From a virus, in IMG/VR virus record IMGVR_UViG_3300050020_000041, positions 1 to 64,000 of that record: DNA of 64,000 bases; one strand, written 5' to 3'. The notes under the pieces are model-generated. The model did no database searches. It had not been told where the DNA came from and saw only the letters and a list, made by a program, of their open reading frames with translations. Shown piece after piece: positions 1 through 64,000 of this stretch. Positions within the stretch are counted from its first letter, which is position 1; each line of letters begins with the position of its first letter. Both the position numbers and the translations under genes were made by a program.

Positions 1-175
1 AATAATTGTAATGATGGATGGCGATAAGGCTGGAAGGAAAGTAACCGATAGTATCATGGATAAGCTGAAGGACAAGGCTCCGCTGATTAACCGGAAGCTT
101 AAAGATAAAGAAGATCCAGGCGATTTGAATACACGGCAGATTAAAGATCTGATAATGACAAATGAATATAAATGA
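1..175 (+). CDS. DNA primase, C-terminal end (TOPRIM), partial
   Basis: This is the 3' end of a gene that starts before the window. Reading from base 2 gives about 57 residues ending at TGA 173-175. It contains MMDGDKAGRK, which matches the metal-binding DxD-type strand of the TOPRIM fold, and further on DPGDLNTRQI, the DPGD motif typical of phage and DnaG primases. The role would be RNA primer synthesis at the replication fork. Its stop overlaps the next start (ATGA), and the neighbours are recombination and replication genes, which fits. The N-terminal zinc and catalytic parts lie outside the window, so a primase-helicase fusion cannot be excluded. Confidence 0.75.
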   Translation, partial: IIVMMDGDKAGRKVTDSIMDKLKDKAPLINRKLKDKEDPGDLNTRQIKDLIMTNEYK

Positions 176-759
176 TAACGTTAAAAGTTAGGACCGAGGT
201 TGCGGAAGTCGTGGCAGAACCCAAAAAGGAAACTGCTAATCAGCGATATTATAAAGCAAACAAAGAAGCTCTGAATAAAGCTAAGAAATTAAGGTATGAG
301 AATGATCCCGATTATAAAAAGTCGGTATTAGAGAGATCTCAGGCTCGATGGCTGGAGAAGATCAAGAAAGATCCTGCTGCCAAGATGCTGACTCTGGACG
401 AGATCCCGTATAGTCGGAATTATATGCGCTTGGTTTTTGTGGACGGCAAACAGATCAGATTTTACAGCCTGGGCGGATGCGCAAAGGCGCTCGGAATATC
501 CGGAGCCACGATAGGCGGATGGCACTCGATGGAAATTCTCCCGATACCGGCTTATGCCGGGACGGATGGGAGACGTTGGTACAGTGAAGTTTACATAGAA
601 AATGTTAGAGAAGTTTTAATAGATAGACGGTACGCTGATCTGGAAGCGCTGAAAGCAAACATGATGAATAAGTTTTCGGCAAATCCGGATGTAATGTTCA
701 CGGGAAGAATGGAAATGAAGGATGAAGATATGGAGTCTATTAGGAAGATGTTCGCATGA
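172..759 (+). CDS. Putative HTH DNA-binding protein
   Basis: The product has 195 residues. The first 70 are highly charged (Lys/Glu/Arg-rich, with an N-x-R-Y-Y-K-A-N-K pattern seen in phage HNH-associated and AP2-linked proteins). Residues about 98-140 resemble a winged helix-turn-helix of the MerR/excisionase type: GGCAKALGISGATIGGWH followed by an aromatic wing (RRWY) and IENV. No catalytic motif is visible. It overlaps the primase stop by four bases and is probably co-translated with it. A transcriptional or replication-associated DNA-binding role is inference only. Confidence 0.55.
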   Translation: MITLKVRTEVAEVVAEPKKETANQRYYKANKEALNKAKKLRYENDPDYKKSVLERSQARWLEKIKKDPAAKMLTLDEIPYSRNYMRLVFVDGKQIRFYSLGGCAKALGISGATIGGWHSMEILPIPAYAGTDGRRWYSEVYIENVREVLIDRRYADLEALKANMMNKFSANPDVMFTGRMEMKDEDMESIRKMFA

Positions 760-780
760 GAATAAATAGAAGGTATGACA

Positions 781-1497
781 ATGGCGCTAAAATATGTGGA
801 GTTAGGCACTCCCTTGACAGCGATAGAAGTAGGGATTCTGAAGAAGATTGGACTGAATGTAATTAACGAAAGGCTGTTCATCGATGAAAGAGCAATCCAT
901 GCTGACCGTCCCTCGGTGGGAAGGAAGTCGAAAAATAAAGGTGGCACATTTGAGAGAAAGGTCGCAGTAGCGCTCTCAATCTGGTGGTCCAAAGGTGAAT
1001 CGAAAGAAATGTTCACAAAGACTCCGAGAAGTGGTGCATGGAAATTTCCACAGGACATAGTGCCTCCGCAGAAATGCCCATTTCTGATTTCATGCAAGAA
1101 TGAAGAAGCATGGAAGGGTGTGGAGAAAGTATTGCTGACTGATAAGCATCGGCTCGCAGCATATTGGGAGGAGTTGATGGAGTCTTATTTCAAGTTGGGA
1201 AGAGAATCAGCAAGTTTATTTGAATCAGCGACGAAGGTATTATTCAATAAGGTGATACCTATGGTGATATTCACGAGAAACCATGATTCGAATTACGTTA
1301 TGATAAGAACAAGTGACTTTATCAGGCTGGAAAAGAGTTGTGGTTCGTTCCCGATAGATAAGAAACTGATACAGTTCAGCATGAACAATTTTGAAGAAGG
1401 CTCGACAAGGTTATTAAGCGGATATGCGCTATTGCTTTTTGCGGATATGATGGAATGGCTGGAACCGAAAGCTGTCCAGGATTTCGTGGATCTGTAA
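781..1497 (+). CDS. PD-(D/E)XK nuclease, resolvase-like
   Basis: The 238-residue product carries the ordered signature of Holliday-junction resolvase-like PD-(D/E)XK nucleases. Glu58 sits in GGTFERKVA, followed by a basic TPRSGAW loop, then Asp92 in QDIV and Lys106 in ISCKN, where Ser replaces the usual Glu of E-x-K. Such enzymes cleave branched DNA during phage recombination and before packaging. Two ATGs occur at 775 and 781. The AGAAGG at 768-773 is 7 bases before 781 but only 1 before 775, so I chose 781. It sits between primase and ssDNA-binding genes. The family call is fairly secure; the precise substrate is not. Confidence 0.6.
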   Translation: MALKYVELGTPLTAIEVGILKKIGLNVINERLFIDERAIHADRPSVGRKSKNKGGTFERKVAVALSIWWSKGESKEMFTKTPRSGAWKFPQDIVPPQKCPFLISCKNEEAWKGVEKVLLTDKHRLAAYWEELMESYFKLGRESASLFESATKVLFNKVIPMVIFTRNHDSNYVMIRTSDFIRLEKSCGSFPIDKKLIQFSMNNFEEGSTRLLSGYALLLFADMMEWLEPKAVQDFVDL

Positions 1498-1709
1498 TGA
1501 AGAAGTTTGTAGAGCTTGATGACAGAGCAAAAGAAAACGGGTACAAGAATCTGGAAGATTTTTTTGATCAGAACGTCTCTTTGAATTTCAAAGAGATGAG
1601 CAAAATTTTGAATGTAAGTACGTATACGATAGCTGGTGCATACGAAAGTTATGGACTCGATTTGTTCATAGCACCGGCAGATGATATTGGGACAGAAAAG
1701 AAAACTTAG
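1497..1709 (+). CDS. Small HTH-like protein
   Basis: The product has 70 residues. The ATG at 1497 overlaps the upstream TAA, so translation is probably coupled. A longer reading from 1455 is open but would overlap the nuclease gene for no reason. The middle, FKEMSKILNVSTYTIAGAYESYG, reads as a helix-turn-helix (recognition helix near STYTIAGAYE). It is small and acidic, with no other domain. A regulatory role is inferred only from the HTH-like pattern. Confidence 0.5.
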   Translation: MKKFVELDDRAKENGYKNLEDFFDQNVSLNFKEMSKILNVSTYTIAGAYESYGLDLFIAPADDIGTEKKT

Positions 1710-1877
1710 GTTTATGCGATCCTCATTTTAAGCCCTATTCAAGCTATTAGAAGTGGCATCGCAGAATTATGTCCAAAGAAATTATCGGGCGGATTAAAAA
1801 AATCTTAGCACGGTATTTGAATGTTCTAAACTCAATACATTTTATAACAACCATAAACTGATAAAGGAGAAAACGTT
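1710..1877 (+). promoter_or_regulatory. Intergenic region before the ssDNA-binding gene
   Basis: This is a 168-base non-coding gap, one of the longest in the window. TGCGAT (1714-1719) can pair with a downstream ATCGCA across a loop of about 36 bases. The 3' half is AT-rich, including CATTTTATAACA near 1838, and ends in AAAGGAG just before the start codon at 1878. It is a plausible promoter region for the ssDNA-binding/helicase operon, but no -35/-10 pair or phage promoter is convincing by eye. Confidence 0.35.
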
Positions 1878-2519
1878 ATGAGCGGTTGGTATCAACAAGG
1901 CTTCGATGCAGTCGACAAATTGCCGGACGTATCGAAACAAAACCGATTCTGGTTGAAGGTCGGTGAAGAAAGACAGATAGTTTTTCTTGACAAAGATCCT
2001 TTTACGTTTTGGGAGCATCAGGTGCGCCTAAACGGAGAATGGAGATATTACTTCACCTGTCTGAAAAACCTGAACAAACCCTGTCCTCTTTGCGATGCAA
2101 AGGTAAAAAGATACTTCGTCGGGCTGTTCTCGATAATCGATGTATCCTCTTACATAGCCAAAGACGGCAAGGAAGTCAAAAACCCGGTTAAGCTCATGGC
2201 GATAAAACAGAAGGCTCTGAAACTTCTGAAACGTCATGACGACAAAGGAAGAATCCTCCACGGATTGTTCAATGTTGTCCGCACGGACGATAAAGCAGGC
2301 ACGTCAGGAGACATGTTTGAATTTGAACAGAAGGTCAATCCGCTGGAATACAATCCGAAGGCTACAGTATTCGATTACGAAAAAGAATGCAAGCCATTGG
2401 AACATGAAGCCCTTGCAACCATTGCGAGCATGGCTGAACCTGATCCGTATGCAAATGCGGGCAAGGAAGTTCCTGTCGCTGCTGCAGTAGCTGATGACTC
2501 GGATAATGTTCCGTTTTAG
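1878..2519 (+). CDS. gp32-like single-stranded DNA-binding protein
   Basis: The product has 213 residues. His47 plus Cys61, Cys69 and Cys72 (KPCPLC) form a His-Cys3 zinc site laid out as in phage ssDNA-binding proteins of the gp32 type. The C-terminus is a flexible Ala-rich stretch ending in DDSDNVPF, the acidic, Phe-terminated tail by which SSBs recruit replication and recombination partners. It would coat single strands at forks and during recombination. A good SD (AAAGGAG) precedes the start. The next genes are UvsW-like and UvsX-like, the classic functional partners. A second, shorter SSB lies at 8837. Confidence 0.7.
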   Translation: MSGWYQQGFDAVDKLPDVSKQNRFWLKVGEERQIVFLDKDPFTFWEHQVRLNGEWRYYFTCLKNLNKPCPLCDAKVKRYFVGLFSIIDVSSYIAKDGKEVKNPVKLMAIKQKALKLLKRHDDKGRILHGLFNVVRTDDKAGTSGDMFEFEQKVNPLEYNPKATVFDYEKECKPLEHEALATIASMAEPDPYANAGKEVPVAAAVADDSDNVPF

Positions 2520-2538
2520 TTAGAGTCCTTTTCAAGAA

Positions 2539-2556
2539 GGCTCCCGCAGGGGAGTC
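2539..2556 (+). terminator. Hairpin after the SSB gene, possible terminator
   Basis: GGCTCCC, loop GCAG, then GGGAGTC forms a 7-bp stem with one G-U pair. It is followed by TTTGTATTCTT, a weak U-rich tract. Placed 20 bases after the SSB stop, it could partly terminate transcription so that SSB is made in excess of the helicase downstream. Confidence 0.5.
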
Positions 2557-2591
2557 TTTGTATTCTTCAAACAAATGATGTTGCGGATAGT

Positions 2592-3998
2592 ATGATGTTT
2601 GGAAGTCAGTTGGCAATCGATATACCGGTTGCTGAGAAAACAAAAATAATAATCGGCGCGGAAGCAATAGTTCCCAAGCACCTTGTTAATATGGACAAGC
2701 TTCGTAAGCTACTTACGGTTGTCAGTATCGACATGGGATATGGAAACTTCAAGGTAGAGCTATGGCACGAGGACATGTACGGGAACGTGGTTATACCGCG
2801 CTACTATGCAATGAAGGTGTTTTCTGGAAGACCAGACGTTGAATTTGAATATAGGGTTTCAGAGGGCACAAGAGTTGATTTTCCTTCGTTTGCTGGTACG
2901 TTACGACCGGTACAGGCACAGTTTGCACCCGATGTCCTCTCGGCTATGAAAAACGAGATGAACCTCGGCGGACTGGTAAACTTTGCGGTCGGAGGGGGCA
3001 AAACAATATTCGCGTTGTATCTGGCAAGTATGCTCGGGCTCAAGACTCTGGTAATAGTACATAAGGAATTTTTGATGGATCAGTGGACAGAGAAGATCCT
3101 CGGAAATCCTGCTAAAGGGATACCAGCATTTCTTCCGGGCGCGAGGGTTGGGAGGATTCAGCAGAACGTTTGCGATGTGAAAGATAAGCATGTTGTATTA
3201 GGAATGGTGCATTCGCTGGCCATGAAAGATAGTTATCCTGTTTCGATTTACGATGAATTTGGTCTTGTCATAACTGACGAGAGCCATCGTATGTCCGCTG
3301 CAACATTTTCTTTGGCAGGTCCAAAGTTCAGCGCAAAGTACAGACTAGCCCTGACGGCTACTCCTGATAGAAAAGATGGCACTAAGAATGTATTCATGTA
3401 CCATATCGGTCCGATGCTGGCTCAATACAACGTTGAGAATCTGGCGCCGATAATAAAAAGAGTTTTCCTCGATGAAGTGAAGTTCAGAGAGGGTTTCAAT
3501 CCCGACGTAATCCCTATGGGACGTTTAATGACGATGCTTGGGAAACATCAGAGAAGAAATCAAGTGATTGCGAATCAGATAGTAGACGCGGCGGTGGCGG
3601 GCAGAAAGTCCATCACGATGTCGCACAGATTAGAACAGCTTGACATCTTGAAAGATTATATCACTGCGATATTGAAGTCTCGAGGAATGGATTTGAGAAT
3701 TACGATGGGCAAATATGTCGGCGGAATGACTCAGACAGCCCTCGATAATTCAGCCACAAAAGACATTATACTTTCGACGTACACGATGGCGTCCGAAGGT
3801 TTAGATATCCCTGACCTCGATACGATATTCTTGGCAACGCCCATGAGTAGCGTACTGCAATCAATAGGAAGAATTTTAAGAGCCTGCGATGAGAAGAAGA
3901 AACCGATAGTGGTTGACTTCATCGATAAGAGCATAGGTCTGTGCGTAAAAATGTATAAAAAGAGAATGAAATTGTATCAATCAAAAGGATGGAAATAA
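2592..3998 (+). CDS. UvsW-like superfamily 2 DNA helicase
   Basis: The 468-residue product has two RecA-like lobes. Motif I is GGGKT (about residues 134-138). Motif II is a DESH box (about 229). Motif III is LTATP. Motif VI is SIGRILRA near residue 425. The order and the DESH box fit the UvsW/RecG/XPB-Rad25 group that remodels forks and Holliday junctions and unwinds R-loops in T4, helping the switch from origin- to recombination-dependent replication. T4 UvsW is of similar size (about 500 residues). The first 90 residues would be the substrate-recognition domain. No SD is clear before 2592, and ATG 2595 is an equal choice. Confidence 0.8.
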   Translation: MMFGSQLAIDIPVAEKTKIIIGAEAIVPKHLVNMDKLRKLLTVVSIDMGYGNFKVELWHEDMYGNVVIPRYYAMKVFSGRPDVEFEYRVSEGTRVDFPSFAGTLRPVQAQFAPDVLSAMKNEMNLGGLVNFAVGGGKTIFALYLASMLGLKTLVIVHKEFLMDQWTEKILGNPAKGIPAFLPGARVGRIQQNVCDVKDKHVVLGMVHSLAMKDSYPVSIYDEFGLVITDESHRMSAATFSLAGPKFSAKYRLALTATPDRKDGTKNVFMYHIGPMLAQYNVENLAPIIKRVFLDEVKFREGFNPDVIPMGRLMTMLGKHQRRNQVIANQIVDAAVAGRKSITMSHRLEQLDILKDYITAILKSRGMDLRITMGKYVGGMTQTALDNSATKDIILSTYTMASEGLDIPDLDTIFLATPMSSVLQSIGRILRACDEKKKPIVVDFIDKSIGLCVKMYKKRMKLYQSKGWK

Positions 3999-3999
3999 G

Positions 4000-4698
4000 A
4001 TGGCAAAAGTAACACCGAAAGAAGGTGCTGAAAAAAAACGTTCCGCAGCGGACATACTTGAGGACGTGGGAATATTCGAGCCGAAAGCTGGTCATGTAGA
4101 AGAACCTGCTGATCCGAAAGAATTTGATCCGGAAAATCCGGATAGTGAGAAACCTTGGGGCAAGACGTTCGGAAGTCCAGGAGAAAAGCTGAAGGAGGCT
4201 ATGACGGCTGTGAAAGAAGATCCAAAACCTGCAATAGTTCCTGTCGTAGAGGCGGAAAAACATATTACGCCTCCAGTGGGAAAGGAAGTAGTTACTGCGG
4301 CTGGCAAAATAATCGAGACAGTGGGTAAAGTACCTGAACCCGAGATAGTGCCGGTACAGATGAAAGGGCAGATAACTATTGAACGTAGTTACCACATCGC
4401 GAAACAGGAAGAACCAACTAAGTTTTCTACCAAGACGCTAGATACTCCGATCATGAGGTTCCTGACTCAGCCAGCAAAGGTTGCCGTGAAATACGGAGCT
4501 ACTCTGAACATGGGAAATTTCGAATCGGTAAGAGTTGATATCATGGTAGAAATGCCATGCTATAAAGAAGATGTCGATGAACTCTACAAGGTCATTGCGG
4601 ATTACACTGAATCGCTAATCACCGAGCATGTAGCTGAAATAAAAGATACGGCAAGCGGTGGTAAGAAAAAGGTCGAAGAAGAAGAAAAGCCTTGGTAA
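4000..4698 (+). CDS. Conserved phage protein of unknown function
   Basis: The product has 232 residues. Residues 1-120 are low complexity, rich in Lys, Glu, Pro and Val, and likely disordered. Residues about 125-215 form a compact domain containing a V-R-V-D-I-M-V-E-M-P-C-Y stretch followed by an amphipathic helix, a pattern I associate with hypothetical proteins encoded near phage recombinases. The end is Lys/Glu-rich. It starts one base after the helicase stop and precedes the recombinase gene, so an accessory role in recombination is plausible but unproven. Confidence 0.45.
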   Translation: MAKVTPKEGAEKKRSAADILEDVGIFEPKAGHVEEPADPKEFDPENPDSEKPWGKTFGSPGEKLKEAMTAVKEDPKPAIVPVVEAEKHITPPVGKEVVTAAGKIIETVGKVPEPEIVPVQMKGQITIERSYHIAKQEEPTKFSTKTLDTPIMRFLTQPAKVAVKYGATLNMGNFESVRVDIMVEMPCYKEDVDELYKVIADYTESLITEHVAEIKDTASGGKKKVEEEEKPW

Positions 4699-4706
4699 TT
4701 GAGAGA

Positions 4707-4731
4707 GGGCGCAACCGAGTGCGTTGCGCTC
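4707..4731 (+). terminator. Stable hairpin between orf4000 and recombinase
   Basis: GGGCGCAAC (4707-4715) and GTTGCGCTC (4723-4731) form a 9-bp stem with one wobble pair around a 7-base loop. There is no strong U-run after it (AGAAATCATTTT), so a processing or stabilising element is as likely as a terminator. Confidence 0.4.
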
Positions 4732-4762
4732 AGAAATCATTTTGTAAGACATTGGGAGAAGT

Positions 4763-6082
4763 ATGGCAAAGGTAGAAAAGGTTAAAGAACCAACGAAAGT
4801 GGTGATTAAGTCTGAGAAGACTAAGGTTATGGAAGTGGCAGTGGACGTGGCTGAAAAAGCTATCGGGGAAGTTATTGAGGAATTAGTCGGACCGAGATCT
4901 ATCGAACCGACAGGTGTAGTCGCTGAGGAAATGGTTAAGAAGGGAGTAATTGAAGAGACCGGCGAAATAATACGCAGGGAGCCGATCATTGATAAAAAGA
5001 CCAAGGCTGAGATAGCCAAAAAGATTTTAGGTCTGAAAGATGTAATGAAGGCTCTTGATAAAAAATTTGTTGCGGAAGGCGACAAATCAGAAAGAAAAAT
5101 AGTGGCGGTGGCTTCATCCGATACATGGTATCAGGTGGAAAGGATTCCTTCGGGAGTAATGGCATTTGACATAGCTACGTTTGGCGGAATACCAAAAGGA
5201 AGGTTGACCGAATTCGTGGGAGATGAATCAAGTTCGAAAACATCGATGGCTTTAAGAGTAATAGGACAGGCTCAGAAACAGGGACTATTATGCGCGTATG
5301 TCGACGTGGAAGGTACCATAGACAAGAAGTGGGCAGCTAATTTCTGCGACGTAGATAGCTTGCTGCTCTCGCAGCCTGTCAGCGGAGAGGAAGCTATGGA
5401 GATTGTAGACGCCCTGATAAGATCCGGTAGTGTCGATTTAATCATCGTTGATTCCATTGCAGCCATGACACCGATGACAGAAATTAAAAAGGGATTTGAT
5501 GAAGCGACGATGGGAGTGCTTGCCAAATTAGTCAACTTGGCTATGAGGAAGTGGGTATCCAGTCAGACATACGCTCTGAGAACGTTCAACAATCCTGTAA
5601 CGATTTTGTATATACAGCAGTATAGGCAAAAAGTGGGCTTTGTAATGGGAGATCCAAATATTGTTCCCGGAGGAATGGCTCAGCGTTTCGCTAAGTCATT
5701 ATCTGTCAAGATGTGGCATGGTAAAACACTCATGGAAAAGGAAACCGATAAACCGATATCCATTGATATGAACTTTAGAGTGGTGAAGTCCAAGGTATGT
5801 CCATCGAATATGTCCGGCACTTATTCCATGATGATTCGGGACGACGCACATTTCAGATCAGGTGATGTCAATGAGGTTGAAGCATTAAGAAAGCTATGCG
5901 TCAAGTACAATTTCATTGCTAAGACTGGAAAGAATTACGAGATCCTTAAAGAGGTTCCTGGAAAAGAAGACACGTTCCTGCACTGCCCCACACTTGAGGG
6001 CATCGACAAGATTTTCTTAGAGAATCCGGACGTGTTTGAATTATACAAAACAGAAATGATGGAATTTTTAATAGCATTATAA
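4763..6082 (+). CDS. RecA/UvsX-like recombinase
   Basis: The product has 439 residues. The ATPase core begins near residue 125. Walker A is GDESSSKTS (about 153-161), a variant G-x5-K-T loop. Walker B is VDLIIVDSIAAM (about 224-235). TILYIQQYRQK near residue 280 sits where the L2/DNA-binding region is expected. It would form the strand-exchange filament on SSB-coated DNA. About 115 residues before the core are Lys/Glu/Val-rich and not typical of UvsX, which is around 390 residues in T4. A GGGAGAA SD precedes the start. The neighbouring SSB and UvsW-like genes support the call. Confidence 0.8.
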   Translation: MAKVEKVKEPTKVVIKSEKTKVMEVAVDVAEKAIGEVIEELVGPRSIEPTGVVAEEMVKKGVIEETGEIIRREPIIDKKTKAEIAKKILGLKDVMKALDKKFVAEGDKSERKIVAVASSDTWYQVERIPSGVMAFDIATFGGIPKGRLTEFVGDESSSKTSMALRVIGQAQKQGLLCAYVDVEGTIDKKWAANFCDVDSLLLSQPVSGEEAMEIVDALIRSGSVDLIIVDSIAAMTPMTEIKKGFDEATMGVLAKLVNLAMRKWVSSQTYALRTFNNPVTILYIQQYRQKVGFVMGDPNIVPGGMAQRFAKSLSVKMWHGKTLMEKETDKPISIDMNFRVVKSKVCPSNMSGTYSMMIRDDAHFRSGDVNEVEALRKLCVKYNFIAKTGKNYEILKEVPGKEDTFLHCPTLEGIDKIFLENPDVFELYKTEMMEFLIAL

Positions 6083-6094
6083 AGTCAATTAAGT

Positions 6095-6120
6095 GCGGGC
6101 GGTTATTAAGGACCGTTCGC
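6095..6120 (+). terminator. Hairpin after the recombinase gene
   Basis: GCGGGCGGT (6095-6103) pairs with ACCGTTCGC (6112-6120): nine pairs, two of them G-U, around an 8-base AT-rich loop. No U-tract follows. It is similar in size and position to the hairpins at 4707 and 10042. Confidence 0.35.
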
Positions 6121-6150
6121 GAAATCATAAGATAAAAAAGGAAGGATACG

Positions 6151-6468
6151 ATGAAAGTTCTAACGGAAGGTCATTTTTACGAGTTGGATTCGATGGACGG
6201 AAGTTTCCCACAAAGAATCCAGTTTATCGAAAAGGTTCTCGGAGTAGATGGTAAAAGTTTTGTCACTTTGAACGATGGGACAACAAACGAGGAAGTCCTC
6301 GATGTTCTGATTGACAGGATGGAAATAATGTATGCGAAACTGCCGAATCAGGAAACTGAACTTGCTCTGGGCAACCTTAGAACGGCTTCTGAGTTGCTGA
6401 AGATGCGAACAAGGAAAAGAGTCCAGCAGGGAGTGGAGAATACTCCGCTCGATCATGTCAGTAATTAA
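6151..6468 (+). CDS. Hypothetical protein (105 aa)
   Basis: I do not recognise it. It is preceded by a good SD (AAGGAAGG). The product is a small acidic protein with a beta-rich first half (EGHFYELD; GKSFVTLNDGTTNEEV) and a helical second half ending in basic TRKR. The mix suggests a compact accessory protein, and its position between recombinase and GroES-like genes suggests an early role. Confidence 0.5.
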   Translation: MKVLTEGHFYELDSMDGSFPQRIQFIEKVLGVDGKSFVTLNDGTTNEEVLDVLIDRMEIMYAKLPNQETELALGNLRTASELLKMRTRKRVQQGVENTPLDHVSN

Positions 6469-6484
6469 CTAAGTAAGGATACGT

Positions 6485-6685
6485 ATGGAAACGAAAGAAG
6501 ATTTCAAGTATTGCGAGATACATGGGTTGGGAGACCGATGGTTATACAAGCAGTACGGTGACGGACGGATTGAGTTCAGAGATGAACTTGAGCCAGGTGC
6601 GGGTTACGAAAGATTTTTAACCGCTCAAATAAAAGAGCAAATCAGAAACAATGTAAAAGAGAGTTATCTCACGGAGGATATGTAA
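6485..6685 (+). CDS. Hypothetical small protein (66 aa)
   Basis: I do not recognise it. It is rich in aromatic and charged residues: a G-x-G-D-R-W-L-Y-K-Q-Y-G-D-G-R-I-E-F beta-hairpin-like stretch, then an amphipathic helix (AQIKEQIRNNVKE). The stop is directly followed by the start of the GroES-like gene, so the two are translated together. Confidence 0.5.
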   Translation: METKEDFKYCEIHGLGDRWLYKQYGDGRIEFRDELEPGAGYERFLTAQIKEQIRNNVKESYLTEDM

Positions 6686-6973
6686 ATGGTACTAATGACA
6701 CCTATGAACAATCGCGTTCAGATTGAAAAAATCGCTGCTGAAGAAGTGAAGCAGGGAATTATCATCCATGTAACCCAGCAGGAAGAGGCAAAAGCTAAAG
6801 TTGTCTCAGTTGGCGAGGATGGCGATGTAAAAACTTTTGTGAAGGTCGGCGATACAATCGTCTATCGTCCCAACAGCGTTGAAGAATTTTTGGTAAATGG
6901 AGAAACACTGTATTTCGTCCCAAGACATAATATCGTGGGTGTACTAACGGCAGCGGAAGTAGCTCCAGTTTAA
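6686..6973 (+). CDS. GroES-like co-chaperonin (gp31-type role)
   Basis: The 95-residue product is the length of a GroES subunit. It opens with MNNRVQIEKIAAEE, matching the GroES entry strand. QGIIIHV stands where the mobile loop returns (GIIIP in GroES). It continues AKVVSVGEDG, then VGDTIVYRP, and ends in a FVPRHNIVGVL strand. The family caps host GroEL; in T4, gp31 replaces GroES to fold the major capsid protein. No GroEL gene is present here, so it would use the host chaperonin. The mobile-loop segment is short, which is worth noting. Confidence 0.75.
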   Translation: MVLMTPMNNRVQIEKIAAEEVKQGIIIHVTQQEEAKAKVVSVGEDGDVKTFVKVGDTIVYRPNSVEEFLVNGETLYFVPRHNIVGVLTAAEVAPV

Positions 6974-6998
6974 TAAATGATATAGCAGGGAGAATGAT

Positions 6999-7472
6999 AT
7001 GGGATATAGTAGCATGATGACGTCATCGGAATTTGTTTCGGATAAGTCCGAAGCGGAGATTCAGATGATTTTTACGGAGTTCAAGGACATCGCGGAGGAT
7101 TACGTTGTCGTGATAACTCCTGATGGTCCGAGTGGAAATGTTTGCAGTTTCGAACCGTCTGATGGCGAATGGGAGGGCAGACACTACCATGATACGAAAA
7201 TGGCGGAGTTTATTTCGCAGATAATAGCGCCAGGTGAAGTCACCGACCTGACCTTCCGTGGTCAGGAGGATGAGATCTGGGGCTTCCGCATCGAAAGGGA
7301 CAGAGTTAGAAACCTTGGGGCGGAGATTAAGCTTTATGTCAGCGATATGACGGAAAATGAGTTGGAGGCTGAAATCAAAGTGTTTCAGGACGCCCTCAGA
7401 GTGGTACGAGAACGAACTACGAAGACGATGTCTGAAATGGTTGATGAAGTTCTGTCGGAGGAGATTCTATGA
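6999..7472 (+). CDS. Hypothetical protein (157 aa)
   Basis: I do not recognise it. It is acidic, with an N-terminal alpha/beta region and the motif FRGQEDEIWGFRIERDRV near residue 92, a pattern seen in small phage hypothetical proteins. A helical C-terminus contains AEIKVFQDALRVVRERTTK. It overlaps the next gene by four bases (ATGA). Confidence 0.45.
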   Translation: MGYSSMMTSSEFVSDKSEAEIQMIFTEFKDIAEDYVVVITPDGPSGNVCSFEPSDGEWEGRHYHDTKMAEFISQIIAPGEVTDLTFRGQEDEIWGFRIERDRVRNLGAEIKLYVSDMTENELEAEIKVFQDALRVVRERTTKTMSEMVDEVLSEEIL

Positions 7473-7816
7473 TAGAATCCAATCACAGAACGGTGAAGAA
7501 ACAGGAAAGTAAGCTCGCGAAGATTATTCAGGGCAACAGACAGCCTATGTCCGGAGCCAATGATAAAGCTAAGAGCGATGCTACGTCCAAACGTTTTCAC
7601 TGCGAAGCTAAGCAGACTCAGAATAGCAGCATCAGCATGAAATTGGCATGGTTATCGAAAATAGATAAAGAGGCGGACGCTGTCAATAAGTATCCGCTTC
7701 TTGATATTCTGTTTTTGAATACTCCCCCACGGGTTCCGAGCGAATGGGTGGCAATACCGATGTATGTATTTGACCTTCTGTTCGAGGCTTGGAGAGAGAA
7801 AGAGGAGACTAAATGA
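7469..7816 (+). CDS. Hypothetical protein (115 aa)
   Basis: I do not recognise it. The first 50 residues are basic and polar, with little hydrophobic content (likely disordered). The second half is hydrophobic and proline-containing (LLDILFLNTPPRVPSEW, then MYVFDLLFEAW). It is coupled by ATGA overlaps to both neighbours. Lying directly before the nuclease gene, it may be a partner of that enzyme, which is inference only. Confidence 0.4.
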   Translation: MIESNHRTVKKQESKLAKIIQGNRQPMSGANDKAKSDATSKRFHCEAKQTQNSSISMKLAWLSKIDKEADAVNKYPLLDILFLNTPPRVPSEWVAIPMYVFDLLFEAWREKEETK

Positions 7817-8817
7817 AAAATTTCTTATCGGTGATGAGACCGACTGGTCCGCCGCCGCCGCGCGAAATTGTATATCTGGCTCCGACTCCGAAACCGTCTC
7901 TGGTGATAATAGATCCGTTTCCAGGAAGGGTTTATGCCAAGAGTCTGATAGTCCCCACACGGATCAGCGGTGTGGCGCCCACAGCAAGCACTACTCGGTT
8001 CGATATGAAGAAGCATCTGAAAGAATATTTCGGTGAAGAAAAAATCTCGACTCCGATGACGGCAGGTTCGATTTATATGAGGGCAAGTCACTTGTATAAA
8101 CTATGTCCGAGAGAAGAACTGATGGTTCACATGCAGGGCAAGATCAGGACGGAAACGGTCAGCTGGACAACTGGTGCGGTCTTCGGATATGGTCATTTGG
8201 CGCATCATTGGATGCAGAATAAAATATTCCAGAAGATATTGCAGGGATGTTGGAAATGCGATGACTGTGGGCGTGTCCATGGGGATAAGTTAAGTCTGAT
8301 ACATCATCCAGGGGCATGCAAGGGCTGCGGCTCTAACAGACTGACATACGAAGAGCTTTACTACTATGAAGATCAGCTTCATTTCGGTGGGCATCCGGAC
8401 GGATTTGTTTTCGACGCTGGCGAGATGCAGTTAATCGATTTCAAAACGGCAAGGATGGAAGGCTACGACGGTGTTGAAAGATGGGGAATAAGTGCCGGTT
8501 ATGTATGGCAGGCGAATGCCTATATGTATATGACAGGGCTGGGCGTCCTCAGAATGATTTACATGAATAAGAATGAACCGGCTTGGAAGGAAAAGATTAT
8601 CAGGCGGGATGAAGCAATCATCGATCAGATCAAGGTAAGATGCCTCGATACGATATATGCGGTGGAGTCGTCAGTAAAATCGACGACTCAGGTGTTTCTC
8701 CCCCAGAGAACTTGTCCGGATAAATCGGAAAAAAGAGCTAAAGATTGTTCAATGTGTGGCCTCTGCTTCAAATTGCAAGAGCAGGAAGGCTTCGTAGATA
8801 AGACTACGGTAATATAA
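7813..8817 (+). CDS. PD-(D/E)XK exonuclease, Cas4/RecB-like, with Cys clusters
   Basis: The product has 334 residues. The nuclease motifs are GHPDGFVF (Asp) followed by LIDFKTA (D-x-K), and a downstream YVWQANAYMYM helix matches the Q-x3-Y motif of RecB/Cas4 enzymes. There is an early Cys in LYKLCPREE and a C-terminal group CPDKSEKRAKDCSMCGLC, the arrangement that holds a 4Fe-4S cluster in Cas4 and AddB. In addition, CWKCDDC with CKGCG about 25 residues on looks like a zinc ribbon inserted before the catalytic Asp. It would process DNA ends in recombination, in line with the adjacent SSB and recombinase genes. Confidence 0.7.
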   Translation: MKNFLSVMRPTGPPPPREIVYLAPTPKPSLVIIDPFPGRVYAKSLIVPTRISGVAPTASTTRFDMKKHLKEYFGEEKISTPMTAGSIYMRASHLYKLCPREELMVHMQGKIRTETVSWTTGAVFGYGHLAHHWMQNKIFQKILQGCWKCDDCGRVHGDKLSLIHHPGACKGCGSNRLTYEELYYYEDQLHFGGHPDGFVFDAGEMQLIDFKTARMEGYDGVERWGISAGYVWQANAYMYMTGLGVLRMIYMNKNEPAWKEKIIRRDEAIIDQIKVRCLDTIYAVESSVKSTTQVFLPQRTCPDKSEKRAKDCSMCGLCFKLQEQEGFVDKTTVI

Positions 8818-8836
8818 TAAAAGGAGTAGATGAGGT

Positions 8837-9208
8837 ATGGTTAGTTTGAACTTTGTGATGATGTCGGGAAATGTTGGTTCTGTCAATATCGGAAAAACGG
8901 GAGTAGGTGTTTCTGCTTTCTCGATGATGTTGGCTATCGATCAGCGTAATAACGAGACTATCTGGGTTAGAGTAAATGTTTATGGTTCACTTGCGAAAAA
9001 ATGTGCTGACAAGGTCGCCAAAAGCGATTATGTCGTAGTCACCGGTGAACTCATGGACAGGAAAAAATCAAATGATGATTCGGTATTCCTTGAGGTAAGA
9101 GCTAAAGAAGTGATATTCGGTTCAACATTGATGGGCAAGGAATTGCTGGCGTTTGCAGCTGATACCAAAGCGGTGGAAGTTGAAGAAGAAATTTTAGAAA
9201 CAAAATAA
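8837..9208 (+). CDS. ssb: OB-fold single-stranded DNA-binding protein
   Basis: The 123-residue product matches the bacterial SSB fold: NFVMMSGNVG at strand 1, FSMMLAIDQ, then TIWVRVNVYGSLAKKCAD (the W-x-x-V-x-x-[FY]-G core) and VVVTGELMDRK. It ends in an acidic stretch (VEVEEEILETK) but lacks the Pro-Phe tip. AAAGGAG lies 10 bases before the start. It is the second ssDNA-binding protein in the window; the gp32-like one at 1878 has the Phe-terminated tail. The two may bind different substrates, or this one may act during annealing. Confidence 0.75.
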   Translation: MVSLNFVMMSGNVGSVNIGKTGVGVSAFSMMLAIDQRNNETIWVRVNVYGSLAKKCADKVAKSDYVVVTGELMDRKKSNDDSVFLEVRAKEVIFGSTLMGKELLAFAADTKAVEVEEEILETK

Positions 9209-9223
9209 ATGATGGAGAAAGTC

Positions 9224-10027
9224 ATGGCTAAAAAAGGTGCCGCCACAGAAGCGGTTAGAGTGGCCGGAGAAAGTATTTCCTTCGGTCTGATAAAAAGAGT
9301 TGAAGATAGTTGTAGCGCTTCCAGCGAGCAAATGCTGGAAAGATTGCTCGATTTGAGAAACTCGATTGATGAAACATATTTCGAGATGGGTGGCCTGTTC
9401 AGAAAGATTCTTGACAACAAGATTTATCTGGAATTCGGTTTCACGGACTGGAGAAGTTTCGTTGAGGAAAAGCTCGGGTACGGAATAAGGAAAACCCAGT
9501 ACCTTATGCAGATTTATCACTATTTCGCAGTCGAAGTAGCTGATGAAGAAACAATCAGGAAGATATCACCACTTGGTTGGAGCAAATGTAAGGAACTGGT
9601 CGGCGTAGTGGATCCGAAGAATGTTGATGACTGGGTTAAACAGTGTATTAACTTGACTGTCACAGAGGTTTCTCAGAAGGCTGCTGAATTCTTCGCAGAG
9701 AAGAAAGGACTCCCGGCTGAAGCAGCGGAAAAAGCGGCAAGAATGGTTTCGTTTAAGTTGTATGAGGCTCAGGCAGACAACGTTGAAGATGCAATCAAAC
9801 TGGCTGGTGAAGTTTCTGGCTCTGATGTAAGGAGTAACAACCTTTCGTTGGTGGCTCTCGACTATCTCTCGCATAATGCAGGACTGGTAGCGACAGATCC
9901 TGTAATAAAAGCTGGTATGGTCAAGAACTCACTGAAAGCGCTTGAACTCAGTCTCGGCATGAAACTGATTGCAATAGATAAGTCAACAGATCAGGTAGTG
10001 TTCGGTCAGGAGTATGTTACTGCATAA
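9224..10027 (+). CDS. Phage protein with DNA-binding-like helical N-terminus
   Basis: The product has 267 residues. I chose ATG 9224 because GGAG at 9214-9217 is correctly spaced; 9209 has no SD. Residues about 40-90 contain EFGFTDWRSFVEEKLGYGIRK, the pattern of phage and plasmid proteins that combine a W-x-x-F-(V/C)-E-E-x-L-G helix-turn-helix with a bundle (related to ParB-associated and DUF3102-type proteins). The rest is mostly helical. A DNA-binding role is plausible; the function is unknown. Confidence 0.5.
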   Translation: MAKKGAATEAVRVAGESISFGLIKRVEDSCSASSEQMLERLLDLRNSIDETYFEMGGLFRKILDNKIYLEFGFTDWRSFVEEKLGYGIRKTQYLMQIYHYFAVEVADEETIRKISPLGWSKCKELVGVVDPKNVDDWVKQCINLTVTEVSQKAAEFFAEKKGLPAEAAEKAARMVSFKLYEAQADNVEDAIKLAGEVSGSDVRSNNLSLVALDYLSHNAGLVATDPVIKAGMVKNSLKALELSLGMKLIAIDKSTDQVVFGQEYVTA

Positions 10028-10041
10028 TTAAAATATGGGAC

Positions 10042-10062
10042 GGGCATGCATTTTGCATGTCC
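10042..10062 (+). terminator. Tight hairpin, possible terminator or RNA-stability element
   Basis: GGGCATGCA, loop TTT, TGCATGTCC: nine base pairs, one of them G-U, with a three-base loop. It is the most compact hairpin of the early region. It is followed by TAACCATAAC without a U-run, so transcript stabilisation or processing is an alternative. It lies in the 79-base gap before the gene at 10107. Confidence 0.4.
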
Positions 10063-10106
10063 TAACCATAACACTCTATTTAACATAAAGTTGGACAACT
10101 GATAAT

Positions 10107-11261
10107 ATGGTGATGAATTTATTCAATGATGAAGCTTTGAAAACAAAGGCAGAGATTAAGAGCGATAAACTGAAAGAACTTGAAATAAAGGAAGCTGAAA
10201 AGCTCATCCATGAGAACGAGAAAAAAAGAATGAAAGATTTAGCGGACTCAATTAACGATTCAGCATTCTGGATGTCTTATTGCGGTATGCAGAAGGCGGT
10301 CAGGCAATGCGATGTTGAGAGATCCACAAGATTAGCATTCGTAGCATGGATAAAAAACCCGTGGTTCATGTATAGACGCCTCCACACGATTTTAGTAGAG
10401 GATATTGGCGGAGCAAATCCGGAATTGATTCTGGAGTTCGCTGATTTCCGTAAGAATGGAAGGTCGTATAAGAACTGGTCTGACATGGCTTGGATGATTG
10501 GCGAATTAGCCACGTCCAAGAAATGCAGGGACGGAGATCTCACGAACAATGCATGGAAGGCATTTACAAGATACGCTGAAAGAGATCCGTACATAAAAGC
10601 TATGAAAGAACGGCATCCGCATATTCAGATGTTCAATAAGCCGGTATTCTCGAATTATTCACGTCCTGAGTTCCCTGAATTTCAGACAGATGAAAACTTG
10701 AAGAGGATTCTGACATACTGCGAATATCAGCAGGATTCATTAGCGGGTGAAGGTCAGGCTTTAAGCGTTCCTTATAATTGTCTCGATAGGCAGAGAAGGG
10801 AAGCGGCTGGATTCACGGTTGAAATAGAAAATAATCTGACATCCCCGTCTCACGGAGAATGGTTCAAGGACATAGTGCCTTATACCGTGCTCGATACCCA
10901 TGCTGCACATGGAAAAAAGACGATGGATATCTGGAAGAAAAAAGTAAAAGAAAGAGAGCCCGAGTTTAAGGACTACTTCGGAATCGATGAGGAGAACCTG
11001 CCGATATTGCTATTCTTTATGGAGGGAGCGAAATGCAGTCAGGATTTTAATTTTGGCGGATTTAGAGATCCTATCATGCGCTTCATAGCTTATGCCAGAG
11101 GATTGAAACCAGAGATTCCGTTCGAGGAATTTGAAATAGCATTCCACGAAAGGATGCTGGTCCCGTTGAAAGGGCTGAGAACATGGGTGTTCAATAAGTT
11201 TTATGGTAAGGTAGTTGACAATATTTGGGAAACGATAGGAAAAATGAAGGACTTTGAATGA
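10107..11261 (+). CDS. RarA/clamp-loader C-terminal-like protein without AAA+ domain
   Basis: The product has 384 residues. Residues about 70-125 (AFVAWIKNPWFMYRRL, then VEDIGGANPE) resemble the C-terminal oligomerisation domain of RarA/MgsA/WRNIP1 ATPases, where R-R-L, E-D-I-G and A-x-P are conserved. No Walker A or B motif is present, so it is not itself an ATPase. The remainder is a long helical region with a Cys/Phe-rich part (GAKCSQDFNFGGF). It could be a replication-fork or clamp-loader partner, by inference. Its last four bases overlap the first glycosyltransferase gene. Confidence 0.4.
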   Translation: MVMNLFNDEALKTKAEIKSDKLKELEIKEAEKLIHENEKKRMKDLADSINDSAFWMSYCGMQKAVRQCDVERSTRLAFVAWIKNPWFMYRRLHTILVEDIGGANPELILEFADFRKNGRSYKNWSDMAWMIGELATSKKCRDGDLTNNAWKAFTRYAERDPYIKAMKERHPHIQMFNKPVFSNYSRPEFPEFQTDENLKRILTYCEYQQDSLAGEGQALSVPYNCLDRQRREAAGFTVEIENNLTSPSHGEWFKDIVPYTVLDTHAAHGKKTMDIWKKKVKEREPEFKDYFGIDEENLPILLFFMEGAKCSQDFNFGGFRDPIMRFIAYARGLKPEIPFEEFEIAFHERMLVPLKGLRTWVFNKFYGKVVDNIWETIGKMKDFE

Positions 11262-12739
11262 GAATTCTGTTCGTACCGGTGTTCAATTATCCGAATAATC
11301 TGAATGCCGACAGTATATATCTGATCAGCGGTGATTGGTGCAGGGCGTTATGCGAGGCAGATGAAAATATTTCGATATACAGACTGCTTCCTGAGCCTAA
11401 TAATCTTGAAGACAAATTCAAGAAGTTCATTTACAGATATGAACCAGTGCATCCAAGAGTGCATGACATTTTTGTACCCATGTATAGTCGATATGACATG
11501 GAAGAAGTAAACTGCCCGATTGATACCTTCAAGAGATTTCATCCGGTGCTGGGAGAATTCCCGGTGGACGCGGTGATAACCACATCAGCAATCAAGACCG
11601 TATTCGTAAAAAGAATCCTTTTAGTAGGCGGCGGCGAAACATACCCACCTGCGTTCTTTAATTTCGAACTGCTCATGCGAAGCAATTATTCGAATGAAGT
11701 CTCGAAAGTATCCGATGATGAGCTTATGCTTCAGAGTGCGGGAGAAACGATGGGATATAATTTATTGGAAAGCCCGATGTGTAGAAGGATGGCCATTACA
11801 ACAGCGAAGTCATTCGTGGCTCCCTCGCTGATAAAAGGAATCATAAAGAACTCAGCACTCGTTTTCTCCGGATATAATGAAACCTTCGATCCAGCGACAA
11901 TCGTGAAAAATGAAAGGTTCACGTTAATGCTAAGAGGAAGGCTCACCGGCAGTAAGCATGTCGATCAGATCCTTGATTTGTATAATAAGTTTTATGCGGC
12001 TGGACGCAAAATCGATATTCAGATTACGACGGGTGATGTTATGATGAGAAGCATCGTCACCGAAGAGTTAATTAAGAATGATGCAATCCAGGTTCTGCGG
12101 CTGGAGTCGAGAGAAGAAGCGTTGAGAGTAATGGAAAAGGCTCACGCCTTCCTTTTCTGGAGTTCACATGAACTCTTTGCTGTCTCCGTATGGGAAATGC
12201 TCGCAGCGGGGCTTATCGGAGTTTTTAAGAGGGAAGATTGGCATAAAGGGTTACTGCCTGACGATTATCCTTATCAGTTTGATACTTTCTTGGAAGCGTA
12301 TCAGATGCTCAGCCACATTTACGAGAACTACGATAAGGTAAAAGAGGAATTGACTTGGGTGCCGGGATGGGTGAAAGAAAGATACCATTACGAGAATACC
12401 ACGAGGACAGCAGCTAAAATAATCAGGGACAATGTCCCGACTAGGAAACCAAGAGGTTGGCTACCTGAAATGATGATTAAGCATGGTAAAGATGAAATGA
12501 CATTGATTGATGCAATGAAAGTGATTGAAGAAAATTCAGAAATGGGTAAGAGTATTCTGGCTGGATATAATCCGTCCAGAGTACACAGAAGCGTTGGAAT
12601 AAGTGAGATAGCGAATGCGTTAGAACAGAATGGATATTATGATGTATTGACGGATAGACAACCGATGTATAAAAAAAGAGCTACGAATGAAAATACCACA
12701 GCGGTATCTGGTGAACTTTCTACTGGCGAAAGCCAATGA
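11258..12739 (+). CDS. GT-B glycosyltransferase-like protein 1
   Basis: The product has 493 residues. The C-terminal Rossmann half contains LMLRGRLTGSKHVDQI (the phosphate/sugar-nucleotide loop region), then KAHAFLFWSSHELFAVSVWEM followed by LAAG. This corresponds to the S-x-x-E-x-F-x-x-x-x-x-E-A/M-L-A-x-G motif of GT4-type retaining glycosyltransferases that binds the nucleotide sugar. The N-terminal half would be the acceptor domain. It overlaps the previous gene (ATGA) and the next by 53 bases. The acceptor could be phage DNA bases, virion protein or a host surface glycan; the sequence does not say which. Confidence 0.6.
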   Translation: MRILFVPVFNYPNNLNADSIYLISGDWCRALCEADENISIYRLLPEPNNLEDKFKKFIYRYEPVHPRVHDIFVPMYSRYDMEEVNCPIDTFKRFHPVLGEFPVDAVITTSAIKTVFVKRILLVGGGETYPPAFFNFELLMRSNYSNEVSKVSDDELMLQSAGETMGYNLLESPMCRRMAITTAKSFVAPSLIKGIIKNSALVFSGYNETFDPATIVKNERFTLMLRGRLTGSKHVDQILDLYNKFYAAGRKIDIQITTGDVMMRSIVTEELIKNDAIQVLRLESREEALRVMEKAHAFLFWSSHELFAVSVWEMLAAGLIGVFKREDWHKGLLPDDYPYQFDTFLEAYQMLSHIYENYDKVKEELTWVPGWVKERYHYENTTRTAAKIIRDNVPTRKPRGWLPEMMIKHGKDEMTLIDAMKVIEENSEMGKSILAGYNPSRVHRSVGISEIANALEQNGYYDVLTDRQPMYKKRATNENTTAVSGELSTGESQ

Positions 12740-14204
12740 CGATATTAAGGTTATCGAAGAAGCGGGGACAAAGCCCGGAATAATAGAGGTTGCATGGTTA
12801 AGGGGAACTCAGTCACTACTGACGGTTCTTGTAGGCTTGAATCAGGCTGATCAGGACTCGTATTTCTACGTGATACTTGGGTACAAACCGAAAGACCATG
12901 ACATTAAACCCGGATTATATGTCGATAACAAGCGCTCACGATGGTCATGGATTCTTATCCCTGACGAAGGCGGTTCGTTCGACTATAATCTGGTGACCTC
13001 CGTATGGAACAAGCAGAATGTTGCCATGTTCGGGGACATTCAGGGAAAGGGCAAGCTATCGCTTCCGATAGATGCCGTTATAGGGGTGAGTCCGCAGTAC
13101 GCACAAGACCTTTCAATGATTTTTTCCAGTACAATCAGAACAATGCCCGGAATATCCAGACATGATACCGGTGTTGTCGAAGAGTGGGGCAGGGCGGGAA
13201 AGAGTCTGATCAAAACCGAATCCATTGTAGCCGTCAATCTGGGTACGTGGCATGTCTTCCTGTCCAATGGGCAGATGAAGGATTATGTCACTACGTTGGT
13301 AAGACCGTTCCTTAGTCCAGCGACATACCGGAAATGGATCGAAAGATGTTATGTAAGGCAGAACGGACTAAGCATTTCAGATATCGATAGCATCGTTGGT
13401 CCTTTAAGCACCGACCGAGGCAGAAGCGTCGGACATTTCTACCGAATAGGAGAACTCAAAAAGTCAGCACCGGTCTTCGAGCTTTACGAAAAGTTATATA
13501 TGCTTCGTAAGGTGAACAAGATTATCGTAACAACCCAGTCGGAATATGAAGTGAAAGATGTATTCCCGAGTGGCGTTCCTCATATCCTTGATTTCACAGC
13601 CGAATGCAGGAGAGATGTTTATCTGAAGAAGATGAGCCAGACTGCAGTGGCTATTTTTAATTCCCGCGTTGAATCAGCCCCGACCGCTCCGATAGAAGCG
13701 GCGGCTGTAGGATGCATCCCGTTATTGGCTAATTGTACTTGGGTTAATGATACCTTCGGCGCTCATGGATGGAAGTTCATTTACAATTCGATGGATGAAG
13801 CTGCCAAGATGATTGAGGATATTTTCCAGCATTACGAAGAGTACGCCAAGTACGCCAGGGAATTTGTAATCCAGTATTACAATGCTAATGTCAAGGGCGC
13901 GGAGTTCATGTCTTTAATAAGAGGCATCTCGGAAGGGGAGAACACAATCCTGAGAATGTCGGACGATCAGTTCGAACACTTCTGCGATGAATCCAAGCTG
14001 GTAGACTCACTGAAATTTGTAGAGGGACATGAAGGAGTTTCCTGGGACGAAGTAAATACGAAGTTATATATGCCTCGCAACCGCTTAGGGAAGCCAGTAG
14101 TGCTCACAAAATATGATGTACCGGCAATTCTGATTAGGAAATTCAATCTGTGGGACGATCTGAAAAGTCCGTATCCGTTTTATGAATCATGGTCGGAGGC
14201 GTAA
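12687..14204 (+). CDS. GT-B glycosyltransferase-like protein 2
   Basis: The product has 505 residues. Near residues 325-350 it has AIFNSRVESAPTAPIEAAAV, then GCIPLL, the counterpart of the E-x7-E-A-x-A-x-G motif of GT-B enzymes. The surrounding alternation of strands and helices fits a Rossmann fold. The N-terminus is divergent. The start at 12687 lies inside the end of the preceding gene; GTG 12711 is an alternative. It is tightly linked to the deacetylase gene that follows (TAATG). It probably works in the same sugar pathway as its neighbours. Confidence 0.55.
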   Translation: MKIPQRYLVNFLLAKANDDIKVIEEAGTKPGIIEVAWLRGTQSLLTVLVGLNQADQDSYFYVILGYKPKDHDIKPGLYVDNKRSRWSWILIPDEGGSFDYNLVTSVWNKQNVAMFGDIQGKGKLSLPIDAVIGVSPQYAQDLSMIFSSTIRTMPGISRHDTGVVEEWGRAGKSLIKTESIVAVNLGTWHVFLSNGQMKDYVTTLVRPFLSPATYRKWIERCYVRQNGLSISDIDSIVGPLSTDRGRSVGHFYRIGELKKSAPVFELYEKLYMLRKVNKIIVTTQSEYEVKDVFPSGVPHILDFTAECRRDVYLKKMSQTAVAIFNSRVESAPTAPIEAAAVGCIPLLANCTWVNDTFGAHGWKFIYNSMDEAAKMIEDIFQHYEEYAKYAREFVIQYYNANVKGAEFMSLIRGISEGENTILRMSDDQFEHFCDESKLVDSLKFVEGHEGVSWDEVNTKLYMPRNRLGKPVVLTKYDVPAILIRKFNLWDDLKSPYPFYESWSEA

Positions 14205-14920
14205 TGAAAGTATTATTGTTAGCGCCTCATGCAGATGATGAATTGCTGGGGGCTGGCGGGATGTTGCTCCGGATGAAGAATGAAGGTCACGAAGTATTAT
14301 GTGTCCTGGTGGCTTTATCTGATATTCAAATGAACGGTGTCGGTCTGGTTACAAGGGGGACGAGAGGAACTGAGTTTATAAATTCCTGCAAAGTGCTTTG
14401 TACCGAGAAACCCGTCCTGTTGAACTACATCGACTCGAAGCTGGATACAGTTCCCATCAGTGGCATCATTAAAGATCTGGAAGGTGTAATTGAGTTCTTC
14501 CATCCCGACATAGTGCTTATCCCCGAGCCATCGTTTCATCAGGACCATCAGGTCGTGCATAGAGCCGGTATTGCGGCATTAAGACCAATGGGAATCTGGC
14601 AACCAAGTCAGATACTGCTTTATGAAGTACCAAATTCAAGATGGCATAATGCTGAGACAGCGTTCACTCCGAACTATTATGTGGACATACATGATACTAT
14701 CGAGGAGAAGAAGCGTCTGTTCAAGGATGCGTATGCCTCACAGCTAAGATTTATCGTTAGAAATGAAACCGGTATAGAAACTCAGGCTCGATACAGAGGC
14801 TATGAAGCTGGATGTGAATATGCGGAGGCATTTTATTTGCTGAAGGAAGTCAGAAGATGCGCAACAAGTAGAAAAGATTTAATAGATCAGATAATAAAAC
14901 CAAGGGTGGAGAAATGTTAA
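14204..14920 (+). CDS. PIG-L/LmbE-family deacetylase
   Basis: The 238-residue product starts MKVLLLAPHADDELLGAGG, the A-H-P/A-D-D-E zinc motif of the LmbE/PIG-L N-acetylglucosaminyl deacetylase family, and has FHQDHQVVHRA near residue 115, the H-x-D-H motif completing the zinc site. The usual length is 220-260. Family members remove acetyl from GlcNAc-type sugars or conjugates. A further ATG at 14189 is in frame, but 14204 overlaps the previous stop (TAATG), follows CGGAGG and begins directly at the conserved strand. Placed between glycosyltransferases, it likely trims an N-acetyl group on their product. Confidence 0.8.
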   Translation: MKVLLLAPHADDELLGAGGMLLRMKNEGHEVLCVLVALSDIQMNGVGLVTRGTRGTEFINSCKVLCTEKPVLLNYIDSKLDTVPISGIIKDLEGVIEFFHPDIVLIPEPSFHQDHQVVHRAGIAALRPMGIWQPSQILLYEVPNSRWHNAETAFTPNYYVDIHDTIEEKKRLFKDAYASQLRFIVRNETGIETQARYRGYEAGCEYAEAFYLLKEVRRCATSRKDLIDQIIKPRVEKC

Positions 14921-16032
14921 AGGAAATAGTATTTGTACCGATCAGACAGAAAGATCAGCTCGTAACAAGCATATCGAAATTTGCTCAGCTGGAAGCCAAC
15001 ATCCTGAAGACTAAGTATAAGCTGATAATAGCGGGCACTTATGAGGACTGGCAGGTAGAAGGAGTCGAATATACCAACACGGTGTTCACCACGAAAGATT
15101 ATGCATTAGGCGGATGGTCGGAGAGATGGAACCAGTTGGCAAAATATGTCAACAATGATAGACTGTTTTATTTCCATTCGCCGTTCCCCTGTCTGGAGTT
15201 TTACAACCATACGTTTGTGAAGGGTTTCGTATTTCCGAAGATCATGCTGAGATTACATGGTGGTCCGGGTGAAGTAGCGGGCATGGCGGCATTGTATTCG
15301 GCTCTGTTACCCTCGATGTTATTTCCGACTCTGATGGGGAGTAAGGCGGCAGTTGCTAATCAGAAGAAATATTTGCTCAAGGCAGGCATAGTGCCAGCTA
15401 AGTTTGGCAAGGACTGGTATGTTCATCACCCAGCGCCGATATATCTGGACGAAATTGACAAAGCTGAAGCAGTCCCAGAAGAATTTCCCACGATACAGTT
15501 GGCAACGATTCATATGTATCCGGTTATAGTAAGACCTGATAGGCTGCTGCCCGTTATGCAGAAGTTGTATGAATCGGGTGTGAACTTCAAGGGCGTATTG
15601 AATATCGTAGACGAATACGGAGCTGATGATTTCAAGAACCTTCCGTACCTGTTGTATAACAACAAGCCAGAAAGAGAAAAATATTATAGCGAGATAAAAA
15701 GCCGGCATATCTTCCTGTGCTTCTACGCTTACCATACGGGCGGAGTTACGTTCCTTGAAATGATTTATGCGGGCATGGTGGGAGTATTCTGGGAAGCTGA
15801 GTACGTTCATGAGAAACTGCCCGGATATCCGTTCATAGTAAAGACAGAGAATGAAGCAGTCGCAATGATTAAATGGATTATCGACAATTTCGATGAAGCT
15901 AAAGCGAAAATGGAGCCGTTTAAGAAATACATAAAAGATCAGTACAACCCGGATGCCTGGGGGAACAGATTGTTAGAAGTTGTGAAAGATGTGGAAACCA
16001 AATTATTCAAGAGAGGAAACGATGAAGTGTAA
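14914..16032 (+). CDS. GT-B glycosyltransferase-like protein 3
   Basis: The product has 372 residues. The C-terminal portion has RHIFLCFYAYHTGGVTFLEM followed by IYAGMVGVFW, the position of the sugar-nucleotide-binding E-x7-E motif of GT4-like enzymes, although the first acidic residue is missing. This variant may use a different donor or be less active. Earlier, KIMLRLHGGPGEVAGMAAL is a glycine-rich loop of the N-terminal domain. It overlaps the deacetylase stop and the start of the QueC-like gene, keeping one operon. Confidence 0.55.
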   Translation: MLKEIVFVPIRQKDQLVTSISKFAQLEANILKTKYKLIIAGTYEDWQVEGVEYTNTVFTTKDYALGGWSERWNQLAKYVNNDRLFYFHSPFPCLEFYNHTFVKGFVFPKIMLRLHGGPGEVAGMAALYSALLPSMLFPTLMGSKAAVANQKKYLLKAGIVPAKFGKDWYVHHPAPIYLDEIDKAEAVPEEFPTIQLATIHMYPVIVRPDRLLPVMQKLYESGVNFKGVLNIVDEYGADDFKNLPYLLYNNKPEREKYYSEIKSRHIFLCFYAYHTGGVTFLEMIYAGMVGVFWEAEYVHEKLPGYPFIVKTENEAVAMIKWIIDNFDEAKAKMEPFKKYIKDQYNPDAWGNRLLEVVKDVETKLFKRGNDEV

Positions 16033-17377
16033 AAGATTTGTACTATGGAGTGGCGGAGCGGATTCGACGTATCTGATTTATAAGAGCCTTCAGGATGGCT
16101 ATGAGGTAACGGCGGGCTATGCGGAGATTATGAACAATACTGATAAAACCAAAATGGAACTTGCAGCAATCGAACTGATGCTTCCATTTTTCAATGCTTT
16201 CCCGGATTTTCGTTATGTCGGTCCGGCGGCAAAGACATCCTTGGAGCATCATCCGAGTTCCGGAGTGGTATTCTGGCAGTTACCGACGTGGTTATTCACC
16301 CTTCAGTTTATGAGGGGAGACTACGATGAGCTGGCAATCGGATATGTTATGAATGATGATGCTATATCGTACTTGAACGAGATAGAGGCGTGGTACAAGG
16401 CTGGCAGACCATTTTCGAAATGCGAGGAAGAAAGGGATGCAAAATTAGTATTCCCGCTGTCGAAGTTTAAGAAGGATGAAGGTCTAAGAGGACTGCCGGA
16501 GAATATCAAGTCTCTAACGGTCTGGTGCGAAAGTCCGGAGTTTGATGAAGGAACTCAGAAATGGCTGGCATGCAGAAGATGTCACACTTGCACAGCCCAA
16601 AAAGATTACAGACCGGATGAAACCTTTGTGAAGTCGAAAGCTTTGAAAGACTATAAACTGGGAGATCCGGTGTTAGAGGAACCAGTAATTGATGTTTCAG
16701 AAAAGGTGGACGAAAGAGAGGATAAACAGCTCGACCTTAGAAAAATGCGGGCGAAGTTGATCCTAACGGAGAAGGAAGCCTTCAAGTTCAATCCGCACGT
16801 TGAAGAAGTCCCCCCAGTTCAGCCATACGTCGAGGAGGAAGATTTTATCGAGACGTTACATACAGCAAAGCTGAAATCAAAGTTCACGCATGAAGAGTCG
16901 GCAGATCTGGTCGATATACTCGGGACGCCGGAAGAGAAAGAGTGGATAGTTAACAAGAACGTAATCGAAACAGCCAGGGACATTGTGGAGTATGAACTGA
17001 TTACCAGAACGACTCCGACTAGTCCCCAGCTTGTTGAGATTTACGAGAGAATCGACAAAGCGTTAAAGAATATGAAGTTCCCCAAGGTACCGACTTTTGC
17101 AAGGACAAATTTCTTCAAGGGAAGTCCGGAGGACGGAGAATTACCAAAGATGACTCTGGTAGCGAAGGGCGGCAAAATATCGGTAGTGGAAACAGATAAG
17201 TTACACGAGGCGTTCGATGCCAAGGATGATATAAAATTCATAGAGCCGGTGCTGGCAGAAGAATTCAAACTGAAGGGAGACTATAAATTAGATGATGCTG
17301 TTAATCTGGCAATCGACGGCGAGAACATAGAAGAAATAGTAACGCAAGTACCATTATTGGAGGTCCAATGTCATTAG
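16022..17377 (+). CDS. QueC-like PP-loop enzyme with C-terminal extension
   Basis: The product has 451 residues. The N-terminal 200 match 7-cyano-7-deazaguanine (preQ0) synthase: PP-loop SGGADS at residues 10-15 and a zinc site Cys169, Cys184, Cys187, Cys190 (ACRRCHTC), the C-xn-C-x2-C-x2-C layout of QueC. QueC uses ATP and ammonia to convert 7-carboxy-7-deazaguanine to preQ0, used for queuosine or for 7-deazaguanine DNA modification in phages. Residues about 235-451 have no counterpart in QueC (usually about 220-240 aa) and are acidic and unrecognised. ATG 16022 follows AGAGGAAAC; an in-frame ATG at 15989 is inside the upstream gene. No FolE, QueD, QueE or TGT-like gene is in the window. Confidence 0.65.
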   Translation: MKCKRFVLWSGGADSTYLIYKSLQDGYEVTAGYAEIMNNTDKTKMELAAIELMLPFFNAFPDFRYVGPAAKTSLEHHPSSGVVFWQLPTWLFTLQFMRGDYDELAIGYVMNDDAISYLNEIEAWYKAGRPFSKCEEERDAKLVFPLSKFKKDEGLRGLPENIKSLTVWCESPEFDEGTQKWLACRRCHTCTAQKDYRPDETFVKSKALKDYKLGDPVLEEPVIDVSEKVDEREDKQLDLRKMRAKLILTEKEAFKFNPHVEEVPPVQPYVEEEDFIETLHTAKLKSKFTHEESADLVDILGTPEEKEWIVNKNVIETARDIVEYELITRTTPTSPQLVEIYERIDKALKNMKFPKVPTFARTNFFKGSPEDGELPKMTLVAKGGKISVVETDKLHEAFDAKDDIKFIEPVLAEEFKLKGDYKLDDAVNLAIDGENIEEIVTQVPLLEVQCH

Positions 17378-17802
17378 AACCGATTGAAATGATGCAAAGT
17401 ATAGCCCTGAGAGATGCGTTCTTCCATTATCTGAAAGAACATGGCAAGGAAGTTAAATGGCAATGGCTATGTGAATGGGAATTTACAGACGAATATAAGT
17501 TCGGCAGATTATGTCACGCTGAAGACCGCTCTAAAATAATGGGAGTCAAGTTGGAAACAGACAGAATGCTGGCTATGCTCGATTTGCATCGTGAGGACGG
17601 CTTCCTTCATTGCATAAGGGAAGTATGCGAGGCATTACTGGATGAATTAAATGAAATCTTCGAAGGGCAATCGATAAGAATATTGGATATCAAGTTATCA
17701 GAGCCGGTTATAACGACGCCGCTATTCGTAGATAATGATCTGCCCGAGCACCAAGTAAGAACAAAACAGTTTATTTTTATAAAATATAGGACAAGAATAT
17801 GA
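17368..17802 (+). CDS. Hypothetical protein (144 aa)
   Basis: I do not recognise it. It has a Trp-rich stretch (KWQWLCEWEF) near residue 33, a helical middle with His/Cys residues and a beta-rich end. It overlaps the QueC-like gene by ten bases and is coupled by ATGA to the first ParB-like gene, so it belongs to the same putative modification module. Confidence 0.45.
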   Translation: MSLEPIEMMQSIALRDAFFHYLKEHGKEVKWQWLCEWEFTDEYKFGRLCHAEDRSKIMGVKLETDRMLAMLDLHREDGFLHCIREVCEALLDELNEIFEGQSIRILDIKLSEPVITTPLFVDNDLPEHQVRTKQFIFIKYRTRI

Positions 17803-18542
17803 GCGAGAACATAGTTGACGGCATGACTAAAATAGTTCAGCTGGACGTAGATCTGATAGATGAGAACGAATGGAATCCAAATTTGATGAGTGATGCCAAG
17901 TTTAACAAGTTAACAGAAGAAATTGAAACCATGGGAATGATGGATCCGATTCAGGTAGTTCCTTTGGAAAATGGCAGATACCGAATACTCGGTGGAGCGC
18001 ATAGGTTCAACGCCTGTTTAATATTAGGCTTTGAGAAAATACCAGCGATTATACTGGATGATCCGAAATTCCAGGATCTTGACTACCAGAAACTTTTGAC
18101 AACCCGATTAAATTTGATCCATGGTAAAATGACTCGGGATAAATTCAGTGCGTTATATGAAGACCTAGCCAAACGGCATTCCGACGAAGTTATCCGGGAC
18201 TCGATGGCTCTTATCGATAAAAACGAATGGGATCAGATGAAGAAAGAATTACTGATTAACATGAAGGAGCTTCTACCGCCAGGTTCACCGTTACTTGATA
18301 ACTTCGAGGACACAGTGAAGGAACTTAGAACCCTTGATGATATGACAAAATTATTGGAAAGCATATTCCATAAAAAAGAGAAAGGGGAGAAGTTCAATAA
18401 GATCCTCGCATTCGGAACTGGTGGCGGTAAGGTCGTATACTTCTCCATAGATGATGAAATATGGGGAGCTTTACAGAAGTTAAAGTCTATAGCTGACACT
18501 ACCGACATCAAGATGGATGAAATTCTTGATAAAGCTATGTAA
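17799..18542 (+). CDS. ParB-like nuclease-domain protein, copy 1
   Basis: The product has 247 residues. Residues about 10-90 are a ParB N-terminal domain: WNPNLMSDAKF at the start (compare N-P-N/R in ParB), IQVVPLENGRYRILGGAHRF (the G-G-A/E-x-R nucleotide/active-site loop) and CLILGFEKIPAIIL. There is no ParB HTH domain. The C-terminal half is helical and ends with a beta segment. Such stand-alone domains bind or hydrolyse CTP/ATP or nick DNA, and in IbrAB- and Dpd-type systems they pair with PP-loop enzymes. A QueC-like PP-loop gene lies two genes upstream. Tandem paralogue at 18698. Confidence 0.7.
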   Translation: MSENIVDGMTKIVQLDVDLIDENEWNPNLMSDAKFNKLTEEIETMGMMDPIQVVPLENGRYRILGGAHRFNACLILGFEKIPAIILDDPKFQDLDYQKLLTTRLNLIHGKMTRDKFSALYEDLAKRHSDEVIRDSMALIDKNEWDQMKKELLINMKELLPPGSPLLDNFEDTVKELRTLDDMTKLLESIFHKKEKGEKFNKILAFGTGGGKVVYFSIDDEIWGALQKLKSIADTTDIKMDEILDKAM

Positions 18543-18557
18543 TGCACTTAGATTCGA

Positions 18558-18586
18558 AAGACGCATATTCCCGTGGATTGCGTCTT
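18558..18586 (+). terminator. Hairpin between the two ParB-like genes
   Basis: AAGACGCA (18558-18565) and TGCGTCTT (18579-18586) form a perfect 8-bp stem with a 13-base loop, followed by CTTGATTT. A second short stem (CCGGT...ACCGG) lies near 18613-18630. It may be a weak terminator or attenuator that separates expression of the two paralogues, in a 155-base gap. Confidence 0.4.
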
Positions 18587-18697
18587 CTTGATTTAGCCAG
18601 CCCTTCCCGGTGTTCTTACCGGTCTGATACCTGCAAGCCTCAATGATAATACTGACAAATAGATTTATTCACACGACGAAATTGATTGCAGGATAAT

Positions 18698-19435
18698 ATG
18701 ATTGACCACGATATACGATTTGTAGCGATAACACAGATAGAGGAGAACGAATTTAATCCGAATTCCATGGATGGCAAGGCATTCGAGAGATTACTTAAAG
18801 AAATACAGACATCCGGATTTATTGCAGCCATACAGGTCGTACCGTTGGATAATGGGAAATTCAGGATTATAGGCGGAGCACACCGATATAAAGCCGCCCT
18901 GAAACTGGGTTTTCATGAACTTCCCTGCGTGGTGCTGGCAGATGCTCAGTTCAAGTCAGAGGACGTACAAAAATTCTTGACAGTGAAACTTAACATGCTG
19001 TCGGGAGAATTAGATCCTGACAAATTCCGAATCTTATATGAGGAAATGGCTGAGAAGTACGGAGAAGAATCGTTACAGGACCTCTTCGGATTCACTGATG
19101 AGACTGAATGGGAGGCGGTAACCAAGGCTATTAAGAGAGAATTAAAAGATAACGGCTTCACGGAAGAGCAAATTGACAAGGCATGGGAAGAAGCTGGCGA
19201 AGATAAGTCCATAGAGAATTTAAGTCGCATCCTGAATGGGATATTTTCAGAGAACGGGGAAACCCTGAATAGCCGTGGCTACATGATATTCGATTTCGAG
19301 GGGAGCAAGATGTTTTTCATGGATGTGGACAAGAAAGTATTCAAGTTTTTTGATGAGATGCAGATCAACGAAGATCCAGCGCAGTTGAACGGAAAATTAT
19401 TAGAAGTATTGCAGAAGGCAGCCGGCAATAGCTAG
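18698..19435 (+). CDS. ParB-like nuclease-domain protein, copy 2
   Basis: The 245-residue product is clearly paralogous to the previous gene: NEFNPNSMDGKAF versus NEWNPNLMSDAKF, FRIIGGAHRY versus YRILGGAHRF, and similar C-terminal regions (RGYMIFDFEGSKMFFMDVD). It has the ParB N-terminal domain only. ATG 18698 is chosen because AGGA at 18690-18693 precedes it; a TTG at 18686 is in frame. Two diverged copies side by side suggest either a heteromer or two specificities. The partner genes are the QueC-like enzyme upstream and the glycosyltransferase-kinase downstream. Confidence 0.7.
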   Translation: MIDHDIRFVAITQIEENEFNPNSMDGKAFERLLKEIQTSGFIAAIQVVPLDNGKFRIIGGAHRYKAALKLGFHELPCVVLADAQFKSEDVQKFLTVKLNMLSGELDPDKFRILYEEMAEKYGEESLQDLFGFTDETEWEAVTKAIKRELKDNGFTEEQIDKAWEEAGEDKSIENLSRILNGIFSENGETLNSRGYMIFDFEGSKMFFMDVDKKVFKFFDEMQINEDPAQLNGKLLEVLQKAAGNS

Positions 19436-19480
19436 GCCGAAACGATGGGCAGATTTTTGAACTAACGATGGGATTGGGCT

Positions 19481-22066
19481 ATGTATAGAGGGTTGAAGTG
19501 GGCTATAGGCATTATTACGTGGAGCAGACCGGCAGTATTTAAGGAATTCATGGATACGCTGGCGGCATGCGCGGATGTCAACAGTTGCGACAAAATCATA
19601 GTGGTGGAAGATGCTTCCGGTAACAAAGAGAAATATGCTCTCCTTGAGGAGTTCAAGAAAAGATTCCCGAATGCCGTAGTGCAATTCGCGGAGAAAAACG
19701 GTGGCGTATCAGCCAATTCAAATCGAGTCCTGAATGTATTAAAGTTGTATGACTTCGGATTCCTGCTAAATGATGATTATATAAAGATTAAGAGTCCTGT
19801 CTTCAAGAAGTACATGGACGCATTCCTGGCAACGGGAATTCATTGTTTTACCCAGAACGTCAATGTCAGGGGCAAAGTTATCGAGATGAATGGAGTCCAG
19901 TTGAGGGTTTCAGGCAAGAGCTACGGCACGTGGATAACGACCACCAAGCAAATGCTCCGGACAGTGGGCGGCCTGGATAGAAGAATGGGGAGATTTGGCT
20001 TCGAACACAGATTATTCGTACTGAAAGCTAAGAAAAAGGGGTTTATAGGAGATCCGAATACGTTCACGTTCTACGATATTGCCAATTCGTCAGCTTACCT
20101 CGCGATTAACAATGCCTCAGATGAATCCACACAGGGTACGAGCCGGTATACTGGGTTCAAAGACAAGTGGGAGCAACTAAGGAAGGACGTTTACAAGCCA
20201 TATTTCGGCGATGTTATCGATACGGCTCTGGACATAGTGGATCCGAAAGATGAAGTTCCGGTGACACCAGGTAAAAATGTAATGTCACGGGGAATATCTG
20301 ACAAAACGCTGGCAGACCAGATTAACTCCTTATGGAGCGCAGAGGACGTACCACTGTATTTCAAGGGGGATAAGAATACTTATTTCGCATTGTCCAAGAA
20401 AAACAAAGAGATGACAGCTTTGGATCTAGTCAGCGACAATGCCCATGCCGAGAAGGTAATAGCAGCGCATCAGGAGAAGTTTGAAAAATTCGATTTCTCA
20501 GGTCTGAAGGGAGATAAAAATAGGGGTGTTTTGTTTTATGCAATAGCTCTGTACTGGGGAAAGATGTTCCCAAGAGTTATCCAGGACAAGATGATTAACT
20601 ACCTGAAGGAAACATCCTTCAACCAGTCCAGATATGGGTGGCTGGCGTTCCTTGAGATCCCGTTAGGTTCAGCGACCAGATACTTCACTGAGTTACTCGC
20701 AGATAATCCTGCTCTCTACAATACGTGGGTTACGAAGACAGTCGAACTGCTTTATCCGGTAAAACAGCTTACGGATTTCCTGAAGAATTACAATCTCCCT
20801 TTGAGAGTCACGCCGACAGTAATGCCGATCCAGAAAATCAAATTTATGAAGATACTTTATTCAGCCAAGTTGAAGGAGATGAATCCCACTCTGGCTGAAA
20901 ACAGTGTGCAGCGCATATTAAATGAAGCCATCAAGGTCTCTCCGTTCAAAACAGAGGACTTGTTCACACAGTTCCTAACAGACCAGATGCAGAAGGAGGA
21001 AGAAGCGGACGCTAAGGGAGATATCAACGGAAAAGAATTCAAGGTGAATTTCCTCGGGCTGATTTCCTCTGTAAAAGATGGTTCGGTGGATGCTGATAAA
21101 ATAGTTACTGCGGCGACTCTGGATGTCATGAAGGCTGGCGTCAAGATGGATATTCCCCTGGATGAACAATTAAAATTTGCAAAAGCGGCCGAACTGGTTT
21201 GTACCGATGGAGCCGGCAGCTTTGAAAAAATCAAGATCGTCAACGGTGGCGCCAATACAACGTTCAAGGCTGAAGTAGGCGGAACAGATTTCTTTTTTAA
21301 GATAAGACATCACAGTCAGACCGAAACTGGTCCGATCAGCCAAAGCACAGCTGATTTCTTTAATAGAGTCGGCGTAGGTACTCCGATGGTTAAGCAGATC
21401 AAGCTTAGCGGAGGGGAGTTAAATGTAAAGGGTGTAGAAGTTAGAAACGAAAAGAAACAGAATCAGATATTCGATGCCGAGATGGCTGAATTCTTACCGA
21501 GTTTCATCGTATGTCAGGATTTGGCTAAACCAAAGGCTAAGGGGCAGGATGCAGCAATGGCGATAATCCAGAAGATCTCCGGCGATGACATAAAAAGATT
21601 GGTAGTAGCGGACTTCATGTCCTATCAGCAGGACAGGTTTACCGACAACGTGGGAATAATTAAAGATAGCGGTAAACTGATTGCCCTCGATAACGACTTG
21701 GCTTTCGGATTCATGGACCGCAAACCGATCCTGTCATTTATGATAAGGGAGCTGGCGCTTGATCCCCCCAAGAAGTATGCAAAAGATGAACGCTGTTATA
21801 GCTGGGTTGAAAGAGTATTCATGCCTGCGTTCGATTACAGAACCTATGGTGAAGTCGGCGTCAACTACGAACCCGAGATAATCGGGATGCTGACAGAGTT
21901 CAGCGACAACGAAGATGGGATGCTGGATTCCTTCTGTCCGACCGGCACAAGACCGAATATCAAAGAAGCCATCAGGCTGAATTTGAGGAACATGATGGAC
22001 GTGGGTTTTGAGGGTGCGATTATGAAATACAAATCCGAGATAATGAATAACGTATTGAAAAAATAA
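19481..22066 (+). CDS. Glycosyltransferase (GT-A) fused to PI4K/HipA-like kinase domain
   Basis: The product has 861 residues. Residues 1-210 form a family-2-type GT-A domain: IIVVEDASGN, KNGGVSANSNRVL, LLNDD (acidic metal-binding motif, about 95-99) and GGLDRRMGRFGFEHR, the G-G-x-D...E-D/H acceptor region. Residues 280-560 are mainly helical and unrecognised. Residues about 585-861 resemble PI3/4-kinase- and HipA-fold enzymes: a glycine-rich GGANTTFKAEVGGTDFFFKI strand pair, a catalytic QQDRFTDNVGI loop (D-R-x3-D-N, compare type II PI4K) near 715, and LIALDNDLAFG near 733 as the metal-binding motif. All catalytic residues look intact. The substrate is unknown; coupling sugar transfer and phosphorylation in one chain is unusual. 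Confidence 0.65.
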   Translation: MYRGLKWAIGIITWSRPAVFKEFMDTLAACADVNSCDKIIVVEDASGNKEKYALLEEFKKRFPNAVVQFAEKNGGVSANSNRVLNVLKLYDFGFLLNDDYIKIKSPVFKKYMDAFLATGIHCFTQNVNVRGKVIEMNGVQLRVSGKSYGTWITTTKQMLRTVGGLDRRMGRFGFEHRLFVLKAKKKGFIGDPNTFTFYDIANSSAYLAINNASDESTQGTSRYTGFKDKWEQLRKDVYKPYFGDVIDTALDIVDPKDEVPVTPGKNVMSRGISDKTLADQINSLWSAEDVPLYFKGDKNTYFALSKKNKEMTALDLVSDNAHAEKVIAAHQEKFEKFDFSGLKGDKNRGVLFYAIALYWGKMFPRVIQDKMINYLKETSFNQSRYGWLAFLEIPLGSATRYFTELLADNPALYNTWVTKTVELLYPVKQLTDFLKNYNLPLRVTPTVMPIQKIKFMKILYSAKLKEMNPTLAENSVQRILNEAIKVSPFKTEDLFTQFLTDQMQKEEEADAKGDINGKEFKVNFLGLISSVKDGSVDADKIVTAATLDVMKAGVKMDIPLDEQLKFAKAAELVCTDGAGSFEKIKIVNGGANTTFKAEVGGTDFFFKIRHHSQTETGPISQSTADFFNRVGVGTPMVKQIKLSGGELNVKGVEVRNEKKQNQIFDAEMAEFLPSFIVCQDLAKPKAKGQDAAMAIIQKISGDDIKRLVVADFMSYQQDRFTDNVGIIKDSGKLIALDNDLAFGFMDRKPILSFMIRELALDPPKKYAKDERCYSWVERVFMPAFDYRTYGEVGVNYEPEIIGMLTEFSDNEDGMLDSFCPTGTRPNIKEAIRLNLRNMMDVGFEGAIMKYKSEIMNNVLKK

Positions 22067-22075
22067 GGTTGGTTT

Positions 22076-22426
22076 ATGGAAAAAATAGCTTTCTTGTATT
22101 TTAATAGCGATAACGAAGTGGTGTGCAGTGAATATTTCAGACTGCAGGACGGCGTCGTCGTGAACTACATCGACACCGATGAAGGGGTTAAGCCGATGAA
22201 TACCGAATATACAAGTTTTGAGGATTTGGCTGCTTACTATGATACGAGGAGCCAGGCTATGCTCATATTCAACGTAGTAGATCCCGAAAAAGCACAGGAT
22301 GTATTAGGTACTTCCCTCGCCGACTTCAAAAGAAGACAGGGGCATGATGCCGATGAACAGAAGTTAGCAGATGACCTGGAAAAAAGTGGAGTGTTCGAGG
22401 AAGATGAACCCGGCGGAGACGAATAA
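22076..22426 (+). CDS. Hypothetical acidic protein (116 aa)
   Basis: I do not recognise it. It has a beta-rich N-terminus (IAFLYFNSDNEVV), a helical end with LADDLEKSG, and a strongly acidic tail (EEDEPGGDE). It lies between the kinase fusion and the putative terminase small subunit. AAGG precedes the start at a slightly long distance. Confidence 0.45.
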   Translation: MEKIAFLYFNSDNEVVCSEYFRLQDGVVVNYIDTDEGVKPMNTEYTSFEDLAAYYDTRSQAMLIFNVVDPEKAQDVLGTSLADFKRRQGHDADEQKLADDLEKSGVFEEDEPGGDE

Positions 22427-22434
22427 CCAAGCCA

Positions 22435-23214
22435 ATGGTAAAGATCAACCCGGAAGGCGCAGGGACGCCAAGTTTTAATGGAGTGTTTAGGAGACCGTCT
22501 GCCAAGAAACCGGAGAGCCATCAGGCATCCCTGGAGACTTTAACATGTTTTCCTGAATTGAAAGCCAGGGTACAGGCGGGCTGGCCGTCCCAGAGAGTAG
22601 CGGATTACATCGAGACCACTTATCCAGCAGAATATGCAGGTCTGGGCATGGTCAAGGGAGAGTTAATCGATCACCTGAATTCGTTCAGAAAAGCATTGAC
22701 GCCACTGGAGACGGTGGCTATTCGTATGCCGGCTGAAGTAATCAAGGCAAAAGAGAAGATTGATGCAGGTCTGGATATCATGGCCGAGATGCAGGAGCTT
22801 TATGCGATCCAGAAGGGGCGTATCAATATTGATGTCGGTACAGAAAAGAAATTAAACAAGTTGTTTAAGACAACAGGAAATGAAATTGCGATAGCCGCAG
22901 CTCTGTTAAGAGATCTTGCTGCGATAATGGGAGATCTGGGAGTGAACAAGGGTAATCCGGGTGAAGAAGCGGCAGTAAGAAAACAGTTAATAACCGATTT
23001 CGGTTTGAAGTATGGGAAAGACTCGGTAGCCAAAGTGCTTAACGATCCAAGAGCAGTTTCCAAGGTATTAGGAGTGGCTGAGAGTTTATTCAAGTCCATA
23101 AGGGCTGGGGATGTGGCAGGTCTTCTTGCGGAAGTCCAGGCAGAAGAAAAGCCGGCGATGATAGAATTGCAAGTAATAGAAAAGAATGAAAAAGTATTAG
23201 AGGATGTGGTATGA
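22435..23214 (+). CDS. Possible terminase small subunit
   Basis: The product has 259 residues. Residues about 45-65 (GWPSQRVADYIETTYPAEYAG) look like a helix-turn-helix. The centre is long amphipathic helices (EKIDAGLDIMAEMQELYAIQ), as in the oligomerisation core of small terminases. Its position two small genes and one cargo gene before the large terminase supports this call, but there is no diagnostic motif. Its stop overlaps the start of the T9SS-tagged gene (ATGA), so the two are translated as a pair. Confidence 0.4.
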   Translation: MVKINPEGAGTPSFNGVFRRPSAKKPESHQASLETLTCFPELKARVQAGWPSQRVADYIETTYPAEYAGLGMVKGELIDHLNSFRKALTPLETVAIRMPAEVIKAKEKIDAGLDIMAEMQELYAIQKGRINIDVGTEKKLNKLFKTTGNEIAIAAALLRDLAAIMGDLGVNKGNPGEEAAVRKQLITDFGLKYGKDSVAKVLNDPRAVSKVLGVAESLFKSIRAGDVAGLLAEVQAEEKPAMIELQVIEKNEKVLEDVV

Positions 23215-23978
23215 AATGGTCAATATGGTTTATAGTGCTTTTGTCATATCAGGTATGCGCTCAGGATCTTTCGCTTCGGAAAAATAGCCCATGTAGAGGT
23301 GCTGGCGATACCGTAAAGGTAAATGGACAACGGATTAAGACGGATATACTGGGAAATCCAGTGCCTTATAATCATCCGGATCTTGGAGCTTATCAGTATC
23401 AGGAGCCGCTACCAGTGCAACTGATCTCTTTTAAGGGGAAAACTTTAAGAGACAATTACGTTGAGCTTGTGTGGGTGACAGCGACGGAAGTAAATTTTCA
23501 TGGATTTGAGATAGAAAGAAAACTTTGGATGGGCAGTCCCTGGGAGAAGATCGGCTTCGTGGCGGCCCAAGGGAATAGCAATAAGGGTAAAGAGTATATG
23601 TTCTCAGATAAGCTCTCCATGGCAGGGGTTATTGCTTATCGCCTGAATCAGGTGGACAACGATGGTGGCTCGGTACATTCGAATATTATCGTGGTGTCAA
23701 TGTTACCCAAGGAATTTACCGTCTCGAACTACCCGAATCCATTTAATCAAGAGACGACGATCAGATATTCGCTCCCCTATGACTGTAAGGTAAGACTGAC
23801 GGTCTATAATGTCATCGGGAGTAAGATAGAGTCATTCCCAGATGAAATGCGCACACAGGGCAGTTACGAGGTCAAATGGCGCGGTCGGTACGCCGGCGTG
23901 TATATCCTCGCAATGACGACCAAGCGGGCAAACGGAAATCAGCATACGGCAGCAATCAAAATGGTGTTACTGAAATGA
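23211..23978 (+). CDS. Secreted protein with T9SS type A sorting domain
   Basis: The product has 255 residues. A signal peptide covers residues 1-17 (hydrophobic core IWFIVLLSY, cleavage after VCA). Residues 26-64 match the end of a choice-of-anchor/parallel beta-helix domain (SPCRGAGD...DLGAYQYQ). Residues 67-165 form a beta-sandwich beginning LPVQLISFKG with TATEVNFHGFEIER, common in Ignavibacteria surface proteins. Residues 170-255 are a type IX secretion C-terminal domain: NYPNPFNQETTIRYSLP, VYNVIG, YAGVYIL and a final KMVLLK. It would cross the inner membrane by Sec and the outer membrane by host T9SS. It is coupled by ATGA on both sides to phage genes, so it is a settled phage gene, probably taken from a host. 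Confidence 0.8.
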   Translation: MKWSIWFIVLLSYQVCAQDLSLRKNSPCRGAGDTVKVNGQRIKTDILGNPVPYNHPDLGAYQYQEPLPVQLISFKGKTLRDNYVELVWVTATEVNFHGFEIERKLWMGSPWEKIGFVAAQGNSNKGKEYMFSDKLSMAGVIAYRLNQVDNDGGSVHSNIIVVSMLPKEFTVSNYPNPFNQETTIRYSLPYDCKVRLTVYNVIGSKIESFPDEMRTQGSYEVKWRGRYAGVYILAMTTKRANGNQHTAAIKMVLLK

Positions 23979-24103
23979 ACAAGTCTTTACGGGTTATAGG
24001 GTTTGGGCTAACAACGATTGGGGCTGTCGGTTTGTTTTCGACGGTTCTAATTCTGATAGCTATTGCAACGCATTATTCGACATTAAATGAACTAATAAAA
24101 TAA
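23975..24103 (+). CDS. Small single-span membrane protein (42 aa)
   Basis: ATG 23975 overlaps the stop of the T9SS-tagged gene (ATGA). The product has a short basic start (MNKSLR) and one hydrophobic segment of about 23 residues (VIGFGLTTIGAVGLFSTVLI and on), then a polar tail. It could be a holin-like or superinfection-related peptide, or a membrane partner of the upstream secreted protein. The sequence supports only a single transmembrane helix. Tight coupling argues that it is real. Confidence 0.5.
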   Translation: MNKSLRVIGFGLTTIGAVGLFSTVLILIAIATHYSTLNELIK

Positions 24104-24112
24104 GGAAGTACT

Positions 24113-24187
24113 ATGAAAGACCTAATAAAAGAAATGACTGAGATTATTCAAAGTCTTGAAAGAATCGCGACTAATAAAAAGAAATAG
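24113..24187 (+). CDS. Micro-protein (24 aa), recurrent helix motif
   Basis: ATG 24113 follows AAGGAAG with good spacing; TAG is at 24185-24187. The whole product is one amphipathic helix beginning MKDLIKEMTEIIQSLERI. Very similar helices occur in the micro-protein at 27373 and at the start of the HTH protein at 30528, which argues that this is translated and not chance. The function is unknown. It sits immediately before the large terminase start, so it could also act as a leader peptide that sets terminase translation. Confidence 0.4.
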   Translation: MKDLIKEMTEIIQSLERIATNKKK

Positions 24188-24192
24188 TCCCA

Positions 24193-25380
24193 ATGATAGA
24201 ACTCATTGATGGTCGTAATATAAGTAAACAGACTCCGGAGGAGGTACAGAAACTTCTAAAGAGGGATGTAAGGTCACTTTCACCTGAAGAGATGGAAGTG
24301 ATGCAGCTTATTATGGCTGAAATGACCGGCGGTAAAACTGGGTTACTTGAGCTAATGAACGAACTAGAGTTCCAAGAACCCATGGTAGATATCGAAACAT
24401 GGCTGACAGATCCGTACCACTTCGGAAAAGTGCATAACCTCTGGCCCAAGTTAATCGATGACATGATAGAGATGTTCAATGGAGAGTATTATGAGGTTAT
24501 TTTAACTGGTTCACTCGGCTGGGGCAAGACCTACATGGCTAAAATAGCAGCCTGCAGAGTGTTCTATGAGATGAGCTGTTTACGCAATCCGCAGAAGTCT
24601 TTTGGATTGGCTCCTGATTCCCTGATAGCATTCCTGGCGATTTCATTGTCAGAGCAGACTGCTCGTAAAGTAATCTTCGAAGATCTTCAGGGTATGCTCA
24701 CGATGAGTCCGTATTTCAACGAGAAGTTCAAACCGAAACTGACTCAGAAGGAAATAAGATTCCCGAATAACGTATGGGCGACTCCAGCTTCCAGTACGGC
24801 AAATGCAGGTATAGGAAGTAACGCAATCGGTGCAATCATGGATGAGTCGAACTTCTTGGGAGCTATGAGCAAGGAAATGAAGGCTTCACATGCCCGTCAT
24901 GGTCATGTAGATAATGCAGAGTTACTATATGCTCAGGTAAGTCGTAGAATCAAGTCCCGGTTTAACAAGTTTGGAAAAATGCCAGGGAAACTGTTTCTGG
25001 TTTCATCCAAAAGAACCACGACCGATTTTACTGAAAGAAGAATTGCTGAGGCAAGAGAAGATCCCAACGTATTCGTAAGAGAATATTGCTTAACTGGCGA
25101 CACTCCGATTAAGATCCCGCTGAAAGGCATAATTGCTATTAAAGATTTAGTCGGCGTGGAGAATTTTAGGACCGTATCGGTAGATCCAGCCACAGGTCAG
25201 GGCGTTCTGGGTAAAGGGCATTCAGCTCAGCGGACAGGAGTTAATGTCCCTGTTTATAAAATCACGATGGAAGATGGCTCTGTAGTGAAAGCTACGAAGG
25301 AGCATCCGTTCCTTATGAACGATTTAACTTATGTGGAACTTCAGAACTTAAAGGTGGGCGATGAATTGTTCAGCTTTTAA
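24193..25380 (+). CDS. Large terminase, N-terminal ATPase half plus split-intein N part
   Basis: The product has 395 residues. Residues 1-298 are the packaging ATPase: Walker A GSLGWGKT (106-113), Walker B IGAIMDE (212-218) and a coupling motif VSSKRTTTD near 270. At Cys299 the sequence turns into an intein N-terminal domain: CLTGDTPIKI (block A), then VVKATKEHPFLMND (block B) and LKVGDELFSF, after which it stops. The C-terminal nuclease half is encoded separately at 26193 with the matching intein C part. Trans-splicing would give a TerL of about 649 residues; T4 gp17 has 610. It powers DNA translocation into the prohead. The downstream gene overlaps the last 20 bases. Confidence 0.85.
   Translation: MIELIDGRNISKQTPEEVQKLLKRDVRSLSPEEMEVMQLIMAEMTGGKTGLLELMNELEFQEPMVDIETWLTDPYHFGKVHNLWPKLIDDMIEMFNGEYYEVILTGSLGWGKTYMAKIAACRVFYEMSCLRNPQKSFGLAPDSLIAFLAISLSEQTARKVIFEDLQGMLTMSPYFNEKFKPKLTQKEIRFPNNVWATPASSTANAGIGSNAIGAIMDESNFLGAMSKEMKASHARHGHVDNAELLYAQVSRRIKSRFNKFGKMPGKLFLVSSKRTTTDFTERRIAEAREDPNVFVREYCLTGDTPIKIPLKGIIAIKDLVGVENFRTVSVDPATGQGVLGKGHSAQRTGVNVPVYKITMEDGSVVKATKEHPFLMNDLTYVELQNLKVGDELFSF
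25087..25380 (+). other. Split intein, N-terminal fragment (Int-N, 97 aa)
   Basis: It begins at Cys (25087-25089), directly after extein residues VFVREY. Block A CLTGDTPIK and block B with the T-x-x-H-like ATKEHPFL are present, as is a terminal K-V-G-D-E-L strand that normally precedes the endonuclease or linker site of mini-inteins. The fragment size (97) is typical of natural split Int-N domains (about 90-105). It pairs with the 36-residue Int-C at 26193. Confidence 0.85.
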
Positions 25381-25852
25381 CATAGCGGAAGAGTCGCCCA
25401 AGAACCATCTGGAAATGATATCGAAACTTTATACTGGCGATTCAGATCTGTATGCATGGCAGGCGAAATTAGTGAAGGCGGTGAAGGTTGTCTCGGTAGA
25501 GAAGATCCCTGAAATAGCCAATGACGTTTATAGGCTGATCAAAATGTTCCAGGCGAAGCAGTGTTACCAGAATGCTTATCAGGTGGCTTCGCACATATCG
25601 GGAGTCGAATATGTCGAGGGCTTCGCAGATATAGTCGGAATACCGATTGACCATGCTTTCAACGTCTACAAAGGTCAGTATTTCGATGTGACGGGCGAGC
25701 TGGTATTGAAAAGAGAAGTTGAGAAGGACGTTTATTTCAAGGTTATGACGTATAGCCACAGCGAAATGAACAAGTTGGCGGTAGCGACAGGCACGTATGG
25801 TGGCTATCTGAAGGCGTATTACAAGTTATTTATTAAAAAAGAAGCAGCATAA
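25361..25852 (+). CDS. Gene inserted between terminase halves, orf1 (163 aa)
   Basis: It overlaps the Int-N stop by 20 bases, so it is translationally linked; a later ATG at 25415 is possible. The product has Cys68 (QCYQNA), His98 (IDHAFN) and Asp109 (YFDVT) in the order Cys-His-Asp, with the phrase VEGFADIVGIPIDHAF found in phage hypothetical proteins. This layout suggests a papain- or transglutaminase-like fold, but that is inference. No LAGLIDADG, GIY-YIG, HNH or Vsr-like endonuclease motif is seen, so it is not an obvious homing endonuclease. Confidence 0.5.
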   Translation: MNCSAFNIAEESPKNHLEMISKLYTGDSDLYAWQAKLVKAVKVVSVEKIPEIANDVYRLIKMFQAKQCYQNAYQVASHISGVEYVEGFADIVGIPIDHAFNVYKGQYFDVTGELVLKREVEKDVYFKVMTYSHSEMNKLAVATGTYGGYLKAYYKLFIKKEAA

Positions 25853-25861
25853 GGAGAAGTT

Positions 25862-26191
25862 ATGAAAGAGGTTAAAATAAGTTCGCTGGCAGAAGATTTT
25901 GAAATACTGGGTGGGAAAGTTCCGGAAGATTTGATCCCTTCGATTATGGAGGAAAAGAGATTGGCGGAGAAAGGAGTTTATTCGAAATTGAAACTGGGCG
26001 ATACTATTGTTGGTGATGATGGGAAACCAGTGTTGAACGCCGGCACTATAGAAGTATTGGTATTGGACAATGCCACCATGGAGAAATTAAAGGATGGTAG
26101 CATCAGATTTGTCGGGGAATTTAATGGCAAGCAATCGCAATGGATATTCTCTGCGAAAGAACTCAAGGCAATAGCGGGATTCTTGAAATAA
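25862..26191 (+). CDS. Gene inserted between terminase halves, orf2 (109 aa)
   Basis: I do not recognise it. A strong SD (AAGGAG) precedes it. The product is small with a helical first 40 residues and beta-rich LGDTIVGDDGKPV, AGTIEVLVLDN and GSIRFVGEFNGKQSQWIF, possibly a small beta-barrel. It has no nuclease motif. The stop is one base before the start of the C-terminal terminase half, so all four cistrons are one transcription unit. Confidence 0.5.
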   Translation: MKEVKISSLAEDFEILGGKVPEDLIPSIMEEKRLAEKGVYSKLKLGDTIVGDDGKPVLNAGTIEVLVLDNATMEKLKDGSIRFVGEFNGKQSQWIFSAKELKAIAGFLK

Positions 26192-26192
26192 C

Positions 26193-26300
26193 ATGAAGCG
26201 CATCGCAAAAATAGAATTTGATGGTAATGAAGATGTCTATGATATCGAGGAAGATAGCTGTCATAATTTCACGCTGGCAAATGGATTAGTAGTCCATAAC
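26193..26300 (+). other. Split intein, C-terminal fragment (Int-C, 36 aa)
   Basis: It contains block F VYDIEEDSCHNFTLANGL and block G VVHN followed by Ser+1 in the extein: the penultimate His and terminal Asn needed for Asn cyclisation, and a Ser nucleophile. The length of 36 matches natural split Int-C fragments (about 35-40). It starts with its own Met and a basic MKRIAKIEF lead, as in other naturally split inteins. Confidence 0.85.
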
Positions 26301-27356
26301 AGTCAGTGGGGAGCTAAGGATGCTAAGATATTCATGCCTGAGAGGTTTAAGGTGCTGGTCGGTAATTCAGTATTATCTTCTAAGGTATTGGAAGATGGAG
26401 AAGATGTCACTGAATACGAGGGTATGGAAGAAGTTCAGATTATCGATGTACCCATGGACTTCTATGATGATTTTATGAGAGATACCGATACAGCATTGAG
26501 AGATCTTGCCGGAGTAAGTACGGTGGCTATTACGCCGTTTATAAGGAACCGTAAGAAGATCATGGATGCAGTAGATAATACTTATCAGCATCCGTTTACT
26601 CAGGAAGTCTGGGATATGACTGACAGAGGTAAGTTCCTGACAGAAGCATTATTTAAGATTAACGAGTTTGGTGAAAGAGTACCAAGATTTCACCCGGAGG
26701 CATCCCGTCATGTCCATATTGACGCTTCATTGAGGGGAGATGCCACTGGGCTAGCTATCGGGCACATTTACGGATACAAAGAGATCCGGAAAAAGGTCGG
26801 TCCGATAGTAACGGTGGAAACACGCCCGCTGATTCAAATCGACCTGATGTTAAGGATTCATCCAAGGATGGGAGAAGACATAATTTTCCAGGATATCAGG
26901 AAGTTGATATACGCTTTGCATGAAATGGGAATGCCCATAAGATACATATCGATGGATTCGTACCAGTCTGCGGACAGCATCCAGGCGTTCAAAGCCCGCG
27001 GATACGAGTCGGAAGTAGTGTCGGTAGATAGACCGATGAAGGCTTATGATACATTGAAGCAAACTTTATATGAAGACCGTTTGAAAATGTACCCGTATCA
27101 GCCGGCTCAGGAAGAATTAAGAAGATTAGAATTTAATGCATATAAGGGAAAAGTCGACCATCCCGATGATTATTCAAAGGATGTAAGCGACGCAATCGCT
27201 GCGGTAGTATTCACGCTGGCGACGAAATACCCAGGTGAAGGCACTTCATTTTATTCGGAGTCATCGAGAAGTAAGCCGGGCGAAAGAATAAGTGCTTCGG
27301 CGGAGGCTGAGGATGCGGGCGATTCAGGTTTTGATGGGTTTGTTCAAGTAGATTAA
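26193..27356 (+). CDS. Large terminase, split-intein C part plus nuclease half
   Basis: The product has 387 residues. Residues 1-36 are the intein C-terminal domain ending in LANGLVVHN with Ser37 as the +1 extein residue. From Ser37 (SQWGAK) the terminase resumes. Residues about 175-345 form the RNase H-like headful nuclease: HVHIDASLRGDATGLAIG (first acidic strand), YISMDSYQSADSIQAFKARG (second Asp) and DDYSKDVSDAIAAVVF (third Asp cluster). It would cut concatemeric DNA during packaging after being spliced to the ATPase half. The tail is Ser/Glu-rich. No strong SD is visible, so translation may depend on coupling to orf2. Confidence 0.85.
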   Translation: MKRIAKIEFDGNEDVYDIEEDSCHNFTLANGLVVHNSQWGAKDAKIFMPERFKVLVGNSVLSSKVLEDGEDVTEYEGMEEVQIIDVPMDFYDDFMRDTDTALRDLAGVSTVAITPFIRNRKKIMDAVDNTYQHPFTQEVWDMTDRGKFLTEALFKINEFGERVPRFHPEASRHVHIDASLRGDATGLAIGHIYGYKEIRKKVGPIVTVETRPLIQIDLMLRIHPRMGEDIIFQDIRKLIYALHEMGMPIRYISMDSYQSADSIQAFKARGYESEVVSVDRPMKAYDTLKQTLYEDRLKMYPYQPAQEELRRLEFNAYKGKVDHPDDYSKDVSDAIAAVVFTLATKYPGEGTSFYSESSRSKPGERISASAEAEDAGDSGFDGFVQVD

Positions 27357-27372
27357 AATAAGGAGAAATGTT

Positions 27373-27462
27373 ATGGCAACTGAACTGAAAGACCTAACTG
27401 TAGAGCTGGACGAAATCATCCAGCAGTTAGAAAAGAAACCAGAGCCGGTACCAGCGAAGTAA
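27373..27462 (+). CDS. Micro-protein (29 aa), recurrent helix motif
   Basis: ATG 27373 follows AGGAGAAA. The product is MATELKDLTVELDEIIQQLE followed by a short Pro-rich tail (KKPEPVPAK). The K-D-L-x3-(E/D)-x-x-(E/D)-I-I-Q-x-L-E pattern repeats that of the micro-protein at 24113, so the pair brackets the split terminase. The function is unknown; a coiled-coil partner is a reasonable guess. Confidence 0.4.
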   Translation: MATELKDLTVELDEIIQQLEKKPEPVPAK

Positions 27463-27480
27463 ATCTTGGAACGGTTATTG

Positions 27481-27494
27481 GTGTTATATAACAC
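27481..27494. promoter_or_regulatory. Perfect 14-bp palindrome, operator candidate
   Basis: GTGTTATATAACAC reads the same on both strands. It lies in a 126-base non-coding gap between the terminase block and the SWIM-finger gene, with a further AT-rich run downstream. A dimeric regulator binding site or part of a promoter is plausible. No second copy was noticed in the window. Confidence 0.4.
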
Positions 27495-27588
27495 GACACG
27501 TATTATGCAGTGATTATAAGTAAAGATTTGAATGGGATAAGGCAAGCAAGAACGGATGTCAACGATATGACTTTATGTGAAATAAAAT

Positions 27589-28704
27589 ATGTTAACGATG
27601 AGTTCAGAATTAGATCTGTTGATAGAGGTTCTTGCGAAGCCCTACAAGTATCTGGGGAATTTACTGCCCGGAGACGGTACTCGTACTCTCGCCTTCCAGC
27701 CGGACGGTAGAGAGCCATTCAAAGTCTTAACGAAAATCAGGGATAACGGTAAGTCGTTCGCAATTCATTTTGATGATGATGCGGGCTCGGCTGAAGTTAC
27801 AGGAAAGGGTGATGCATTCCGAATACTATCCACGGTAATCCAGATCGCAAAAGATTATGTGAAGAAGGTGAAGACCATTGAGGAGATCTGGATTATCGCG
27901 AAGTATGAAGAGGGCGGCAAGAACTCCAGAGCCAAGCTTTATAAAGCGTTAATCGATAAGTTCGCAGAGAACGAAGGCTTCAAGCTGGACAAAACTGAAA
28001 TGCATACCAGTAAGGGGATAGAGTATATGACTTACATTCTGAAGAAGAATGCCGTGGAGGAGGAAGTAGTCATGTATAAAGCGTTCACTAATGCAGTCCG
28101 CACTGATGAGACTCCCAACAAAGACGGTTATATCGAGACTACAGCATCTTCCGATAAGGAAGCTGTCAAGAATCTGAAATATAAGATTGCTGGGCTTATC
28201 ACGACCATTCAGAGCGAACGTCTGAAGAAACAGAAAGATATTAAGCTCAAGAATCTTCAGAAATATGCTGACGGTAAATGGGGACTGGTAGAGTCCTTGA
28301 TTCAAGCTATGATGGAAGAAAGAAGTATAGCTCAGTTAATGAAAACAACGCCCAGGCGTTTTAAGCTGCGGGCGGAAGATATTAAACCGACACTTCTGAA
28401 CATCACCCAAGCTGGCAAGTTAATTTATAAGACGGTTACAGAAAGTAACCATCACGTTCACAGACAGTATATAAAGCCTCTGCCGAATGTTAAGGGATTA
28501 ACTACGATCAGCCAGAATGTAATACTGCATTGCAACTGCGAAAATTTCACATTTGAAAATGAATACAGTTTATGGAAGACCAACGCAAGCCATATAGTAA
28601 ATTCGATCATGGAGCCACCGTTAAAGACCAACCCAGGAATGAAAAAGAAAGTTTGTAAACATTTGATAGCGGTCTTCGAAGACCTGAAAAAGAGGTTAAG
28701 CTAA
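27589..28704 (+). CDS. SWIM zinc-finger protein between terminase and portal
   Basis: The product has 371 residues. The C-terminal 60 contain CNCENFTF, then TNPGMKKKVCKHLIAV, forming C-x-C-x38-C-x-H, a SWIM-type zinc site with a long insert as found in some T4-like phage proteins. The N-terminal 250 residues are mixed alpha/beta with many Lys and no recognised enzyme motif. SWIM fingers bind DNA or protein partners; a role in packaging or head assembly is suggested by its position but not shown. The start is uncertain: 27589 and 27598 are both ATG and neither has a clear SD. Confidence 0.55.
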   Translation: MLTMSSELDLLIEVLAKPYKYLGNLLPGDGTRTLAFQPDGREPFKVLTKIRDNGKSFAIHFDDDAGSAEVTGKGDAFRILSTVIQIAKDYVKKVKTIEEIWIIAKYEEGGKNSRAKLYKALIDKFAENEGFKLDKTEMHTSKGIEYMTYILKKNAVEEEVVMYKAFTNAVRTDETPNKDGYIETTASSDKEAVKNLKYKIAGLITTIQSERLKKQKDIKLKNLQKYADGKWGLVESLIQAMMEERSIAQLMKTTPRRFKLRAEDIKPTLLNITQAGKLIYKTVTESNHHVHRQYIKPLPNVKGLTTISQNVILHCNCENFTFENEYSLWKTNASHIVNSIMEPPLKTNPGMKKKVCKHLIAVFEDLKKRLS

Positions 28705-28705
28705 T

Positions 28706-30466
28706 ATGGCAGGAATTAAGAATTTAGGCTTTATAAAGTTACTGTTCAGCGATCAGACTGACACGCCGGCAATAGATCCAAAAACAGGTCAAGCTCCAGT
28801 ACGAGTAGCAGCAGGCGGAGCAGCGTCATCGTTGTATGTCAGACACGGCTATGAAGACTTGTATGAACATTTGAAGGTAAGTCAGGATCTGATCACCCGA
28901 TATATCGATTACGAAAATATGGATGATAGCGATCCCATCATAGGAAGCGCATACGATATTTACGCTGATGATGCAACCCAGATGGATTATAAGCTGAAGA
29001 AAACCATGTGGGTGGACTCGCTTGATGATACTACGAGGACGTACCTGAATAACTTCCTTGATAATACCCTGAAGGTAGAAGAGAATATTTGGGAACAAGC
29101 CAGAACGATTGCAAAATACGGTAATGATTTTGAAGCCATCCTGTATGATGATAAGGGCGTTAATGGTCTTGACTTTATTAGTCCAGCTATTGCCAGGAGA
29201 TATGAAGTCGGTGGGAAGACAGCATTTGGTGTCGATTACCAGGGCAAGTTCAATTACAAAGATCAGGAAGTTATTGATGCGGTAGCCGGGAATGTCAGAC
29301 ATCAGGAGTCCTCGACCTTCTTCGATAACTGGGAGATGATTCATTTCAGACTCAGGACCAAGAATCGCGGAAGCAGATATGGATTCGGATTAGCCGAGAA
29401 CGCAAGATGGGCATGGAAACGGTTACAGTTGTTAGAGGACGCCACGATACTGTATAAGATTACGAGATCTCCCAACAGACTGGTTTATTATGTAAATACT
29501 GGCAACAAGTCACCGAAGGAATCCAAAGCCTTCATGAAAGAACTTCAGAGAGAGTATCGAAAGAAGAGTTATATCAATCCAAGAACGGGCAAGTTGGAGT
29601 TCTCAACGAATCCGCTCGCTCAGCAGGAAGATATCTGGGTTGGTGTACGCGACTCGAAAGATCCGACCAGAATAGAGAATCTTCCAGCACTGGATTACCA
29701 GAGCCTTGATGAATTGTCGTATTACAGGAATAAAGAATTCGCGGGATTAAAGATTCCCAAGAGATTCCTGACCTACGATGAAACGGCAGATTCCAGAACA
29801 GCTGGTTCCAACGAAGATATCCGTTTCGCAAGAACGGTATTAAGGCTTCAGAGGGAGCTGCTGGTCGGTTATAATAAGATTATCGGTGTAGATTACTCGA
29901 TAAGGGGCGTCGACTACAGAAAATTGGACTATACTCTTAAAATGGCTGTCCCATCGACGGCATTTGAGATAGCCAATCTGGAAGTAGAAAATACCAAGGT
30001 GGCTCTTGCCGCTCAATTAGATCCGTTCGTCTCTAAGGAATGGATTTTAACAAGGATACTGGGTATGGCGGAAGCAGATGCTAAGGTAGTGCTCAGACAG
30101 AAGACCAGTGAGGTAAGTGCGGATCTGAAGGCTCAAAACGCTGCATTACAGGCAAGCCCACCAGCAGAAGAATCCACATACACTCGTGGCAACATGTTAA
30201 GGGAAGCGATGTTGGTTGGTAGAGAGGATAAATTACGTAATTCCCGTGAATGGGCGGTAAGGGAGAAAAATCTCGACAAGAGATTAAATGAAATCATGGA
30301 CAGTAACTATGTCAATGGTGAAAAATTTAAGGATATGAAAAAGCTCATGTCTCAGATCCTTGAGATGCAGAAAGGTATCAAGATTTCAGGAAAGAGGTCA
30401 AGTTTCGGTGGTGGCGTGGAAGATGATTCAGAAGGTAGAGTAGATGCGTCGAAGTATTTCGAATGA
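28706..30466 (+). CDS. Portal protein (gp20-like)
   Basis: The product has 586 residues; T4 gp20 has 524. The N-terminal part has IGSAYDIYADDAT, the conserved D-I-Y-A-D-E-A-T stretch of T4-type portals, then DNTLKVEENIWEQARTIAKY and a GNDFEAILYDD strand. The clip region follows (NPRTGKLEF), and RFLTYDETADSR fits the segment before the long stem helix. Twelve copies would form the head vertex pore through which terminase pumps DNA. It starts one base after the SWIM-finger gene, in canonical order before prohead core, protease and capsid genes. Confidence 0.85.
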   Translation: MAGIKNLGFIKLLFSDQTDTPAIDPKTGQAPVRVAAGGAASSLYVRHGYEDLYEHLKVSQDLITRYIDYENMDDSDPIIGSAYDIYADDATQMDYKLKKTMWVDSLDDTTRTYLNNFLDNTLKVEENIWEQARTIAKYGNDFEAILYDDKGVNGLDFISPAIARRYEVGGKTAFGVDYQGKFNYKDQEVIDAVAGNVRHQESSTFFDNWEMIHFRLRTKNRGSRYGFGLAENARWAWKRLQLLEDATILYKITRSPNRLVYYVNTGNKSPKESKAFMKELQREYRKKSYINPRTGKLEFSTNPLAQQEDIWVGVRDSKDPTRIENLPALDYQSLDELSYYRNKEFAGLKIPKRFLTYDETADSRTAGSNEDIRFARTVLRLQRELLVGYNKIIGVDYSIRGVDYRKLDYTLKMAVPSTAFEIANLEVENTKVALAAQLDPFVSKEWILTRILGMAEADAKVVLRQKTSEVSADLKAQNAALQASPPAEESTYTRGNMLREAMLVGREDKLRNSREWAVREKNLDKRLNEIMDSNYVNGEKFKDMKKLMSQILEMQKGIKISGKRSSFGGGVEDDSEGRVDASKYFE

Positions 30467-30503
30467 TGATGATTAAGCTAAGTGCACACAATTTCGCAAC
30501 GAT

Positions 30504-30511
30504 TATAAATC
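30504..30511 (+). promoter_or_regulatory. TATAAATC, candidate late promoter -10
   Basis: The octamer differs by one base from the T4 late promoter sequence TATAAATA and lies 17 bases before the HTH gene, in a non-coding gap. An identical octamer occurs at 30926 before the prohead core gene. Evidence is the shared octamer and placement only. Confidence 0.3.
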
Positions 30512-30527
30512 TATTTGTAAGAAACGT

Positions 30528-30767
30528 ATGAAAGAATTGATAAACCAGATGAATGATATCATGACTAATTTGCAAGACTATAGACTACATGTTCACTCGG
30601 TAGCATCCAAGCTCGGATGCAGTACAAGGACTGTGTACCGTCTAATCGAAACGGGAGAACTGAAAGCTATAAGAAAGACTCCCCGTAATACACGGATAAG
30701 CGAAAGTTCGTTTGTCGAATATGCTAACAAGCGATTAACTGAAGCTACGGCAATCCCCTGCATTTAG
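30528..30767 (+). CDS. Small excisionase/MerR-type HTH protein
   Basis: The product has 79 residues. Residues 20-65 read VHSVASKLGCSTRTVYRLIE, then GELKAIRKTPRNTRISES, the standard HTH_17/excisionase winged helix in which the wing follows G-E-L-x-A. It probably binds DNA as a regulator. The first 16 residues, MKELINQMNDIMTNLQ, resemble the micro-proteins at 24113 and 27373. A DNA-binding protein between portal and prohead-core genes is unusual for T4-type order and may regulate head-gene expression. It has flanking non-coding gaps on both sides. Confidence 0.6.
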   Translation: MKELINQMNDIMTNLQDYRLHVHSVASKLGCSTRTVYRLIETGELKAIRKTPRNTRISESSFVEYANKRLTEATAIPCI

Positions 30768-30954
30768 GGACACAGATGCCATAAGGACGTCCGTTCCATT
30801 GACAATAGGGATTCGATGTTCGTAAACTTGTTTTAAGATTGTGCAAGGCTTATGCCTTTAATTCTGTAAGTGCTCTAACTGATGATTTAAGTAAGTGGTT
30901 CGTGTTAAGTGAGAAAGAAAATTACTATAAATCAAAAGTTAGGAGAAGATCAGA
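30768..30954 (+). promoter_or_regulatory. 187-base gap before prohead core gene
   Basis: There is no credible gene in either strand. It contains a short hairpin AAGGC-TTAT-GCCTT (30845-30858), TATAAATC (30926-30933) as a late-promoter candidate, and a clear SD (AGGAGAAG) near 30941. It likely serves to start transcription of the abundant head proteins downstream. Confidence 0.4.
30926..30933 (+). promoter_or_regulatory. TATAAATC, second late-promoter candidate
   Basis: It is identical to the octamer at 30504, positioned 22-29 bases before the start of the prohead core gene and just before its SD. It is one base from the T4 late consensus TATAAATA. T4 late promoters use only such an octamer. 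Confidence 0.35.
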
Positions 30955-31752
30955 ATGAAAAAAACACATGTTCTAACCTCATTGGACGAAGACTTAATAG
31001 CATTAGGTCTGGTTACTCCAATCGTGGAAGCAGTTGTTCCCGCAGTAGTCCCCGCAGTTATTCCCGCAGTAGTCCCCAAAGTTATTCCCGCAGTTGAACC
31101 AGCTTCAAATCTTGATGAAATCAAGATACTCAAATTGAAGACCGGCTCGGCAGCTCGTTTAGCTAAGAAAAAAGCTAAGAGATACTACAAACAGAACAGA
31201 AGCAAACTGAAATCTAAAGCAAAGAAATTCAGACACTCTTCTGCCGGTAAAAAAAGTCTATTCAAAAGAGCGAAAGCAATCAAAAGATTAGGCATTGCTA
31301 AAATCACCGCAATTCACAAATCCGGAAAAAGAATCTCTCTTGCAGCTTCCGTCCAGGATGAAGCATTAGAAGTTTTACAAAAAATGTCCCAGATACTCGC
31401 TCTTGTTGAGGAAAATGTGACACCATTGTTTGAAAGTGAAGATGCATTGGTTCAGGAATACATTGAGTTCATAGCTGACGGCTCAGAAGAAATATCTGAA
31501 GTCATCGAAGATCTCGAAACTGAAATCGAGGAAGCTACCGAGGAACTCGACGAAGAAGCAGTTGAAGAAGTATTATACGAACTCGCAGAGGAAGTATACG
31601 AAATGCTCGATACCTATGCCGACTTAATCGCAATCAACGAGGATGCAGATCCTGAAGTTGTTCCTGCGGTTGTCCCAGCAGTAGTTCCTGCGGTCGTTCC
31701 TGCAGTAGTTCCCGCGGTTGTTCCCGCTGTAGAACCAGCAGCAGTCGTTTAA
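30955..31752 (+). CDS. Prohead core protein with VVPA repeats
   Basis: The product has 265 residues. It starts in the slot of T4 gene 67/68. Residues 27-50 are six VVPA-type tetrapeptides. Residues 60-115 are very basic (RLAKKKAKRYYKQNRSKLKS), resembling T4-type prohead core proteins. Residues 130-230 are acidic and helical. The last 30 residues are seven more VVPA/VEPA units. It would be an internal scaffold packed in the prohead and cleaved by the protease encoded two genes later. T4 gp67 is only 80 residues, so this is much larger and differs in having the repeats. Confidence 0.5.
   Translation: MKKTHVLTSLDEDLIALGLVTPIVEAVVPAVVPAVIPAVVPKVIPAVEPASNLDEIKILKLKTGSAARLAKKKAKRYYKQNRSKLKSKAKKFRHSSAGKKSLFKRAKAIKRLGIAKITAIHKSGKRISLAASVQDEALEVLQKMSQILALVEENVTPLFESEDALVQEYIEFIADGSEEISEVIEDLETEIEEATEELDEEAVEEVLYELAEEVYEMLDTYADLIAINEDADPEVVPAVVPAVVPAVVPAVVPAVVPAVEPAAVV
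31033..31104 (+). repeat. 12-bp coding repeats, block 1 (six VVPA-like units)
   Basis: Six in-frame 12-base units encode VVPA, VVPA, VIPA, VVPK, VIPA and VEPA near the N-terminus of the prohead core protein. Units differ mainly at third codon positions, so the protein pattern rather than the DNA is being kept. Confidence 0.85.
31657..31740 (+). repeat. 12-bp coding repeats, block 2 (seven VVPA-like units)
   Basis: Seven in-frame 12-base units encode six VVPA and a closing VEPA at the C-terminus of the same protein. Third positions vary (GTT/GTC/GTA, CCT/CCC/CCA), suggesting selection on the peptide. Both blocks end in VEPA. Confidence 0.85.
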
Positions 31753-31758
31753 TACGCC

Positions 31759-32031
31759 ATGCTGTCAGGAGAACTAAAGGGGTTGATATTGGAAGGGAGA
31801 ACCCTTCAGAGTTTGAGAGCTGTAAAAGTACGGCACACTCTTACTCTGAAGGGGAAATCCAAAGTTCTAATTGCACGAAGAGGTAAGAAGGGGCTCTCTA
31901 TAAGGATTAAAACAGGCAAAGATATTTTAAGAAACAAAGTTAAGGCACTGAGATCTAAGCACAGTCCGTTGAAGAAAAAGCACAAGCAGAAAAGAGCGTT
32001 CAAGCTCACGGACAAGGGTATCAGAGCATAA
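31759..32031 (+). CDS. Small basic prohead core-like protein (90 aa)
   Basis: The product has 90 residues, strongly basic (Lys/Arg-rich, e.g. KALRSKHSPLKKKHKQKRAF). It sits between the core protein and the protease, matching T4 gene 68 position, where a small basic prohead core protein is encoded. It has no recognisable enzyme motif. The start lacks a strong SD and the gene begins only six bases after the previous stop, so re-initiation is likely. Confidence 0.5.
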   Translation: MLSGELKGLILEGRTLQSLRAVKVRHTLTLKGKSKVLIARRGKKGLSIRIKTGKDILRNKVKALRSKHSPLKKKHKQKRAFKLTDKGIRA

Positions 32032-32053
32032 GTAACGATGAGAAGGATTTGAA

Positions 32054-33514
32054 ATGAGTTATTTAAGAGAATTATTGACCGATAGCCAGACTGTTATTTT
32101 CGAACTATATGAAGATAAAGATTTTCCTGGCGTTATAAAGGGAAGAGGTCCGTTCGGTAAATGCGATAGACCTACTGCGAACGGCAGAGTTTATCCCAGA
32201 CCGATAATGGAAAGGGAAGTTGCCAAGCTTCAACCCGCCATTAAAGCAAGAAAATTAAAGGGCGAATTAGACCATCCTGGCGACGGCAAAACAAAATTGA
32301 CAAGAGTATCGCATATCATCACGGAGCTAAGTATCGGGGAAGATGGCATAATCACTGGCGGGCTGGAAGTATTGCCTACCCATAATGGTCAGGATTTGTC
32401 GGCTTTAATCGGCGCAAGAGTACCGGTGGATGTCTCTAGCCGAGGATTTGGCTCAGTAAAGTTATCGGAAGAGAAATTACCTGATGGTCGTCCTCTCCAG
32501 ATAGTGCAGAGCGATTACAGTTTGAAAACATGGGACTGCGTAGATGAAGGCGCTGCCGGAGAATTTGCAGAACCAGTATACACCAAGGAAGGTGTTGACG
32601 AAACGGGCAATCCGATCATATTGCCTGATGTAGAGACCGCTGAAGATCCTGATTTGGAACTCAACGGTATGAAAGAAGCTCAGCAGGTCCTCATTACAAG
32701 AAACGAGTTCTTAGAGTCCGAGATAACAAGATTGAATTTAGAAATCGGACAGCATGTTGAGGAAGATACAGCATTAACGCTGAAGATGTTGACTTTCGCT
32801 GGTGCAGCTAAAAGAGCTGGCTACGAGTTGTTTACTGAAAAAACATTAAGGGGCGTAACTTCGGAAGTAAGGGAAGAAGTTCTCGGACTCATTGGGGACG
32901 TATCTCTGTTCGAGGATCTCGCATCGTTATCCACGAAACTAAAAGAAGTAATTGAAAAAATTAAAGCCAAAATAGTAATGGCTCCTGTACCTGCGGTAAA
33001 ACCGAAGGTCGTTGAAAATATTGTATCAACTAAGAGAGATCTTCTGGCTAGCAAAATAGCTGAGAGGAAATCTGGCAGAACTGAAAGAGCACCAGTACCT
33101 GCCCTCACGGTAGAGAATGAAGATCCGCTACCTTATGGGGAGAACAGTGCTTTACAAAACTACGCTGGTAGTCTGGCGATGAAATCAGGCATAACTGCTG
33201 GGGAGCTTGAGCTTCTCGAAGTAGCCATGATTGAAGAGCTGGTCGATAGCGAAGAGGAAGTCTATGGTACGTTAGACAATTTCCTCAAGGATAGAGGGCG
33301 TCAAGCGCAAATTAAAAAGGATGTATCCCACAAGAATGGGCTGTTTGAAGATGTTCAGAGGAGGTTGAAGGCGAATAAGAATTTGTCTTTGACAGAAGAA
33401 GTCGTCGGCAATGTAGGTGAGAATAACAGAGTTCCAAGCAAGAAAGGCACAGATGTGTGCGGAGTATCGATGGAAGAACTGATTAGAATCAGCGACGAAA
33501 GCCGAAAAAAATAA
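32054..33514 (+). CDS. Prohead protease (gp21-like) fused to scaffold-like region
   Basis: The product has 486 residues. Residues 1-200 match the T4 prohead protease family (peptidase S77/U9): TANGRVYPR, KGELDHP with catalytic His74, VSHIITEL, then VDVSSRGFGSV with catalytic Ser128/129. T4 gp21 is only about 212 residues. The remaining 280 residues are helical and charged, with several Pro-Val patches (APVPAVKPK). They occupy the place of the separate T4 scaffold gp22, which is absent here. The simplest reading is a protease-scaffold fusion. It is followed directly by the major capsid gene. Confidence 0.8.
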   Translation: MSYLRELLTDSQTVIFELYEDKDFPGVIKGRGPFGKCDRPTANGRVYPRPIMEREVAKLQPAIKARKLKGELDHPGDGKTKLTRVSHIITELSIGEDGIITGGLEVLPTHNGQDLSALIGARVPVDVSSRGFGSVKLSEEKLPDGRPLQIVQSDYSLKTWDCVDEGAAGEFAEPVYTKEGVDETGNPIILPDVETAEDPDLELNGMKEAQQVLITRNEFLESEITRLNLEIGQHVEEDTALTLKMLTFAGAAKRAGYELFTEKTLRGVTSEVREEVLGLIGDVSLFEDLASLSTKLKEVIEKIKAKIVMAPVPAVKPKVVENIVSTKRDLLASKIAERKSGRTERAPVPALTVENEDPLPYGENSALQNYAGSLAMKSGITAGELELLEVAMIEELVDSEEEVYGTLDNFLKDRGRQAQIKKDVSHKNGLFEDVQRRLKANKNLSLTEEVVGNVGENNRVPSKKGTDVCGVSMEELIRISDESRKK

Positions 33515-33548
33515 CAGAATTCATTAACTAAGTAGGAGATGCATCCAA

Positions 33549-34946
33549 ATGGAAGCTCGCGAAATGTTCCTTGAGGGTAACCTTGCACCCGGTTTAAGAG
33601 CACAGCTTTTAGACAAATGGAAAGGTATGGTAAAAGATGTTAACGGTAAAAGAAATGCCGAGAACACTGCCATGATTCTTGAGAACCAAATGGTTCACAT
33701 GAAAGGTATGATGAACGAAGCAATGTCTACTACAGCAGTAGCTGAGTATACCAAGTTCATTTTCCCTCTCATCCGCAACGTATGGCCGAATTTGATAGCA
33801 AATAACGTTGCCTCTGTTCAACCAATGGACGGACCAATCGGCGCAATCGCTTTTTATAAGAATATTTATGGTACCACAAAAGGCACCATCACAAAAGGCG
33901 ACGTGTTCCCTAAAGTCGATCATTTTGATCCGACTTACTCCAAAGCCGAAACATTTGTAGAAAACGAATTGCTCGGAACCGGAGACACCAGTGCAAGAGT
34001 CACCACATTCTTCAAACAGTTAAGCCGTGGTAAAATCAATCCAGGAACCCTGTCAGTTACAGCTGGCTCAGTTACTGCTATTGATGATGGAAATGGCGGA
34101 CTTGTTGGAGAGGGTGTTGTTGCCGGTGTTGTGAACTATGAAACTGGCGTTATGACAGTAGTGTTCGTGACTGGTCCTTCAGTTGGAACTCCTGTTACCG
34201 CAAGTTATTCCTACCCAGTTGAGAATACCGACCAAGGTATTTCCTCTGTTGAAGGCGATCTTGACATCATACCTGTAAGAGCTGGTTCAAGGAAACTTGT
34301 CAGTTTATACTCGGTTGAGACAGCTGAAGACATGAAAGCTCTCTGGGGAACTGATGCTGAAGCTGATTTAGTTTCTGCTTCCGGTTCACAGGTTGCTCTT
34401 GAAGTCGATAGAGAACTTGTTGGTATGATCTATGCCAACGTTAAAGCAGCTCATTCGACCACTTGGGATTACGTCTACGATCCGACCACAAGTCAGATCA
34501 CATTGCAAGATCACATCAGAACTCTGATTGCCCGTATTAGCTCTATGTCTCAGAAAGTCTACAAAGCTACTCTGAAACAGCAGGCGAACTGGATAATCAC
34601 CAGTCCTGAAATCATAGCATTCTTGGATCAGCTTCCTGAATTCGTTTCCACCCTTGGAAATCTTGAATTTCAGTTAGGCATCCAGAAAGCTGGAACTTTG
34701 AATGGTAAATGGTTAGTGTACTCAGATCCGTTCTTGACCTCTAACGTAATCCTCGTTGGTTACAAAGGTCCTGGATTTGCTGATTCTGGTATCTGCTATG
34801 CGCCATACATTCCAATCCAGTTGACACCGACATTCTTCAATCCTTCTTCGTTCCAAATGAGCAAGGGTATAAGAACAAGGTATGCTGCTAAGATTCTTAG
34901 CAACAACTATTTCGGAAAAGTAACTGTTACGAATATGCCGTTCTAA
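33549..34946 (+). CDS. Major capsid protein (gp23-like)
   Basis: The product has 465 residues; T4 gp23 has 521. It has the N-terminal delta/processing region with ILE at residues 43-45 as a possible protease site (T4 cleaves after I/L-x-E), then FPLIRNVWPNLIANNVASVQPMDG, the best-conserved gp23 segment. Later come VTASYSYPVEN, the E-D-M-K-A-L-W region, and NYFGKVTVTNM at the end. It is an HK97-fold hexamer subunit. TAGGAG precedes the start, and a strong terminator follows the stop, as expected for a highly expressed gene. Confidence 0.9.
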   Translation: MEAREMFLEGNLAPGLRAQLLDKWKGMVKDVNGKRNAENTAMILENQMVHMKGMMNEAMSTTAVAEYTKFIFPLIRNVWPNLIANNVASVQPMDGPIGAIAFYKNIYGTTKGTITKGDVFPKVDHFDPTYSKAETFVENELLGTGDTSARVTTFFKQLSRGKINPGTLSVTAGSVTAIDDGNGGLVGEGVVAGVVNYETGVMTVVFVTGPSVGTPVTASYSYPVENTDQGISSVEGDLDIIPVRAGSRKLVSLYSVETAEDMKALWGTDAEADLVSASGSQVALEVDRELVGMIYANVKAAHSTTWDYVYDPTTSQITLQDHIRTLIARISSMSQKVYKATLKQQANWIITSPEIIAFLDQLPEFVSTLGNLEFQLGIQKAGTLNGKWLVYSDPFLTSNVILVGYKGPGFADSGICYAPYIPIQLTPTFFNPSSFQMSKGIRTRYAAKILSNNYFGKVTVTNMPF

Positions 34947-34966
34947 TCGTTACTTCGTTCGTGCAG

Positions 34967-34999
34967 ATGGGCGGAGCTAAACCTCCGTCCATTTTTTTT
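34967..34999 (+). terminator. Strong intrinsic terminator after major capsid gene
   Basis: ATGGGCGGAG (34967-34976) pairs with CTCCGTCCAT (34983-34992): ten pairs including one G-U, a six-base loop and an immediate run of eight T. It is the clearest Rho-independent terminator in the window, 21 bases after the capsid stop. Confidence 0.9.
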
Positions 35000-35038
35000 A
35001 TCGGAAATAATGTGATAATAAATTGAAGGAAAAGAATA

Positions 35039-35491
35039 ATGAGCAATCAATATAGAAAAAGAAGAGATCTAGCTGGAATAGTGTATCTGCCTGATGGCTC
35101 AACACTAACCGATCCGAATAGAGTTTTAACCGGAGCAAGGTTCGCAAGATATTGCCCGGAGTTCCTTGAAGAAGTGAAAGATGAAGATCAGAGCAAGTTG
35201 CTCACAGAAGATCTTCCTGAAACAGGTACTGGGCTTGTCATTACTGAAGAACCCGAAGTGGTCGAAGTAGTCGAATCGCCTATTGAAATTCCAGTGGAAG
35301 TTCCTTTAGTCGTTCCAGCCGACGTGATTGTCCCAGCTGATGAAGCACCTGAAACAAGTATTCAGAGTATACTTGAAGAAGAAGATGAAAGAATTCTGAA
35401 AGAAGTTCTGGATTCCCCTGAAGTGATTGCCGATCCGGCAGTAACTGAAGTAATCAAGACAAAGATTACCAAAGCCAAAAGAAACAGATAA
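35039..35491 (+). CDS. Hypothetical acidic protein after the capsid gene (150 aa)
   Basis: I do not recognise it. Residues 1-45 are compact (LAGIVYLPDGSTLTDPNRV), resembling small head-decoration or completion proteins. Residues 55-110 are Glu/Val/Pro-rich low complexity (EIPVEVPLVVPADVIVP), similar in style to the Pro-Val repeats of the core protein. The C-terminus is basic. The gene sits between two terminators. A head accessory role is inferred from position. Confidence 0.45.
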   Translation: MSNQYRKRRDLAGIVYLPDGSTLTDPNRVLTGARFARYCPEFLEEVKDEDQSKLLTEDLPETGTGLVITEEPEVVEVVESPIEIPVEVPLVVPADVIVPADEAPETSIQSILEEEDERILKEVLDSPEVIADPAVTEVIKTKITKAKRNR

Positions 35492-35497
35492 TTAAAG

Positions 35498-35516
35498 TGG
35501 CTCGCTGGACGAGCCA
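35498..35516 (+). terminator. Hairpin, probable terminator
   Basis: TGGCTCG, loop CTGGA, CGAGCCA: seven perfect pairs, followed by TTTCATTTT. It lies between the acidic protein and the neck protein gene, so it likely makes orf35039 a small transcription unit. Confidence 0.6.
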
Positions 35517-35536
35517 TTTCATTTTACGGAGAAATC

Positions 35537-36280
35537 ATGGCAGATGAAGAAGTTCCTACCACAGAAGCGTGGATTAAAACCAAGGTTTTAAGGAGACTGG
35601 GAAATCAGTTAGTTAAGGTGGAGATAGATGATGATGACTGGACTGAGATCCTCGATGATACGTATCGTTGGTGGATTGCCAGAAAGGGAGTCACCAAGAC
35701 CGCCCATGTATTAGTCATGGTGGGAGTGACTAATTATAAGTTGCCAGCAGACTTCAAAACTATGGAAGACTGGATCCCCCCGAAACTCGGACTCGACCTA
35801 AACCCGATTACCATGCCTTTTGCTCTTATGAGTGACTATGATATGCTACCAGGAAATGCATCTGATATGATTTTATTCAGTCAGGCATCGAGGATCAGAC
35901 AAATCGCTTACGGCTGCGATCCGGAAATTAAGATTGACCTGACAAGAAGAAGTGAAAACTCCCCAGGAGAGATGATACTGCATCCGGTTCCGACAGTACA
36001 GGGTTTAGCTGAATTGAAATACGTCTCCAACAGCTTCACTGCCAATGATAACTGGGATGTGCTTCAGGCAAGAGATCAGGAGATCCTGCTTGATGTGGTG
36101 GAAGCATTTGGAAAACAAATTGTGGGAAGGAAAAGAAGCAAGTTCGGGGACATGGCTCTTCCCGGTGGCGGAACGAGTATGGACGGACAGGCATTACTGG
36201 ATGAAGCACGCGCTTCACTTGAACAGTTAGAGCAGGATGTCTTCAATACGCAAGATCCAATGCCAATAATGATAGGTTAA
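35537..36280 (+). CDS. Neck/head-completion protein (gp13-like)
   Basis: The product has 247 residues. It opens TEAWIKTKVLRRLGNQLVKV followed by DDDDWTEILDDTYRWW, a pattern of neck/adaptor proteins in T4-type and marine myoviruses (helix, then D-x-x-W/Q acidic segment). Then come an NYKLPADFKT strand and a C-terminal half with long helices. It would join the portal vertex to the tail. It is preceded by an ACGGAG SD. It could be another head completion protein; the family assignment is by pattern only. Confidence 0.5.
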   Translation: MADEEVPTTEAWIKTKVLRRLGNQLVKVEIDDDDWTEILDDTYRWWIARKGVTKTAHVLVMVGVTNYKLPADFKTMEDWIPPKLGLDLNPITMPFALMSDYDMLPGNASDMILFSQASRIRQIAYGCDPEIKIDLTRRSENSPGEMILHPVPTVQGLAELKYVSNSFTANDNWDVLQARDQEILLDVVEAFGKQIVGRKRSKFGDMALPGGGTSMDGQALLDEARASLEQLEQDVFNTQDPMPIMIG

Positions 36281-36281
36281 T

Positions 36282-36434
36282 ATGAAAACGACAGAAGATA
36301 TAAGCATGACAATCGCTCCTGGTGTAGTTATGCCAATTAAAGGACCAGGATTGAGAAGAAAAAAGATACGCAAGCTATCTAAAGAATTAACGAGAATAAT
36401 CCAGAGCATGAACAATGGGCAGGCTAGTAACTGA
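36282..36434 (+). CDS. Small protein (50 aa) overlapping the next gene
   Basis: ATG 36282 begins two bases after the previous stop; the TGA at 36432-36434 lies 20 bases inside the next gene. It starts MKTTEDISMTIAPGVVMPIK, then has a basic stretch (GLRRKKIRKL) and a helix SKELTRIIQSM. The last part again resembles the recurrent E-x-x-x-I-I-Q-S-L/M helix. The function is unknown, but the coupled starts support expression. Confidence 0.4.
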   Translation: MKTTEDISMTIAPGVVMPIKGPGLRRKKIRKLSKELTRIIQSMNNGQASN

Positions 36435-36903
36435 CTTCGAAAGAGCGTATAGAAATGACCTGGCAGATGAGATAATCAGACTGTCCGGAGATTTCTGCAC
36501 TCTTCACTCGGTTAATATTCAGGAGAGTATCGGCGTAGACGAGGTTTCCATTTTGTATGGAGAGTCATCGAGGAGCGCGGACTGGAAGACGACACCGTAT
36601 GAAGGCATCCCGGCACTGTTTCAGAATCCGTCAAGCGATCAGATGCCCGATGAGAATGGTGCTCAGTTTTCCAAGAGTTTATCAGTACAAATAGCAAGAA
36701 AGTTCCTGCTGGCTGATCCCGAGAATATAATACCAGCGCCGAAACGAGGGGATATAATTTCCAATGCAACTTTCGGTTATTGGGATATAGATGATGTGTC
36801 AAGAAGTGGATTTTACGCTGATGATGATGATTGTTTCACGTTTTATGACATCAGTTTAGTATTCAACGGCAAGTTTGTACCTGCACTTAGAGTAAATCCA
36901 TAG
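36415..36903 (+). CDS. Probable head-tail connector protein (162 aa)
   Basis: The product has 162 residues, beta-rich. It starts MGRLVTDFERAYRNDLADEI, continues with a polar insert, and ends in a beta-strand series (CFTFYDISLVFNGKFVPALR). Placed between the neck-like gene and tail completion genes, it may be a head closure or tail-completion component. I cannot name a family. Confidence 0.4.
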   Translation: MGRLVTDFERAYRNDLADEIIRLSGDFCTLHSVNIQESIGVDEVSILYGESSRSADWKTTPYEGIPALFQNPSSDQMPDENGAQFSKSLSVQIARKFLLADPENIIPAPKRGDIISNATFGYWDIDDVSRSGFYADDDDCFTFYDISLVFNGKFVPALRVNP

Positions 36904-37089
36904 TGCAATCAATTTCGGACTGAACATTTTCCTTTTTGTCATGGATGACCGATTATGGTCAATGTTAAGAGACATAGTGGCAACATCAGTCATGGTTTCG
37001 TTGCGTAAGCAATAGCATTTAATCAATTTTGTTTTAGCGAAGAACGAATATATGCGAACGATAAGTTAACGATTTACAGGGACAGCGCG
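36904..37089 (+). other. 186-base non-coding gap
   Basis: No gene is evident in either direction. It holds a short hairpin GACC-GATTAT-GGTC (36947-36960) and a TTGC-GTAA-GCAA stem near 37003, with AT-rich sequence near 37020-37070. It is possibly a promoter for the tail module. The SD before 37090 is weak (CAGGGA). Confidence 0.35.
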
Positions 37090-37599
37090 ATGTTAGAAGA
37101 ATTGAACAAGAAGCTCGGAGATGCCATAGCATTAGTTGAATGCGATATGGCTAAAGCCGTTTCAAGTATGGACTCTTCGGGGGTCGAATCCTACCGGGAC
37201 TTTGAGGCATTCATAGTCAGAAGCATGTATGCGGATTTCTGTTACAGCATGAAAAAAGACGGCTATGATTTCACCGGCACGGGCTTCGTTAAGCCAATCA
37301 AAATAGGCGGACAGTTGTATATCAAGGGAGCTGCCGACACACCTTACAGTACGCAAGCTAACCAAGCGTTTCAATATGCGGATCTAAGAGCAGTAGATGG
37401 AATATCCGGTCCAAGCAATCCCAAGATGAGTTCCCCGTCCTATGGCGGCAGAAGCATAAATATTCTTGAGAGAATAGATCTGGATTTTGAGGGAGACTTG
37501 AAGAAAGCACTTCTGAAAGCGAAAAAGCAAATAACAAAAGTAATTACAAAAGCCGTCTCGGCATACGGAAAAACCAAAATAGATAATATTTCTTGGTAA
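37090..37599 (+). CDS. Hypothetical tail/neck protein (169 aa)
   Basis: I do not recognise it. An N-terminal helix (LEELNKKLGDAIALVECDMA) is followed by an alpha/beta domain containing GTGFVKPIKIGGQ, and by a basic helical C-terminus (KKALLKAKKQITKVITKAV). It is the first gene of the connector cluster; probably a structural or assembly protein. Confidence 0.4.
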   Translation: MLEELNKKLGDAIALVECDMAKAVSSMDSSGVESYRDFEAFIVRSMYADFCYSMKKDGYDFTGTGFVKPIKIGGQLYIKGAADTPYSTQANQAFQYADLRAVDGISGPSNPKMSSPSYGGRSINILERIDLDFEGDLKKALLKAKKQITKVITKAVSAYGKTKIDNISW

Positions 37600-37615
37600 C
37601 AAGGAGAGTAATGGT

Positions 37616-38173
37616 ATGATAGGAACGGTAGTTCATCACGGTAAATATGGGTATGGAGTCGTCTGCAGGTCAGACAAGTTCAACCGATTGGCTGCAAAGT
37701 TTGAATCCGGCAAGGAAGTAGGCGGTTTCTCAGAGTTTGAAATCAGGCCAGTAGAAAAAGAAGAATTCGAAAGCAAGCATATTCTCGACACGTTCAAGGC
37801 GGTCGGAATAGATCAGTTTATTAAAATGGATGCGAATAGCTTCATTGCTAAAGTCGAAGTAGAAAGTCTGCAAACCCATTTGAATGCTTTTGAGAGCCTT
37901 TGGAAGATCAGTTCTCAGTTGGCTAAGGAAGGAGCTGCCCCACAAGCGATTGTTTCGGCGTCTATGATTGTTTTACAGGAGAGCAAGGTAGATAACTTCA
38001 CAAAGAATAAAGCCCTCAAGAGAATCTCCAGAATGGAGAGCTCAGAAAGACTGTTAACGTACTTACAGAATTCCCTGATGAGATTAAGAAAAATTGATGA
38101 GGACCGTTCGATACTGAAATTGAATATTGCGCTTACCGAGGTCATTGAAAACATATCGGAGAAATTGAGATGA
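37616..38173 (+). CDS. Protein with Tudor/KOW-like N-terminus
   Basis: The product has 185 residues. Residues 1-45 (VVHHGKYGYGVVCRSD, then AAKFESGKEV) resemble the small Tudor-like SH3 barrel at the C-terminus of UvrD/PcrA helicases, where V-x-H-x-x-F-G-x-G-x-V and V-x-F-x-x-G occur. The rest is helical. It overlaps the next gene by four bases. No structural role is evident; it may bind RNA polymerase or be a connector. The likeness is a pattern match only. Confidence 0.4.
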   Translation: MIGTVVHHGKYGYGVVCRSDKFNRLAAKFESGKEVGGFSEFEIRPVEKEEFESKHILDTFKAVGIDQFIKMDANSFIAKVEVESLQTHLNAFESLWKISSQLAKEGAAPQAIVSASMIVLQESKVDNFTKNKALKRISRMESSERLLTYLQNSLMRLRKIDEDRSILKLNIALTEVIENISEKLR

Positions 38174-38676
38174 AGGAATTCGAAGCATTGAGTGCGACGG
38201 CTGGGCTAAACGTAATACTTGAAGATACCATAGCAGGTATCAAACTACGCAAGTCCTTAGCGGAAGAAATTAAAAGTGAAATAAAGCCTCCATCATGGGT
38301 AAAGGGCTATGAAGCTATATGGTGGGCAGCAGTTGCAAGATATGTCGGTGATAAAGATCCCGATACAATCAAGGGCGACGGCAAAGCATACGGCGGAGTT
38401 ACCCAGGTATTCAAAGCGTATTTGAAAAGGGCAACCGGCTACAGTGTCGATGACATTAAAGCAGCCAACGGTAAAGATGCCAAGGCTGGCGATGTTGTTA
38501 AGGATGCCAAGAAAGAAATGTCCATGGGGATGAAAAGCGGTAGTTCCTCGGCAGCTGGTCAGCTATCAAAGATAAGCGGACTTAATAAAGCTCTGGCCCC
38601 GTTGATGCAGTTGCAGGGAGCGGAGTTCATTAAAGCGATCAGAGATAAAGTTTACGCAAAATATCTGGCGAAATAG
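38170..38676 (+). CDS. Hypothetical protein with Trp-rich motif (168 aa)
   Basis: I do not recognise it. Near residue 40 it has PPSWVKGYEAIWWAAVARYV, a helix with clustered Trp. A Lys/Gly/Asp-rich linker follows, then SAAGQLSKISGLNKALAPLM and a helical end. The Gly/Ser-rich middle suggests a flexible tail or scaffold part. It is coupled to the previous gene by ATGA and two bases before the next, so it belongs to the connector cluster. Confidence 0.4.
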   Translation: MKEFEALSATAGLNVILEDTIAGIKLRKSLAEEIKSEIKPPSWVKGYEAIWWAAVARYVGDKDPDTIKGDGKAYGGVTQVFKAYLKRATGYSVDDIKAANGKDAKAGDVVKDAKKEMSMGMKSGSSSAAGQLSKISGLNKALAPLMQLQGAEFIKAIRDKVYAKYLAK

Positions 38677-38678
38677 CA

Positions 38679-39419
38679 TTGAAATTTGAAATGAAACTTG
38701 ACCAGAAAGAGGTCAGGCGGTTTAAGGACTTCGCTAAGAAGTTCGATAAAAGGATGGATCAGTTCTTACAATTAGTGACACAAGACGTTGCCGAAATGGC
38801 GATGGAAGAGGTATTCAGATCAGTGCCAGATCCAGAGTTCAAGCATTACTTGGAAACATTGGAAGTGGTAAGTGTGGAAGGAACGAATGACTCAGCTCTG
38901 ATCTCGAATGAGCTGATAATGAGTTCCGGAGACTTGAATAAAGAGATAGATGTTCTCGTATTCGTTCAGAAAGATCCGAACAAAGTTTCACCATACGGTG
39001 ATTTCCTGATAGTCAACAGTCCCTTTGTAATTGGATTTGTAACGGAGATCCCAGAAGGCATTGAGCCGGTTATGAGAAGAGCTACCAAGTTCGAAAGAGA
39101 AGAGGTACTCGAAGATAACCTGACAACCAGGGAGACGCTGAACGAATTAAGAATCAAGCATGACGGTCAGCTGAATAGAATCAAGGAAGTGCATGTAGAT
39201 GTACTGTTCTCTCTGCTAAGGCTCGAATACGGCTTGCCTGGGTATCCTCACAGACCTCATTGGGCGAAGGTGGCAAAAGAGATTAAGCGGTTTGCGGATA
39301 AGGCGGTCACGAACAACGAATTATTTGGTGAAGGTAAGTTAAATAGAGCCAAGATGCTCAACACCATCGACGAGAAGAAGGTGGAAGAATTAAAAGACTT
39401 TGAAAAGAAAATTATTTAG
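38679..39419 (+). CDS. Hypothetical connector/tail-completion protein (246 aa)
   Basis: The product has 246 residues from TTG 38679, or 242 from ATG 38691; neither start has a strong SD. The N-terminal half (KFDKRMDQFLQLVTQDVAEM followed by a beta region with FVIGFVTEIP) loosely resembles HK97 gp10-like tail-completion proteins, which have a long helix then a beta-sheet. The C-terminal half is helical and basic. The HK97-gp10 comparison is tentative. Confidence 0.4.
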   Translation: MKFEMKLDQKEVRRFKDFAKKFDKRMDQFLQLVTQDVAEMAMEEVFRSVPDPEFKHYLETLEVVSVEGTNDSALISNELIMSSGDLNKEIDVLVFVQKDPNKVSPYGDFLIVNSPFVIGFVTEIPEGIEPVMRRATKFEREEVLEDNLTTRETLNELRIKHDGQLNRIKEVHVDVLFSLLRLEYGLPGYPHRPHWAKVAKEIKRFADKAVTNNELFGEGKLNRAKMLNTIDEKKVEELKDFEKKII

Positions 39420-39429
39420 GAGAAATGAG

Positions 39430-40164
39430 ATGAACTTTGCAGAACTCAAAAACAGAAAAGCGTTGGACGAATTAACCATGTCGATCCCGGCAGAAGATTT
39501 TGAACAGTTAGGAGTGGGCGACGGCGTTGAACTGGACGACGGAACGATTCTCACAGTAAAGAAAGTCGAGGATGACACTATTACTGCGGAAGACGAGGAC
39601 GGGGATGAGGTCCAGATTGTTTCAGACGTAGATCCTAACGATGATGAGGTCGATGAAGAAACACTGCAGATCAGTCAGGAAGACTATCTGACACTTCAGG
39701 TCGGCGATGAAATTGAACTGGATGATGACACTATGCTGACTGTCTGCTCATGCAAAGCAACCTTTTGTATCGCTACAGATGAGGATGGCAATGAATATAA
39801 CATCGTTCCTGAAGGCGTGGCTGAATGCAAAATTGATAAAAAAAAAGTCAAAGAAAAATTAGCAAAAAATAAGCTGGGTGAAGATAATCCATGGCACGGA
39901 GCTAATGGAAGATTCCCCGTTCTAGGCAAGCCTAATGCGACAGTATGGTCATTGTATGGAAAACGTAGATGGATAAAGAAGCATCCTAAGACCGGCAAGC
40001 TTTATTTGAAGAGCATCAATGCGAACCATAAGAAATGGGGCTCACCGAATAGGGCACAGCAGAGAGTAAAGGGAAAGTTTGCTAAGACAGTTACAGCAGC
40101 AGCTTCAAATTTTGAAAATGTACTGGAAAATTTTGGAAAAATAATTGAGAAACTGAACGGATAA
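39430..40164 (+). CDS. Acidic protein with internal tandem duplication
   Basis: The product has 244 residues from ATG 39430, which has AGGAGA at 39418-39423. A further in-frame ATG at 39400 lies inside the previous gene. Residues about 18-65 and 70-115 are two copies of the same small beta module: LGVGDGVELDDGTILTVKKV versus LQVGDEIELDDDTMLTVCSC, each followed by an acidic D-E-D-G-(D/N)-E-(V/Y) strand. The C-terminal 100 residues are basic and aromatic (VWSLYGKRRWIKKHP). No function is recognised; the polarity of acidic then basic halves suggests a structural connector. Confidence 0.5.
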   Translation: MNFAELKNRKALDELTMSIPAEDFEQLGVGDGVELDDGTILTVKKVEDDTITAEDEDGDEVQIVSDVDPNDDEVDEETLQISQEDYLTLQVGDEIELDDDTMLTVCSCKATFCIATDEDGNEYNIVPEGVAECKIDKKKVKEKLAKNKLGEDNPWHGANGRFPVLGKPNATVWSLYGKRRWIKKHPKTGKLYLKSINANHKKWGSPNRAQQRVKGKFAKTVTAAASNFENVLENFGKIIEKLNG

Positions 40165-41126
40165 TGAGCACTGTATTTGGAAATAGAATCGGTTATGTGG
40201 GACTTGAGACCTTCGATGTCGGTTTGGTGAAATCTCTGGGGGCAACGGTCCTCGGGAAATCCTTCGTGCTGAACATTGACGGTCTCACGCCGAATATACC
40301 CGTTTCGTTTGAGAATCCAGAGCAGATGTTGAAGGCTGGAATAATTCCATGCATGACCATATCCAGAGATGATCCTGATTTCAGTCCTGCGAGATCTAAT
40401 CGCGGGAAACTTGAATACAGGGTTCCGGCTCCAGGAGCTGAGGCAATAGCTATAGGCGGTCAGATAGGATATACGTCTTATCTATCGAAGAAGGCAGCAT
40501 CAGCCTGCGACATTACGTATACGATCAATGTGTACGACCGTTATAGGGATCTGGCGCAGAAGTTTTATAGTTCAGTAATGAAACCGATACTGAGGGACGT
40601 TAGCATATCGGTTGTTGACAGTTTGGGAATAGGCAGAACTTATTCAGCGTTCTATACTGGAAGCAGTAAACTGGATGAAGTAGCAAGCCTTACGAACAGA
40701 GTCATCGGATGGGGCATTACAGTTATGGTGCAGGCAGAAGTTGATATATGGGACGAAGAAGTCGAGGGTAAGATTATCAGACAGGTTGCTTTAAGAGGCG
40801 GTCTGATGGATCCAGCTCAGCCAGGAGTAACCCCGCCACGTTTACCCTATGTAGTCAAAGCTAATCGGGGAGTAATAGGAGGTTCGGGAAGCAGAGCCAG
40901 GATAGAAGTTCTGGAACCGATCAGACAAGATACCTTAGTTACTGTCCCAATGGACTACCAGCTATCGGCTGGTCTGAAAACGTCACTGCTTGTATTTGTG
41001 GACAATGAATACCTGAGACCAGATAGTGCTGGCAAGCTCGGCGATTATAAAGAAGAAGATACCTCGCATGTTTCGTTCCACATGGACATTCCGGCGGGTA
41101 CAGAAATAGACTTCGTGATTATATAA
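40164..41126 (+). CDS. Structural protein upstream of the sheath gene (320 aa)
   Basis: I do not recognise it. It is beta-rich throughout, with RNRGK-type turns, a YDRYRDLAQKFYSSVMKPIL helix near residue 125, and two long beta segments at the end (VPMDYQLSAG, VSFHMDIPAG). The stop of the previous gene overlaps its start. Its length and place just before the sheath gene fit a tail terminator or neck whisker-type structural protein, but no motif proves that. Confidence 0.4.
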   Translation: MSTVFGNRIGYVGLETFDVGLVKSLGATVLGKSFVLNIDGLTPNIPVSFENPEQMLKAGIIPCMTISRDDPDFSPARSNRGKLEYRVPAPGAEAIAIGGQIGYTSYLSKKAASACDITYTINVYDRYRDLAQKFYSSVMKPILRDVSISVVDSLGIGRTYSAFYTGSSKLDEVASLTNRVIGWGITVMVQAEVDIWDEEVEGKIIRQVALRGGLMDPAQPGVTPPRLPYVVKANRGVIGGSGSRARIEVLEPIRQDTLVTVPMDYQLSAGLKTSLLVFVDNEYLRPDSAGKLGDYKEEDTSHVSFHMDIPAGTEIDFVII

Positions 41127-41135
41127 GGATATGCA

Positions 41136-41675
41136 ATGAAGATAATGAATATAAGTGATTCCGCGCTGTTCGTAAATACTATGGACAAGAAGGGGATTCC
41201 GGTTGGACTGAATGGAGTGATCCATGTTAAAACGAATCAGGTGTCATTCGAGGAATTGAATCCGGACTACAGCAACGGAAAACATTACGTAGTAATCTCG
41301 GGTGAGTTTGACGCGAATGCGATAACAATCGAACCCGTGCCGCAGCCAGTTGAAATCAAGGACAATCCGCCAAGGTTGATAATCGTCCCTAAAGCTGAAG
41401 AGATCCTGATTGATGAGACATTCGAAGCAGCAGAAGCACTGAATGAAGTTGTGAATGCAGAAGAAAAAGAAATTAAAGAGCCAGAAGTGTTTCTGGCAAA
41501 GACTCAGGAAGAGTGGGAACAGTTCTTCGTGAGAGAGACAAAAAATACTCTGAAAGAATTTGCAGAATTGAAGGGAATTACTTTTCAGCCCGGCGCCAAT
41601 AAGGCGGGGATGGTAGAGGTCCTGACGAAATGGCTAAAAGAGAATAATCTAATAAATAATGGAGAAACAACATGA
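41136..41675 (+). CDS. Protein with C-terminal SAP/HeH-like helices (179 aa)
   Basis: The product has 179 residues. A beta-rich N-terminus (about 1-70) is followed by a Pro/Glu linker. The last 45 residues, KNTLKEFAELKGITFQPGAN then KAGMVEVLTKWL, look like a SAP/LEM/HeH two-helix motif that binds DNA or proteins. It overlaps the sheath start by four bases (ATGA). The role is unknown; it could be a tail accessory protein. Confidence 0.45.
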   Translation: MKIMNISDSALFVNTMDKKGIPVGLNGVIHVKTNQVSFEELNPDYSNGKHYVVISGEFDANAITIEPVPQPVEIKDNPPRLIIVPKAEEILIDETFEAAEALNEVVNAEEKEIKEPEVFLAKTQEEWEQFFVRETKNTLKEFAELKGITFQPGANKAGMVEVLTKWLKENNLINNGETT

Positions 41676-43132
41676 GTAAGTATCTTGGCGCAGGTCAATA
41701 TTTCGAAAGGCTTCCTGGTGGCTCAACACCTGTCCAGGGAGTAGCGACTGCAACCTTAATGGTTCCCGGCTATTTTACTGACGGTCCGGACAGTGGTGTC
41801 CCCGTAGCAGTAAACAGTTGGGCCGAATTCGACAGAAATTACGGCGGTCTTAACACTACATCTGAAAATGGTTATACCATTAAAGGATTTTTTGATAACG
41901 GCGGTCAGACAGTTCTGCCCCTCAGAATAACATCTGTTGGCGCCAGACAGGCTGATTCAACAGCCATGACAGGCTGGACAATTAAAGCCGTTAATAAAGG
42001 TACTAAGTATAATGGCTACACCGTTACGCTTGTTGCCAATGCCGACACATCCGCACATTTTGATGTCACTATCAAGGATGCTTCCGGAAATGTCGCAGAC
42101 AAGTATGAGAACGTAACATTTGAGTCCGGTGAAACCACTGCGGCAAATTATGTAGCGAATCTCCTGAATCCAGCTTGCCAGATAGTAAATATAACCGGTA
42201 CAGGCTCAGCAGTAGCGGCAGTATATACCTTGGCGAACGGAAACGATGGTGCAGCAATCGGCTTAACCGAAATCCAGGCTGCTTTGGTAGTCGGCGCAAG
42301 CAGATTTGATGCTTGTGTAGATTCGAATTATTTACTGATCGCTCCTGACGCAACCGATGCAGCTACTACAAGTGCATTGATTACATACGCAGAAGGAAGA
42401 CGGGATGTATTTGTTCCTTATTCTCCGACATTGGTCACTTCTACAGTTGCAGCAGCTGTGGCTTTCAGGAAAACAGTAACCAATTCTCAGAAATCAGCTT
42501 GTTACTGGCCGTTCGTAAAGGTTTACGATTTACTCCAGGGAAGAACAAAGACCATGAGTCCAATCGGACATATAGCCGGTATTTATGCAAGGACTGACGC
42601 TAACAAGAACGTTGGCAAGAACCCTGCAGGAATCATCGATGGTGCTATAAGAGGTATAACTGGTCTCAGCTTCACACCGACTATGGCAACCAATACGACT
42701 CCAGGAGACGTTGGTACATTGTACGTCAACAGAGTTAATCCACTTGTTTCTGATAGTGCTCACGGCACATGCGTATGGGGTTGCAGAACTACATCGCTTG
42801 ATCCTCAGTGGATCTACGTGAACCACGAAAGACTTTTCCAATTCGTTGAGAAAAAGGTCGGAAACGGTTCTATGTGGGTAAACTTTGAGAACAACACAGC
42901 TGACCTTCAGTTGCAAGTGTTCACTCAGATGTACTCATTGTTTCTTGGATGGCATAATGAGAAATATTTTGCAGGCAAAACGCCAGCAGAGTCTTTCTTC
43001 ATAGTATGCGACGGTAGCAATAACACTGAAGATTCAGAAGGCGACGGCGAGCTTATCATCGACTATGGTATCGCTCCATCGAAACCCGCTGAATTCATCA
43101 GACACAGGTTAAGACAGAAAACATTGAAATAA
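41672..43132 (+). CDS. Tail sheath protein (gp18-like)
   Basis: The product has 486 residues; T4 gp18 has 659 and smaller sheaths have 350-500. The N-terminus (FERLPGGSTPVQGVATATLM followed by VPGYF) is the usual sheath start, where a G-V-(A/G)-T region leads into strand 2. The variable domain (about 95-200) carries a VTLVANADTS beta module. The C-terminal segment has VNFENNTADLQLQVFTQMYS, the conserved end of sheath domains that interlocks neighbours. It contracts to drive the tube into the host envelope. It is followed by two tube genes. Confidence 0.85.
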   Translation: MSKYLGAGQYFERLPGGSTPVQGVATATLMVPGYFTDGPDSGVPVAVNSWAEFDRNYGGLNTTSENGYTIKGFFDNGGQTVLPLRITSVGARQADSTAMTGWTIKAVNKGTKYNGYTVTLVANADTSAHFDVTIKDASGNVADKYENVTFESGETTAANYVANLLNPACQIVNITGTGSAVAAVYTLANGNDGAAIGLTEIQAALVVGASRFDACVDSNYLLIAPDATDAATTSALITYAEGRRDVFVPYSPTLVTSTVAAAVAFRKTVTNSQKSACYWPFVKVYDLLQGRTKTMSPIGHIAGIYARTDANKNVGKNPAGIIDGAIRGITGLSFTPTMATNTTPGDVGTLYVNRVNPLVSDSAHGTCVWGCRTTSLDPQWIYVNHERLFQFVEKKVGNGSMWVNFENNTADLQLQVFTQMYSLFLGWHNEKYFAGKTPAESFFIVCDGSNNTEDSEGDGELIIDYGIAPSKPAEFIRHRLRQKTLK

Positions 43133-43161
43133 TTTTTTAATTAGTAGAAGGAGATAAAATA

Positions 43162-43650
43162 GTGGCTAGAGCATTGGCAACAGATCCCTACCAGACCTTC
43201 AAGTTTTCGGTAAGCATACCGAACCCTGACGGAAGTGGAGAAATGATAAGCGCGGGTTTCATGACCTGCGCGCTCCCCGAGCTTACGGTAGAAGCTGCGG
43301 AGTACAAAACCGGTTTAATGAAAATTAAACAGAAATATCCTGGTAATCCGGGCGTTAACGACTGTACCCTGACAAGAGGGCTGATGAAGAAAGATTCAGC
43401 TTTATTTGATTTGGTCCAGAAGTCAATCCTTGGACAAGCTTACAGGACTGATGTAACAATCACGTTGACTCACAGAGATGGAACGAAAATGCCGTACATA
43501 CTGCATGAAGCGTTTGGACTCCGCGCTAAGATGGGCGCAGATCTCGATGCGAATGGTAATGACGTCTCAGTTGAAGAAATGGATATTCAGTATGAAGATT
43601 TTAGCTTCAGCAATGATGGTGGCGCAACCTTCATCAGAGCAACAGGATAA
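43162..43650 (+). CDS. Tail tube protein 1 (gp19-like)
   Basis: The product has 162 residues, the usual tube length (T4 gp19, 163). GTG start with AAGGAG 9 bases upstream. It has the gp19 fold order: DPYQTFKFSVSIP at the N-terminus, the L-P-E-L-x-V-E-A-A-E-Y segment, CTLTRGLMKKDSALFDLVQK (the conserved T-L-x-R-G helix), and MDIQYEDFSF at the end. It forms the hexameric inner tube. The next gene is its paralogue, so this phage has two tube-like proteins. Confidence 0.8.
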   Translation: MARALATDPYQTFKFSVSIPNPDGSGEMISAGFMTCALPELTVEAAEYKTGLMKIKQKYPGNPGVNDCTLTRGLMKKDSALFDLVQKSILGQAYRTDVTITLTHRDGTKMPYILHEAFGLRAKMGADLDANGNDVSVEEMDIQYEDFSFSNDGGATFIRATG

Positions 43651-43652
43651 CA

Positions 43653-44255
43653 ATGGCAAGGGCTAACCTGACAGATCCTGCTCAGTCGAGCAAGTTTATG
43701 ATCTTCGATGTCCCGTCATTTGGAAATGGTTATGATGCTTCAGAGGCGTTACTGCCTCTGAGGCTTCCTTATTCGGCGGTGCTCGGTGCGCAGTCGATAA
43801 CCATGCCCGAATATACGTTGACGTTAGATGAGATAAACGAAGGAACGCTGGATACGGCGATCAGGGTGGTCATTGGCGCAGCAGTTAATAACATAACGCT
43901 CACTAGAGCAGTTTATGTGGTGGACAAAGAGTTCTTTAATTGGATCCGAATGACGGCAAGCGGAAAAGCTAATTCAGAAGTGTTCCGCAGAGATTTGGTT
44001 CTGGTTTGGTTTCACAACGCGATAGGCGTTAGCACGGGCGCTCACACGGGCATTGGCATGGTCGATAATCCGAGAGTACCATTTAAGGCGTGGTACTTGA
44101 AAGACACGATCCCGGTAAGATACAAGCCGGGTGCAGACTTTGACGCAAACTCATCGGCGATTTCCATTCAGGAGCTTGAGTTGGCACCAAGAGATATAGA
44201 TGAATTGGGACTCCTGGATTTAGGGGCTCTCATCGGTGTAAATGTAGCATTATAA
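43653..44255 (+). CDS. Tail tube-like protein 2 (paralogue)
   Basis: The product has 200 residues, paralogous to the previous gene: MARANLTDPAQSSKFMIFDV versus MARALATDPYQTFKFSVSIP at the start, NNITLTRAVYVVDKEFFNWI versus CTLTRG...DLVQK in the middle, and SISIQELELAP versus VSVEEMDIQYEDFS at the end. It is about 38 residues longer, with an insert near 35-45. It may form the tube end next to the baseplate, or a distinct tube section. It starts two bases after the preceding stop. Confidence 0.7.
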   Translation: MARANLTDPAQSSKFMIFDVPSFGNGYDASEALLPLRLPYSAVLGAQSITMPEYTLTLDEINEGTLDTAIRVVIGAAVNNITLTRAVYVVDKEFFNWIRMTASGKANSEVFRRDLVLVWFHNAIGVSTGAHTGIGMVDNPRVPFKAWYLKDTIPVRYKPGADFDANSSAISIQELELAPRDIDELGLLDLGALIGVNVAL

Positions 44256-44281
44256 ATTGATTATAAAACTTAGGAGTACGT

Positions 44282-45049
44282 ATGTCAGTAGATAACATAA
44301 AAAGCCCAACGGCTATGGAAGAATTATTAGCAGGAGTAATGGTTGACAAAATCCTTTACGATAAAGTGCAGCTCACAGAAATCAGTGGAAAAGAAGAAGA
44401 TATCCTGGCAGAAGAGAATGCCTCGGCTTCAGACAAAATAACAAGAGTATTGGCAAATTGTATCTTATCGCTGGAAAGTTCAGTACCAGATACCCAGCCG
44501 ATCACAGATAATAACCATTTGAAAGCGATTGTCAAGAACCTTGCGATGGGCGATAGAATATTTCTGTTCATCCGGTTGAGAGTTCTTTCACTCGATCAGA
44601 ATTTCGTAATGGACCTGCAATGTCCAAGCGATGAAAAAGTACCATTCAAAGCAACGGTGGATCTGAATACTCTTGAACTCAAGAAATTGGAAGATAAGAA
44701 TATAAGAACCATGACCGTTCCATTAACAGATGGCGGAGAAGTGGTATTGAAATTGGCGACTGGTCACGATGAAGGACTCCTTTCGACTATTAAGAATAGC
44801 AAGACAAGGCTTACTTCCGGTATGATGATCAGAATTGAATCTCTGAATGGAAAGCCAGCCTCGATTGAAGATGTTCAGAAATTATCATTGAGAAATAGGA
44901 ACACAATCCGAACTGCCACTCAGAAATGGGACGTAGGTGTGGATACCACGATTACAGCAACAGATCCGTTAGATGGAAAAGATTTCGATACAGAACTGCA
45001 GCTGATGCAGGCAAGTTTTTTCTTCCCCTCGGAGATATTGGTAGACTAG
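44282..45049 (+). CDS. Tail-assembly chaperone (gpG-type, 0 frame)
   Basis: The product has 255 residues. It occupies the slot between tube and tape measure where tail assembly chaperones always occur. It is acidic and mainly helical with no enzyme motif. The 3' end has a slippery T-TTT-TTC (45016-45022), with which a minor fraction of ribosomes would shift to make the longer product at 44282-45168. These proteins coat the tape measure during tail polymerisation. Confidence 0.65.
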   Translation: MSVDNIKSPTAMEELLAGVMVDKILYDKVQLTEISGKEEDILAEENASASDKITRVLANCILSLESSVPDTQPITDNNHLKAIVKNLAMGDRIFLFIRLRVLSLDQNFVMDLQCPSDEKVPFKATVDLNTLELKKLEDKNIRTMTVPLTDGGEVVLKLATGHDEGLLSTIKNSKTRLTSGMMIRIESLNGKPASIEDVQKLSLRNRNTIRTATQKWDVGVDTTITATDPLDGKDFDTELQLMQASFFFPSEILVD

Positions 45050-45168
45050 AATCAGAAGTATTAAATATAATAGGTGATGTTGGGATAGAGTACGAATCCG
45101 TGATGAAAATGCCGAGCAGTAGAAGAAAACGGCTGTTCGACCTGATAGCAAAGAAATACAAAAAATAA
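44282..45168 (+). CDS. Tail-assembly chaperone, -1 frameshift product (gpGT-type)
   Basis: Reading 0 frame to TTC at 45020-45022 (247 residues), then -1 from 45022, gives 48 further residues starting LPLGDIGRLESEV and ending in MPSSRRKRLFDLIAKKY. The C-terminal M-P-x-x-R-R-x-x-L segment is typical of gpT-type extensions. Total 295 residues. The -1 frame ORF has no convincing start of its own. It ends 10 bases before the tape measure gene. The expected behaviour is that only a few percent of product carries the extension; this is inferred, not measured. Confidence 0.7.
45016..45022 (+). other. TTTTTTC slippery heptamer for -1 frameshift
   Basis: The heptamer T TTT TTC is in register with the 0 frame (agt ttt ttc) and fits the X-XXY-YYZ rule with X=Y=T, Z=C. 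Slippage leads straight into the open -1 frame. No pseudoknot was looked for beyond inspection. Confidence 0.75.
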
Positions 45169-45178
45169 GGATTCGTCA

Positions 45179-48100
45179 ATGGCGTTCAATTTCAACGGGT
45201 TTGGGTTCAGCTTCAAGGCTAAGGATGTTAATACCGTCTCTACTGTCGACACGATTCAGAAATCTGTCGATAAGATGGGCAATACTATGGAAAAGGTCGC
45301 CAAGAGGCCGACCAACAGTCTGATCCATGGGCTGAACCTTGTCGCCAATGCATTTCAGAACGTCAAGATCGAAAGAATGACGACTCACCTTACCGCACTT
45401 ACCGATAAAGCGGAGGGACTCGCTGGCAATACCTTCAAGATTGAGGGTATGGCAGATATGGTAAAGGGTATCAATAATGCGCAAACCAAAATAGTTGCAT
45501 TCACAAGCTTCTCAGCAAGTTCTATATCCGGAATAATGTCCGGTCTATCCGTGAAATATGGTATCGCCCAGGAAGATGTAGCCGATATCTATACGAAGCT
45601 CTCCCAGACCGTTAAGAATCCTAAGATGTTAAAAGATATGACTGATTTTGCCGTACAGTTAAAGGAAACGTATGGTCTGACAGCCGATGACGTCGCGGAC
45701 TCCATAGGAAACCTGTCTTCAGCTTCGTACAAGTTCTCCGAAAAAGAAATCAAACAGTTATATGACAAGCAGGCTGCGGTCGGTAAGCTGAACAATGCTG
45801 GTCAGGAGTATGTTGCCCAGTTTGGTGCGCAGACTAAGTTCGTAGAAGATCAACTGGTTGGTATGTGGGGGGCGAATAACGTTTCCAAGGAAATGGTAAG
45901 CGATCTGATGGATCAGTCCTTAAAGGCTCAGAGTGTTTTCCAGCAAGCTGGACAAATGAGCGCGGCTGAATCATTAACGGCGGTTCAGGGCATGATGAAT
46001 GCTACGAAAGATGCCAACCAGTTCTTTGCGCAGATGACTAACAGTTACAATTCGTTGACCGGGATGAAGAACGGGGATGCGATGATGATAAGCATGTTCG
46101 GCTCTGTGGATGACTATAAGAAGATCATTCAGAAAGGTCCGGAGGCTATGATTGAGAAGTTAGCTCAAATCCGGGAAAATCTGAACGGAGATGCTAATAA
46201 GACCAAGATGTATAACACTGTGCTAGCAGAATACTTCGGAGATAATGCAAAAGGTGTCGGCTTTACTTTAGAGAAGGGAGTGAAGGGAATCGCAGATATA
46301 GTCGTCCAGACTAATAAAGCGATGGTAAATTCAGGTGGGATGGTTCAGAAGACCTCGGATATGGTTCAGCAGTCCACAGATAAAATGGAAAAACATCTGG
46401 AATCAGCTCGTAATAACATGATGTTAGCGATGGGATCGGATGGGGCGGACTCATACAGAAAATCTCTTGGAATCAGAGAGGCTGCAGTAATATCGCTCAC
46501 CAAAAGTATTGAAACTCTGAAGGGGAAGACCGATTGGGCTTCAAAAGCCGAAAAAGGATTCCTTGAAGTATTCTCAGCATTCAAGATGGGCGGAATGGGG
46601 GCGGGCTTGATTAAGCTGGGTGAGATATTTCCACCGCTTGCGAAAATATTAAAGCCATTGGGCACCATGATGGATGGTCTGGGAATAACTTTTAGCGATG
46701 CATTCATGGCATTGGCTGGAATAGTAGTGGCGGGTAAGCCTGTTATCAATATTCTGGGTAAGATCGGCGATAAGTTATCCCCATTCCTCAAGAATGCATT
46801 TGCAGGTGGATTTCTGAAAGGGCTTGGCAAGATATTTTTTTGGGTGTCCTTGGTCTATTATGGAATTAGGAATATAATCGGCTCAGTAGGAGATCTTACG
46901 AAAATATGGAACGATTCTTCCAAGAGTCTGGAACAGAAAGTAACTGCTTCGATGGAACGAGTTGGCAAGGTCGTATGGGATACGTTCAATGATATGTTCT
47001 TCGGAATCCCCCAGCTGCTCGCAGATGCCTTCAAGAGCAAGGATATAGACAAGTCCTTATCCGGACTATGGGATGCATTCGGTGATTGGAGAAAAAGCGT
47101 TGATTGGGATGGCATCGGGAAGCAGGTACTTGCAGCTATGACGGGAGTGGCTGTCTGGGTTAGCACCAAGTTATCGGATTTCTGGAATTTCTTGAAGCCA
47201 GATAAAGCCTTGGCGGATCTTGCAAAGGTAGACTGGAAAACTTTCTTTACGAAAGCATTTGCCTCGCTTGGCGGGAATAATGGTGTATTTAAAGATATAT
47301 GGAAGATGTTCTCTCCTACAGTTGACGCAGCAATAGGCTGGTTCAAGTCGATAGATTGGAAGAAAGTAGGGAACACTCTTGTTGAGATGATCTCTGATGG
47401 GCTAGCGGGAGCGGCAAATGCAGCCATAGGGTTCGCAGGAGCGATTGCCACATGGATCTCCGGTGTGGACTGGAGTAATGTAGGTAAACTTCTGGTGGAT
47501 GGTCTATTCCTTGCGCTCAAGTTGATTGTCATCGGAGCTGGCTTACTAACAGAAATAGTAATTAAATGGTTTGAAAAGGTTAATTGGGGAGCGGCAGCTA
47601 CAGCTATTTGGAATCTACTGATAGCAGCAGTTAATGCTGGATTCCAGACGATAACCGGCATGTTCACTGAGATCGACAAGAAATTATCGGAAATGTTTGG
47701 TGGATGGTGGACAGCGGCAAAAGTGTTGGCTGGATTCATCACGTTGGTGCTAACGCCGGCGATTATCGCTTACACGGCGTCAGTTGTATCGGCAGGAATC
47801 GCAAGTACAGTGGCATTCGCTGAGAAAGCTTCAGGTGCGGTGGTTCAGTTAGCCGGAAGTATCGTGGATAATTTAGGCGGAGCAGTTCTCAAGGGTATGG
47901 GAGCGTTGAATAGATTCTCGGGTGCGATTGGAGATGCATGGTCTGCAGTAGGAAAGTTCGGTGGAATGATATTAGACAATGCAAAGAAAATAATTGCCTG
48001 GGGAATTTCGATGGCAACGACTGCATGGGAAGGCATTACGACCTTCGTAGGGGGCGTATGGGCGTCGGTAACAGCATTGTGGGCGCAGACCACAGCATTC

Positions 48101-49522
48101 TTAGCAAGTCCGATGGGATGGGTAGCAATAGCGATAGCTGCAGTAATAGCGGCGGTCGTGGCTCTTGGAGTAGGAGCATACGAGCTAATAAAACATTGGG
48201 ACGTAGTCTCGAAGTTCTTCTCCGATATATGGGACGGAATTAAGATAGGTCTCGACACGTTATGGAATTGGATTAAGGTTGGTTGCGGCATATTTTATGA
48301 TTTCTACATACAGCCGTGGGTAGACATTTTCAATTTCTTGTTCGGTGACAAAGGTATGTTTACCTGGACTAAGATATCTACGTTCTTCAATGGCATTTGG
48401 GAGGGCATAAAGTCAATAGGCTCAGTGATAGCGAATGCGATAGCATCTCCTTTCCAGACAGCATGGGATACGATTACGGGAATATTCAGCTGGTCGAACA
48501 TAAAGGGAATGTTTGTAAAAGCATTTCAGTGGGTGGTCGATGTTATGCCAGAGTGGGTAAAGAAGATGCTAGGAATTTCGACCGGTCCGAGCGGAACCAC
48601 GAATGTGAATATAGCTGACACTTCAGCTATGATTTCCAGGATGGAAGGCGGTCTTAACTCGGTGAACCCGAATGATAATGGCTCTGTATCTCTTGGAAAA
48701 ATGCAATGGCATGGTACAAATGCTCAGGCGATGCTCAGTCAAATGCGCCAGCAAGATCCCACGTACTTCGATAACAAGATGGGAAAGGGCATGCTCAATG
48801 GAGACTGGAGTAAGAAGACATTCTCCGATCAGGACACAGCTAATTATAAGTCTTTGTTTGACGATAAAGGCATGGCATCAAAGTACGCCGGTGTCCAGGA
48901 AGATCTGCAAACGAAATTTGTTAATCAATATGTGGAGGCAGGCAAGAGTTTAGGACTCAGGGATGAGAAGGCGATAATGTTTTTCGCAGATCTAGCCAAC
49001 CAGTATGGACTTGGTAAGAAAGGTGGATATGATGGAGCTATCCCGATGATTGAAAGAATAGCTTCCGGTATGAATAAGGGTATAGGAGATCTGACCGAAG
49101 GAGATATTTTCAGAGGAATACAGAATCGTCCAGATTACAAAGATGGTTCGACCACTGCGAGACGTAATGCGTTTGACCAGTCCCTTGCGAATTACACCAT
49201 GGGAACACCGCCCCCGCCGACCATCAATGCGGCTGTAGCGGATAACACCAAGACGGTGGGTTCTGGAACTGTCACGACTACGAGCACTGCTCCGCCTCCG
49301 GATGGTTCCCCAGCGATTGTGGGAGTGCAAGGTAATGCGTTCCATCAGCAAGAGACCGATCCACAGACCAAGCAGATGATGTTGGATTTAACGAACACGT
49401 TGAAAGGACTTCAGAATGGAATGTCCCTCTCGATTACGATAGATGAAAAAGGATTACTAAAGGCAATCAGAACTGATGCCAAGAATCAGAAACAAGATGC
49501 TATCATGAATGGAGTAAAATAA
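45179..49522 (+). CDS. Tape measure protein with C-terminal muramidase-like domain
   Basis: The product has 1447 residues. The N-terminal 500 are helical coiled-coil-type sequence, with membrane-like segments near residues 515-560 and 860-900 (VLAGFITLVLTPAIIAYTAS) and near 980-1010 (GWVAIAIAAVIAAVVALGVG). These fit a tape measure that sets tail length and enters the host membrane. Repeated W-K/D-x-x-W patterns occur (residues 620-830). Residues about 1137-1340 form a globular domain with MEGGLNSVNPNDNGSVSLGK then MQWHGTNAQAML, resembling lysozyme/transglycosylase-type domains. AAGGA precedes the start. Confidence 0.75.
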   Translation: MAFNFNGFGFSFKAKDVNTVSTVDTIQKSVDKMGNTMEKVAKRPTNSLIHGLNLVANAFQNVKIERMTTHLTALTDKAEGLAGNTFKIEGMADMVKGINNAQTKIVAFTSFSASSISGIMSGLSVKYGIAQEDVADIYTKLSQTVKNPKMLKDMTDFAVQLKETYGLTADDVADSIGNLSSASYKFSEKEIKQLYDKQAAVGKLNNAGQEYVAQFGAQTKFVEDQLVGMWGANNVSKEMVSDLMDQSLKAQSVFQQAGQMSAAESLTAVQGMMNATKDANQFFAQMTNSYNSLTGMKNGDAMMISMFGSVDDYKKIIQKGPEAMIEKLAQIRENLNGDANKTKMYNTVLAEYFGDNAKGVGFTLEKGVKGIADIVVQTNKAMVNSGGMVQKTSDMVQQSTDKMEKHLESARNNMMLAMGSDGADSYRKSLGIREAAVISLTKSIETLKGKTDWASKAEKGFLEVFSAFKMGGMGAGLIKLGEIFPPLAKILKPLGTMMDGLGITFSDAFMALAGIVVAGKPVINILGKIGDKLSPFLKNAFAGGFLKGLGKIFFWVSLVYYGIRNIIGSVGDLTKIWNDSSKSLEQKVTASMERVGKVVWDTFNDMFFGIPQLLADAFKSKDIDKSLSGLWDAFGDWRKSVDWDGIGKQVLAAMTGVAVWVSTKLSDFWNFLKPDKALADLAKVDWKTFFTKAFASLGGNNGVFKDIWKMFSPTVDAAIGWFKSIDWKKVGNTLVEMISDGLAGAANAAIGFAGAIATWISGVDWSNVGKLLVDGLFLALKLIVIGAGLLTEIVIKWFEKVNWGAAATAIWNLLIAAVNAGFQTITGMFTEIDKKLSEMFGGWWTAAKVLAGFITLVLTPAIIAYTASVVSAGIASTVAFAEKASGAVVQLAGSIVDNLGGAVLKGMGALNRFSGAIGDAWSAVGKFGGMILDNAKKIIAWGISMATTAWEGITTFVGGVWASVTALWAQTTAFLASPMGWVAIAIAAVIAAVVALGVGAYELIKHWDVVSKFFSDIWDGIKIGLDTLWNWIKVGCGIFYDFYIQPWVDIFNFLFGDKGMFTWTKISTFFNGIWEGIKSIGSVIANAIASPFQTAWDTITGIFSWSNIKGMFVKAFQWVVDVMPEWVKKMLGISTGPSGTTNVNIADTSAMISRMEGGLNSVNPNDNGSVSLGKMQWHGTNAQAMLSQMRQQDPTYFDNKMGKGMLNGDWSKKTFSDQDTANYKSLFDDKGMASKYAGVQEDLQTKFVNQYVEAGKSLGLRDEKAIMFFADLANQYGLGKKGGYDGAIPMIERIASGMNKGIGDLTEGDIFRGIQNRPDYKDGSTTARRNAFDQSLANYTMGTPPPPTINAAVADNTKTVGSGTVTTTSTAPPPDGSPAIVGVQGNAFHQQETDPQTKQMMLDLTNTLKGLQNGMSLSITIDEKGLLKAIRTDAKNQKQDAIMNGVK

Positions 49523-49821
49523 TGAATTATACATCGCAGTTAGCATATAACGATGGAGTGCAACTGGAAGGCTATCAGTTCAGACCATTTAGAGTTTATC
49601 CAGATGTCAAGATAAACGATGCCGATACTTATTATGGCGTAGGTCCACATGATAATCTGGGAAAGATATCGCAGAAGTTTTATAACACGCCTGACTTTAA
49701 CTGGTTCATTGCGCTTGCTAATGATATCAAATTAGAAAATACAGAGCTATATGCGGGATTGAAGATCCGGATACCGGCTTTTGAAACCCTGGTCAGTTAT
49801 TTAATGGAGTTGAAACAATGA
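49522..49821 (+). CDS. Baseplate LysM protein (gp53-like)
   Basis: The product has 99 residues. The C-terminal half is a LysM-type module: ADTYYGVGPHDNLGKISQKF, then FIALANDIKLENTELYAGLK and IRIP, with the LysM pattern of x-D-N-L-x-x-I-A and L-x-x-G-x-x-L-x-I-P. In T4, gp53 is a wedge protein with a LysM domain; other phages use a similar small protein between tape measure and hub. It overlaps the next gene by four bases. Confidence 0.65.
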   Translation: MNYTSQLAYNDGVQLEGYQFRPFRVYPDVKINDADTYYGVGPHDNLGKISQKFYNTPDFNWFIALANDIKLENTELYAGLKIRIPAFETLVSYLMELKQ

Positions 49822-51077
49822 TAATGTCGATGCCGATGGTATATCTCTATGTGGCTAAGACCGCGACAGAAGTTCCGAAACTGTTGTATGAGGTTCTCAG
49901 GGACATGGATGGCTTCGATTACATGGGGCAGAAACTTAATCCCCAGACGTTTCAGGGCGCTCCCTTCGTCACGAGTATGGATATGGATTTTCAGTCTGAG
50001 AAAGTACCGGAGCTGAATTTCACGATGGAACTTCCGATGAAGGCGATCCACAGAGCGAAGAAATTGTTCGTTAATAATAATCCCGATTTTTGCCAGTATG
50101 TATATGTCCAGTTTGGCTACTACCCGGAGATCATGTCCGAGTTAATAGGATTCACGCTCACAGCTCTCCCGAAGATTACAGGAGGCTTCGAAGGCTCTAT
50201 GGCTATTCAGGCGTTCGGTGGAGTTGGTGGCTTTCTGGGCGATTTAGAGAAAAATGTAACAACGCGGGTACAGGTTCCGTTTGTAAACGAATTTGTATTT
50301 CCCAAAAGTACAACGATAGAGCAATTATTCAGATGGCAGTTCGGAGGAAGGGGTTATGACCTTACGTTCTCGCCCATGAGTCAGGACTTAGCCCAGATAA
50401 AGCCGCTTGCAGCGAGTACGCCCGTAGCGACTACATTCTCTGCGTGGTTCAAAGACATCCTGAAGAAAGCTAATATCGGATATAATGTCACGGTAAAACC
50501 GAAGGGAAAACTGGAAGTGACACTGATGGACCTTAGTCTGTCTGGAAATTACAAAGCGAATAAGGAGCTGACGTTGGTGGATAGAGAACTTATGCCCGCC
50601 AACCTGAAGTTTGGCAAGTCAGATGCGATTATTCTGCCGATTCTGAATTATTCATATGATGCTATAGCCATCAGTCAGTTAGCGGCAGACAGAAAGAAAA
50701 TAGATGCTCAGGTAAAGATTGATGAAGCCACGAGGATGCCTGAAATTCAGGACGATATGCTCGGAGGCGGCGGGACGAGAAAAAGTTATGATGAACGTTT
50801 GAACAGAGTACCCAGGGTAGCGCCCACAGTCAGCGGTCAGTCCTATGTGGCTGTAGATGAAAAGAAAACGATTCCGCTGGACACCAAAGTCGGAGCATTC
50901 GAAGTAAAGGTCACTACGCTTATATATCCTGGAATTTTCCCCTACGGATGGAATGCAAGATTTCTGTCTCCTTCGGAGGATCTGACTAACAGGCCGCATC
51001 TGGTTAGGGGAGTTAAATACTCGTTAGTAGGTAGTTACGATATGGAGCTGACGATAAATGGATTTGAAACATGTTAG
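49818..51077 (+). CDS. Baseplate hub protein (gp27/gpD-like)
   Basis: The product has 419 residues. It follows the LysM gene and precedes the spike, the normal place for the hub (T4 gp27 391 aa; P2 gpD about 390). Sequence features include VTSMDMDFQSEKVPELNFTM (a strand pattern of the hub barrel), GGFEGSMAIQAFG, and a C-terminal GYKVTTL-like strand series ending SLVGSYDMELTINGF. It should trimerise and attach the spike to the tube. The call rests on gene order and beta pattern. Confidence 0.6.
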   Translation: MIMSMPMVYLYVAKTATEVPKLLYEVLRDMDGFDYMGQKLNPQTFQGAPFVTSMDMDFQSEKVPELNFTMELPMKAIHRAKKLFVNNNPDFCQYVYVQFGYYPEIMSELIGFTLTALPKITGGFEGSMAIQAFGGVGGFLGDLEKNVTTRVQVPFVNEFVFPKSTTIEQLFRWQFGGRGYDLTFSPMSQDLAQIKPLAASTPVATTFSAWFKDILKKANIGYNVTVKPKGKLEVTLMDLSLSGNYKANKELTLVDRELMPANLKFGKSDAIILPILNYSYDAIAISQLAADRKKIDAQVKIDEATRMPEIQDDMLGGGGTRKSYDERLNRVPRVAPTVSGQSYVAVDEKKTIPLDTKVGAFEVKVTTLIYPGIFPYGWNARFLSPSEDLTNRPHLVRGVKYSLVGSYDMELTINGFETC

Positions 51078-51868
51078 AACTATTAAGACAGGTTATCGGT
51101 GAGATAGGAAAATATGGCTTAGGACATGTTACGGGCAGGTACTATGGCCATTATATGTGTATAGTGACCGACAATGAAGATCCGATGAAGACCGGCTGTG
51201 TGAGGCTTTATGGAATGATTTTCCCTGGAAGCGAAAACAATGCAAGTAACCCAATGGATCTGTGGATACCGCCGAAAAGTAATTTCATAGGTAATAGTTC
51301 GGGACAGTTTTTCCCACCGGAAGTAGGGGCATACGTATTTGTTACGTTCATTGATGGCGACTATGGCAGACCATTTTACGATGGTGGCTTCTGGAATGAG
51401 GATACGGTCGTTCCCTTCAGAGATTTACAGACCAAGAAGCCCTCGGTAAGGGGAATTAGAACAACGACCGGCTATGAAATTATGTTCTCAGAAAAAAATG
51501 ATGAGAATAAGGAAAATTTTTTAAGGGTGCTTACGCCATCAGGGCATGCCCTGAAAATGGATGACAAAAAGGATGCGGAATGCGTATCGCTCACAGACAA
51601 ATTTGGCAATGCGTATATGTCGGATAAAGATGGAATTAAGATTGCAGATAACAATGGAAATACGTTTATTATGGCTAAGGACGGAGTGAAGCTGAACGGG
51701 CAGTATATCGTAAGAGAAGAGTATCTACAATGGGTAGATGATAACAAAGCGAATATCGGAGTAGGCAATATGGCAGCGCCAGTTCCAATGTTTCCAGCAG
51801 CTCTTACGGTATTTGTTCAGAAGTTCAAGTCAATGAAAGATAAGTTTTTATCGAATAAAGAAGGTTAA
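51071..51868 (+). CDS. Baseplate spike/OB-fold protein (gp5/gpV-like)
   Basis: The product has 265 residues. Residues 15-95 are an OB-fold of the gp5/gpV/VgrG type: GHYMCIVTDNEDPMKTGCVR, then LWIPPKS, VGAYVFVTFIDGDYGRPFYDGGFW (the P-x-V-G-x-x-V-x-V-x-F-x-x-G-D-x-x-x-P motif). Residues 130-215 alternate short strands (MSDKDGIKIADNNGNTF; MAKDGVKLNG), suggesting the beta-helix needle. T4 gp5 carries a lysozyme domain in the middle; here it is absent, and a hydrolase-like domain is instead at the end of the tape measure. It overlaps the hub gene. Confidence 0.75.
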   Translation: MLELLRQVIGEIGKYGLGHVTGRYYGHYMCIVTDNEDPMKTGCVRLYGMIFPGSENNASNPMDLWIPPKSNFIGNSSGQFFPPEVGAYVFVTFIDGDYGRPFYDGGFWNEDTVVPFRDLQTKKPSVRGIRTTTGYEIMFSEKNDENKENFLRVLTPSGHALKMDDKKDAECVSLTDKFGNAYMSDKDGIKIADNNGNTFIMAKDGVKLNGQYIVREEYLQWVDDNKANIGVGNMAAPVPMFPAALTVFVQKFKSMKDKFLSNKEG

Positions 51869-51872
51869 TGAA

Positions 51873-52196
51873 ATGGCTCTCGATGTTTCTAAGCTAACGA
51901 CGATGATTTTGGACAACAGACTTGCAGCTATGCAGAGTGAAATAGATGCTGTAGAAGATGCTGGCACTAAAGCAGCTGTCAAGGCAAGATTGAAAGCGGA
52001 TAGCAATGCGATAGCAAAAGCGGTCATTGAACATGTTACGGCGGCAATGGAGATCGAAGTAAATCCAGCGGACATATCGGTCCCAGCGGGCATAGCGGTT
52101 ACGACAACTGGTTCAGCTGCGGCACAAGCCGGAGCTACGTCAGCGCCAGGAAAAGCGACAGGTACGATAAAGGGTTCGGCGGGAAGAATTAGTTAA
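51873..52196 (+). CDS. Small Ala-rich protein (107 aa)
   Basis: I do not recognise it. A helical first 60 residues with alternating charges (SKLTTMILDNRLAAMQSEID) are followed by a Gly/Ala/Thr/Ser-rich tail (TTGSAAAQAGATSAPGKATG). It sits where a PAAR or spike-tip protein is often encoded, but has no PAAR, Cys or His pattern. It starts four bases after the spike stop. Confidence 0.4.
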   Translation: MALDVSKLTTMILDNRLAAMQSEIDAVEDAGTKAAVKARLKADSNAIAKAVIEHVTAAMEIEVNPADISVPAGIAVTTTGSAAAQAGATSAPGKATGTIKGSAGRIS

Positions 52197-52239
52197 GTGA
52201 AATTGATTGCATTAAGTAAATAAACTGTTTTGTAAGGGC

Positions 52240-52617
52240 ATGGACTGTATAATAAAAGGTTTTGGAAGTACGTTCGATGCAGGCGTAAGCGGGATACCAC
52301 CGTTTTATGTTGATACCGATTTGATCGGTGAGTCCATTAGGGAAATTCTGCTCACTCAAAAAGGGGAGAGAATAATGCGCCCCGATTTTGGAACGAATAT
52401 ACTTGAACTGATTTTTGAAAATGATGGCGAATTTCTGCAATCCGAATTGAAGTCAGAAATTCTTGGTGCAATTCAGAAATATGAGCCAAGAGCGAAAGTA
52501 ATGCCAGATGATATAGTAATCGAAAGTGAGGATGGAGAGGTCGTGGTTACGATTAACTACGAGTACCTGGGCGAAAAAGGACAGACTGAAGAAACATTTA
52601 CACTACCGAGGAAATAA
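52240..52617 (+). CDS. Baseplate wedge protein (gp25-like)
   Basis: The product has 125 residues (T4 gp25, 132). The gp25/gpW signature is clear: VDTDLIGESIREILLTQKGE, RIMRPDFGTNI and LELIFENDGE, followed by I-x-x-A-I-x-x-Y-E-P-R and two C-terminal strands. It joins the sheath ring to the baseplate. It is followed by the gp6-like gene, as in other contractile systems. Start at ATG 52240, with GTAAGGGC just upstream. Confidence 0.85.
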   Translation: MDCIIKGFGSTFDAGVSGIPPFYVDTDLIGESIREILLTQKGERIMRPDFGTNILELIFENDGEFLQSELKSEILGAIQKYEPRAKVMPDDIVIESEDGEVVVTINYEYLGEKGQTEETFTLPRK

Positions 52618-54356
52618 TGATTTTAACAATAGTAGAAGACACCACGTTTGTTCAGGCTCCGGTTGTGTATGCATTATGCGGACTTACCATGAACTTACAT
52701 AGTAACCTGAAGAACCAAGGCTTCCAGGGCGACAAGGCTTACATATGTCTCGGACTCGGTGGTGGAGTAGCCAGCGGACACGGTTACACGGGACTAACCT
52801 TCACGGATATATCGAGCGGTTCGTTTATAGTCGCCACGTATGGAGTTTCGGAGGCGGATCAATATATCGGGCAGATATTACATGTGCTCAGCGGACTTAA
52901 TAAGGGAGTGTATGTCATAGTGGGCGGTGCTTCAAATGAAGGTACGGGCAGAGGTACATTTACGATTGCTCCGACCTCAGATGATTTTGACGGCACACAT
53001 GCAGAGGCGGGCGTCCTTGATTATCAGATAGCAAACTGGCAGGTGTATGAAGACCGAAGCATAATCAGCGACTCCTCCAGAATGACAGGAGATTCGTTTC
53101 TAAGAAAGAATTTCTTAGCCAAGGATATGTGGACTTATACTGATGAGGCAATGAGTCTGATAAAGAAAAATTTCGGTGATGATTTCAACAATTTCGTTAC
53201 AAGTGATTTAGGAATGTTATTGGTAGAGGTGTTGTCATATCAGTCGGAGGGAATGACCTGGTATCTGAATTTCATTGCAAACGAACTGAGAATGAAGGAC
53301 GCAAAACTTGTTTCAAGCGCTTCAGATTTGTCACGCTATTTGAATTATAAGCCCTCCCCGATGGTGGCGTCAGGTTCTAAAATAAGAGTGACGCTCTCTG
53401 AGCAGATCGGTGATGGACACGGCACGGTGACCTTCCCAAAAGGTTTGAAATGCAAAACGGACAATGGCATTATATTCGAGACCGCAGCAGATGTCGTTAT
53501 GACCTCGCTACTCAAAGATATTTATGCTGATGTTGTGGTTATTCAGGGAGAGACCATCGTAGAAACCTTTGTAGGCTCGGGACAATCGAATCAGATAATG
53601 ATTCTTGGCGGAATTCCGAAGGGCAAGGGGATGTTAAAGGGAGTGAAGGTGTTTGTGGGCGAAACTGAATGGCCGGAGGTCGATACTCTGGAGTTCGGAA
53701 GTCTCGCACAATTCGAGGTAGACTATCTCGGTGAAAGTCCGGAAGTTATCTTCGGAAGCGGACTCACCGGTATGGTGCCTGAAGCAGGAAGTGTCATTAC
53801 AGTATATAAGAGGATCGGAGTGGGCAAGACTGGTAATGTGGCTTCTAACGTAATTACGAAAGCAGTTGATACAGTTGCAGGTCCAGGGGGAATAGGAACG
53901 GTGAAATTCACGGTAACAAACATAGTGGAAGCAGTCGGTGGCGGAGATGCAGAATCACTTGAATCGATCAAGGCTAATGCTCCGAAGTTTTTCAGTACCT
54001 CTGATAGGGCGGTTACACAGGAAGACTGGGATACTCTGGCTACGACATTCTCGGGAGCTTATGGGAGGATAGCCAAAGCCAAGGCTAAGGTTATCAGAGG
54101 ACTCGATGACGGTTCACCATTGGCGACAATAATCGGAAGTTTTATAAATGATGTGGCGACAATCTCGACTGTCATTGATGGCAGGGCAAATGAAATTATT
54201 CTGGATAATGATTTTGAAAACCAGTATGGGGAGTTAATAGATGTAATGACAGCGGCGTTGGGTGAAGTTCAGGCGACAAGGGATCAGCTGACAGCCATTG
54301 AAAATGCGCTCAAACTTGTATCTACGAACATTCAGCAATCAGAGGCAATATTATAA
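52617..54356 (+). CDS. Baseplate wedge gp6/baseplate-J-like, N-terminal gene
   Basis: The product has 579 residues. Residues 1-150 are an extra beta-rich domain (LGLGGGVASGHGYTGLTF). Then comes the gp6/gpJ core: DLGMLLVEVLSYQSEGMTWY and NFIANELRMKDAKLVSSASDL near 195-235, and the baseplate-J domain with GGGDAESLESIKANAPKFFS then DRAVTQEDWDTLATTF near 440-480. The last 70 residues are coiled-coil. The usual J C-terminal domain is absent here and is found in the next gene, which overlaps by one base (TAATG). It forms the iris ring around the hub. Confidence 0.75.
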   Translation: MILTIVEDTTFVQAPVVYALCGLTMNLHSNLKNQGFQGDKAYICLGLGGGVASGHGYTGLTFTDISSGSFIVATYGVSEADQYIGQILHVLSGLNKGVYVIVGGASNEGTGRGTFTIAPTSDDFDGTHAEAGVLDYQIANWQVYEDRSIISDSSRMTGDSFLRKNFLAKDMWTYTDEAMSLIKKNFGDDFNNFVTSDLGMLLVEVLSYQSEGMTWYLNFIANELRMKDAKLVSSASDLSRYLNYKPSPMVASGSKIRVTLSEQIGDGHGTVTFPKGLKCKTDNGIIFETAADVVMTSLLKDIYADVVVIQGETIVETFVGSGQSNQIMILGGIPKGKGMLKGVKVFVGETEWPEVDTLEFGSLAQFEVDYLGESPEVIFGSGLTGMVPEAGSVITVYKRIGVGKTGNVASNVITKAVDTVAGPGGIGTVKFTVTNIVEAVGGGDAESLESIKANAPKFFSTSDRAVTQEDWDTLATTFSGAYGRIAKAKAKVIRGLDDGSPLATIIGSFINDVATISTVIDGRANEIILDNDFENQYGELIDVMTAALGEVQATRDQLTAIENALKLVSTNIQQSEAIL

Positions 54357-55108
54357 TGATTACTACGACAAATATAGAACTCACGGTGAGGATAAATAAT
54401 GCGCAAGCGATGATCTCCGCTCTGAAACTTAGAGCCGCAACTTCAGTAAGTACGATGAATACAGCCATATCGACCTTAAAGAATTTCAGGGATATGTATG
54501 CGGCGAAATTAACGGTGATGCAATCTGACTTAAATGAGATCAAGACATTCCTGCAGACCGCAAGTTTTGATGTGGGAAAGATAAAATCATATGTAAGCGG
54601 AATAATTTCCGCGACTGGCAATGCTAACCATGTTGTCGTCTATGCATTGACATACGATAAGGACGGTTTTTATGTAGCCCCTGGAAATGATTTGCTTGAA
54701 GAGTTATCGGGATACCTGGATGAAAGAAGGCTTATAAATGTAACGCATGAGAGTACATCGGGAATGGGTATGATTGTGGAGTGCTGTTTAGATGCGATCA
54801 TCAGGGTAAAAAAAGGTTATGTGGCGGATGAGGTCAGGCGGAACGTTCAGCAGGTTATGATTGATCTGGTCAGGGGAAGGGACTTCAACCAGTCGCTATA
54901 TCTTTCGGAGATATATGAGGCTATACAGCTGGTAGAAGGGCCGGCAAGCGTCAACGTGAGTATTAACCTTCCAGGTGGTGAAAGTTATGTAGAGAACGTT
55001 CAAAGTGGAATCGATGAGTATGGTAATCTTTTATTGGCCAGAAGTGAGAATATAATCAGTAAGGGTGTCGGTTCGCTGGATGAAGTATTTACGGTCGAGG
55101 TACTGTAA
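54356..55108 (+). CDS. Baseplate-J C-terminal domain, separate gene
   Basis: The product has 250 residues. Residues 1-75 are coiled-coil (NNAQAMISALKLRAATSVST). Residues 110-240 match the C-terminal region of baseplate-J proteins: DLLEELSGYLDERRLINVTH, VRRNVQQVMIDLVRG, then YLSEIYEAIQLVEGPASVNV and a final strand. In P2 gpJ and T4 gp6 these segments are part of one protein. Here the break falls in a coiled-coil region shared by both genes, so the proteins probably dimerise through it. Confidence 0.65.
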   Translation: MITTTNIELTVRINNAQAMISALKLRAATSVSTMNTAISTLKNFRDMYAAKLTVMQSDLNEIKTFLQTASFDVGKIKSYVSGIISATGNANHVVVYALTYDKDGFYVAPGNDLLEELSGYLDERRLINVTHESTSGMGMIVECCLDAIIRVKKGYVADEVRRNVQQVMIDLVRGRDFNQSLYLSEIYEAIQLVEGPASVNVSINLPGGESYVENVQSGIDEYGNLLLARSENIISKGVGSLDEVFTVEVL

Positions 55109-55752
55109 TGTCGACTAAAATCGAATTCATGGACAGAAGTCAGAAGGCGAATATCAAGATTAAGATGGTCAAGGGAAACATCGAGGGCGTCAATCGTATG
55201 ATCCTTCAGTTCTTTCCGGAGACGATCTCTGATGGAAACTCTACGAATTGGGACAGCAAGCAGATTCCTGGAGGTTCGCATCCCTTACAGATGTGGCAGT
55301 CAGGTGGCGGCAGGACAATAAGTTTTGCAATAACGCTTTTCAGGGAGTCTCTTGGCTCGGTGAATAATGCATTGCTTCCCCAGCCGTCTGACACAAACGC
55401 ATTCGATTACAAGGACAGTGGGGCAGACACGATAAAAAAGGTCGATAATTACAACATAGACATTGACAGAGCATTGGGCTGGCTGAGGGCATTGACTTAT
55501 CCAAAGTATTCCGATACCTCCGTAGAGCCGCCTCCGCAGGTGAGAGTAATATTTCCGGAGACCATGAATCTCATGAAGTTCTTATCGAGAGTAGGAAAGG
55601 TGAACAACGTTATTACAGGCATTGTAAAGGATGCCCAGATCGAATATCAGAAGTTCTTCATGGACGGAACGCCTAAGAAAGCAAGTCTGACAGTCACCAT
55701 TGAAGAATCGTGTCAGGATGAAACCGGCATTCATTTTACGGGGAGAATGTAA
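55108..55752 (+). CDS. Baseplate/tube-initiator protein (gp48/54-like)
   Basis: The product has 214 residues. Near residue 35 it has RMILQFFPETISDGNSTNW then IPGGSHPLQMWQSGGGRTIS, a pattern shared by contractile-tail tube-initiator/CIS-tube proteins that start the tube on the baseplate (F-P-E-x-I-x-D; W-x-x-G-G-x-R-x-I-S-F). It ends with IEYQKFFMDGTPKKASLTVT, the usual closing strand pair. The assignment to T4 gp48 or gp54 cannot be told apart by eye. The stop overlaps the next start. Confidence 0.55.
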   Translation: MSTKIEFMDRSQKANIKIKMVKGNIEGVNRMILQFFPETISDGNSTNWDSKQIPGGSHPLQMWQSGGGRTISFAITLFRESLGSVNNALLPQPSDTNAFDYKDSGADTIKKVDNYNIDIDRALGWLRALTYPKYSDTSVEPPPQVRVIFPETMNLMKFLSRVGKVNNVITGIVKDAQIEYQKFFMDGTPKKASLTVTIEESCQDETGIHFTGRM

Positions 55753-56435
55753 TGGAACAGATGGATATTGTTTATAGCAAGGGTACAGAAGAAATCGCAC
55801 AGTCTATGATGTCTCAGATACCAGCTCATCATGCGGCTGATGACAACATGAAAAAGTTCATTTATGTCATGGCGGAAACACAGGCGATGTTCAAGTTGGC
55901 AGCAAATGACCTTCTGGCGTCCAAAAGAGGATCCACGGTAAGAGATAGCGAACTAGCGGATATGGCGGAGAATTTTAATATCCAGGTTGATAGAAATTTC
56001 ATGGACAAGCAAAAGGCATTTGTTCAGTTAGCTTCGAAATGGATTGATAGAAAAGGCACGCGACTCGCCTTTCAAACCCTGATAAGCAGTTACGATAAAA
56101 ATTCGGACATCTCGGAGATTTACGAATACTGGCCCAAGTGCGGCGACAATTACATGCTCGGAACGACACTGATTCAGCTTACTTGTGGAATGGATGGCGA
56201 GTCAGAAGGAGTACCCATGAAGGCTGGCTCAAATCTATTGGCGGAAAGCCATCTTCTGAGTCCGTTGTCTGAGATTAAAAGTCTTCTTAGAATAAAGGTA
56301 GAGGGATATGATTCCTCCGATACGATATTTAATAAATCGCTTGAAGAAGCAGTAAAAAGAATCACGCCGATACATATATCGATTGATAGCGTACCCTTTG
56401 AGACGCTAAGGACGACACGTCCACGGCTCTTATAA
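55752..56435 (+). CDS. Baseplate protein, P2 gpI / gp7-like
   Basis: The product has 227 residues, helical N-terminus (MSQIPAHHAADDNMKKFIYV), then LASKWIDRKGTRLAFQTLIS, the R-K-G-T-R-x-A segment conserved in gpI-type tail proteins that link the wedge to the tail fibre network. It ends in a beta-hairpin (ITPIHISIDSVPFETL). In P2 the gpI gene follows gpJ, which fits this order. The last gene of the baseplate operon before the fibres. Confidence 0.6.
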   Translation: MEQMDIVYSKGTEEIAQSMMSQIPAHHAADDNMKKFIYVMAETQAMFKLAANDLLASKRGSTVRDSELADMAENFNIQVDRNFMDKQKAFVQLASKWIDRKGTRLAFQTLISSYDKNSDISEIYEYWPKCGDNYMLGTTLIQLTCGMDGESEGVPMKAGSNLLAESHLLSPLSEIKSLLRIKVEGYDSSDTIFNKSLEEAVKRITPIHISIDSVPFETLRTTRPRLL

Positions 56436-56469
56436 TTTAACGAAATTTAATGCTAAGGAATATTGAGAG

Positions 56470-58626
56470 ATGAATACCTACACACCGAATAATACGTACC
56501 ATAATCCGTTATCCAAACTGGCTGATGGAGATCCGTTAAATGATGCCTTCATCAATTTGCTAGCGAAAGATGCGGCAGACAATGCCGAGTATGCCATTAA
56601 CGCTGGTCAAAGTCTGTTTAAGGAGATATTCCATAAAGCATTGGGAGGAATGTCCGTCGGTGTAGATCTGGCAATCCCCGGAGCCGTGACGGTTACGCAG
56701 GCGGGAAGAATCCTGTATAAGAACATGTACCTTGATGTCGTTACGCAGACACTATCTGGTACGGCGGTAAACGGAGATAAGATTTTTGCAACGTTTACTG
56801 TGAGTGGAAAGACTTATTCAGGAGTCCTTTCAAGAAATGCTACGATGCCAGCAGATACGTCCACGGTGTTTCACCTGCAAATAGCAAGTGTAATAAGCGG
56901 AGCTATTCAATGGTCGGTACCGCACACTACGAATACAAGTCTGGTCGCAGAGATCTGGAGTCAGATGCACCTTCCGAATACGGATACGTTCACTTCGGCA
57001 AAGAAGTTTTATGTAGGCGGTCCTGCGGGAACCGGAGTCGAAGTAGTACTAAAACCTACTCCGCCTGTAGACATTTTTAATTTCAGAGTTACGAGCATCA
57101 TAGGAACTAAGCTTGTGAATGTCGATGATATAAATAGACTGCTGGTAGCAAGAGATTTGGTATCGGCATATTCCAACAGATTGAAGGTGAAACTGGCGTG
57201 GGGTTATGAGGGAACTGTTCAGGGTGTCCTGACAGGTGATTTATTTCAGATAACCGGCGTGGAAGTTCTGGATGATGCCTTCATGGGCGCATGGGTTTAC
57301 TATACGGAAAGCGGTTTCACGTTATCTGCAAAAGTAACGACTAGCGGGGCAACCGAACACGGAACAACCGATTTAGTTTTGGAAGATGAGAATGGAGATC
57401 CGATAAGTCTCGGGACGAAAAGTATAACCGGAACAAAGTTTGCGACGATACATTTCAATGCAGATCATTATGAGATTGCAGCAGTCCCGGTAGTAGGCGG
57501 AGTGCCTCAGATTACTGACAGAGTGGAGAGAACCACCGACTATGCTACCGATCATACGAAAATGGAAACATGGCTTGAGCTGGAAGTAGCGACTTTGTAT
57601 GATATTTATATACGTGGTGTAAAGAACGGACTCCCTGGAAATTATATTATGCTGCCGGCGGGAAGACTTTTAGCTAAGTTTCCGGATATCGACAGCGCTG
57701 GAGCTGCGTTGACTCTGACACAGAGCAAGAATGGTTTTGATATTGCGATTACAGGATGGGATGCGGCTGAGAAATACGAAGCATGTTTCACCACTTCTGG
57801 AGTGGCTGATTTTGCGAATGCGAATCACCTGACTCAGGTGTTCTCGGGAAAAACATGTCAGATATCGACTAATGCATCTGCGACTTATAGCTGCAAGGTG
57901 CGTCCGCTAATATCAGGTCAGCAGGTCGGGGCATCGCTCGTAGGTTCAGTTACCTCTGGTTCGGCAGGAATACCGCCTAATGCAGTTCCTATCGTATCGT
58001 CTTATATTGACATCAGAAGCTACGGTTGCGTAATTACAATGATTCATGATTATGTAGGAGTGATCTCAGCTGTGACGGTTCAGATGGTGCCTGGTACAGG
58101 CGGTTATAGTGTCACGAGCTTACCCGGCGCAGTGGTCGGAGAAGTTATCAGCATTCTCGTATCAGGCACATTGATAGACTACATGATAATGTATGCGGAT
58201 GGAAATACTATTCAGCTTGGAAGTATGAACGGTGTAACGACATGGCCGTCAACAGGTGCGCATGATGCTCTGATAGCCGGTTCTAAAAGAGGGAGACAGA
58301 TCCTGAGAGTAAATAAGTTACCCATTGACTATCAGCTCATCAAAATCGACTTTGACTGCGATGCTCACATGGGAGAGGACGTTACGCTCAGGGTATATCA
58401 GGAAGGAAACGAGGCTCAGTATGATTCGATACCAACGATCAATGCAAGTGACAGCGTATTCACTAATGACGCGGACTTGATAATCTCGCAGACTCACGGA
58501 GAAAGAAATTTAATTGCAGATGTATGGGATGCAGTAGCTGGGCTTAATAGAGGCGGCATCAGTGGCCGATTAACGATATATGCGATTCCGCTAAGCACTT
58601 CAGTAAGGGAGAATAGTGCGTTATGA
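56470..58626 (+). CDS. Tail fibre or receptor-binding protein (718 aa)
   Basis: The product has 718 residues. The N-terminal 45 residues (NPLSKLADGDPLNDAFINLL) are a short baseplate-attachment type helix. The rest is beta-rich, with a fibronectin-III-like pattern at residues about 350-480 (LELEVATLYDIYIRGVKNGL; FDIAITGWDAAEKYEACFTT) and a C-terminal beta domain. It probably forms the proximal fibre or a side fibre adhesin. It overlaps the giant fibre gene by four bases (ATGA). A sugar-binding role is possible but unproven. Confidence 0.6.
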   Translation: MNTYTPNNTYHNPLSKLADGDPLNDAFINLLAKDAADNAEYAINAGQSLFKEIFHKALGGMSVGVDLAIPGAVTVTQAGRILYKNMYLDVVTQTLSGTAVNGDKIFATFTVSGKTYSGVLSRNATMPADTSTVFHLQIASVISGAIQWSVPHTTNTSLVAEIWSQMHLPNTDTFTSAKKFYVGGPAGTGVEVVLKPTPPVDIFNFRVTSIIGTKLVNVDDINRLLVARDLVSAYSNRLKVKLAWGYEGTVQGVLTGDLFQITGVEVLDDAFMGAWVYYTESGFTLSAKVTTSGATEHGTTDLVLEDENGDPISLGTKSITGTKFATIHFNADHYEIAAVPVVGGVPQITDRVERTTDYATDHTKMETWLELEVATLYDIYIRGVKNGLPGNYIMLPAGRLLAKFPDIDSAGAALTLTQSKNGFDIAITGWDAAEKYEACFTTSGVADFANANHLTQVFSGKTCQISTNASATYSCKVRPLISGQQVGASLVGSVTSGSAGIPPNAVPIVSSYIDIRSYGCVITMIHDYVGVISAVTVQMVPGTGGYSVTSLPGAVVGEVISILVSGTLIDYMIMYADGNTIQLGSMNGVTTWPSTGAHDALIAGSKRGRQILRVNKLPIDYQLIKIDFDCDAHMGEDVTLRVYQEGNEAQYDSIPTINASDSVFTNDADLIISQTHGERNLIADVWDAVAGLNRGGISGRLTIYAIPLSTSVRENSAL

Positions 58627-61600
58627 TAGGCATTACGTATAATGACGATTCCGTTATTATCTATGGTCAGAAGTTCGGTTCCAATGGATTGCCGGACGTT
58701 GGCGTAGAGGTAGTCATATATGATCCTGCCCTCGCGAAAGTGGTCGCAAGGGACGTAACCAGACTATATGGCAAGTATTCCCTGGTGGTCCCGAAAGACG
58801 AGATACCCGACGGTAAATATGAATTAAGATTCTACGGTGGCGGGTATCTGCCTAAGTTAGTACCGGATGGAGATTGGGAATCATTCCAGGTAGGAAGCGG
58901 TACGAGTTTCGGGGCGATTGCACTGAATTCGAACTGTGGCGGCATTTTCAAGCGTTATGAAGATGGCTCGATAACACCAAGTTCCACGATTGTTACATGT
59001 TCTGTTACGAACATCTCGCCCACAAATTTTATATGGACAAAGAATGGTGTCACTCAATCGGGACACACGTCAACGCTAACTGTTCTGGCAACGGATTTCA
59101 GCAGCGATCTGATTGTAATAACTTGTACGGTAGAAGGATTGCTGGATGGAAGAGTTATGACTCCGATGATGGATGTTCTAACGCTTACGCGGTTAACGGA
59201 TGGCTCCGGAGCCTATTCAGTAATTCTCTCAAATGAAGTTCTGGTCATTGCTACTGATAAAGATGGCAATAACCCGGTACCGTCATCAGGTTACACAGAT
59301 GTTCAGCTTTTCAAGGGCATCAATGAAATAACGCCGACATTCTCAGAGGAAGATTCGTCAGCCTACGGCTGTAACGCAGCCATACCTGAAGACGGCTCCC
59401 GGATAACCATTGACATGTTTACGGCCGACACGGGCTATGCGGATATTGTCATTCTGGATGGCTCGACATATGTAACTACGAAACGATTCAGTTTTGTAAA
59501 GTCCAAACAGGGGGCGACAGGTGCGGCAGGAGCTAACGGAATTAACGGACCAGGCGTAACGTATAGGGGAACTTACGATCCGGCGAAAACATATCGCGCG
59601 ACTAATGATTTCAGAGATGTAGTTAGATACAGAGTTTTAATAACAGATCCTTGGGTTTATTATTTCTGCAAGGTTGATAACTCGACCGGAACATTCGATC
59701 TGACACACTGGACAGCCCTTGCATATTTCGAGACAGTAGCAACGGGACTGCTCTTAACAGATGATGCGGTTATAACTCATTGCCTGACATTGGGTACAGA
59801 TGGAGCTTACAGCGGAATCCTACGCTCAGCTAATGCCACAGCCGCTTTGGCTGGTAATGGTCTTTTTATGTCCGACTCGACAAATGGAATTTTCAGAGTA
59901 GGCTCGGTAGTCTCGGGCGCGCTGAGTAAAGGAATTTACTGGGATGGCTCGGACATACAGGTGCAGAGCGCCAATTTTATATTACAGCAAGGCAAGTTAT
60001 GGGCAAATTCAGGTGGATTTGGTGGCTCATTTCTGACTCCCTCGATTGCTCTGAACTCCACCGGAATAACAGTCGGCAATAAGATAGTAATTACGGACTC
60101 GACAACGATATTCGATGATCCGACAGCTCTCAGGGGTGCCAATGCTCTGCCAGTTTTCTCCCCGCTTGCTTCGTATTGGAATGTAACAGCTCTTGTTTTG
60201 GGTGGTGCGACGATTACGGGTGGCGCTTTGGACTTGAGTACAGGAAAAGAACAAGCAGCGTATGATTTGACAACGGTTGCGCTGAAGACTGGAGCCACGG
60301 TGCCTGAAGGTGTTCCGGGAACAGCGAGCACTTATGTCCTTTCATTCAGGGCGAAGTCAAATGCTATCGGTGCTCAGGCTGGCGAAGCTTATGTAAACAT
60401 AAAGGACTCGGCTACCGGAACGTTGTTAAAGAAGGTGGGATTAAACTATGGAACGCTCCATACGGTCGTTATAGATCCGTATCTAGCCGAATACGAGTAT
60501 TCGAACATAATGAGCGACTGGAATAATGTCACCATAAGTTTTCAGCACACGTCCAATGCCTTCAAGCTCGAATTTGTGGTCCGTAGCGGAGATGCGGTTT
60601 ATGGAGAGGACTGTGACTTTGACAATGAACTGTTTGTCGATCAGATATATCTGACAGCGTATGCACCGAAAGTTATTCTGAGTGGACAAGGACTTCTGGT
60701 TTATCAGACGCCGCAAAGTTATTTTAAGATGAGTGCCAGCGAATTTGTCTTTAAGGGAATGGACGTGGAAGTGGAATCCCTCACGGTAAGAGGCAATATC
60801 TACCTGGCAGGCAGCACTTACGCTGCGGCAAGCAATTTAATGGGGACTACGAGTCCGATATTTACAATAGGTGTAGGCGGTAGTTCTCTGACCAAACTGA
60901 TTTTCGATAACACCGTTCAGGGCATATTGTCTTACAACGGAACGATCTTCAGCCTGTCAAGAGGTCTTTCGGTATCAGGCGGCATAACGCTAAGCAGTCT
61001 TGTAAGTGGATTTCTGAAAACCGACGCAAGTGGTGTGCTCTCAACGTTAGCTCAGCTGAGCAACGCGGATATTGCAAGTGCTGCGGCAATAGCATGGACT
61101 AAGATAAGTAAGGCAGGCTCGAATCTGACTGATATGGCTACGAGAAATCACTCGGATTTGTCGGGAGTCGGAACAAATGCACATTCAGTAATAGATACGC
61201 ATATAGCCACAACAGGCGATGCGACGATTCATCATGTCCACAGCAATAAGACGTATCTGGACGCAATTAACCAGGCACTTGCTACAACAAGTATCGTCAC
61301 CTTTTCGTATTTAACTACCGCGCACGATGCTACGATAAATGGAATTGTAAATGTAAACCCGCCGTCTCCTGTTGCGCCCTTCGTCCTGAATTCTAATGCA
61401 CGGGGACATCTGGTAACGGGGTTGAACGCCGATCAGGTGGATGGATTTGATTTGAACCAAGCATTGCTCACCACGAGCAGTCCGACATTTTCCGCGCTGA
61501 CGATTACAAATGATTTGACCATAGGTGGCTGTTTTACTGTCAATGGTACTACGGTAACGATCAATGCTACGACCTTAACAGTTGATGACAAGAACATTGA

Positions 61601-64000
61601 GATTGGCTCAGTTAATACGCCCACGGATGCGACAGCAAATGGAGGCGGTCTGACATTAAGGGGTACGATAGACAAAACGATTATGTGGGACAGTACGAAT
61701 AATAACTGGACCGCGAGTGAGAACTGGAACTTATTAACCGGAAAAGTATTCAAGATAAATAACGTCCAGGTATTAAGCGCAACTGCTTTGGGGAATGGTG
61801 TGTTGGCATCCTATCTGACCTCAGTCGGAGTCTTGACTTCATTGGCGGTTGCGGGGGATGCTGTATTCGGCACTGGCACGCACAAGTTGACAGTTTCAAC
61901 GTTTAACGGCAATGCCATGTGGATAGATATGCCGACCACCGGCCCATCCGGCATAGGCAGTGGCGGAGCGGGTGCAGATGCATGGATTGCTTATGTGCAA
62001 ATCCCAGGACATTGGTTCGACGACTCGGAAAGCGGGGACATAGCATATCGGAACACGTCGGGAAGACTTTTATTCGGAACTAATGGCGTGTCGCCAACGC
62101 TTATCGTACAAGGCGAGTGTGTCGGTATCAATGTGATGTCGCCAGCTGTAGCCCTGGATGTGGACGGTGGCATTCGACTATCGGGATATTTAGAAGTGCA
62201 TGACCTTGGAGCTAATGGGAATGACGGGGATGTCACGATCTCGGGCTGGGGAGAAATGATCAGGTTCGGTGACTCGGAGTTACATTACGAGAGTGATACT
62301 CATTATTTTCACAATGCCGCCGGTTCGGACTATAGACTGACAATCGTCAATACTGGTGTGGGCATAGGGCGTCCAGATGCAGCGACCAGATTACATGTCG
62401 GGGATAACGACTCCCAGAATACTGTAAGGGTAATGGGGCACGGTGCAAATAAAGCGGCGGTTGTATCGTTATTCAATTATGGTAATAGGGAAGGGTTCAT
62501 TGCTCAGACAGCGGGAAGTTTATATATCGGAAATGCGAGCGGATTAGCCAACTACAATGATGCAACCATTATTGCAGGGGCGAACATTACGATTACGAAT
62601 GCTGGTAAAGTTGGAATCGGAATGACTCCGGATAACAAGCTGGATGTTAATGGTGAGATATTCATCCCGAATAACAATGGCTTGCTATCCAAGAATACAT
62701 CGGGAACCGTAGTCCCCCTGATTAAACTGACGGCTTCGAATAATTTAAGATTGTTGACAGGCTTCAACTCGAACATCGAGATCTTTAACACAGCACAGGA
62801 TACCCAGTTAGTTACGTTTACGAATGCAGGATATGTAGGTATCGGCTGTATTCCAGCGGTTACCTTGGAGGTGAATGGAACTTCTTATTTCGGAGTACCG
62901 GGTGCCACTCGGGTTAGTATAACTGGTGGCGGGTATATTGGAACGATAAGTCCCTCTGCCAATGATAATATAATAGTAAGAGCAAAAGGCACTGGTTCAG
63001 TCTTCGTCGGCTATGGAAATGGTTCGGGCGGGCTAAGAATTTATGATGGCGGCACAGCAAACATAGGTAGCTGGATAAGTGGAAGTACCGCCAATTCATA
63101 TCTGAATGCGAATGGTGGCAACGTAGGCGTTGGACTCTCCGGCCCCACCTATCATTTGGAAGTTAGGGGTGGCTCGGCAGGCGGTAATGTGGCACTTTTC
63201 GAGGGGAATAATGCATCAGATGGCTCAGGTGCGTCGTTCTGTATGAAGGCAGATAGTTATAATGGAGTCTTCTCCGCAAAGAACTACAAGGGTGCTTATG
63301 ATGCCGGAATAAATTTGATTCAGGATGGAAGTTTAGCAGCAAGAAGATATTCGTTACTTGTTCAAGCTAGTACAGGCAATTTGCTTTTCGCTACGGACAC
63401 GTCAAATAGTTTTAGTGGTCTGGCAGGGACGGTATTAGCAGCGCTTACATCGACAGGTAATTTCGGTCTGGGAATTATAGCAGCAACAGCCAAGATCCAT
63501 ATTTCCGGAAATGGTGGGTGGGCATCTGCAATCCGTATGGACAATACGTCAGGGCATAACTGGTCAATGTATCCGACCGCCTCGTATTACACGATAAATG
63601 ATGAGACAGCTGGTGTGGCAAGGATATCAATAGATAATACTGGTAATGTCGGCATTGGCAGGAACCCTGGCGCTAAGCTGGATGTCAATGGAGATCTTAG
63701 AGTATCACAAGGGACAGGCACTTCAGCGGTTCCATACATAAGACTGTATAACACCGATACAGGCGGTTGGATGTGGCGTATTGGTTTGCATAGCAGTGAT
63801 TTTTATATAGGCGCAGCAAATGATACCGACCAGTTGCTGACCATTAGTAGTGCGGGCATCGTAACGATTAAGAGTACCGCAGACTCAGCGTTAACAAATT
63901 GTGGCGGAATTAGCAAGAATGATTTCGCTTCTCAGACAACAGGTTATCGCATAACCCAGCATGGTGATGCCGATTTCAGGTCGATTTATGCTGATCAGTT
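58623..64000 (+). CDS. Giant tail fibre protein, partial at 3' end
   Basis: ATG 58623 overlaps the previous stop. The frame is open to the window end: at least 1792 residues with no stop. Residues 1-290 are Ig/carboxypeptidase-regulatory-like beta domains (GSNGLPDVGVEVVIYDP). Near 298-313 is a collagen-like GATGAAGANGINGPG stretch. A mid region has an LDVNG-free beta helix, with a His-rich linker near 855-880. From about residue 1165 to 1700 come at least six degenerate copies of a V-G-I-G-x-x-P...L-x-V-x-G motif, as in phage long tail fibres and FCB-group surface proteins. It should be the distal host-recognition fibre. The C-terminus, which may hold a chaperone peptidase, is not in the window. 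Confidence 0.8.
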   Translation, partial: MIGITYNDDSVIIYGQKFGSNGLPDVGVEVVIYDPALAKVVARDVTRLYGKYSLVVPKDEIPDGKYELRFYGGGYLPKLVPDGDWESFQVGSGTSFGAIALNSNCGGIFKRYEDGSITPSSTIVTCSVTNISPTNFIWTKNGVTQSGHTSTLTVLATDFSSDLIVITCTVEGLLDGRVMTPMMDVLTLTRLTDGSGAYSVILSNEVLVIATDKDGNNPVPSSGYTDVQLFKGINEITPTFSEEDSSAYGCNAAIPEDGSRITIDMFTADTGYADIVILDGSTYVTTKRFSFVKSKQGATGAAGANGINGPGVTYRGTYDPAKTYRATNDFRDVVRYRVLITDPWVYYFCKVDNSTGTFDLTHWTALAYFETVATGLLLTDDAVITHCLTLGTDGAYSGILRSANATAALAGNGLFMSDSTNGIFRVGSVVSGALSKGIYWDGSDIQVQSANFILQQGKLWANSGGFGGSFLTPSIALNSTGITVGNKIVITDSTTIFDDPTALRGANALPVFSPLASYWNVTALVLGGATITGGALDLSTGKEQAAYDLTTVALKTGATVPEGVPGTASTYVLSFRAKSNAIGAQAGEAYVNIKDSATGTLLKKVGLNYGTLHTVVIDPYLAEYEYSNIMSDWNNVTISFQHTSNAFKLEFVVRSGDAVYGEDCDFDNELFVDQIYLTAYAPKVILSGQGLLVYQTPQSYFKMSASEFVFKGMDVEVESLTVRGNIYLAGSTYAAASNLMGTTSPIFTIGVGGSSLTKLIFDNTVQGILSYNGTIFSLSRGLSVSGGITLSSLVSGFLKTDASGVLSTLAQLSNADIASAAAIAWTKISKAGSNLTDMATRNHSDLSGVGTNAHSVIDTHIATTGDATIHHVHSNKTYLDAINQALATTSIVTFSYLTTAHDATINGIVNVNPPSPVAPFVLNSNARGHLVTGLNADQVDGFDLNQALLTTSSPTFSALTITNDLTIGGCFTVNGTTVTINATTLTVDDKNIEIGSVNTPTDATANGGGLTLRGTIDKTIMWDSTNNNWTASENWNLLTGKVFKINNVQVLSATALGNGVLASYLTSVGVLTSLAVAGDAVFGTGTHKLTVSTFNGNAMWIDMPTTGPSGIGSGGAGADAWIAYVQIPGHWFDDSESGDIAYRNTSGRLLFGTNGVSPTLIVQGECVGINVMSPAVALDVDGGIRLSGYLEVHDLGANGNDGDVTISGWGEMIRFGDSELHYESDTHYFHNAAGSDYRLTIVNTGVGIGRPDAATRLHVGDNDSQNTVRVMGHGANKAAVVSLFNYGNREGFIAQTAGSLYIGNASGLANYNDATIIAGANITITNAGKVGIGMTPDNKLDVNGEIFIPNNNGLLSKNTSGTVVPLIKLTASNNLRLLTGFNSNIEIFNTAQDTQLVTFTNAGYVGIGCIPAVTLEVNGTSYFGVPGATRVSITGGGYIGTISPSANDNIIVRAKGTGSVFVGYGNGSGGLRIYDGGTANIGSWISGSTANSYLNANGGNVGVGLSGPTYHLEVRGGSAGGNVALFEGNNASDGSGASFCMKADSYNGVFSAKNYKGAYDAGINLIQDGSLAARRYSLLVQASTGNLLFATDTSNSFSGLAGTVLAALTSTGNFGLGIIAATAKIHISGNGGWASAIRMDNTSGHNWSMYPTASYYTINDETAGVARISIDNTGNVGIGRNPGAKLDVNGDLRVSQGTGTSAVPYIRLYNTDTGGWMWRIGLHSSDFYIGAANDTDQLLTISSAGIVTIKSTADSALTNCGGISKNDFASQTTGYRITQHGDADFRSIYADQ
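62110..63710 (+). repeat. Degenerate VGIG...LDVNG fibre repeats (six or more)
   Basis: Copies read GVGIGRPDAATRLHV (about 62356), KVGIGMTPDNKLDVNG (62603), YVGIGCIPAVTLEVNG (62830), NVGVGLSGPTYHLEVRG (63119), NFGLGIIAATAKIHISG (63463) and NVGIGRNPGAKLDVNG (63646). A weaker copy, CVGINVMSPAVALDVDG, lies near 62119. Spacing is irregular (about 180-350 bases), so these are protein-level beta-prism repeats rather than DNA repeats. Confidence 0.8.

Follow-up and report, generated by a model that had tools for sequence, protein, structure and literature searches.

A probable type IX secretion cargo encoded in the packaging operon of a T4-like phage, with apparent origin in a shortened surface protein of the host

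Proteins that carry the sorting domain of the bacterial type IX system (T9SS) have been described in phage genomes before. Cryophage carries three variable T9SS-tagged cargo genes, for which its authors proposed a hijack of the host T9SS with possible superinfection exclusion (Nat Commun 2020, PMC7468147), and T9SS-domain proteins have also been reported near crAss-BACON genes (PMC6949934). A further case is found in a cultured virus, Flavobacterium phage immuto, whose gene immuto35A_15, annotated as ‘cohesin domain-containing protein’, encodes a cohesin followed by a T9SS C-terminal domain (CTD; 45 bits) in 243 aa. Here we analyze a gene of this kind within a window of 64,000 nucleotides, positions 1 to 64,000 of virus record IMGVR_UViG_3300050020_000041, which extends over 77,779 bases (77.8 kb) in total.

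The window gene resembles those of Cryophage in that the protein carries a T9SS type A sorting domain and varies among phage variants. It differs in that the Cryophage passengers (an endoglucanase, a GH39 and a PA14 protein) are encoded in metagenomic islands, whereas the window passenger is nearly deleted and its slot lies in the terminase operon, where cassette duplication and signal-peptide replacement are readable at base level. With immuto35A_15 it shares the design of a small phage-encoded protein composed of apparent signal peptide, passenger and T9SS CTD; the immuto gene, however, has a cohesin passenger, lacks a linker of the window type and occupies another genome position, where genes for a small TM protein and a CsgG-like protein come next. 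New relative to the Cryophage and crAss-BACON reports are the apparent swappable cassette form and the presence in several unrelated phages. An earlier sequence-only reading of this DNA had judged such a phage protein to be very unusual, a view that finds no support in view of both of these reports, of immuto and of the cargoes in four huge phages and in further viral contigs described below.

A cargo gene coupled to packaging genes

By gene content, the source record belongs to a true T4-like phage: it encodes TerL, a T4-type portal (E 1e-46), a head protease, a major head protein, a tape measure, RecA and a CHAP endolysin-like protein. The terminase is related to those of many cultured phages, and the portal matches those of Microcystis phage Mel-JY01, Rhodothermus phage RM378 and, as the best cultured-phage match, immuto. 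The cargo gene (23211–23978, + strand, exact ORF boundaries; 255 aa, P0001) is preceded by a 259-aa gene (phrog_35167; 22435–23214, +) that occupies the place of a small terminase gene. On the 3′ side of the cargo gene lie, in order, a 42-aa ORF that apparently spans the membrane once (23975–24103, +), a 24-aa ORF (24113–24187, +) and the large terminase in two parts (24193–25380 and 26193–27356, both +); further along are the portal protein of the T4 gp20 type (28706–30466, +) and the major head protein (33549–34946, +). As the sequence-only reading had stated, the cargo gene overlaps both neighbours by ATGA (23211–23214 and 23975–23978), a coupling which suggests that it would use the operon transcript rather than a promoter or terminator of its own. 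Its place between the upstream gene and the large terminase marks it as a presumptive phage moron. GC, GC3 and codon use of the gene are inside the range of the other genes of this phage, so that it is not a very fresh arrival.

The same reading had raised the danger that host DNA had been misassembled into the phage contig. Although the closest non-phage relatives of the cargo are bacterial, the same gene with the same junctions recurs in the same slot of two independent viral contigs (L002 and L003) and, as noted, its composition lies within the phage range; misassembly or host contamination was rejected as exceedingly improbable.

Identification of the protein is carried by its CTD (residues 168–255; 23712–23975, +), assigned from profiles, motifs and a structural model. 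A complete T9SS type A cargo had been claimed for this packaging region, and its proposed check against TIGR04183/Por_Secre_tail was borne out by the first profile (NCBIfam TIGR04183, 25.4 bits vs a cut-off of 23, residues 174–238) and narrowly missed by the Pfam profile PF18962 (26.5 bits, E 8e-6, 0.5 bit below its 27-bit cut-off). The CTD motifs NYPNPFN (173–179), AGVY (228–231) and C-terminal KMVLLK (final K) are invariant or conserved across alignment A5. At the opposite end, a putative signal peptide (about residues 1–18, MKWSIWFIVLLSYQVCAQ; 23211–23264, +), delimited by sequence, AlphaFold helix and hydropathy, combines a basic N-terminus with a hydrophobic segment (hydropathy 2.3 over 9 residues) and a CAQ cleavage-like site, and looks like a predicted Sec signal peptide. 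The next stretch (residues 18–64; 23262–23402, +) aligns to the C-termini of two cellular proteins, L196 and L198, and scores below the cut-off with the choice-of-anchor Q profile NF041518 (19.8 bits vs 25, profile positions 15–58 of 58); it appears to be the remnant of a last beta-helix coil of this type rather than a family member. An Ig/Fn3-like linker domain (residues 68–165; 23412–23705, +), defined by model and structure comparison, connects it to the CTD.

An AlphaFold model built with nine aligned sequences placed a helix at residues 3–22, left residues 23–67 at low confidence and mostly disordered, and resolved the Ig/Fn3-like domain and the CTD sandwich mostly at pLDDT 80–94, with no folded passenger other than the Ig-like linker. 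Of the ‘beta domains’ that had been ascribed to Ignavibacteria surface proteins, the Ignavibacteria-like C-terminus held up, while their number came down to this one linker and the CTD. The best solved Foldseek match to the model was latent PorU of Porphyromonas gingivalis (6za2, E 9e-8), itself a T9SS protein with a CTD, and VIA-align against 6za2 935–1157 returned Z 11 with an rmsd of 13 across 171 residues, the two domains being joined flexibly. 6za2 appears among many Fn3 pairs in the VIA-align list, which makes the fold as such generic and leaves the identification to the profile match. As read from its sequence, the protein seems to be little more than an export signal and a host-type T9SS tag.

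This is the one sorting domain in the entire phage record, and profile searches of the record found neither SprA nor PorV; any T9SS export would therefore depend on the host machine. Export of the window cargo through the host T9SS is very likely.

Descent and cassette exchange

As the sequence-only reading had anticipated, the relatives of the cargo are of Ignavibacteria type: 158 of the 294 genomes in the class of an Ignavibacteria MAG match it at E 1e-25 or better. In the best match, residues 16–255 of P0001 align with the final 236 residues of a long beta-helix protein, L196 (41% over 244 columns, E 9e-60; 1103-aa frame, 736 aa of it covered), and the C-terminus of a second beta-helix protein, L198, aligns likewise (39%). 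The phage and cellular proteins share the C-terminal order of last coil, LPVEL-type linker, Ig-like domain and YPNPFN CTD at 39–41% identity. In the cellular proteins, however, several hundred residues of beta-helix come ahead of that tail, and in their place the phage protein shows no more than a putative signal peptide. The phage gene thus corresponds to a host-type T9SS cargo minus its beta-helix. In Ignavibacteria MAG G002 both SprA and PorV are present and sorting-domain matches number at least 150, and homology of the cargo gene points to a T9SS-bearing member of the Ignavibacteria, or a near relative, as the probable phage host. We consider it likely that the window holds a phage-encoded T9SS cargo that is exported by the host system and goes back to a host surface protein in truncated form; the earlier observation was confirmed and its interpretation supported in part.

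Close relatives of the terminase and upstream gene were found only in L002, L003 and, more distantly, L004. Related phages had been proposed as a check on the gene, and it is indeed present in the same slot in L002 and L003, with a signal peptide differing from that of the window; in L004 the slot is empty and the upstream gene overlaps the terminase directly, an absence that, in so distant a relative, does not polarise gain vs loss. Over 9.1 kb, L003 and the window share 97.6% identity, including the flanks of a mosaic patch (23211–23283, +) in which the signal-peptide segment falls to ~67% before the following DNA rises to 99.7%. The 72 bases that open the cargo gene contain about 24 differences (one third; binomial P 3e-21), against 99.7% identity in the rest of the gene.

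The second contig, L002, carries two tandem cargo genes. The second is L003-like, while the first encodes a 350-aa protein (P0002) with another signal peptide, a passenger of ~140 aa and a linker and CTD 72% identical to those of the window, and with 27.0 and 32.7 bits it exceeds both sorting-domain cut-offs (TIGR04183 and PF18962). A low-confidence model shows this passenger as all-beta, with pLDDT near 50 over that part of the protein, and no PDB sequence matched it. A 74-bp direct repeat (87.8%) comprising the upstream gene's tail and the signal-peptide start precedes each L002 cassette (L002:2127–2200 and 3232–3305), its window counterpart lying by alignment at 23155–23228 (+), and a 19-codon remnant of the end of the upstream gene is still readable between the two cargo genes. 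Tandem copies, repeats and remnant together indicate tandem duplication and recombination of the cassette.

A comparison of the linker and CTD of the paralogues (P0002 vs window type) gave dN 0.20 and dS 1.9, a ratio of ~0.11 that is rough, with dS near saturation, and that indicates apparent purifying selection on this part of the protein. In the tree the phage paralogues group by themselves (support 0.90) and away from cellular sequences, which implies that the purifying selection acted, at least to some extent, after capture or within one donor lineage; part of the paralogue divergence could predate capture.

These values bear on whether the gene is simply a captured host fragment being lost and of no use to the phage, a reading to which the missing beta-helix and the restriction of the gene, in this slot, to one close phage group lend some weight. 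A search with a home-made HMM is also in keeping with it, having found no T9SS CTD in the sequence flanking a further 80 T4-like portals (at most 10 kb per side, and less for many); the same HMM recovers the immuto gene, which lies elsewhere in the immuto genome than the portal region. A decaying gene would not, however, be expected to keep an intact frame in three contigs together with its ATGA coupling, to have its signal peptide replaced by one that is still signal-like, or to show dN/dS of ~0.1, and other phages have separately acquired such cargoes. We regard decay as improbable.

Cargoes in other phages

Sorting domains scored over the cut-off in four huge-phage records. G020, a 210-kb T4-like virus, has a 303-aa cargo with linker and CTD of the window type directly after the MCP gene, separate from the window clade in the tree, and G007 has two T9SS cargoes. 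To judge from these sequences, phages have acquired T9SS cargoes more than once and with different passengers. The sorting domain was not found in five more cultured phages from this host group, namely Maribacter phage Molly_1, Rhodothermus RM378 and Cellulophaga phi14:2, phi38:1 and phi18:1. A tblastn search with a hand-typed CTD consensus against 50,697 phage records returned no match. As both immuto and the huge phages are recovered with the profile, this indicates that BLAST is too weak for the CTD. For a set of 59 stretches containing the NYPNPFN motif we give no prevalence, because some are chance hits (e.g., L025, L033/L043, L034, L054, L063 and L066) and others are possibly host DNA at prophage edges or in miscalled contigs.

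The passengers of other phage T9SS cargoes, where cohesin or weakly matched choice-of-anchor C or F5/8-type domains are found, raise the alternative that the phage supplies an adhesin or lectin. Infected cells would then adhere to one another or bind glycans or particles, altering phage spread, and swapped passengers would change the target. The all-beta passenger modelled at low confidence in L002 and the variable enzymes and PA14 protein of Cryophage (PMC7468147) would fit such a role, but the window copy, as modelled, has no folded passenger besides the Ig-like linker, and for this phage we hold the adhesin reading to be rather doubtful.

In immuto (L094), G007 (L180), L060, L047 and G008–G013, a small TM protein comes after the phage T9SS cargo, either at once or with a few genes between, as does a CsgG-like protein wherever the sequence extends far enough. 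The cargo of this module is a cohesin protein in some cases, and in some a DNA/RNA non-specific endonuclease lies close by. The CsgG-like proteins, so labelled by eye, had no Pfam or NCBIfam match, and a query search found no recognisable CsgG-like gene in the window phage. In the marine viral contigs G008–G013 (L057:10365–14905 being G013), an 877-aa T9SS cargo is followed directly by a PorV/PorQ-family protein (91–101 bits, cut-off 90); these phages may bring a T9SS component along with the cargo. Hypothetical proteins from immuto and related phages match a gene that lies just upstream in L057. Outside phages, five T9SS sorting-domain ORFs, distributed over five contigs (including L009, L020 and L022), occur in a 0.9-Mb CPR MAG titled Candidatus Komeilibacteria (G001), and some of their passengers look protease-like by eye. 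Neither SprA nor PorV was matched in G001, and the ORFs would represent contamination or cargo without a translocon.

Possible benefits to the phage

From what is known of the T9SS family, from which every step of the mechanism is taken, we propose that the window cargo would be made late, alongside the packaging genes, exported by Sec and docked through its CTD at the host T9SS (SprA/PorV), after which PorU-type sorting would display the Ig-like domain and a short N-terminal tail on the infected cell. There it could cover or compete with T9SS-delivered receptors, such that the infected cell and its debris would stop taking up phage. Recombination of the cassette would swap signal peptides and passengers while keeping linker and CTD.

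In Flavobacterium columnare, T9SS/gliding mutants are phage resistant (PMC9233685), so that the T9SS or its deliveries are needed for infection there, and a receptor-covering T9SS cargo could by extension exclude further phage or shield progeny from debris. We hypothesize that masking of or competition with receptors, giving superinfection exclusion or progeny protection, is the most likely benefit, and we put it forward tentatively. Late expression would be a poorer fit to classical early superinfection exclusion than to protection of progeny from debris, and the near-absent passenger counts against masking, as little is left to bind or mask a receptor. A possible parallel in working mode is Llp of phage T5, a phage lipoprotein that acts in superinfection exclusion and is not exported by the T9SS. 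Like Llp and similar proteins, the window cargo might block receptor use from the outer surface and protect progeny; the likeness is one of function only, and no sequence relation is claimed. Nothing in the analysis pointed to a role in lysis, which the sequence-only reading had listed among its suggestions.

The same loss of passenger admits another reading, in which the CTD is the active part: a nearly passenger-less cargo would act as a decoy, tying up the host translocon or the sortase and leaving the surface short of adhesins and receptors that the T9SS delivers. Linker and CTD appear to be under purifying selection despite the deleted passenger, and T9SS loss leads to phage resistance in F. 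columnare (PMC9233685), both as a decoy would have it. A decoy would, however, require a high dose, and the extra passenger of ~100–140 aa in the L002 tandem paralogue and in the G020 cargo would be superfluous; we consider a decoy possible but on balance unlikely. Whatever the benefit, if phages do clothe infected cells by way of the type IX system of the host, they would control the host surface along a route hardly studied. The question is testable at once, since immuto, cultured on Flavobacterium sp. LMO8, carries such a cargo, and the stripped-down form in the window would be a natural minimal T9SS delivery module.

On a broader and more speculative view, which we think has only a small chance of being right, each phage variant would paint its host with a different T9SS-displayed coat. 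Phages of the Fibrobacterota–Chlorobi–Bacteroidota group would then possess a surface-antigen cassette system with a constant T9SS tail in the late operon and a signal peptide and passenger swapped at the upstream-gene-tail repeat, to which some marine phages would add a PorV-family protein.

Several other features of the window phage and its relative were observed. Upstream of the cargo gene lie glycosyltransferase-like genes and a PIG-L deacetylase (11258–16032 and 19481–22066), a group that might modify the host surface where T9SS cargoes attach. Two adjacent genes with ParB_N domains, about 247 aa each, occupy 17799–19435, and an ORF at 30955–31752 has repeated VVPAVVPAV motifs and the most deviant codon usage among the genes checked. 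The large terminase is split over two genes (24193–27356) by a candidate split intein, the first gene (24193–25380) encoding an N-extein of 298 aa and an N-intein of 97 aa (junction between EY and CLTGD...) and the second (26193–27356) a C-intein of 36 aa and a C-extein of 351 aa (junction between ...VVHN and SQW), with two other ORFs (25361–25852 and 25862–26191) between the halves. Once joined, the exteins can be aligned over their whole length with the terminase of L004, which is uninterrupted; the L004 portal gene (L004:4419–6704) contains an apparent intein of its own (CLTLDTKIPL ... HNFALDVGIFVKN).

What the first reader, a model, noticed from the sequence alone, without database searches (positions are those of the whole stretch)
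24193..27356. Large terminase broken by a split intein with two unrelated genes between the halves
The ATPase half ends at Cys299 with an intein block A/B, and the nuclease half starts with a 36-residue intein C part ending VVHN-Ser. The exteins join into a complete TerL of about 649 residues. Between them lie two genes with no homing-endonuclease motif. Fractured genes with split inteins and inserted genes are known for a few phage/metagenome replication proteins. A split packaging motor, where trans-splicing gates ATPase-nuclease joining, with non-nuclease cargo, looks new to me. It may time packaging or exclude a competitor phage.
Basis: partly seen in the sequence, partly recalled or inferred. 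Interest (0 to 1): 0.92.

Follow-up and report, generated by a model that had tools for sequence, protein, structure and literature searches.

The report
Phage terminase split by split intein
A phage's DNA-packaging motor gene is broken in two by a natural split intein that should splice the protein halves back together; the arrangement is already known, but here the gap holds two genes that are not the usual homing endonuclease.

Summary
TerL is encoded as 24193-25380 (ATPase part + 97-aa IntN) and 26193-27356 (36-aa IntC + nuclease part). Both pieces pass NCBIfam intein cut-offs. Joined, they align end to end with a DnaE intein structure. The exteins form a 649-aa TerL with no gap at the junction; 71 relatives read straight through that site. 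Two more IMG/VR contigs carry the same intein, one showing the whole split layout, and selection on IntC and TerL is purifying.

The claim of novelty mostly fails. Naturally split TerL inteins are published (AceL-TerL, GOS-TerL). I also found split TerL genes in Lactobacillus phage CL2, Bacillus phage SP-15 and IMG/VR contigs L056, L117 and L127; in all but SP-15 a homing endonuclease gene lies in the gap.

What is unusual is the insertion site, not seen in other relatives, and the cargo. ORF163 belongs to a widespread phage family with invariant Cys/His/Asp, perhaps papain-like. ORF109 is an orphan. No endonuclease was detected.

Best reading: a fractured essential gene repaired by protein trans-splicing, whose endonuclease slot now holds ordinary phage cargo. 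No evidence supports timing of packaging or exclusion of a competitor.

The parts
24193..25086 (+). TerL N-extein, 298 aa, with Walker A (GSLGWGKT, 106-113), Walker B (IGAIMDE, 212-218) and coupling motif (VSS, 270-272); ends VFVREY
25087..25377 (+). Intein N part, 97 aa: Cys1, block B TxxH (ATKEH); stop at 25378-25380
   Evidence: TIGR01445 34 bits > 24.5, PF14890 profile 11-92; intein panel
25361..25852 (+). ORF163, cargo gene 1: phage family with invariant Cys68, His98, Asn101, Asp109; possibly papain-like; overlaps the end of IntN by 20 bases (AAAGGTGGGCG ATG)
25862..26191 (+). ORF109, cargo gene 2: orphan, strong Shine-Dalgarno (AAGGAG), under purifying selection
26193..26300 (+). Intein C part, 36 aa, starts with its own ATG and ends VVHN (penultimate His, terminal Asn)
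   Evidence: TIGR01443 21.3 bits > 15.6, PF14890 profile 122-155, 7 synonymous and 0 nonsynonymous differences from L001
26301..27356 (+). TerL C-extein, 351 aa, starts at Ser+1 (SQW); nuclease motifs HIDASL, SMDSYQS, KVDH..SKDVSDA
28706..30466 (+). Context: T4-type portal protein, next large gene of the packaging module
   Evidence: PF07230 E 1.2e-55

Best explanation
The only terminase large-subunit gene found in this contractile-tailed phage is fractured by a canonically split class-1-type intein (Cys1 / His-Asn / Ser+1). The two halves are translated separately from one gene row. IntN and IntC then associate into a Hint fold, excise themselves and ligate Tyr298 to Ser299, restoring a 649-aa TerL with ATPase and nuclease. 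The break lies where contiguous relatives carry a homing endonuclease. The likeliest history is an endonuclease-bearing intein (or a free endonuclease placed in an intein) that fractured TerL, followed by loss or replacement of the endonuclease by two phage genes, ORF163 and ORF109, now carried inside an essential gene. Shown: anatomy, intein signatures, exact extein register, conservation. Inferred: splicing in vivo, loss of the endonuclease, benefit of the cargo. The confidence given is for trans-splicing restoring TerL; for the replacement history alone it is about 0.55.
For: Curated intein N and C models above cut-off, with exact boundaries. Joined pieces align end to end with a solved DnaE intein. 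Joined exteins give one uninterrupted alignment across the junction; 71 TerL relatives read through the site without an insertion, with the residue at Ser299 being S in 32, T in 17 and A in 10; close relatives read VFVREYSLW and FFVREYSTW. Cys1, TxxH and HN are kept across eight TerL inteins. IntC 7 syn / 0 nonsyn and TerL-N 18 / 1 against L001, C-extein 29 / 6 against L021. No other TerL in the record. Contiguous relatives in L060 carry extra domain sequence at this break point, HNH-like in intein 2, and split relatives carry HNH or GIY-YIG genes there.
Against: No protein evidence of splicing. The close copies differ little, and the IntN-ORF163 tract is too similar to measure selection (0 syn, 1 nonsyn each). 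No intermediate with an endonuclease at this same site was found, so endonuclease loss is inferred from other sites.
Confidence: 0.85

Rival explanations
1. The halves do not splice. TerL works as two separate chains, ATPase and nuclease, held together by the intein pieces, like genes-in-pieces ribonucleotide reductase, which keeps function as two peptides.
For: A two-peptide phage enzyme split by an endonuclease is on record (Friedrich 2007, cited in PMC10448857). The N half holds all ATPase motifs and the C half all nuclease motifs.
Against: Cys1, TxxH, His-Asn and Ser+1 are all kept and IntC is free of amino-acid changes against L001 while carrying 7 synonymous ones; a mere dimerisation clamp would not need them.
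Confidence: 0.08
2. The split is a regulatory gate: splicing rate or cargo proteins decide when a working motor appears, so packaging is timed. (This adds to trans-splicing rather than replacing it.)
For: Intein control of packaging has been proposed for the two inteins of cyanophage Mic1 TerL (PMC7156551); the cargo genes lie in the same gene row.
Against: No direct evidence; promoter- and terminator-like sites in the region are at chance level. Absence of the insert from other relatives and endonuclease genes at the same break point in other phages point to a mobile-element history.
Confidence: 0.08
3. The cargo is itself a mobile or competitor-excluding element with an unrecognised endonuclease.
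For: Split relatives carry HNH or GIY-YIG endonucleases in this slot; ORF109 has no recognisable relatives.
Against: ORF163 belongs to a phage family found outside intein settings with invariant Cys/His/Asn/Asp; no nuclease or defence match for either ORF.
Confidence: 0.08
4. Assembly or frameshift artefact.
For: The source is a metagenome contig.
Against: The same layout occurs in L001; another variant ends in the IntC tail in L021; all four frames are open with start signals.
Confidence: 0.01

Closest known systems
AceL-TerL and GOS-TerL natural split inteins (metagenomic phage TerL)
   Same: Naturally split inteins in phage TerL; trans-splicing rates measured for both (PMC11766414)
   Different: They are atypically split (IntN 25 or 37 aa, IntC 104 or 115 aa); here the split is canonical (97 + 36). 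Their sequences were not at hand, so insertion site and cargo could not be compared.
Fractured genes with split inteins (Dassa et al. 2009: gp41, IMPDH, NrdA/NrdJ; recalled, the paper is not held)
   Same: Essential gene broken inside an intein at the endonuclease position, with a gene between the halves
   Different: Different host protein; here no endonuclease is recognisable and two other genes are present
Split TerL of Lactobacillus phage CL2 and IMG/VR contigs L117, L056, L127
   Same: Canonical IntN-stop after a TerL piece; in CL2, L117 and L056 a gene and then an IntC-led second half follow
   Different: Gap holds an HNH gene (CL2, L117, L127) or a GIY-YIG-like gene (L056); other insertion sites; L127 ends before an IntC
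Bacillus phage SP-15 TerL
   Same: Split intein in TerL with a gene of no recognised family (SP15_025) between the halves
   Different: Site near Walker B; a second, contiguous intein before Walker A and a further break
Split PolB intein of Pseudomonas phage MIJ3
   Same: Phage gene in two halves around a gap gene (PMC6892783)
   Different: DNA polymerase B, HNH endonuclease in the gap

Membership tests
Naturally split intein (class 1, canonical split) | Cys/Ser at position 1 and a matching N-terminal splicing region | tested here: met
   Cys299; TIGR01445 34 bits > 24.5 from model position 1
Naturally split intein (class 1, canonical split) | Block B TxxH | tested here: met
   ATKEH in IntN, aligned in 8 of 8 TerL inteins compared
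Naturally split intein (class 1, canonical split) | C-terminal His-Asn followed by Ser/Thr/Cys | tested here: met
   VVHN-Ser; TIGR01443 21.3 > 15.6
Naturally split intein (class 1, canonical split) | The two pieces make one Hint domain, split at the endonuclease position | tested here: met
   By sequence only: joined match to 7qil 2-133; break where L060 intein 2 carries its endonuclease region.
Naturally split intein (class 1, canonical split) | Trans-splicing activity | not testable with these tools
   Needs co-expression or proteomics
Terminase large subunit | Walker A, Walker B, coupling motif, nuclease acidic residues | tested here: met
   Invariant K112, D217, E218, D439, D517, D592, D595 in alignments
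Fractured gene of the Dassa type | Homing endonuclease gene between the halves | tested here: not met
   No nuclease family for ORF163 or ORF109 in Pfam, PHROGs, NCBIfam or PADLOC
Atypically split TerL inteins (AceL/GOS-TerL) | Short IntN of about 25-37 aa | tested here: not met
   IntN is 97 aa; sizes from PMC11766414
Papain-like cysteine hydrolase (ORF163) | Cys-His-Asp/Asn triad in a papain-like fold | tested here: inconclusive
   Invariant C68, H98, N101, D109 (counting nearly invariant N71, E86, A99 apart); confident model, pLDDT 91.6; the best PDB folds include papain-like ones (SseI, LapG, VASH, RavD) but E >= 0.08 and TM <= 0.3

The most novel reading that the evidence does not exclude
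The split intein has lost its endonuclease and become a stable carrying site: unrelated phage genes, one of them possibly a cysteine hydrolase, are kept because they sit inside an essential trans-spliced gene, and one of them may control splicing or packaging.
Probability: 0.15. Interest if true: 0.65.

Novelty: new variant of a known kind. Interest (0 to 1): 0.42.

Why it matters
It adds a canonically split intein at an insertion site not seen in 71 relatives, in a protein whose split inteins are already used as labelling tools. It shows that the endonuclease slot of a fractured gene can hold other genes, which bears on how split inteins persist once mobility is lost. It also warns that terminase genes ending in an IntN (CL2, SP-15, ON840061) are annotated as whole or hypothetical genes.

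Tried and rejected
Group I or II intron as the cause of the break: no Rfam match in 23000-31000. Homing endonuclease or defence gene in the gap: none. ORF109 function: orphan in the phages collection (best E 0.9) and IMG/VR apart from the near-identical copy; single-sequence AlphaFold poor, pLDDT 43. ORF163 against PDB by profile: nothing. Recombination tract marking intein transfer: the L001-identical stretch runs from 24720 to 26008, with two differences, and is not bounded by the intein, so no claim. Comparison with T4 gp17 to place the AceL-TerL site: hhalign found no useful match. A homolog with an intein at the same site outside this lineage: none among 71 spanning relatives.

Full report
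What is there. The first codes for 298 residues of TerL with Walker A, Walker B and the coupling motif, then a 97-residue IntN ending in a stop. The last starts with a 36-residue IntC and continues as the nuclease part. Two genes of 163 and 109 codons lie between. ORF163 overlaps the IntN end by 20 bases, ORF109 has a strong ribosome site, and the ATG of the last gene follows the ORF109 stop by one base.

Intein test. TIGR01445 starts at Cys299 with 34 bits (cut-off 24.5) and TIGR01443 covers the IntC end with 21.3 bits (cut-off 15.6). Pfam PF14890 is hit in complementary parts, each below its own cut-off. IntN alone finds a DnaE intein at 23.5 bits; IntN+IntC finds it at 48.8 bits over the whole length. 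Cys1, TxxH and His-Asn are shared by all eight TerL inteins compared.

Extein test. Joined exteins (649 aa) give one piece of 318 bits against Agrobacterium phage JP1, where each half gives 162. Among TerL relatives from IMG/VR, phages and one genome contig, 71 read through the junction without an insertion; the residue at position 299 is S in 32, T in 17, A in 10. The closest uninterrupted relatives, about 40% identical, read VFVREYSLW or FFVREYSTW where the window has VFVREY/SQW. ATPase and nuclease residues are kept.

Not an artefact. L001 carries all four genes with 94 to 99.8% identity per segment. L021 starts with the last bases of an IntC differing from both the window and L001; it comes from the same sample as L001. 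Selection on IntC (7 syn / 0 nonsyn), ORF109 (8 / 1) and TerL-N (18 / 1) is purifying. The 77.8-kb record has no other TerL and no other intein, so the split gene is probably the working one. The surrounding genes are a T4-type portal, prohead protease, major capsid protein and sheath, i.e. a contractile-tailed phage. A Por_Secre_tail match just below cut-off hints at a Bacteroidota host.

The cargo. ORF163 belongs to a family spread over phages, as a single gene or a domain of longer proteins, with invariant Cys68, His98, Asn101 and Asp109. Its model is confident, pLDDT 91.6. The best PDB folds include papain-like ones (SseI, LapG, VASH, RavD) but none is significant, so a cysteine hydrolase is only a suggestion. 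None of its fetched relatives lies next to intein or TerL pieces. ORF109 is an orphan. Neither matches a nuclease or a defence family.

How common. Lactobacillus phage CL2: TerL+IntN, HNH gene, IntC. Bacillus phage SP-15: TerL in pieces, with a split intein around SP15_025, which matches no Pfam or PHROGs family. L117: split at the last nuclease motif with an HNH-like gene. L127: IntN, then an HNH-like gene, contig end. L056: split near Walker B with a GIY-YIG-like gene. L060 and L067 carry several contiguous TerL inteins. HNH and GIY-YIG calls for L117, L127 and L056 are by eye from sequence motifs. Published: AceL-TerL and GOS-TerL, split PolB of MIJ3, two inteins in Mic1 TerL, TerL inteins in crAss-like phages, and terminases noted as common intein targets (PMC8228797).

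Mechanism. Translation of the two halves, association of IntN and IntC, excision, ligation Tyr298-Ser299: likely, not shown. The endonuclease slot being refilled with other genes is inferred from the other sites. Timing of packaging or exclusion of a competitor is not supported by anything found.

Verdict. A real split TerL intein, a new variant of a known kind. Two features stand out: an insertion site unseen in 71 relatives, and non-endonuclease cargo.

Noticed in passing
L011 (Lactobacillus phage CL2, KR905067) 506-2760: TerL annotated as complete ends in an IntN; HNH gene and IntC with the TerL tail follow, so the gene is an unannotated split-intein gene.
   Followed up: partly
L016 (Bacillus phage SP-15, KT624200) 1316-6870: TerL in three annotated pieces: one contiguous intein before Walker A, one split intein near Walker B with unassigned SP15_025 inside, and a further break holding an endonuclease-like gene.
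   Followed up: partly
L117 5488-6770; L127 5374-6212; L056 5601-6700: Further split TerL inteins with endonuclease-like genes between the pieces (L127 ends before an IntC).
   Followed up: partly
L056 5199, 5439, 7390: TGA codons inside TerL, at least one where a relative has Trp, suggest TGA read as Trp in this phage.
   Followed up: no
L060 4986-9491; L067 2094-7751: TerL reading frames of 1502 and 1886 codons with several contiguous inteins each.
   Followed up: partly
L109 7097-10019: Portal gene with a contiguous intein carrying an HNH-like region.
   Followed up: no
L012 (ON840061): Rat faecal TerL submitted as complete ends in an IntN, so the C half is missing.
   Followed up: no
L014 (Rhodobacter phage RcTiptonus) 991-4131: 1046-aa TerL with a contiguous intein at Walker A whose first residue appears not to be Cys (GGGK/RLAVDTP).
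   Followed up: no
L080 652-2871: A GIY-YIG-like endonuclease region is fused in frame upstream of an ORF163-type domain.
   Followed up: no
L002 2183-3235 compared with window 23211: L002 has an extra 350-codon gene, 73% identical in part to window 23472-23978, next to the 255-codon gene with the sorting-tail match.
   Followed up: no
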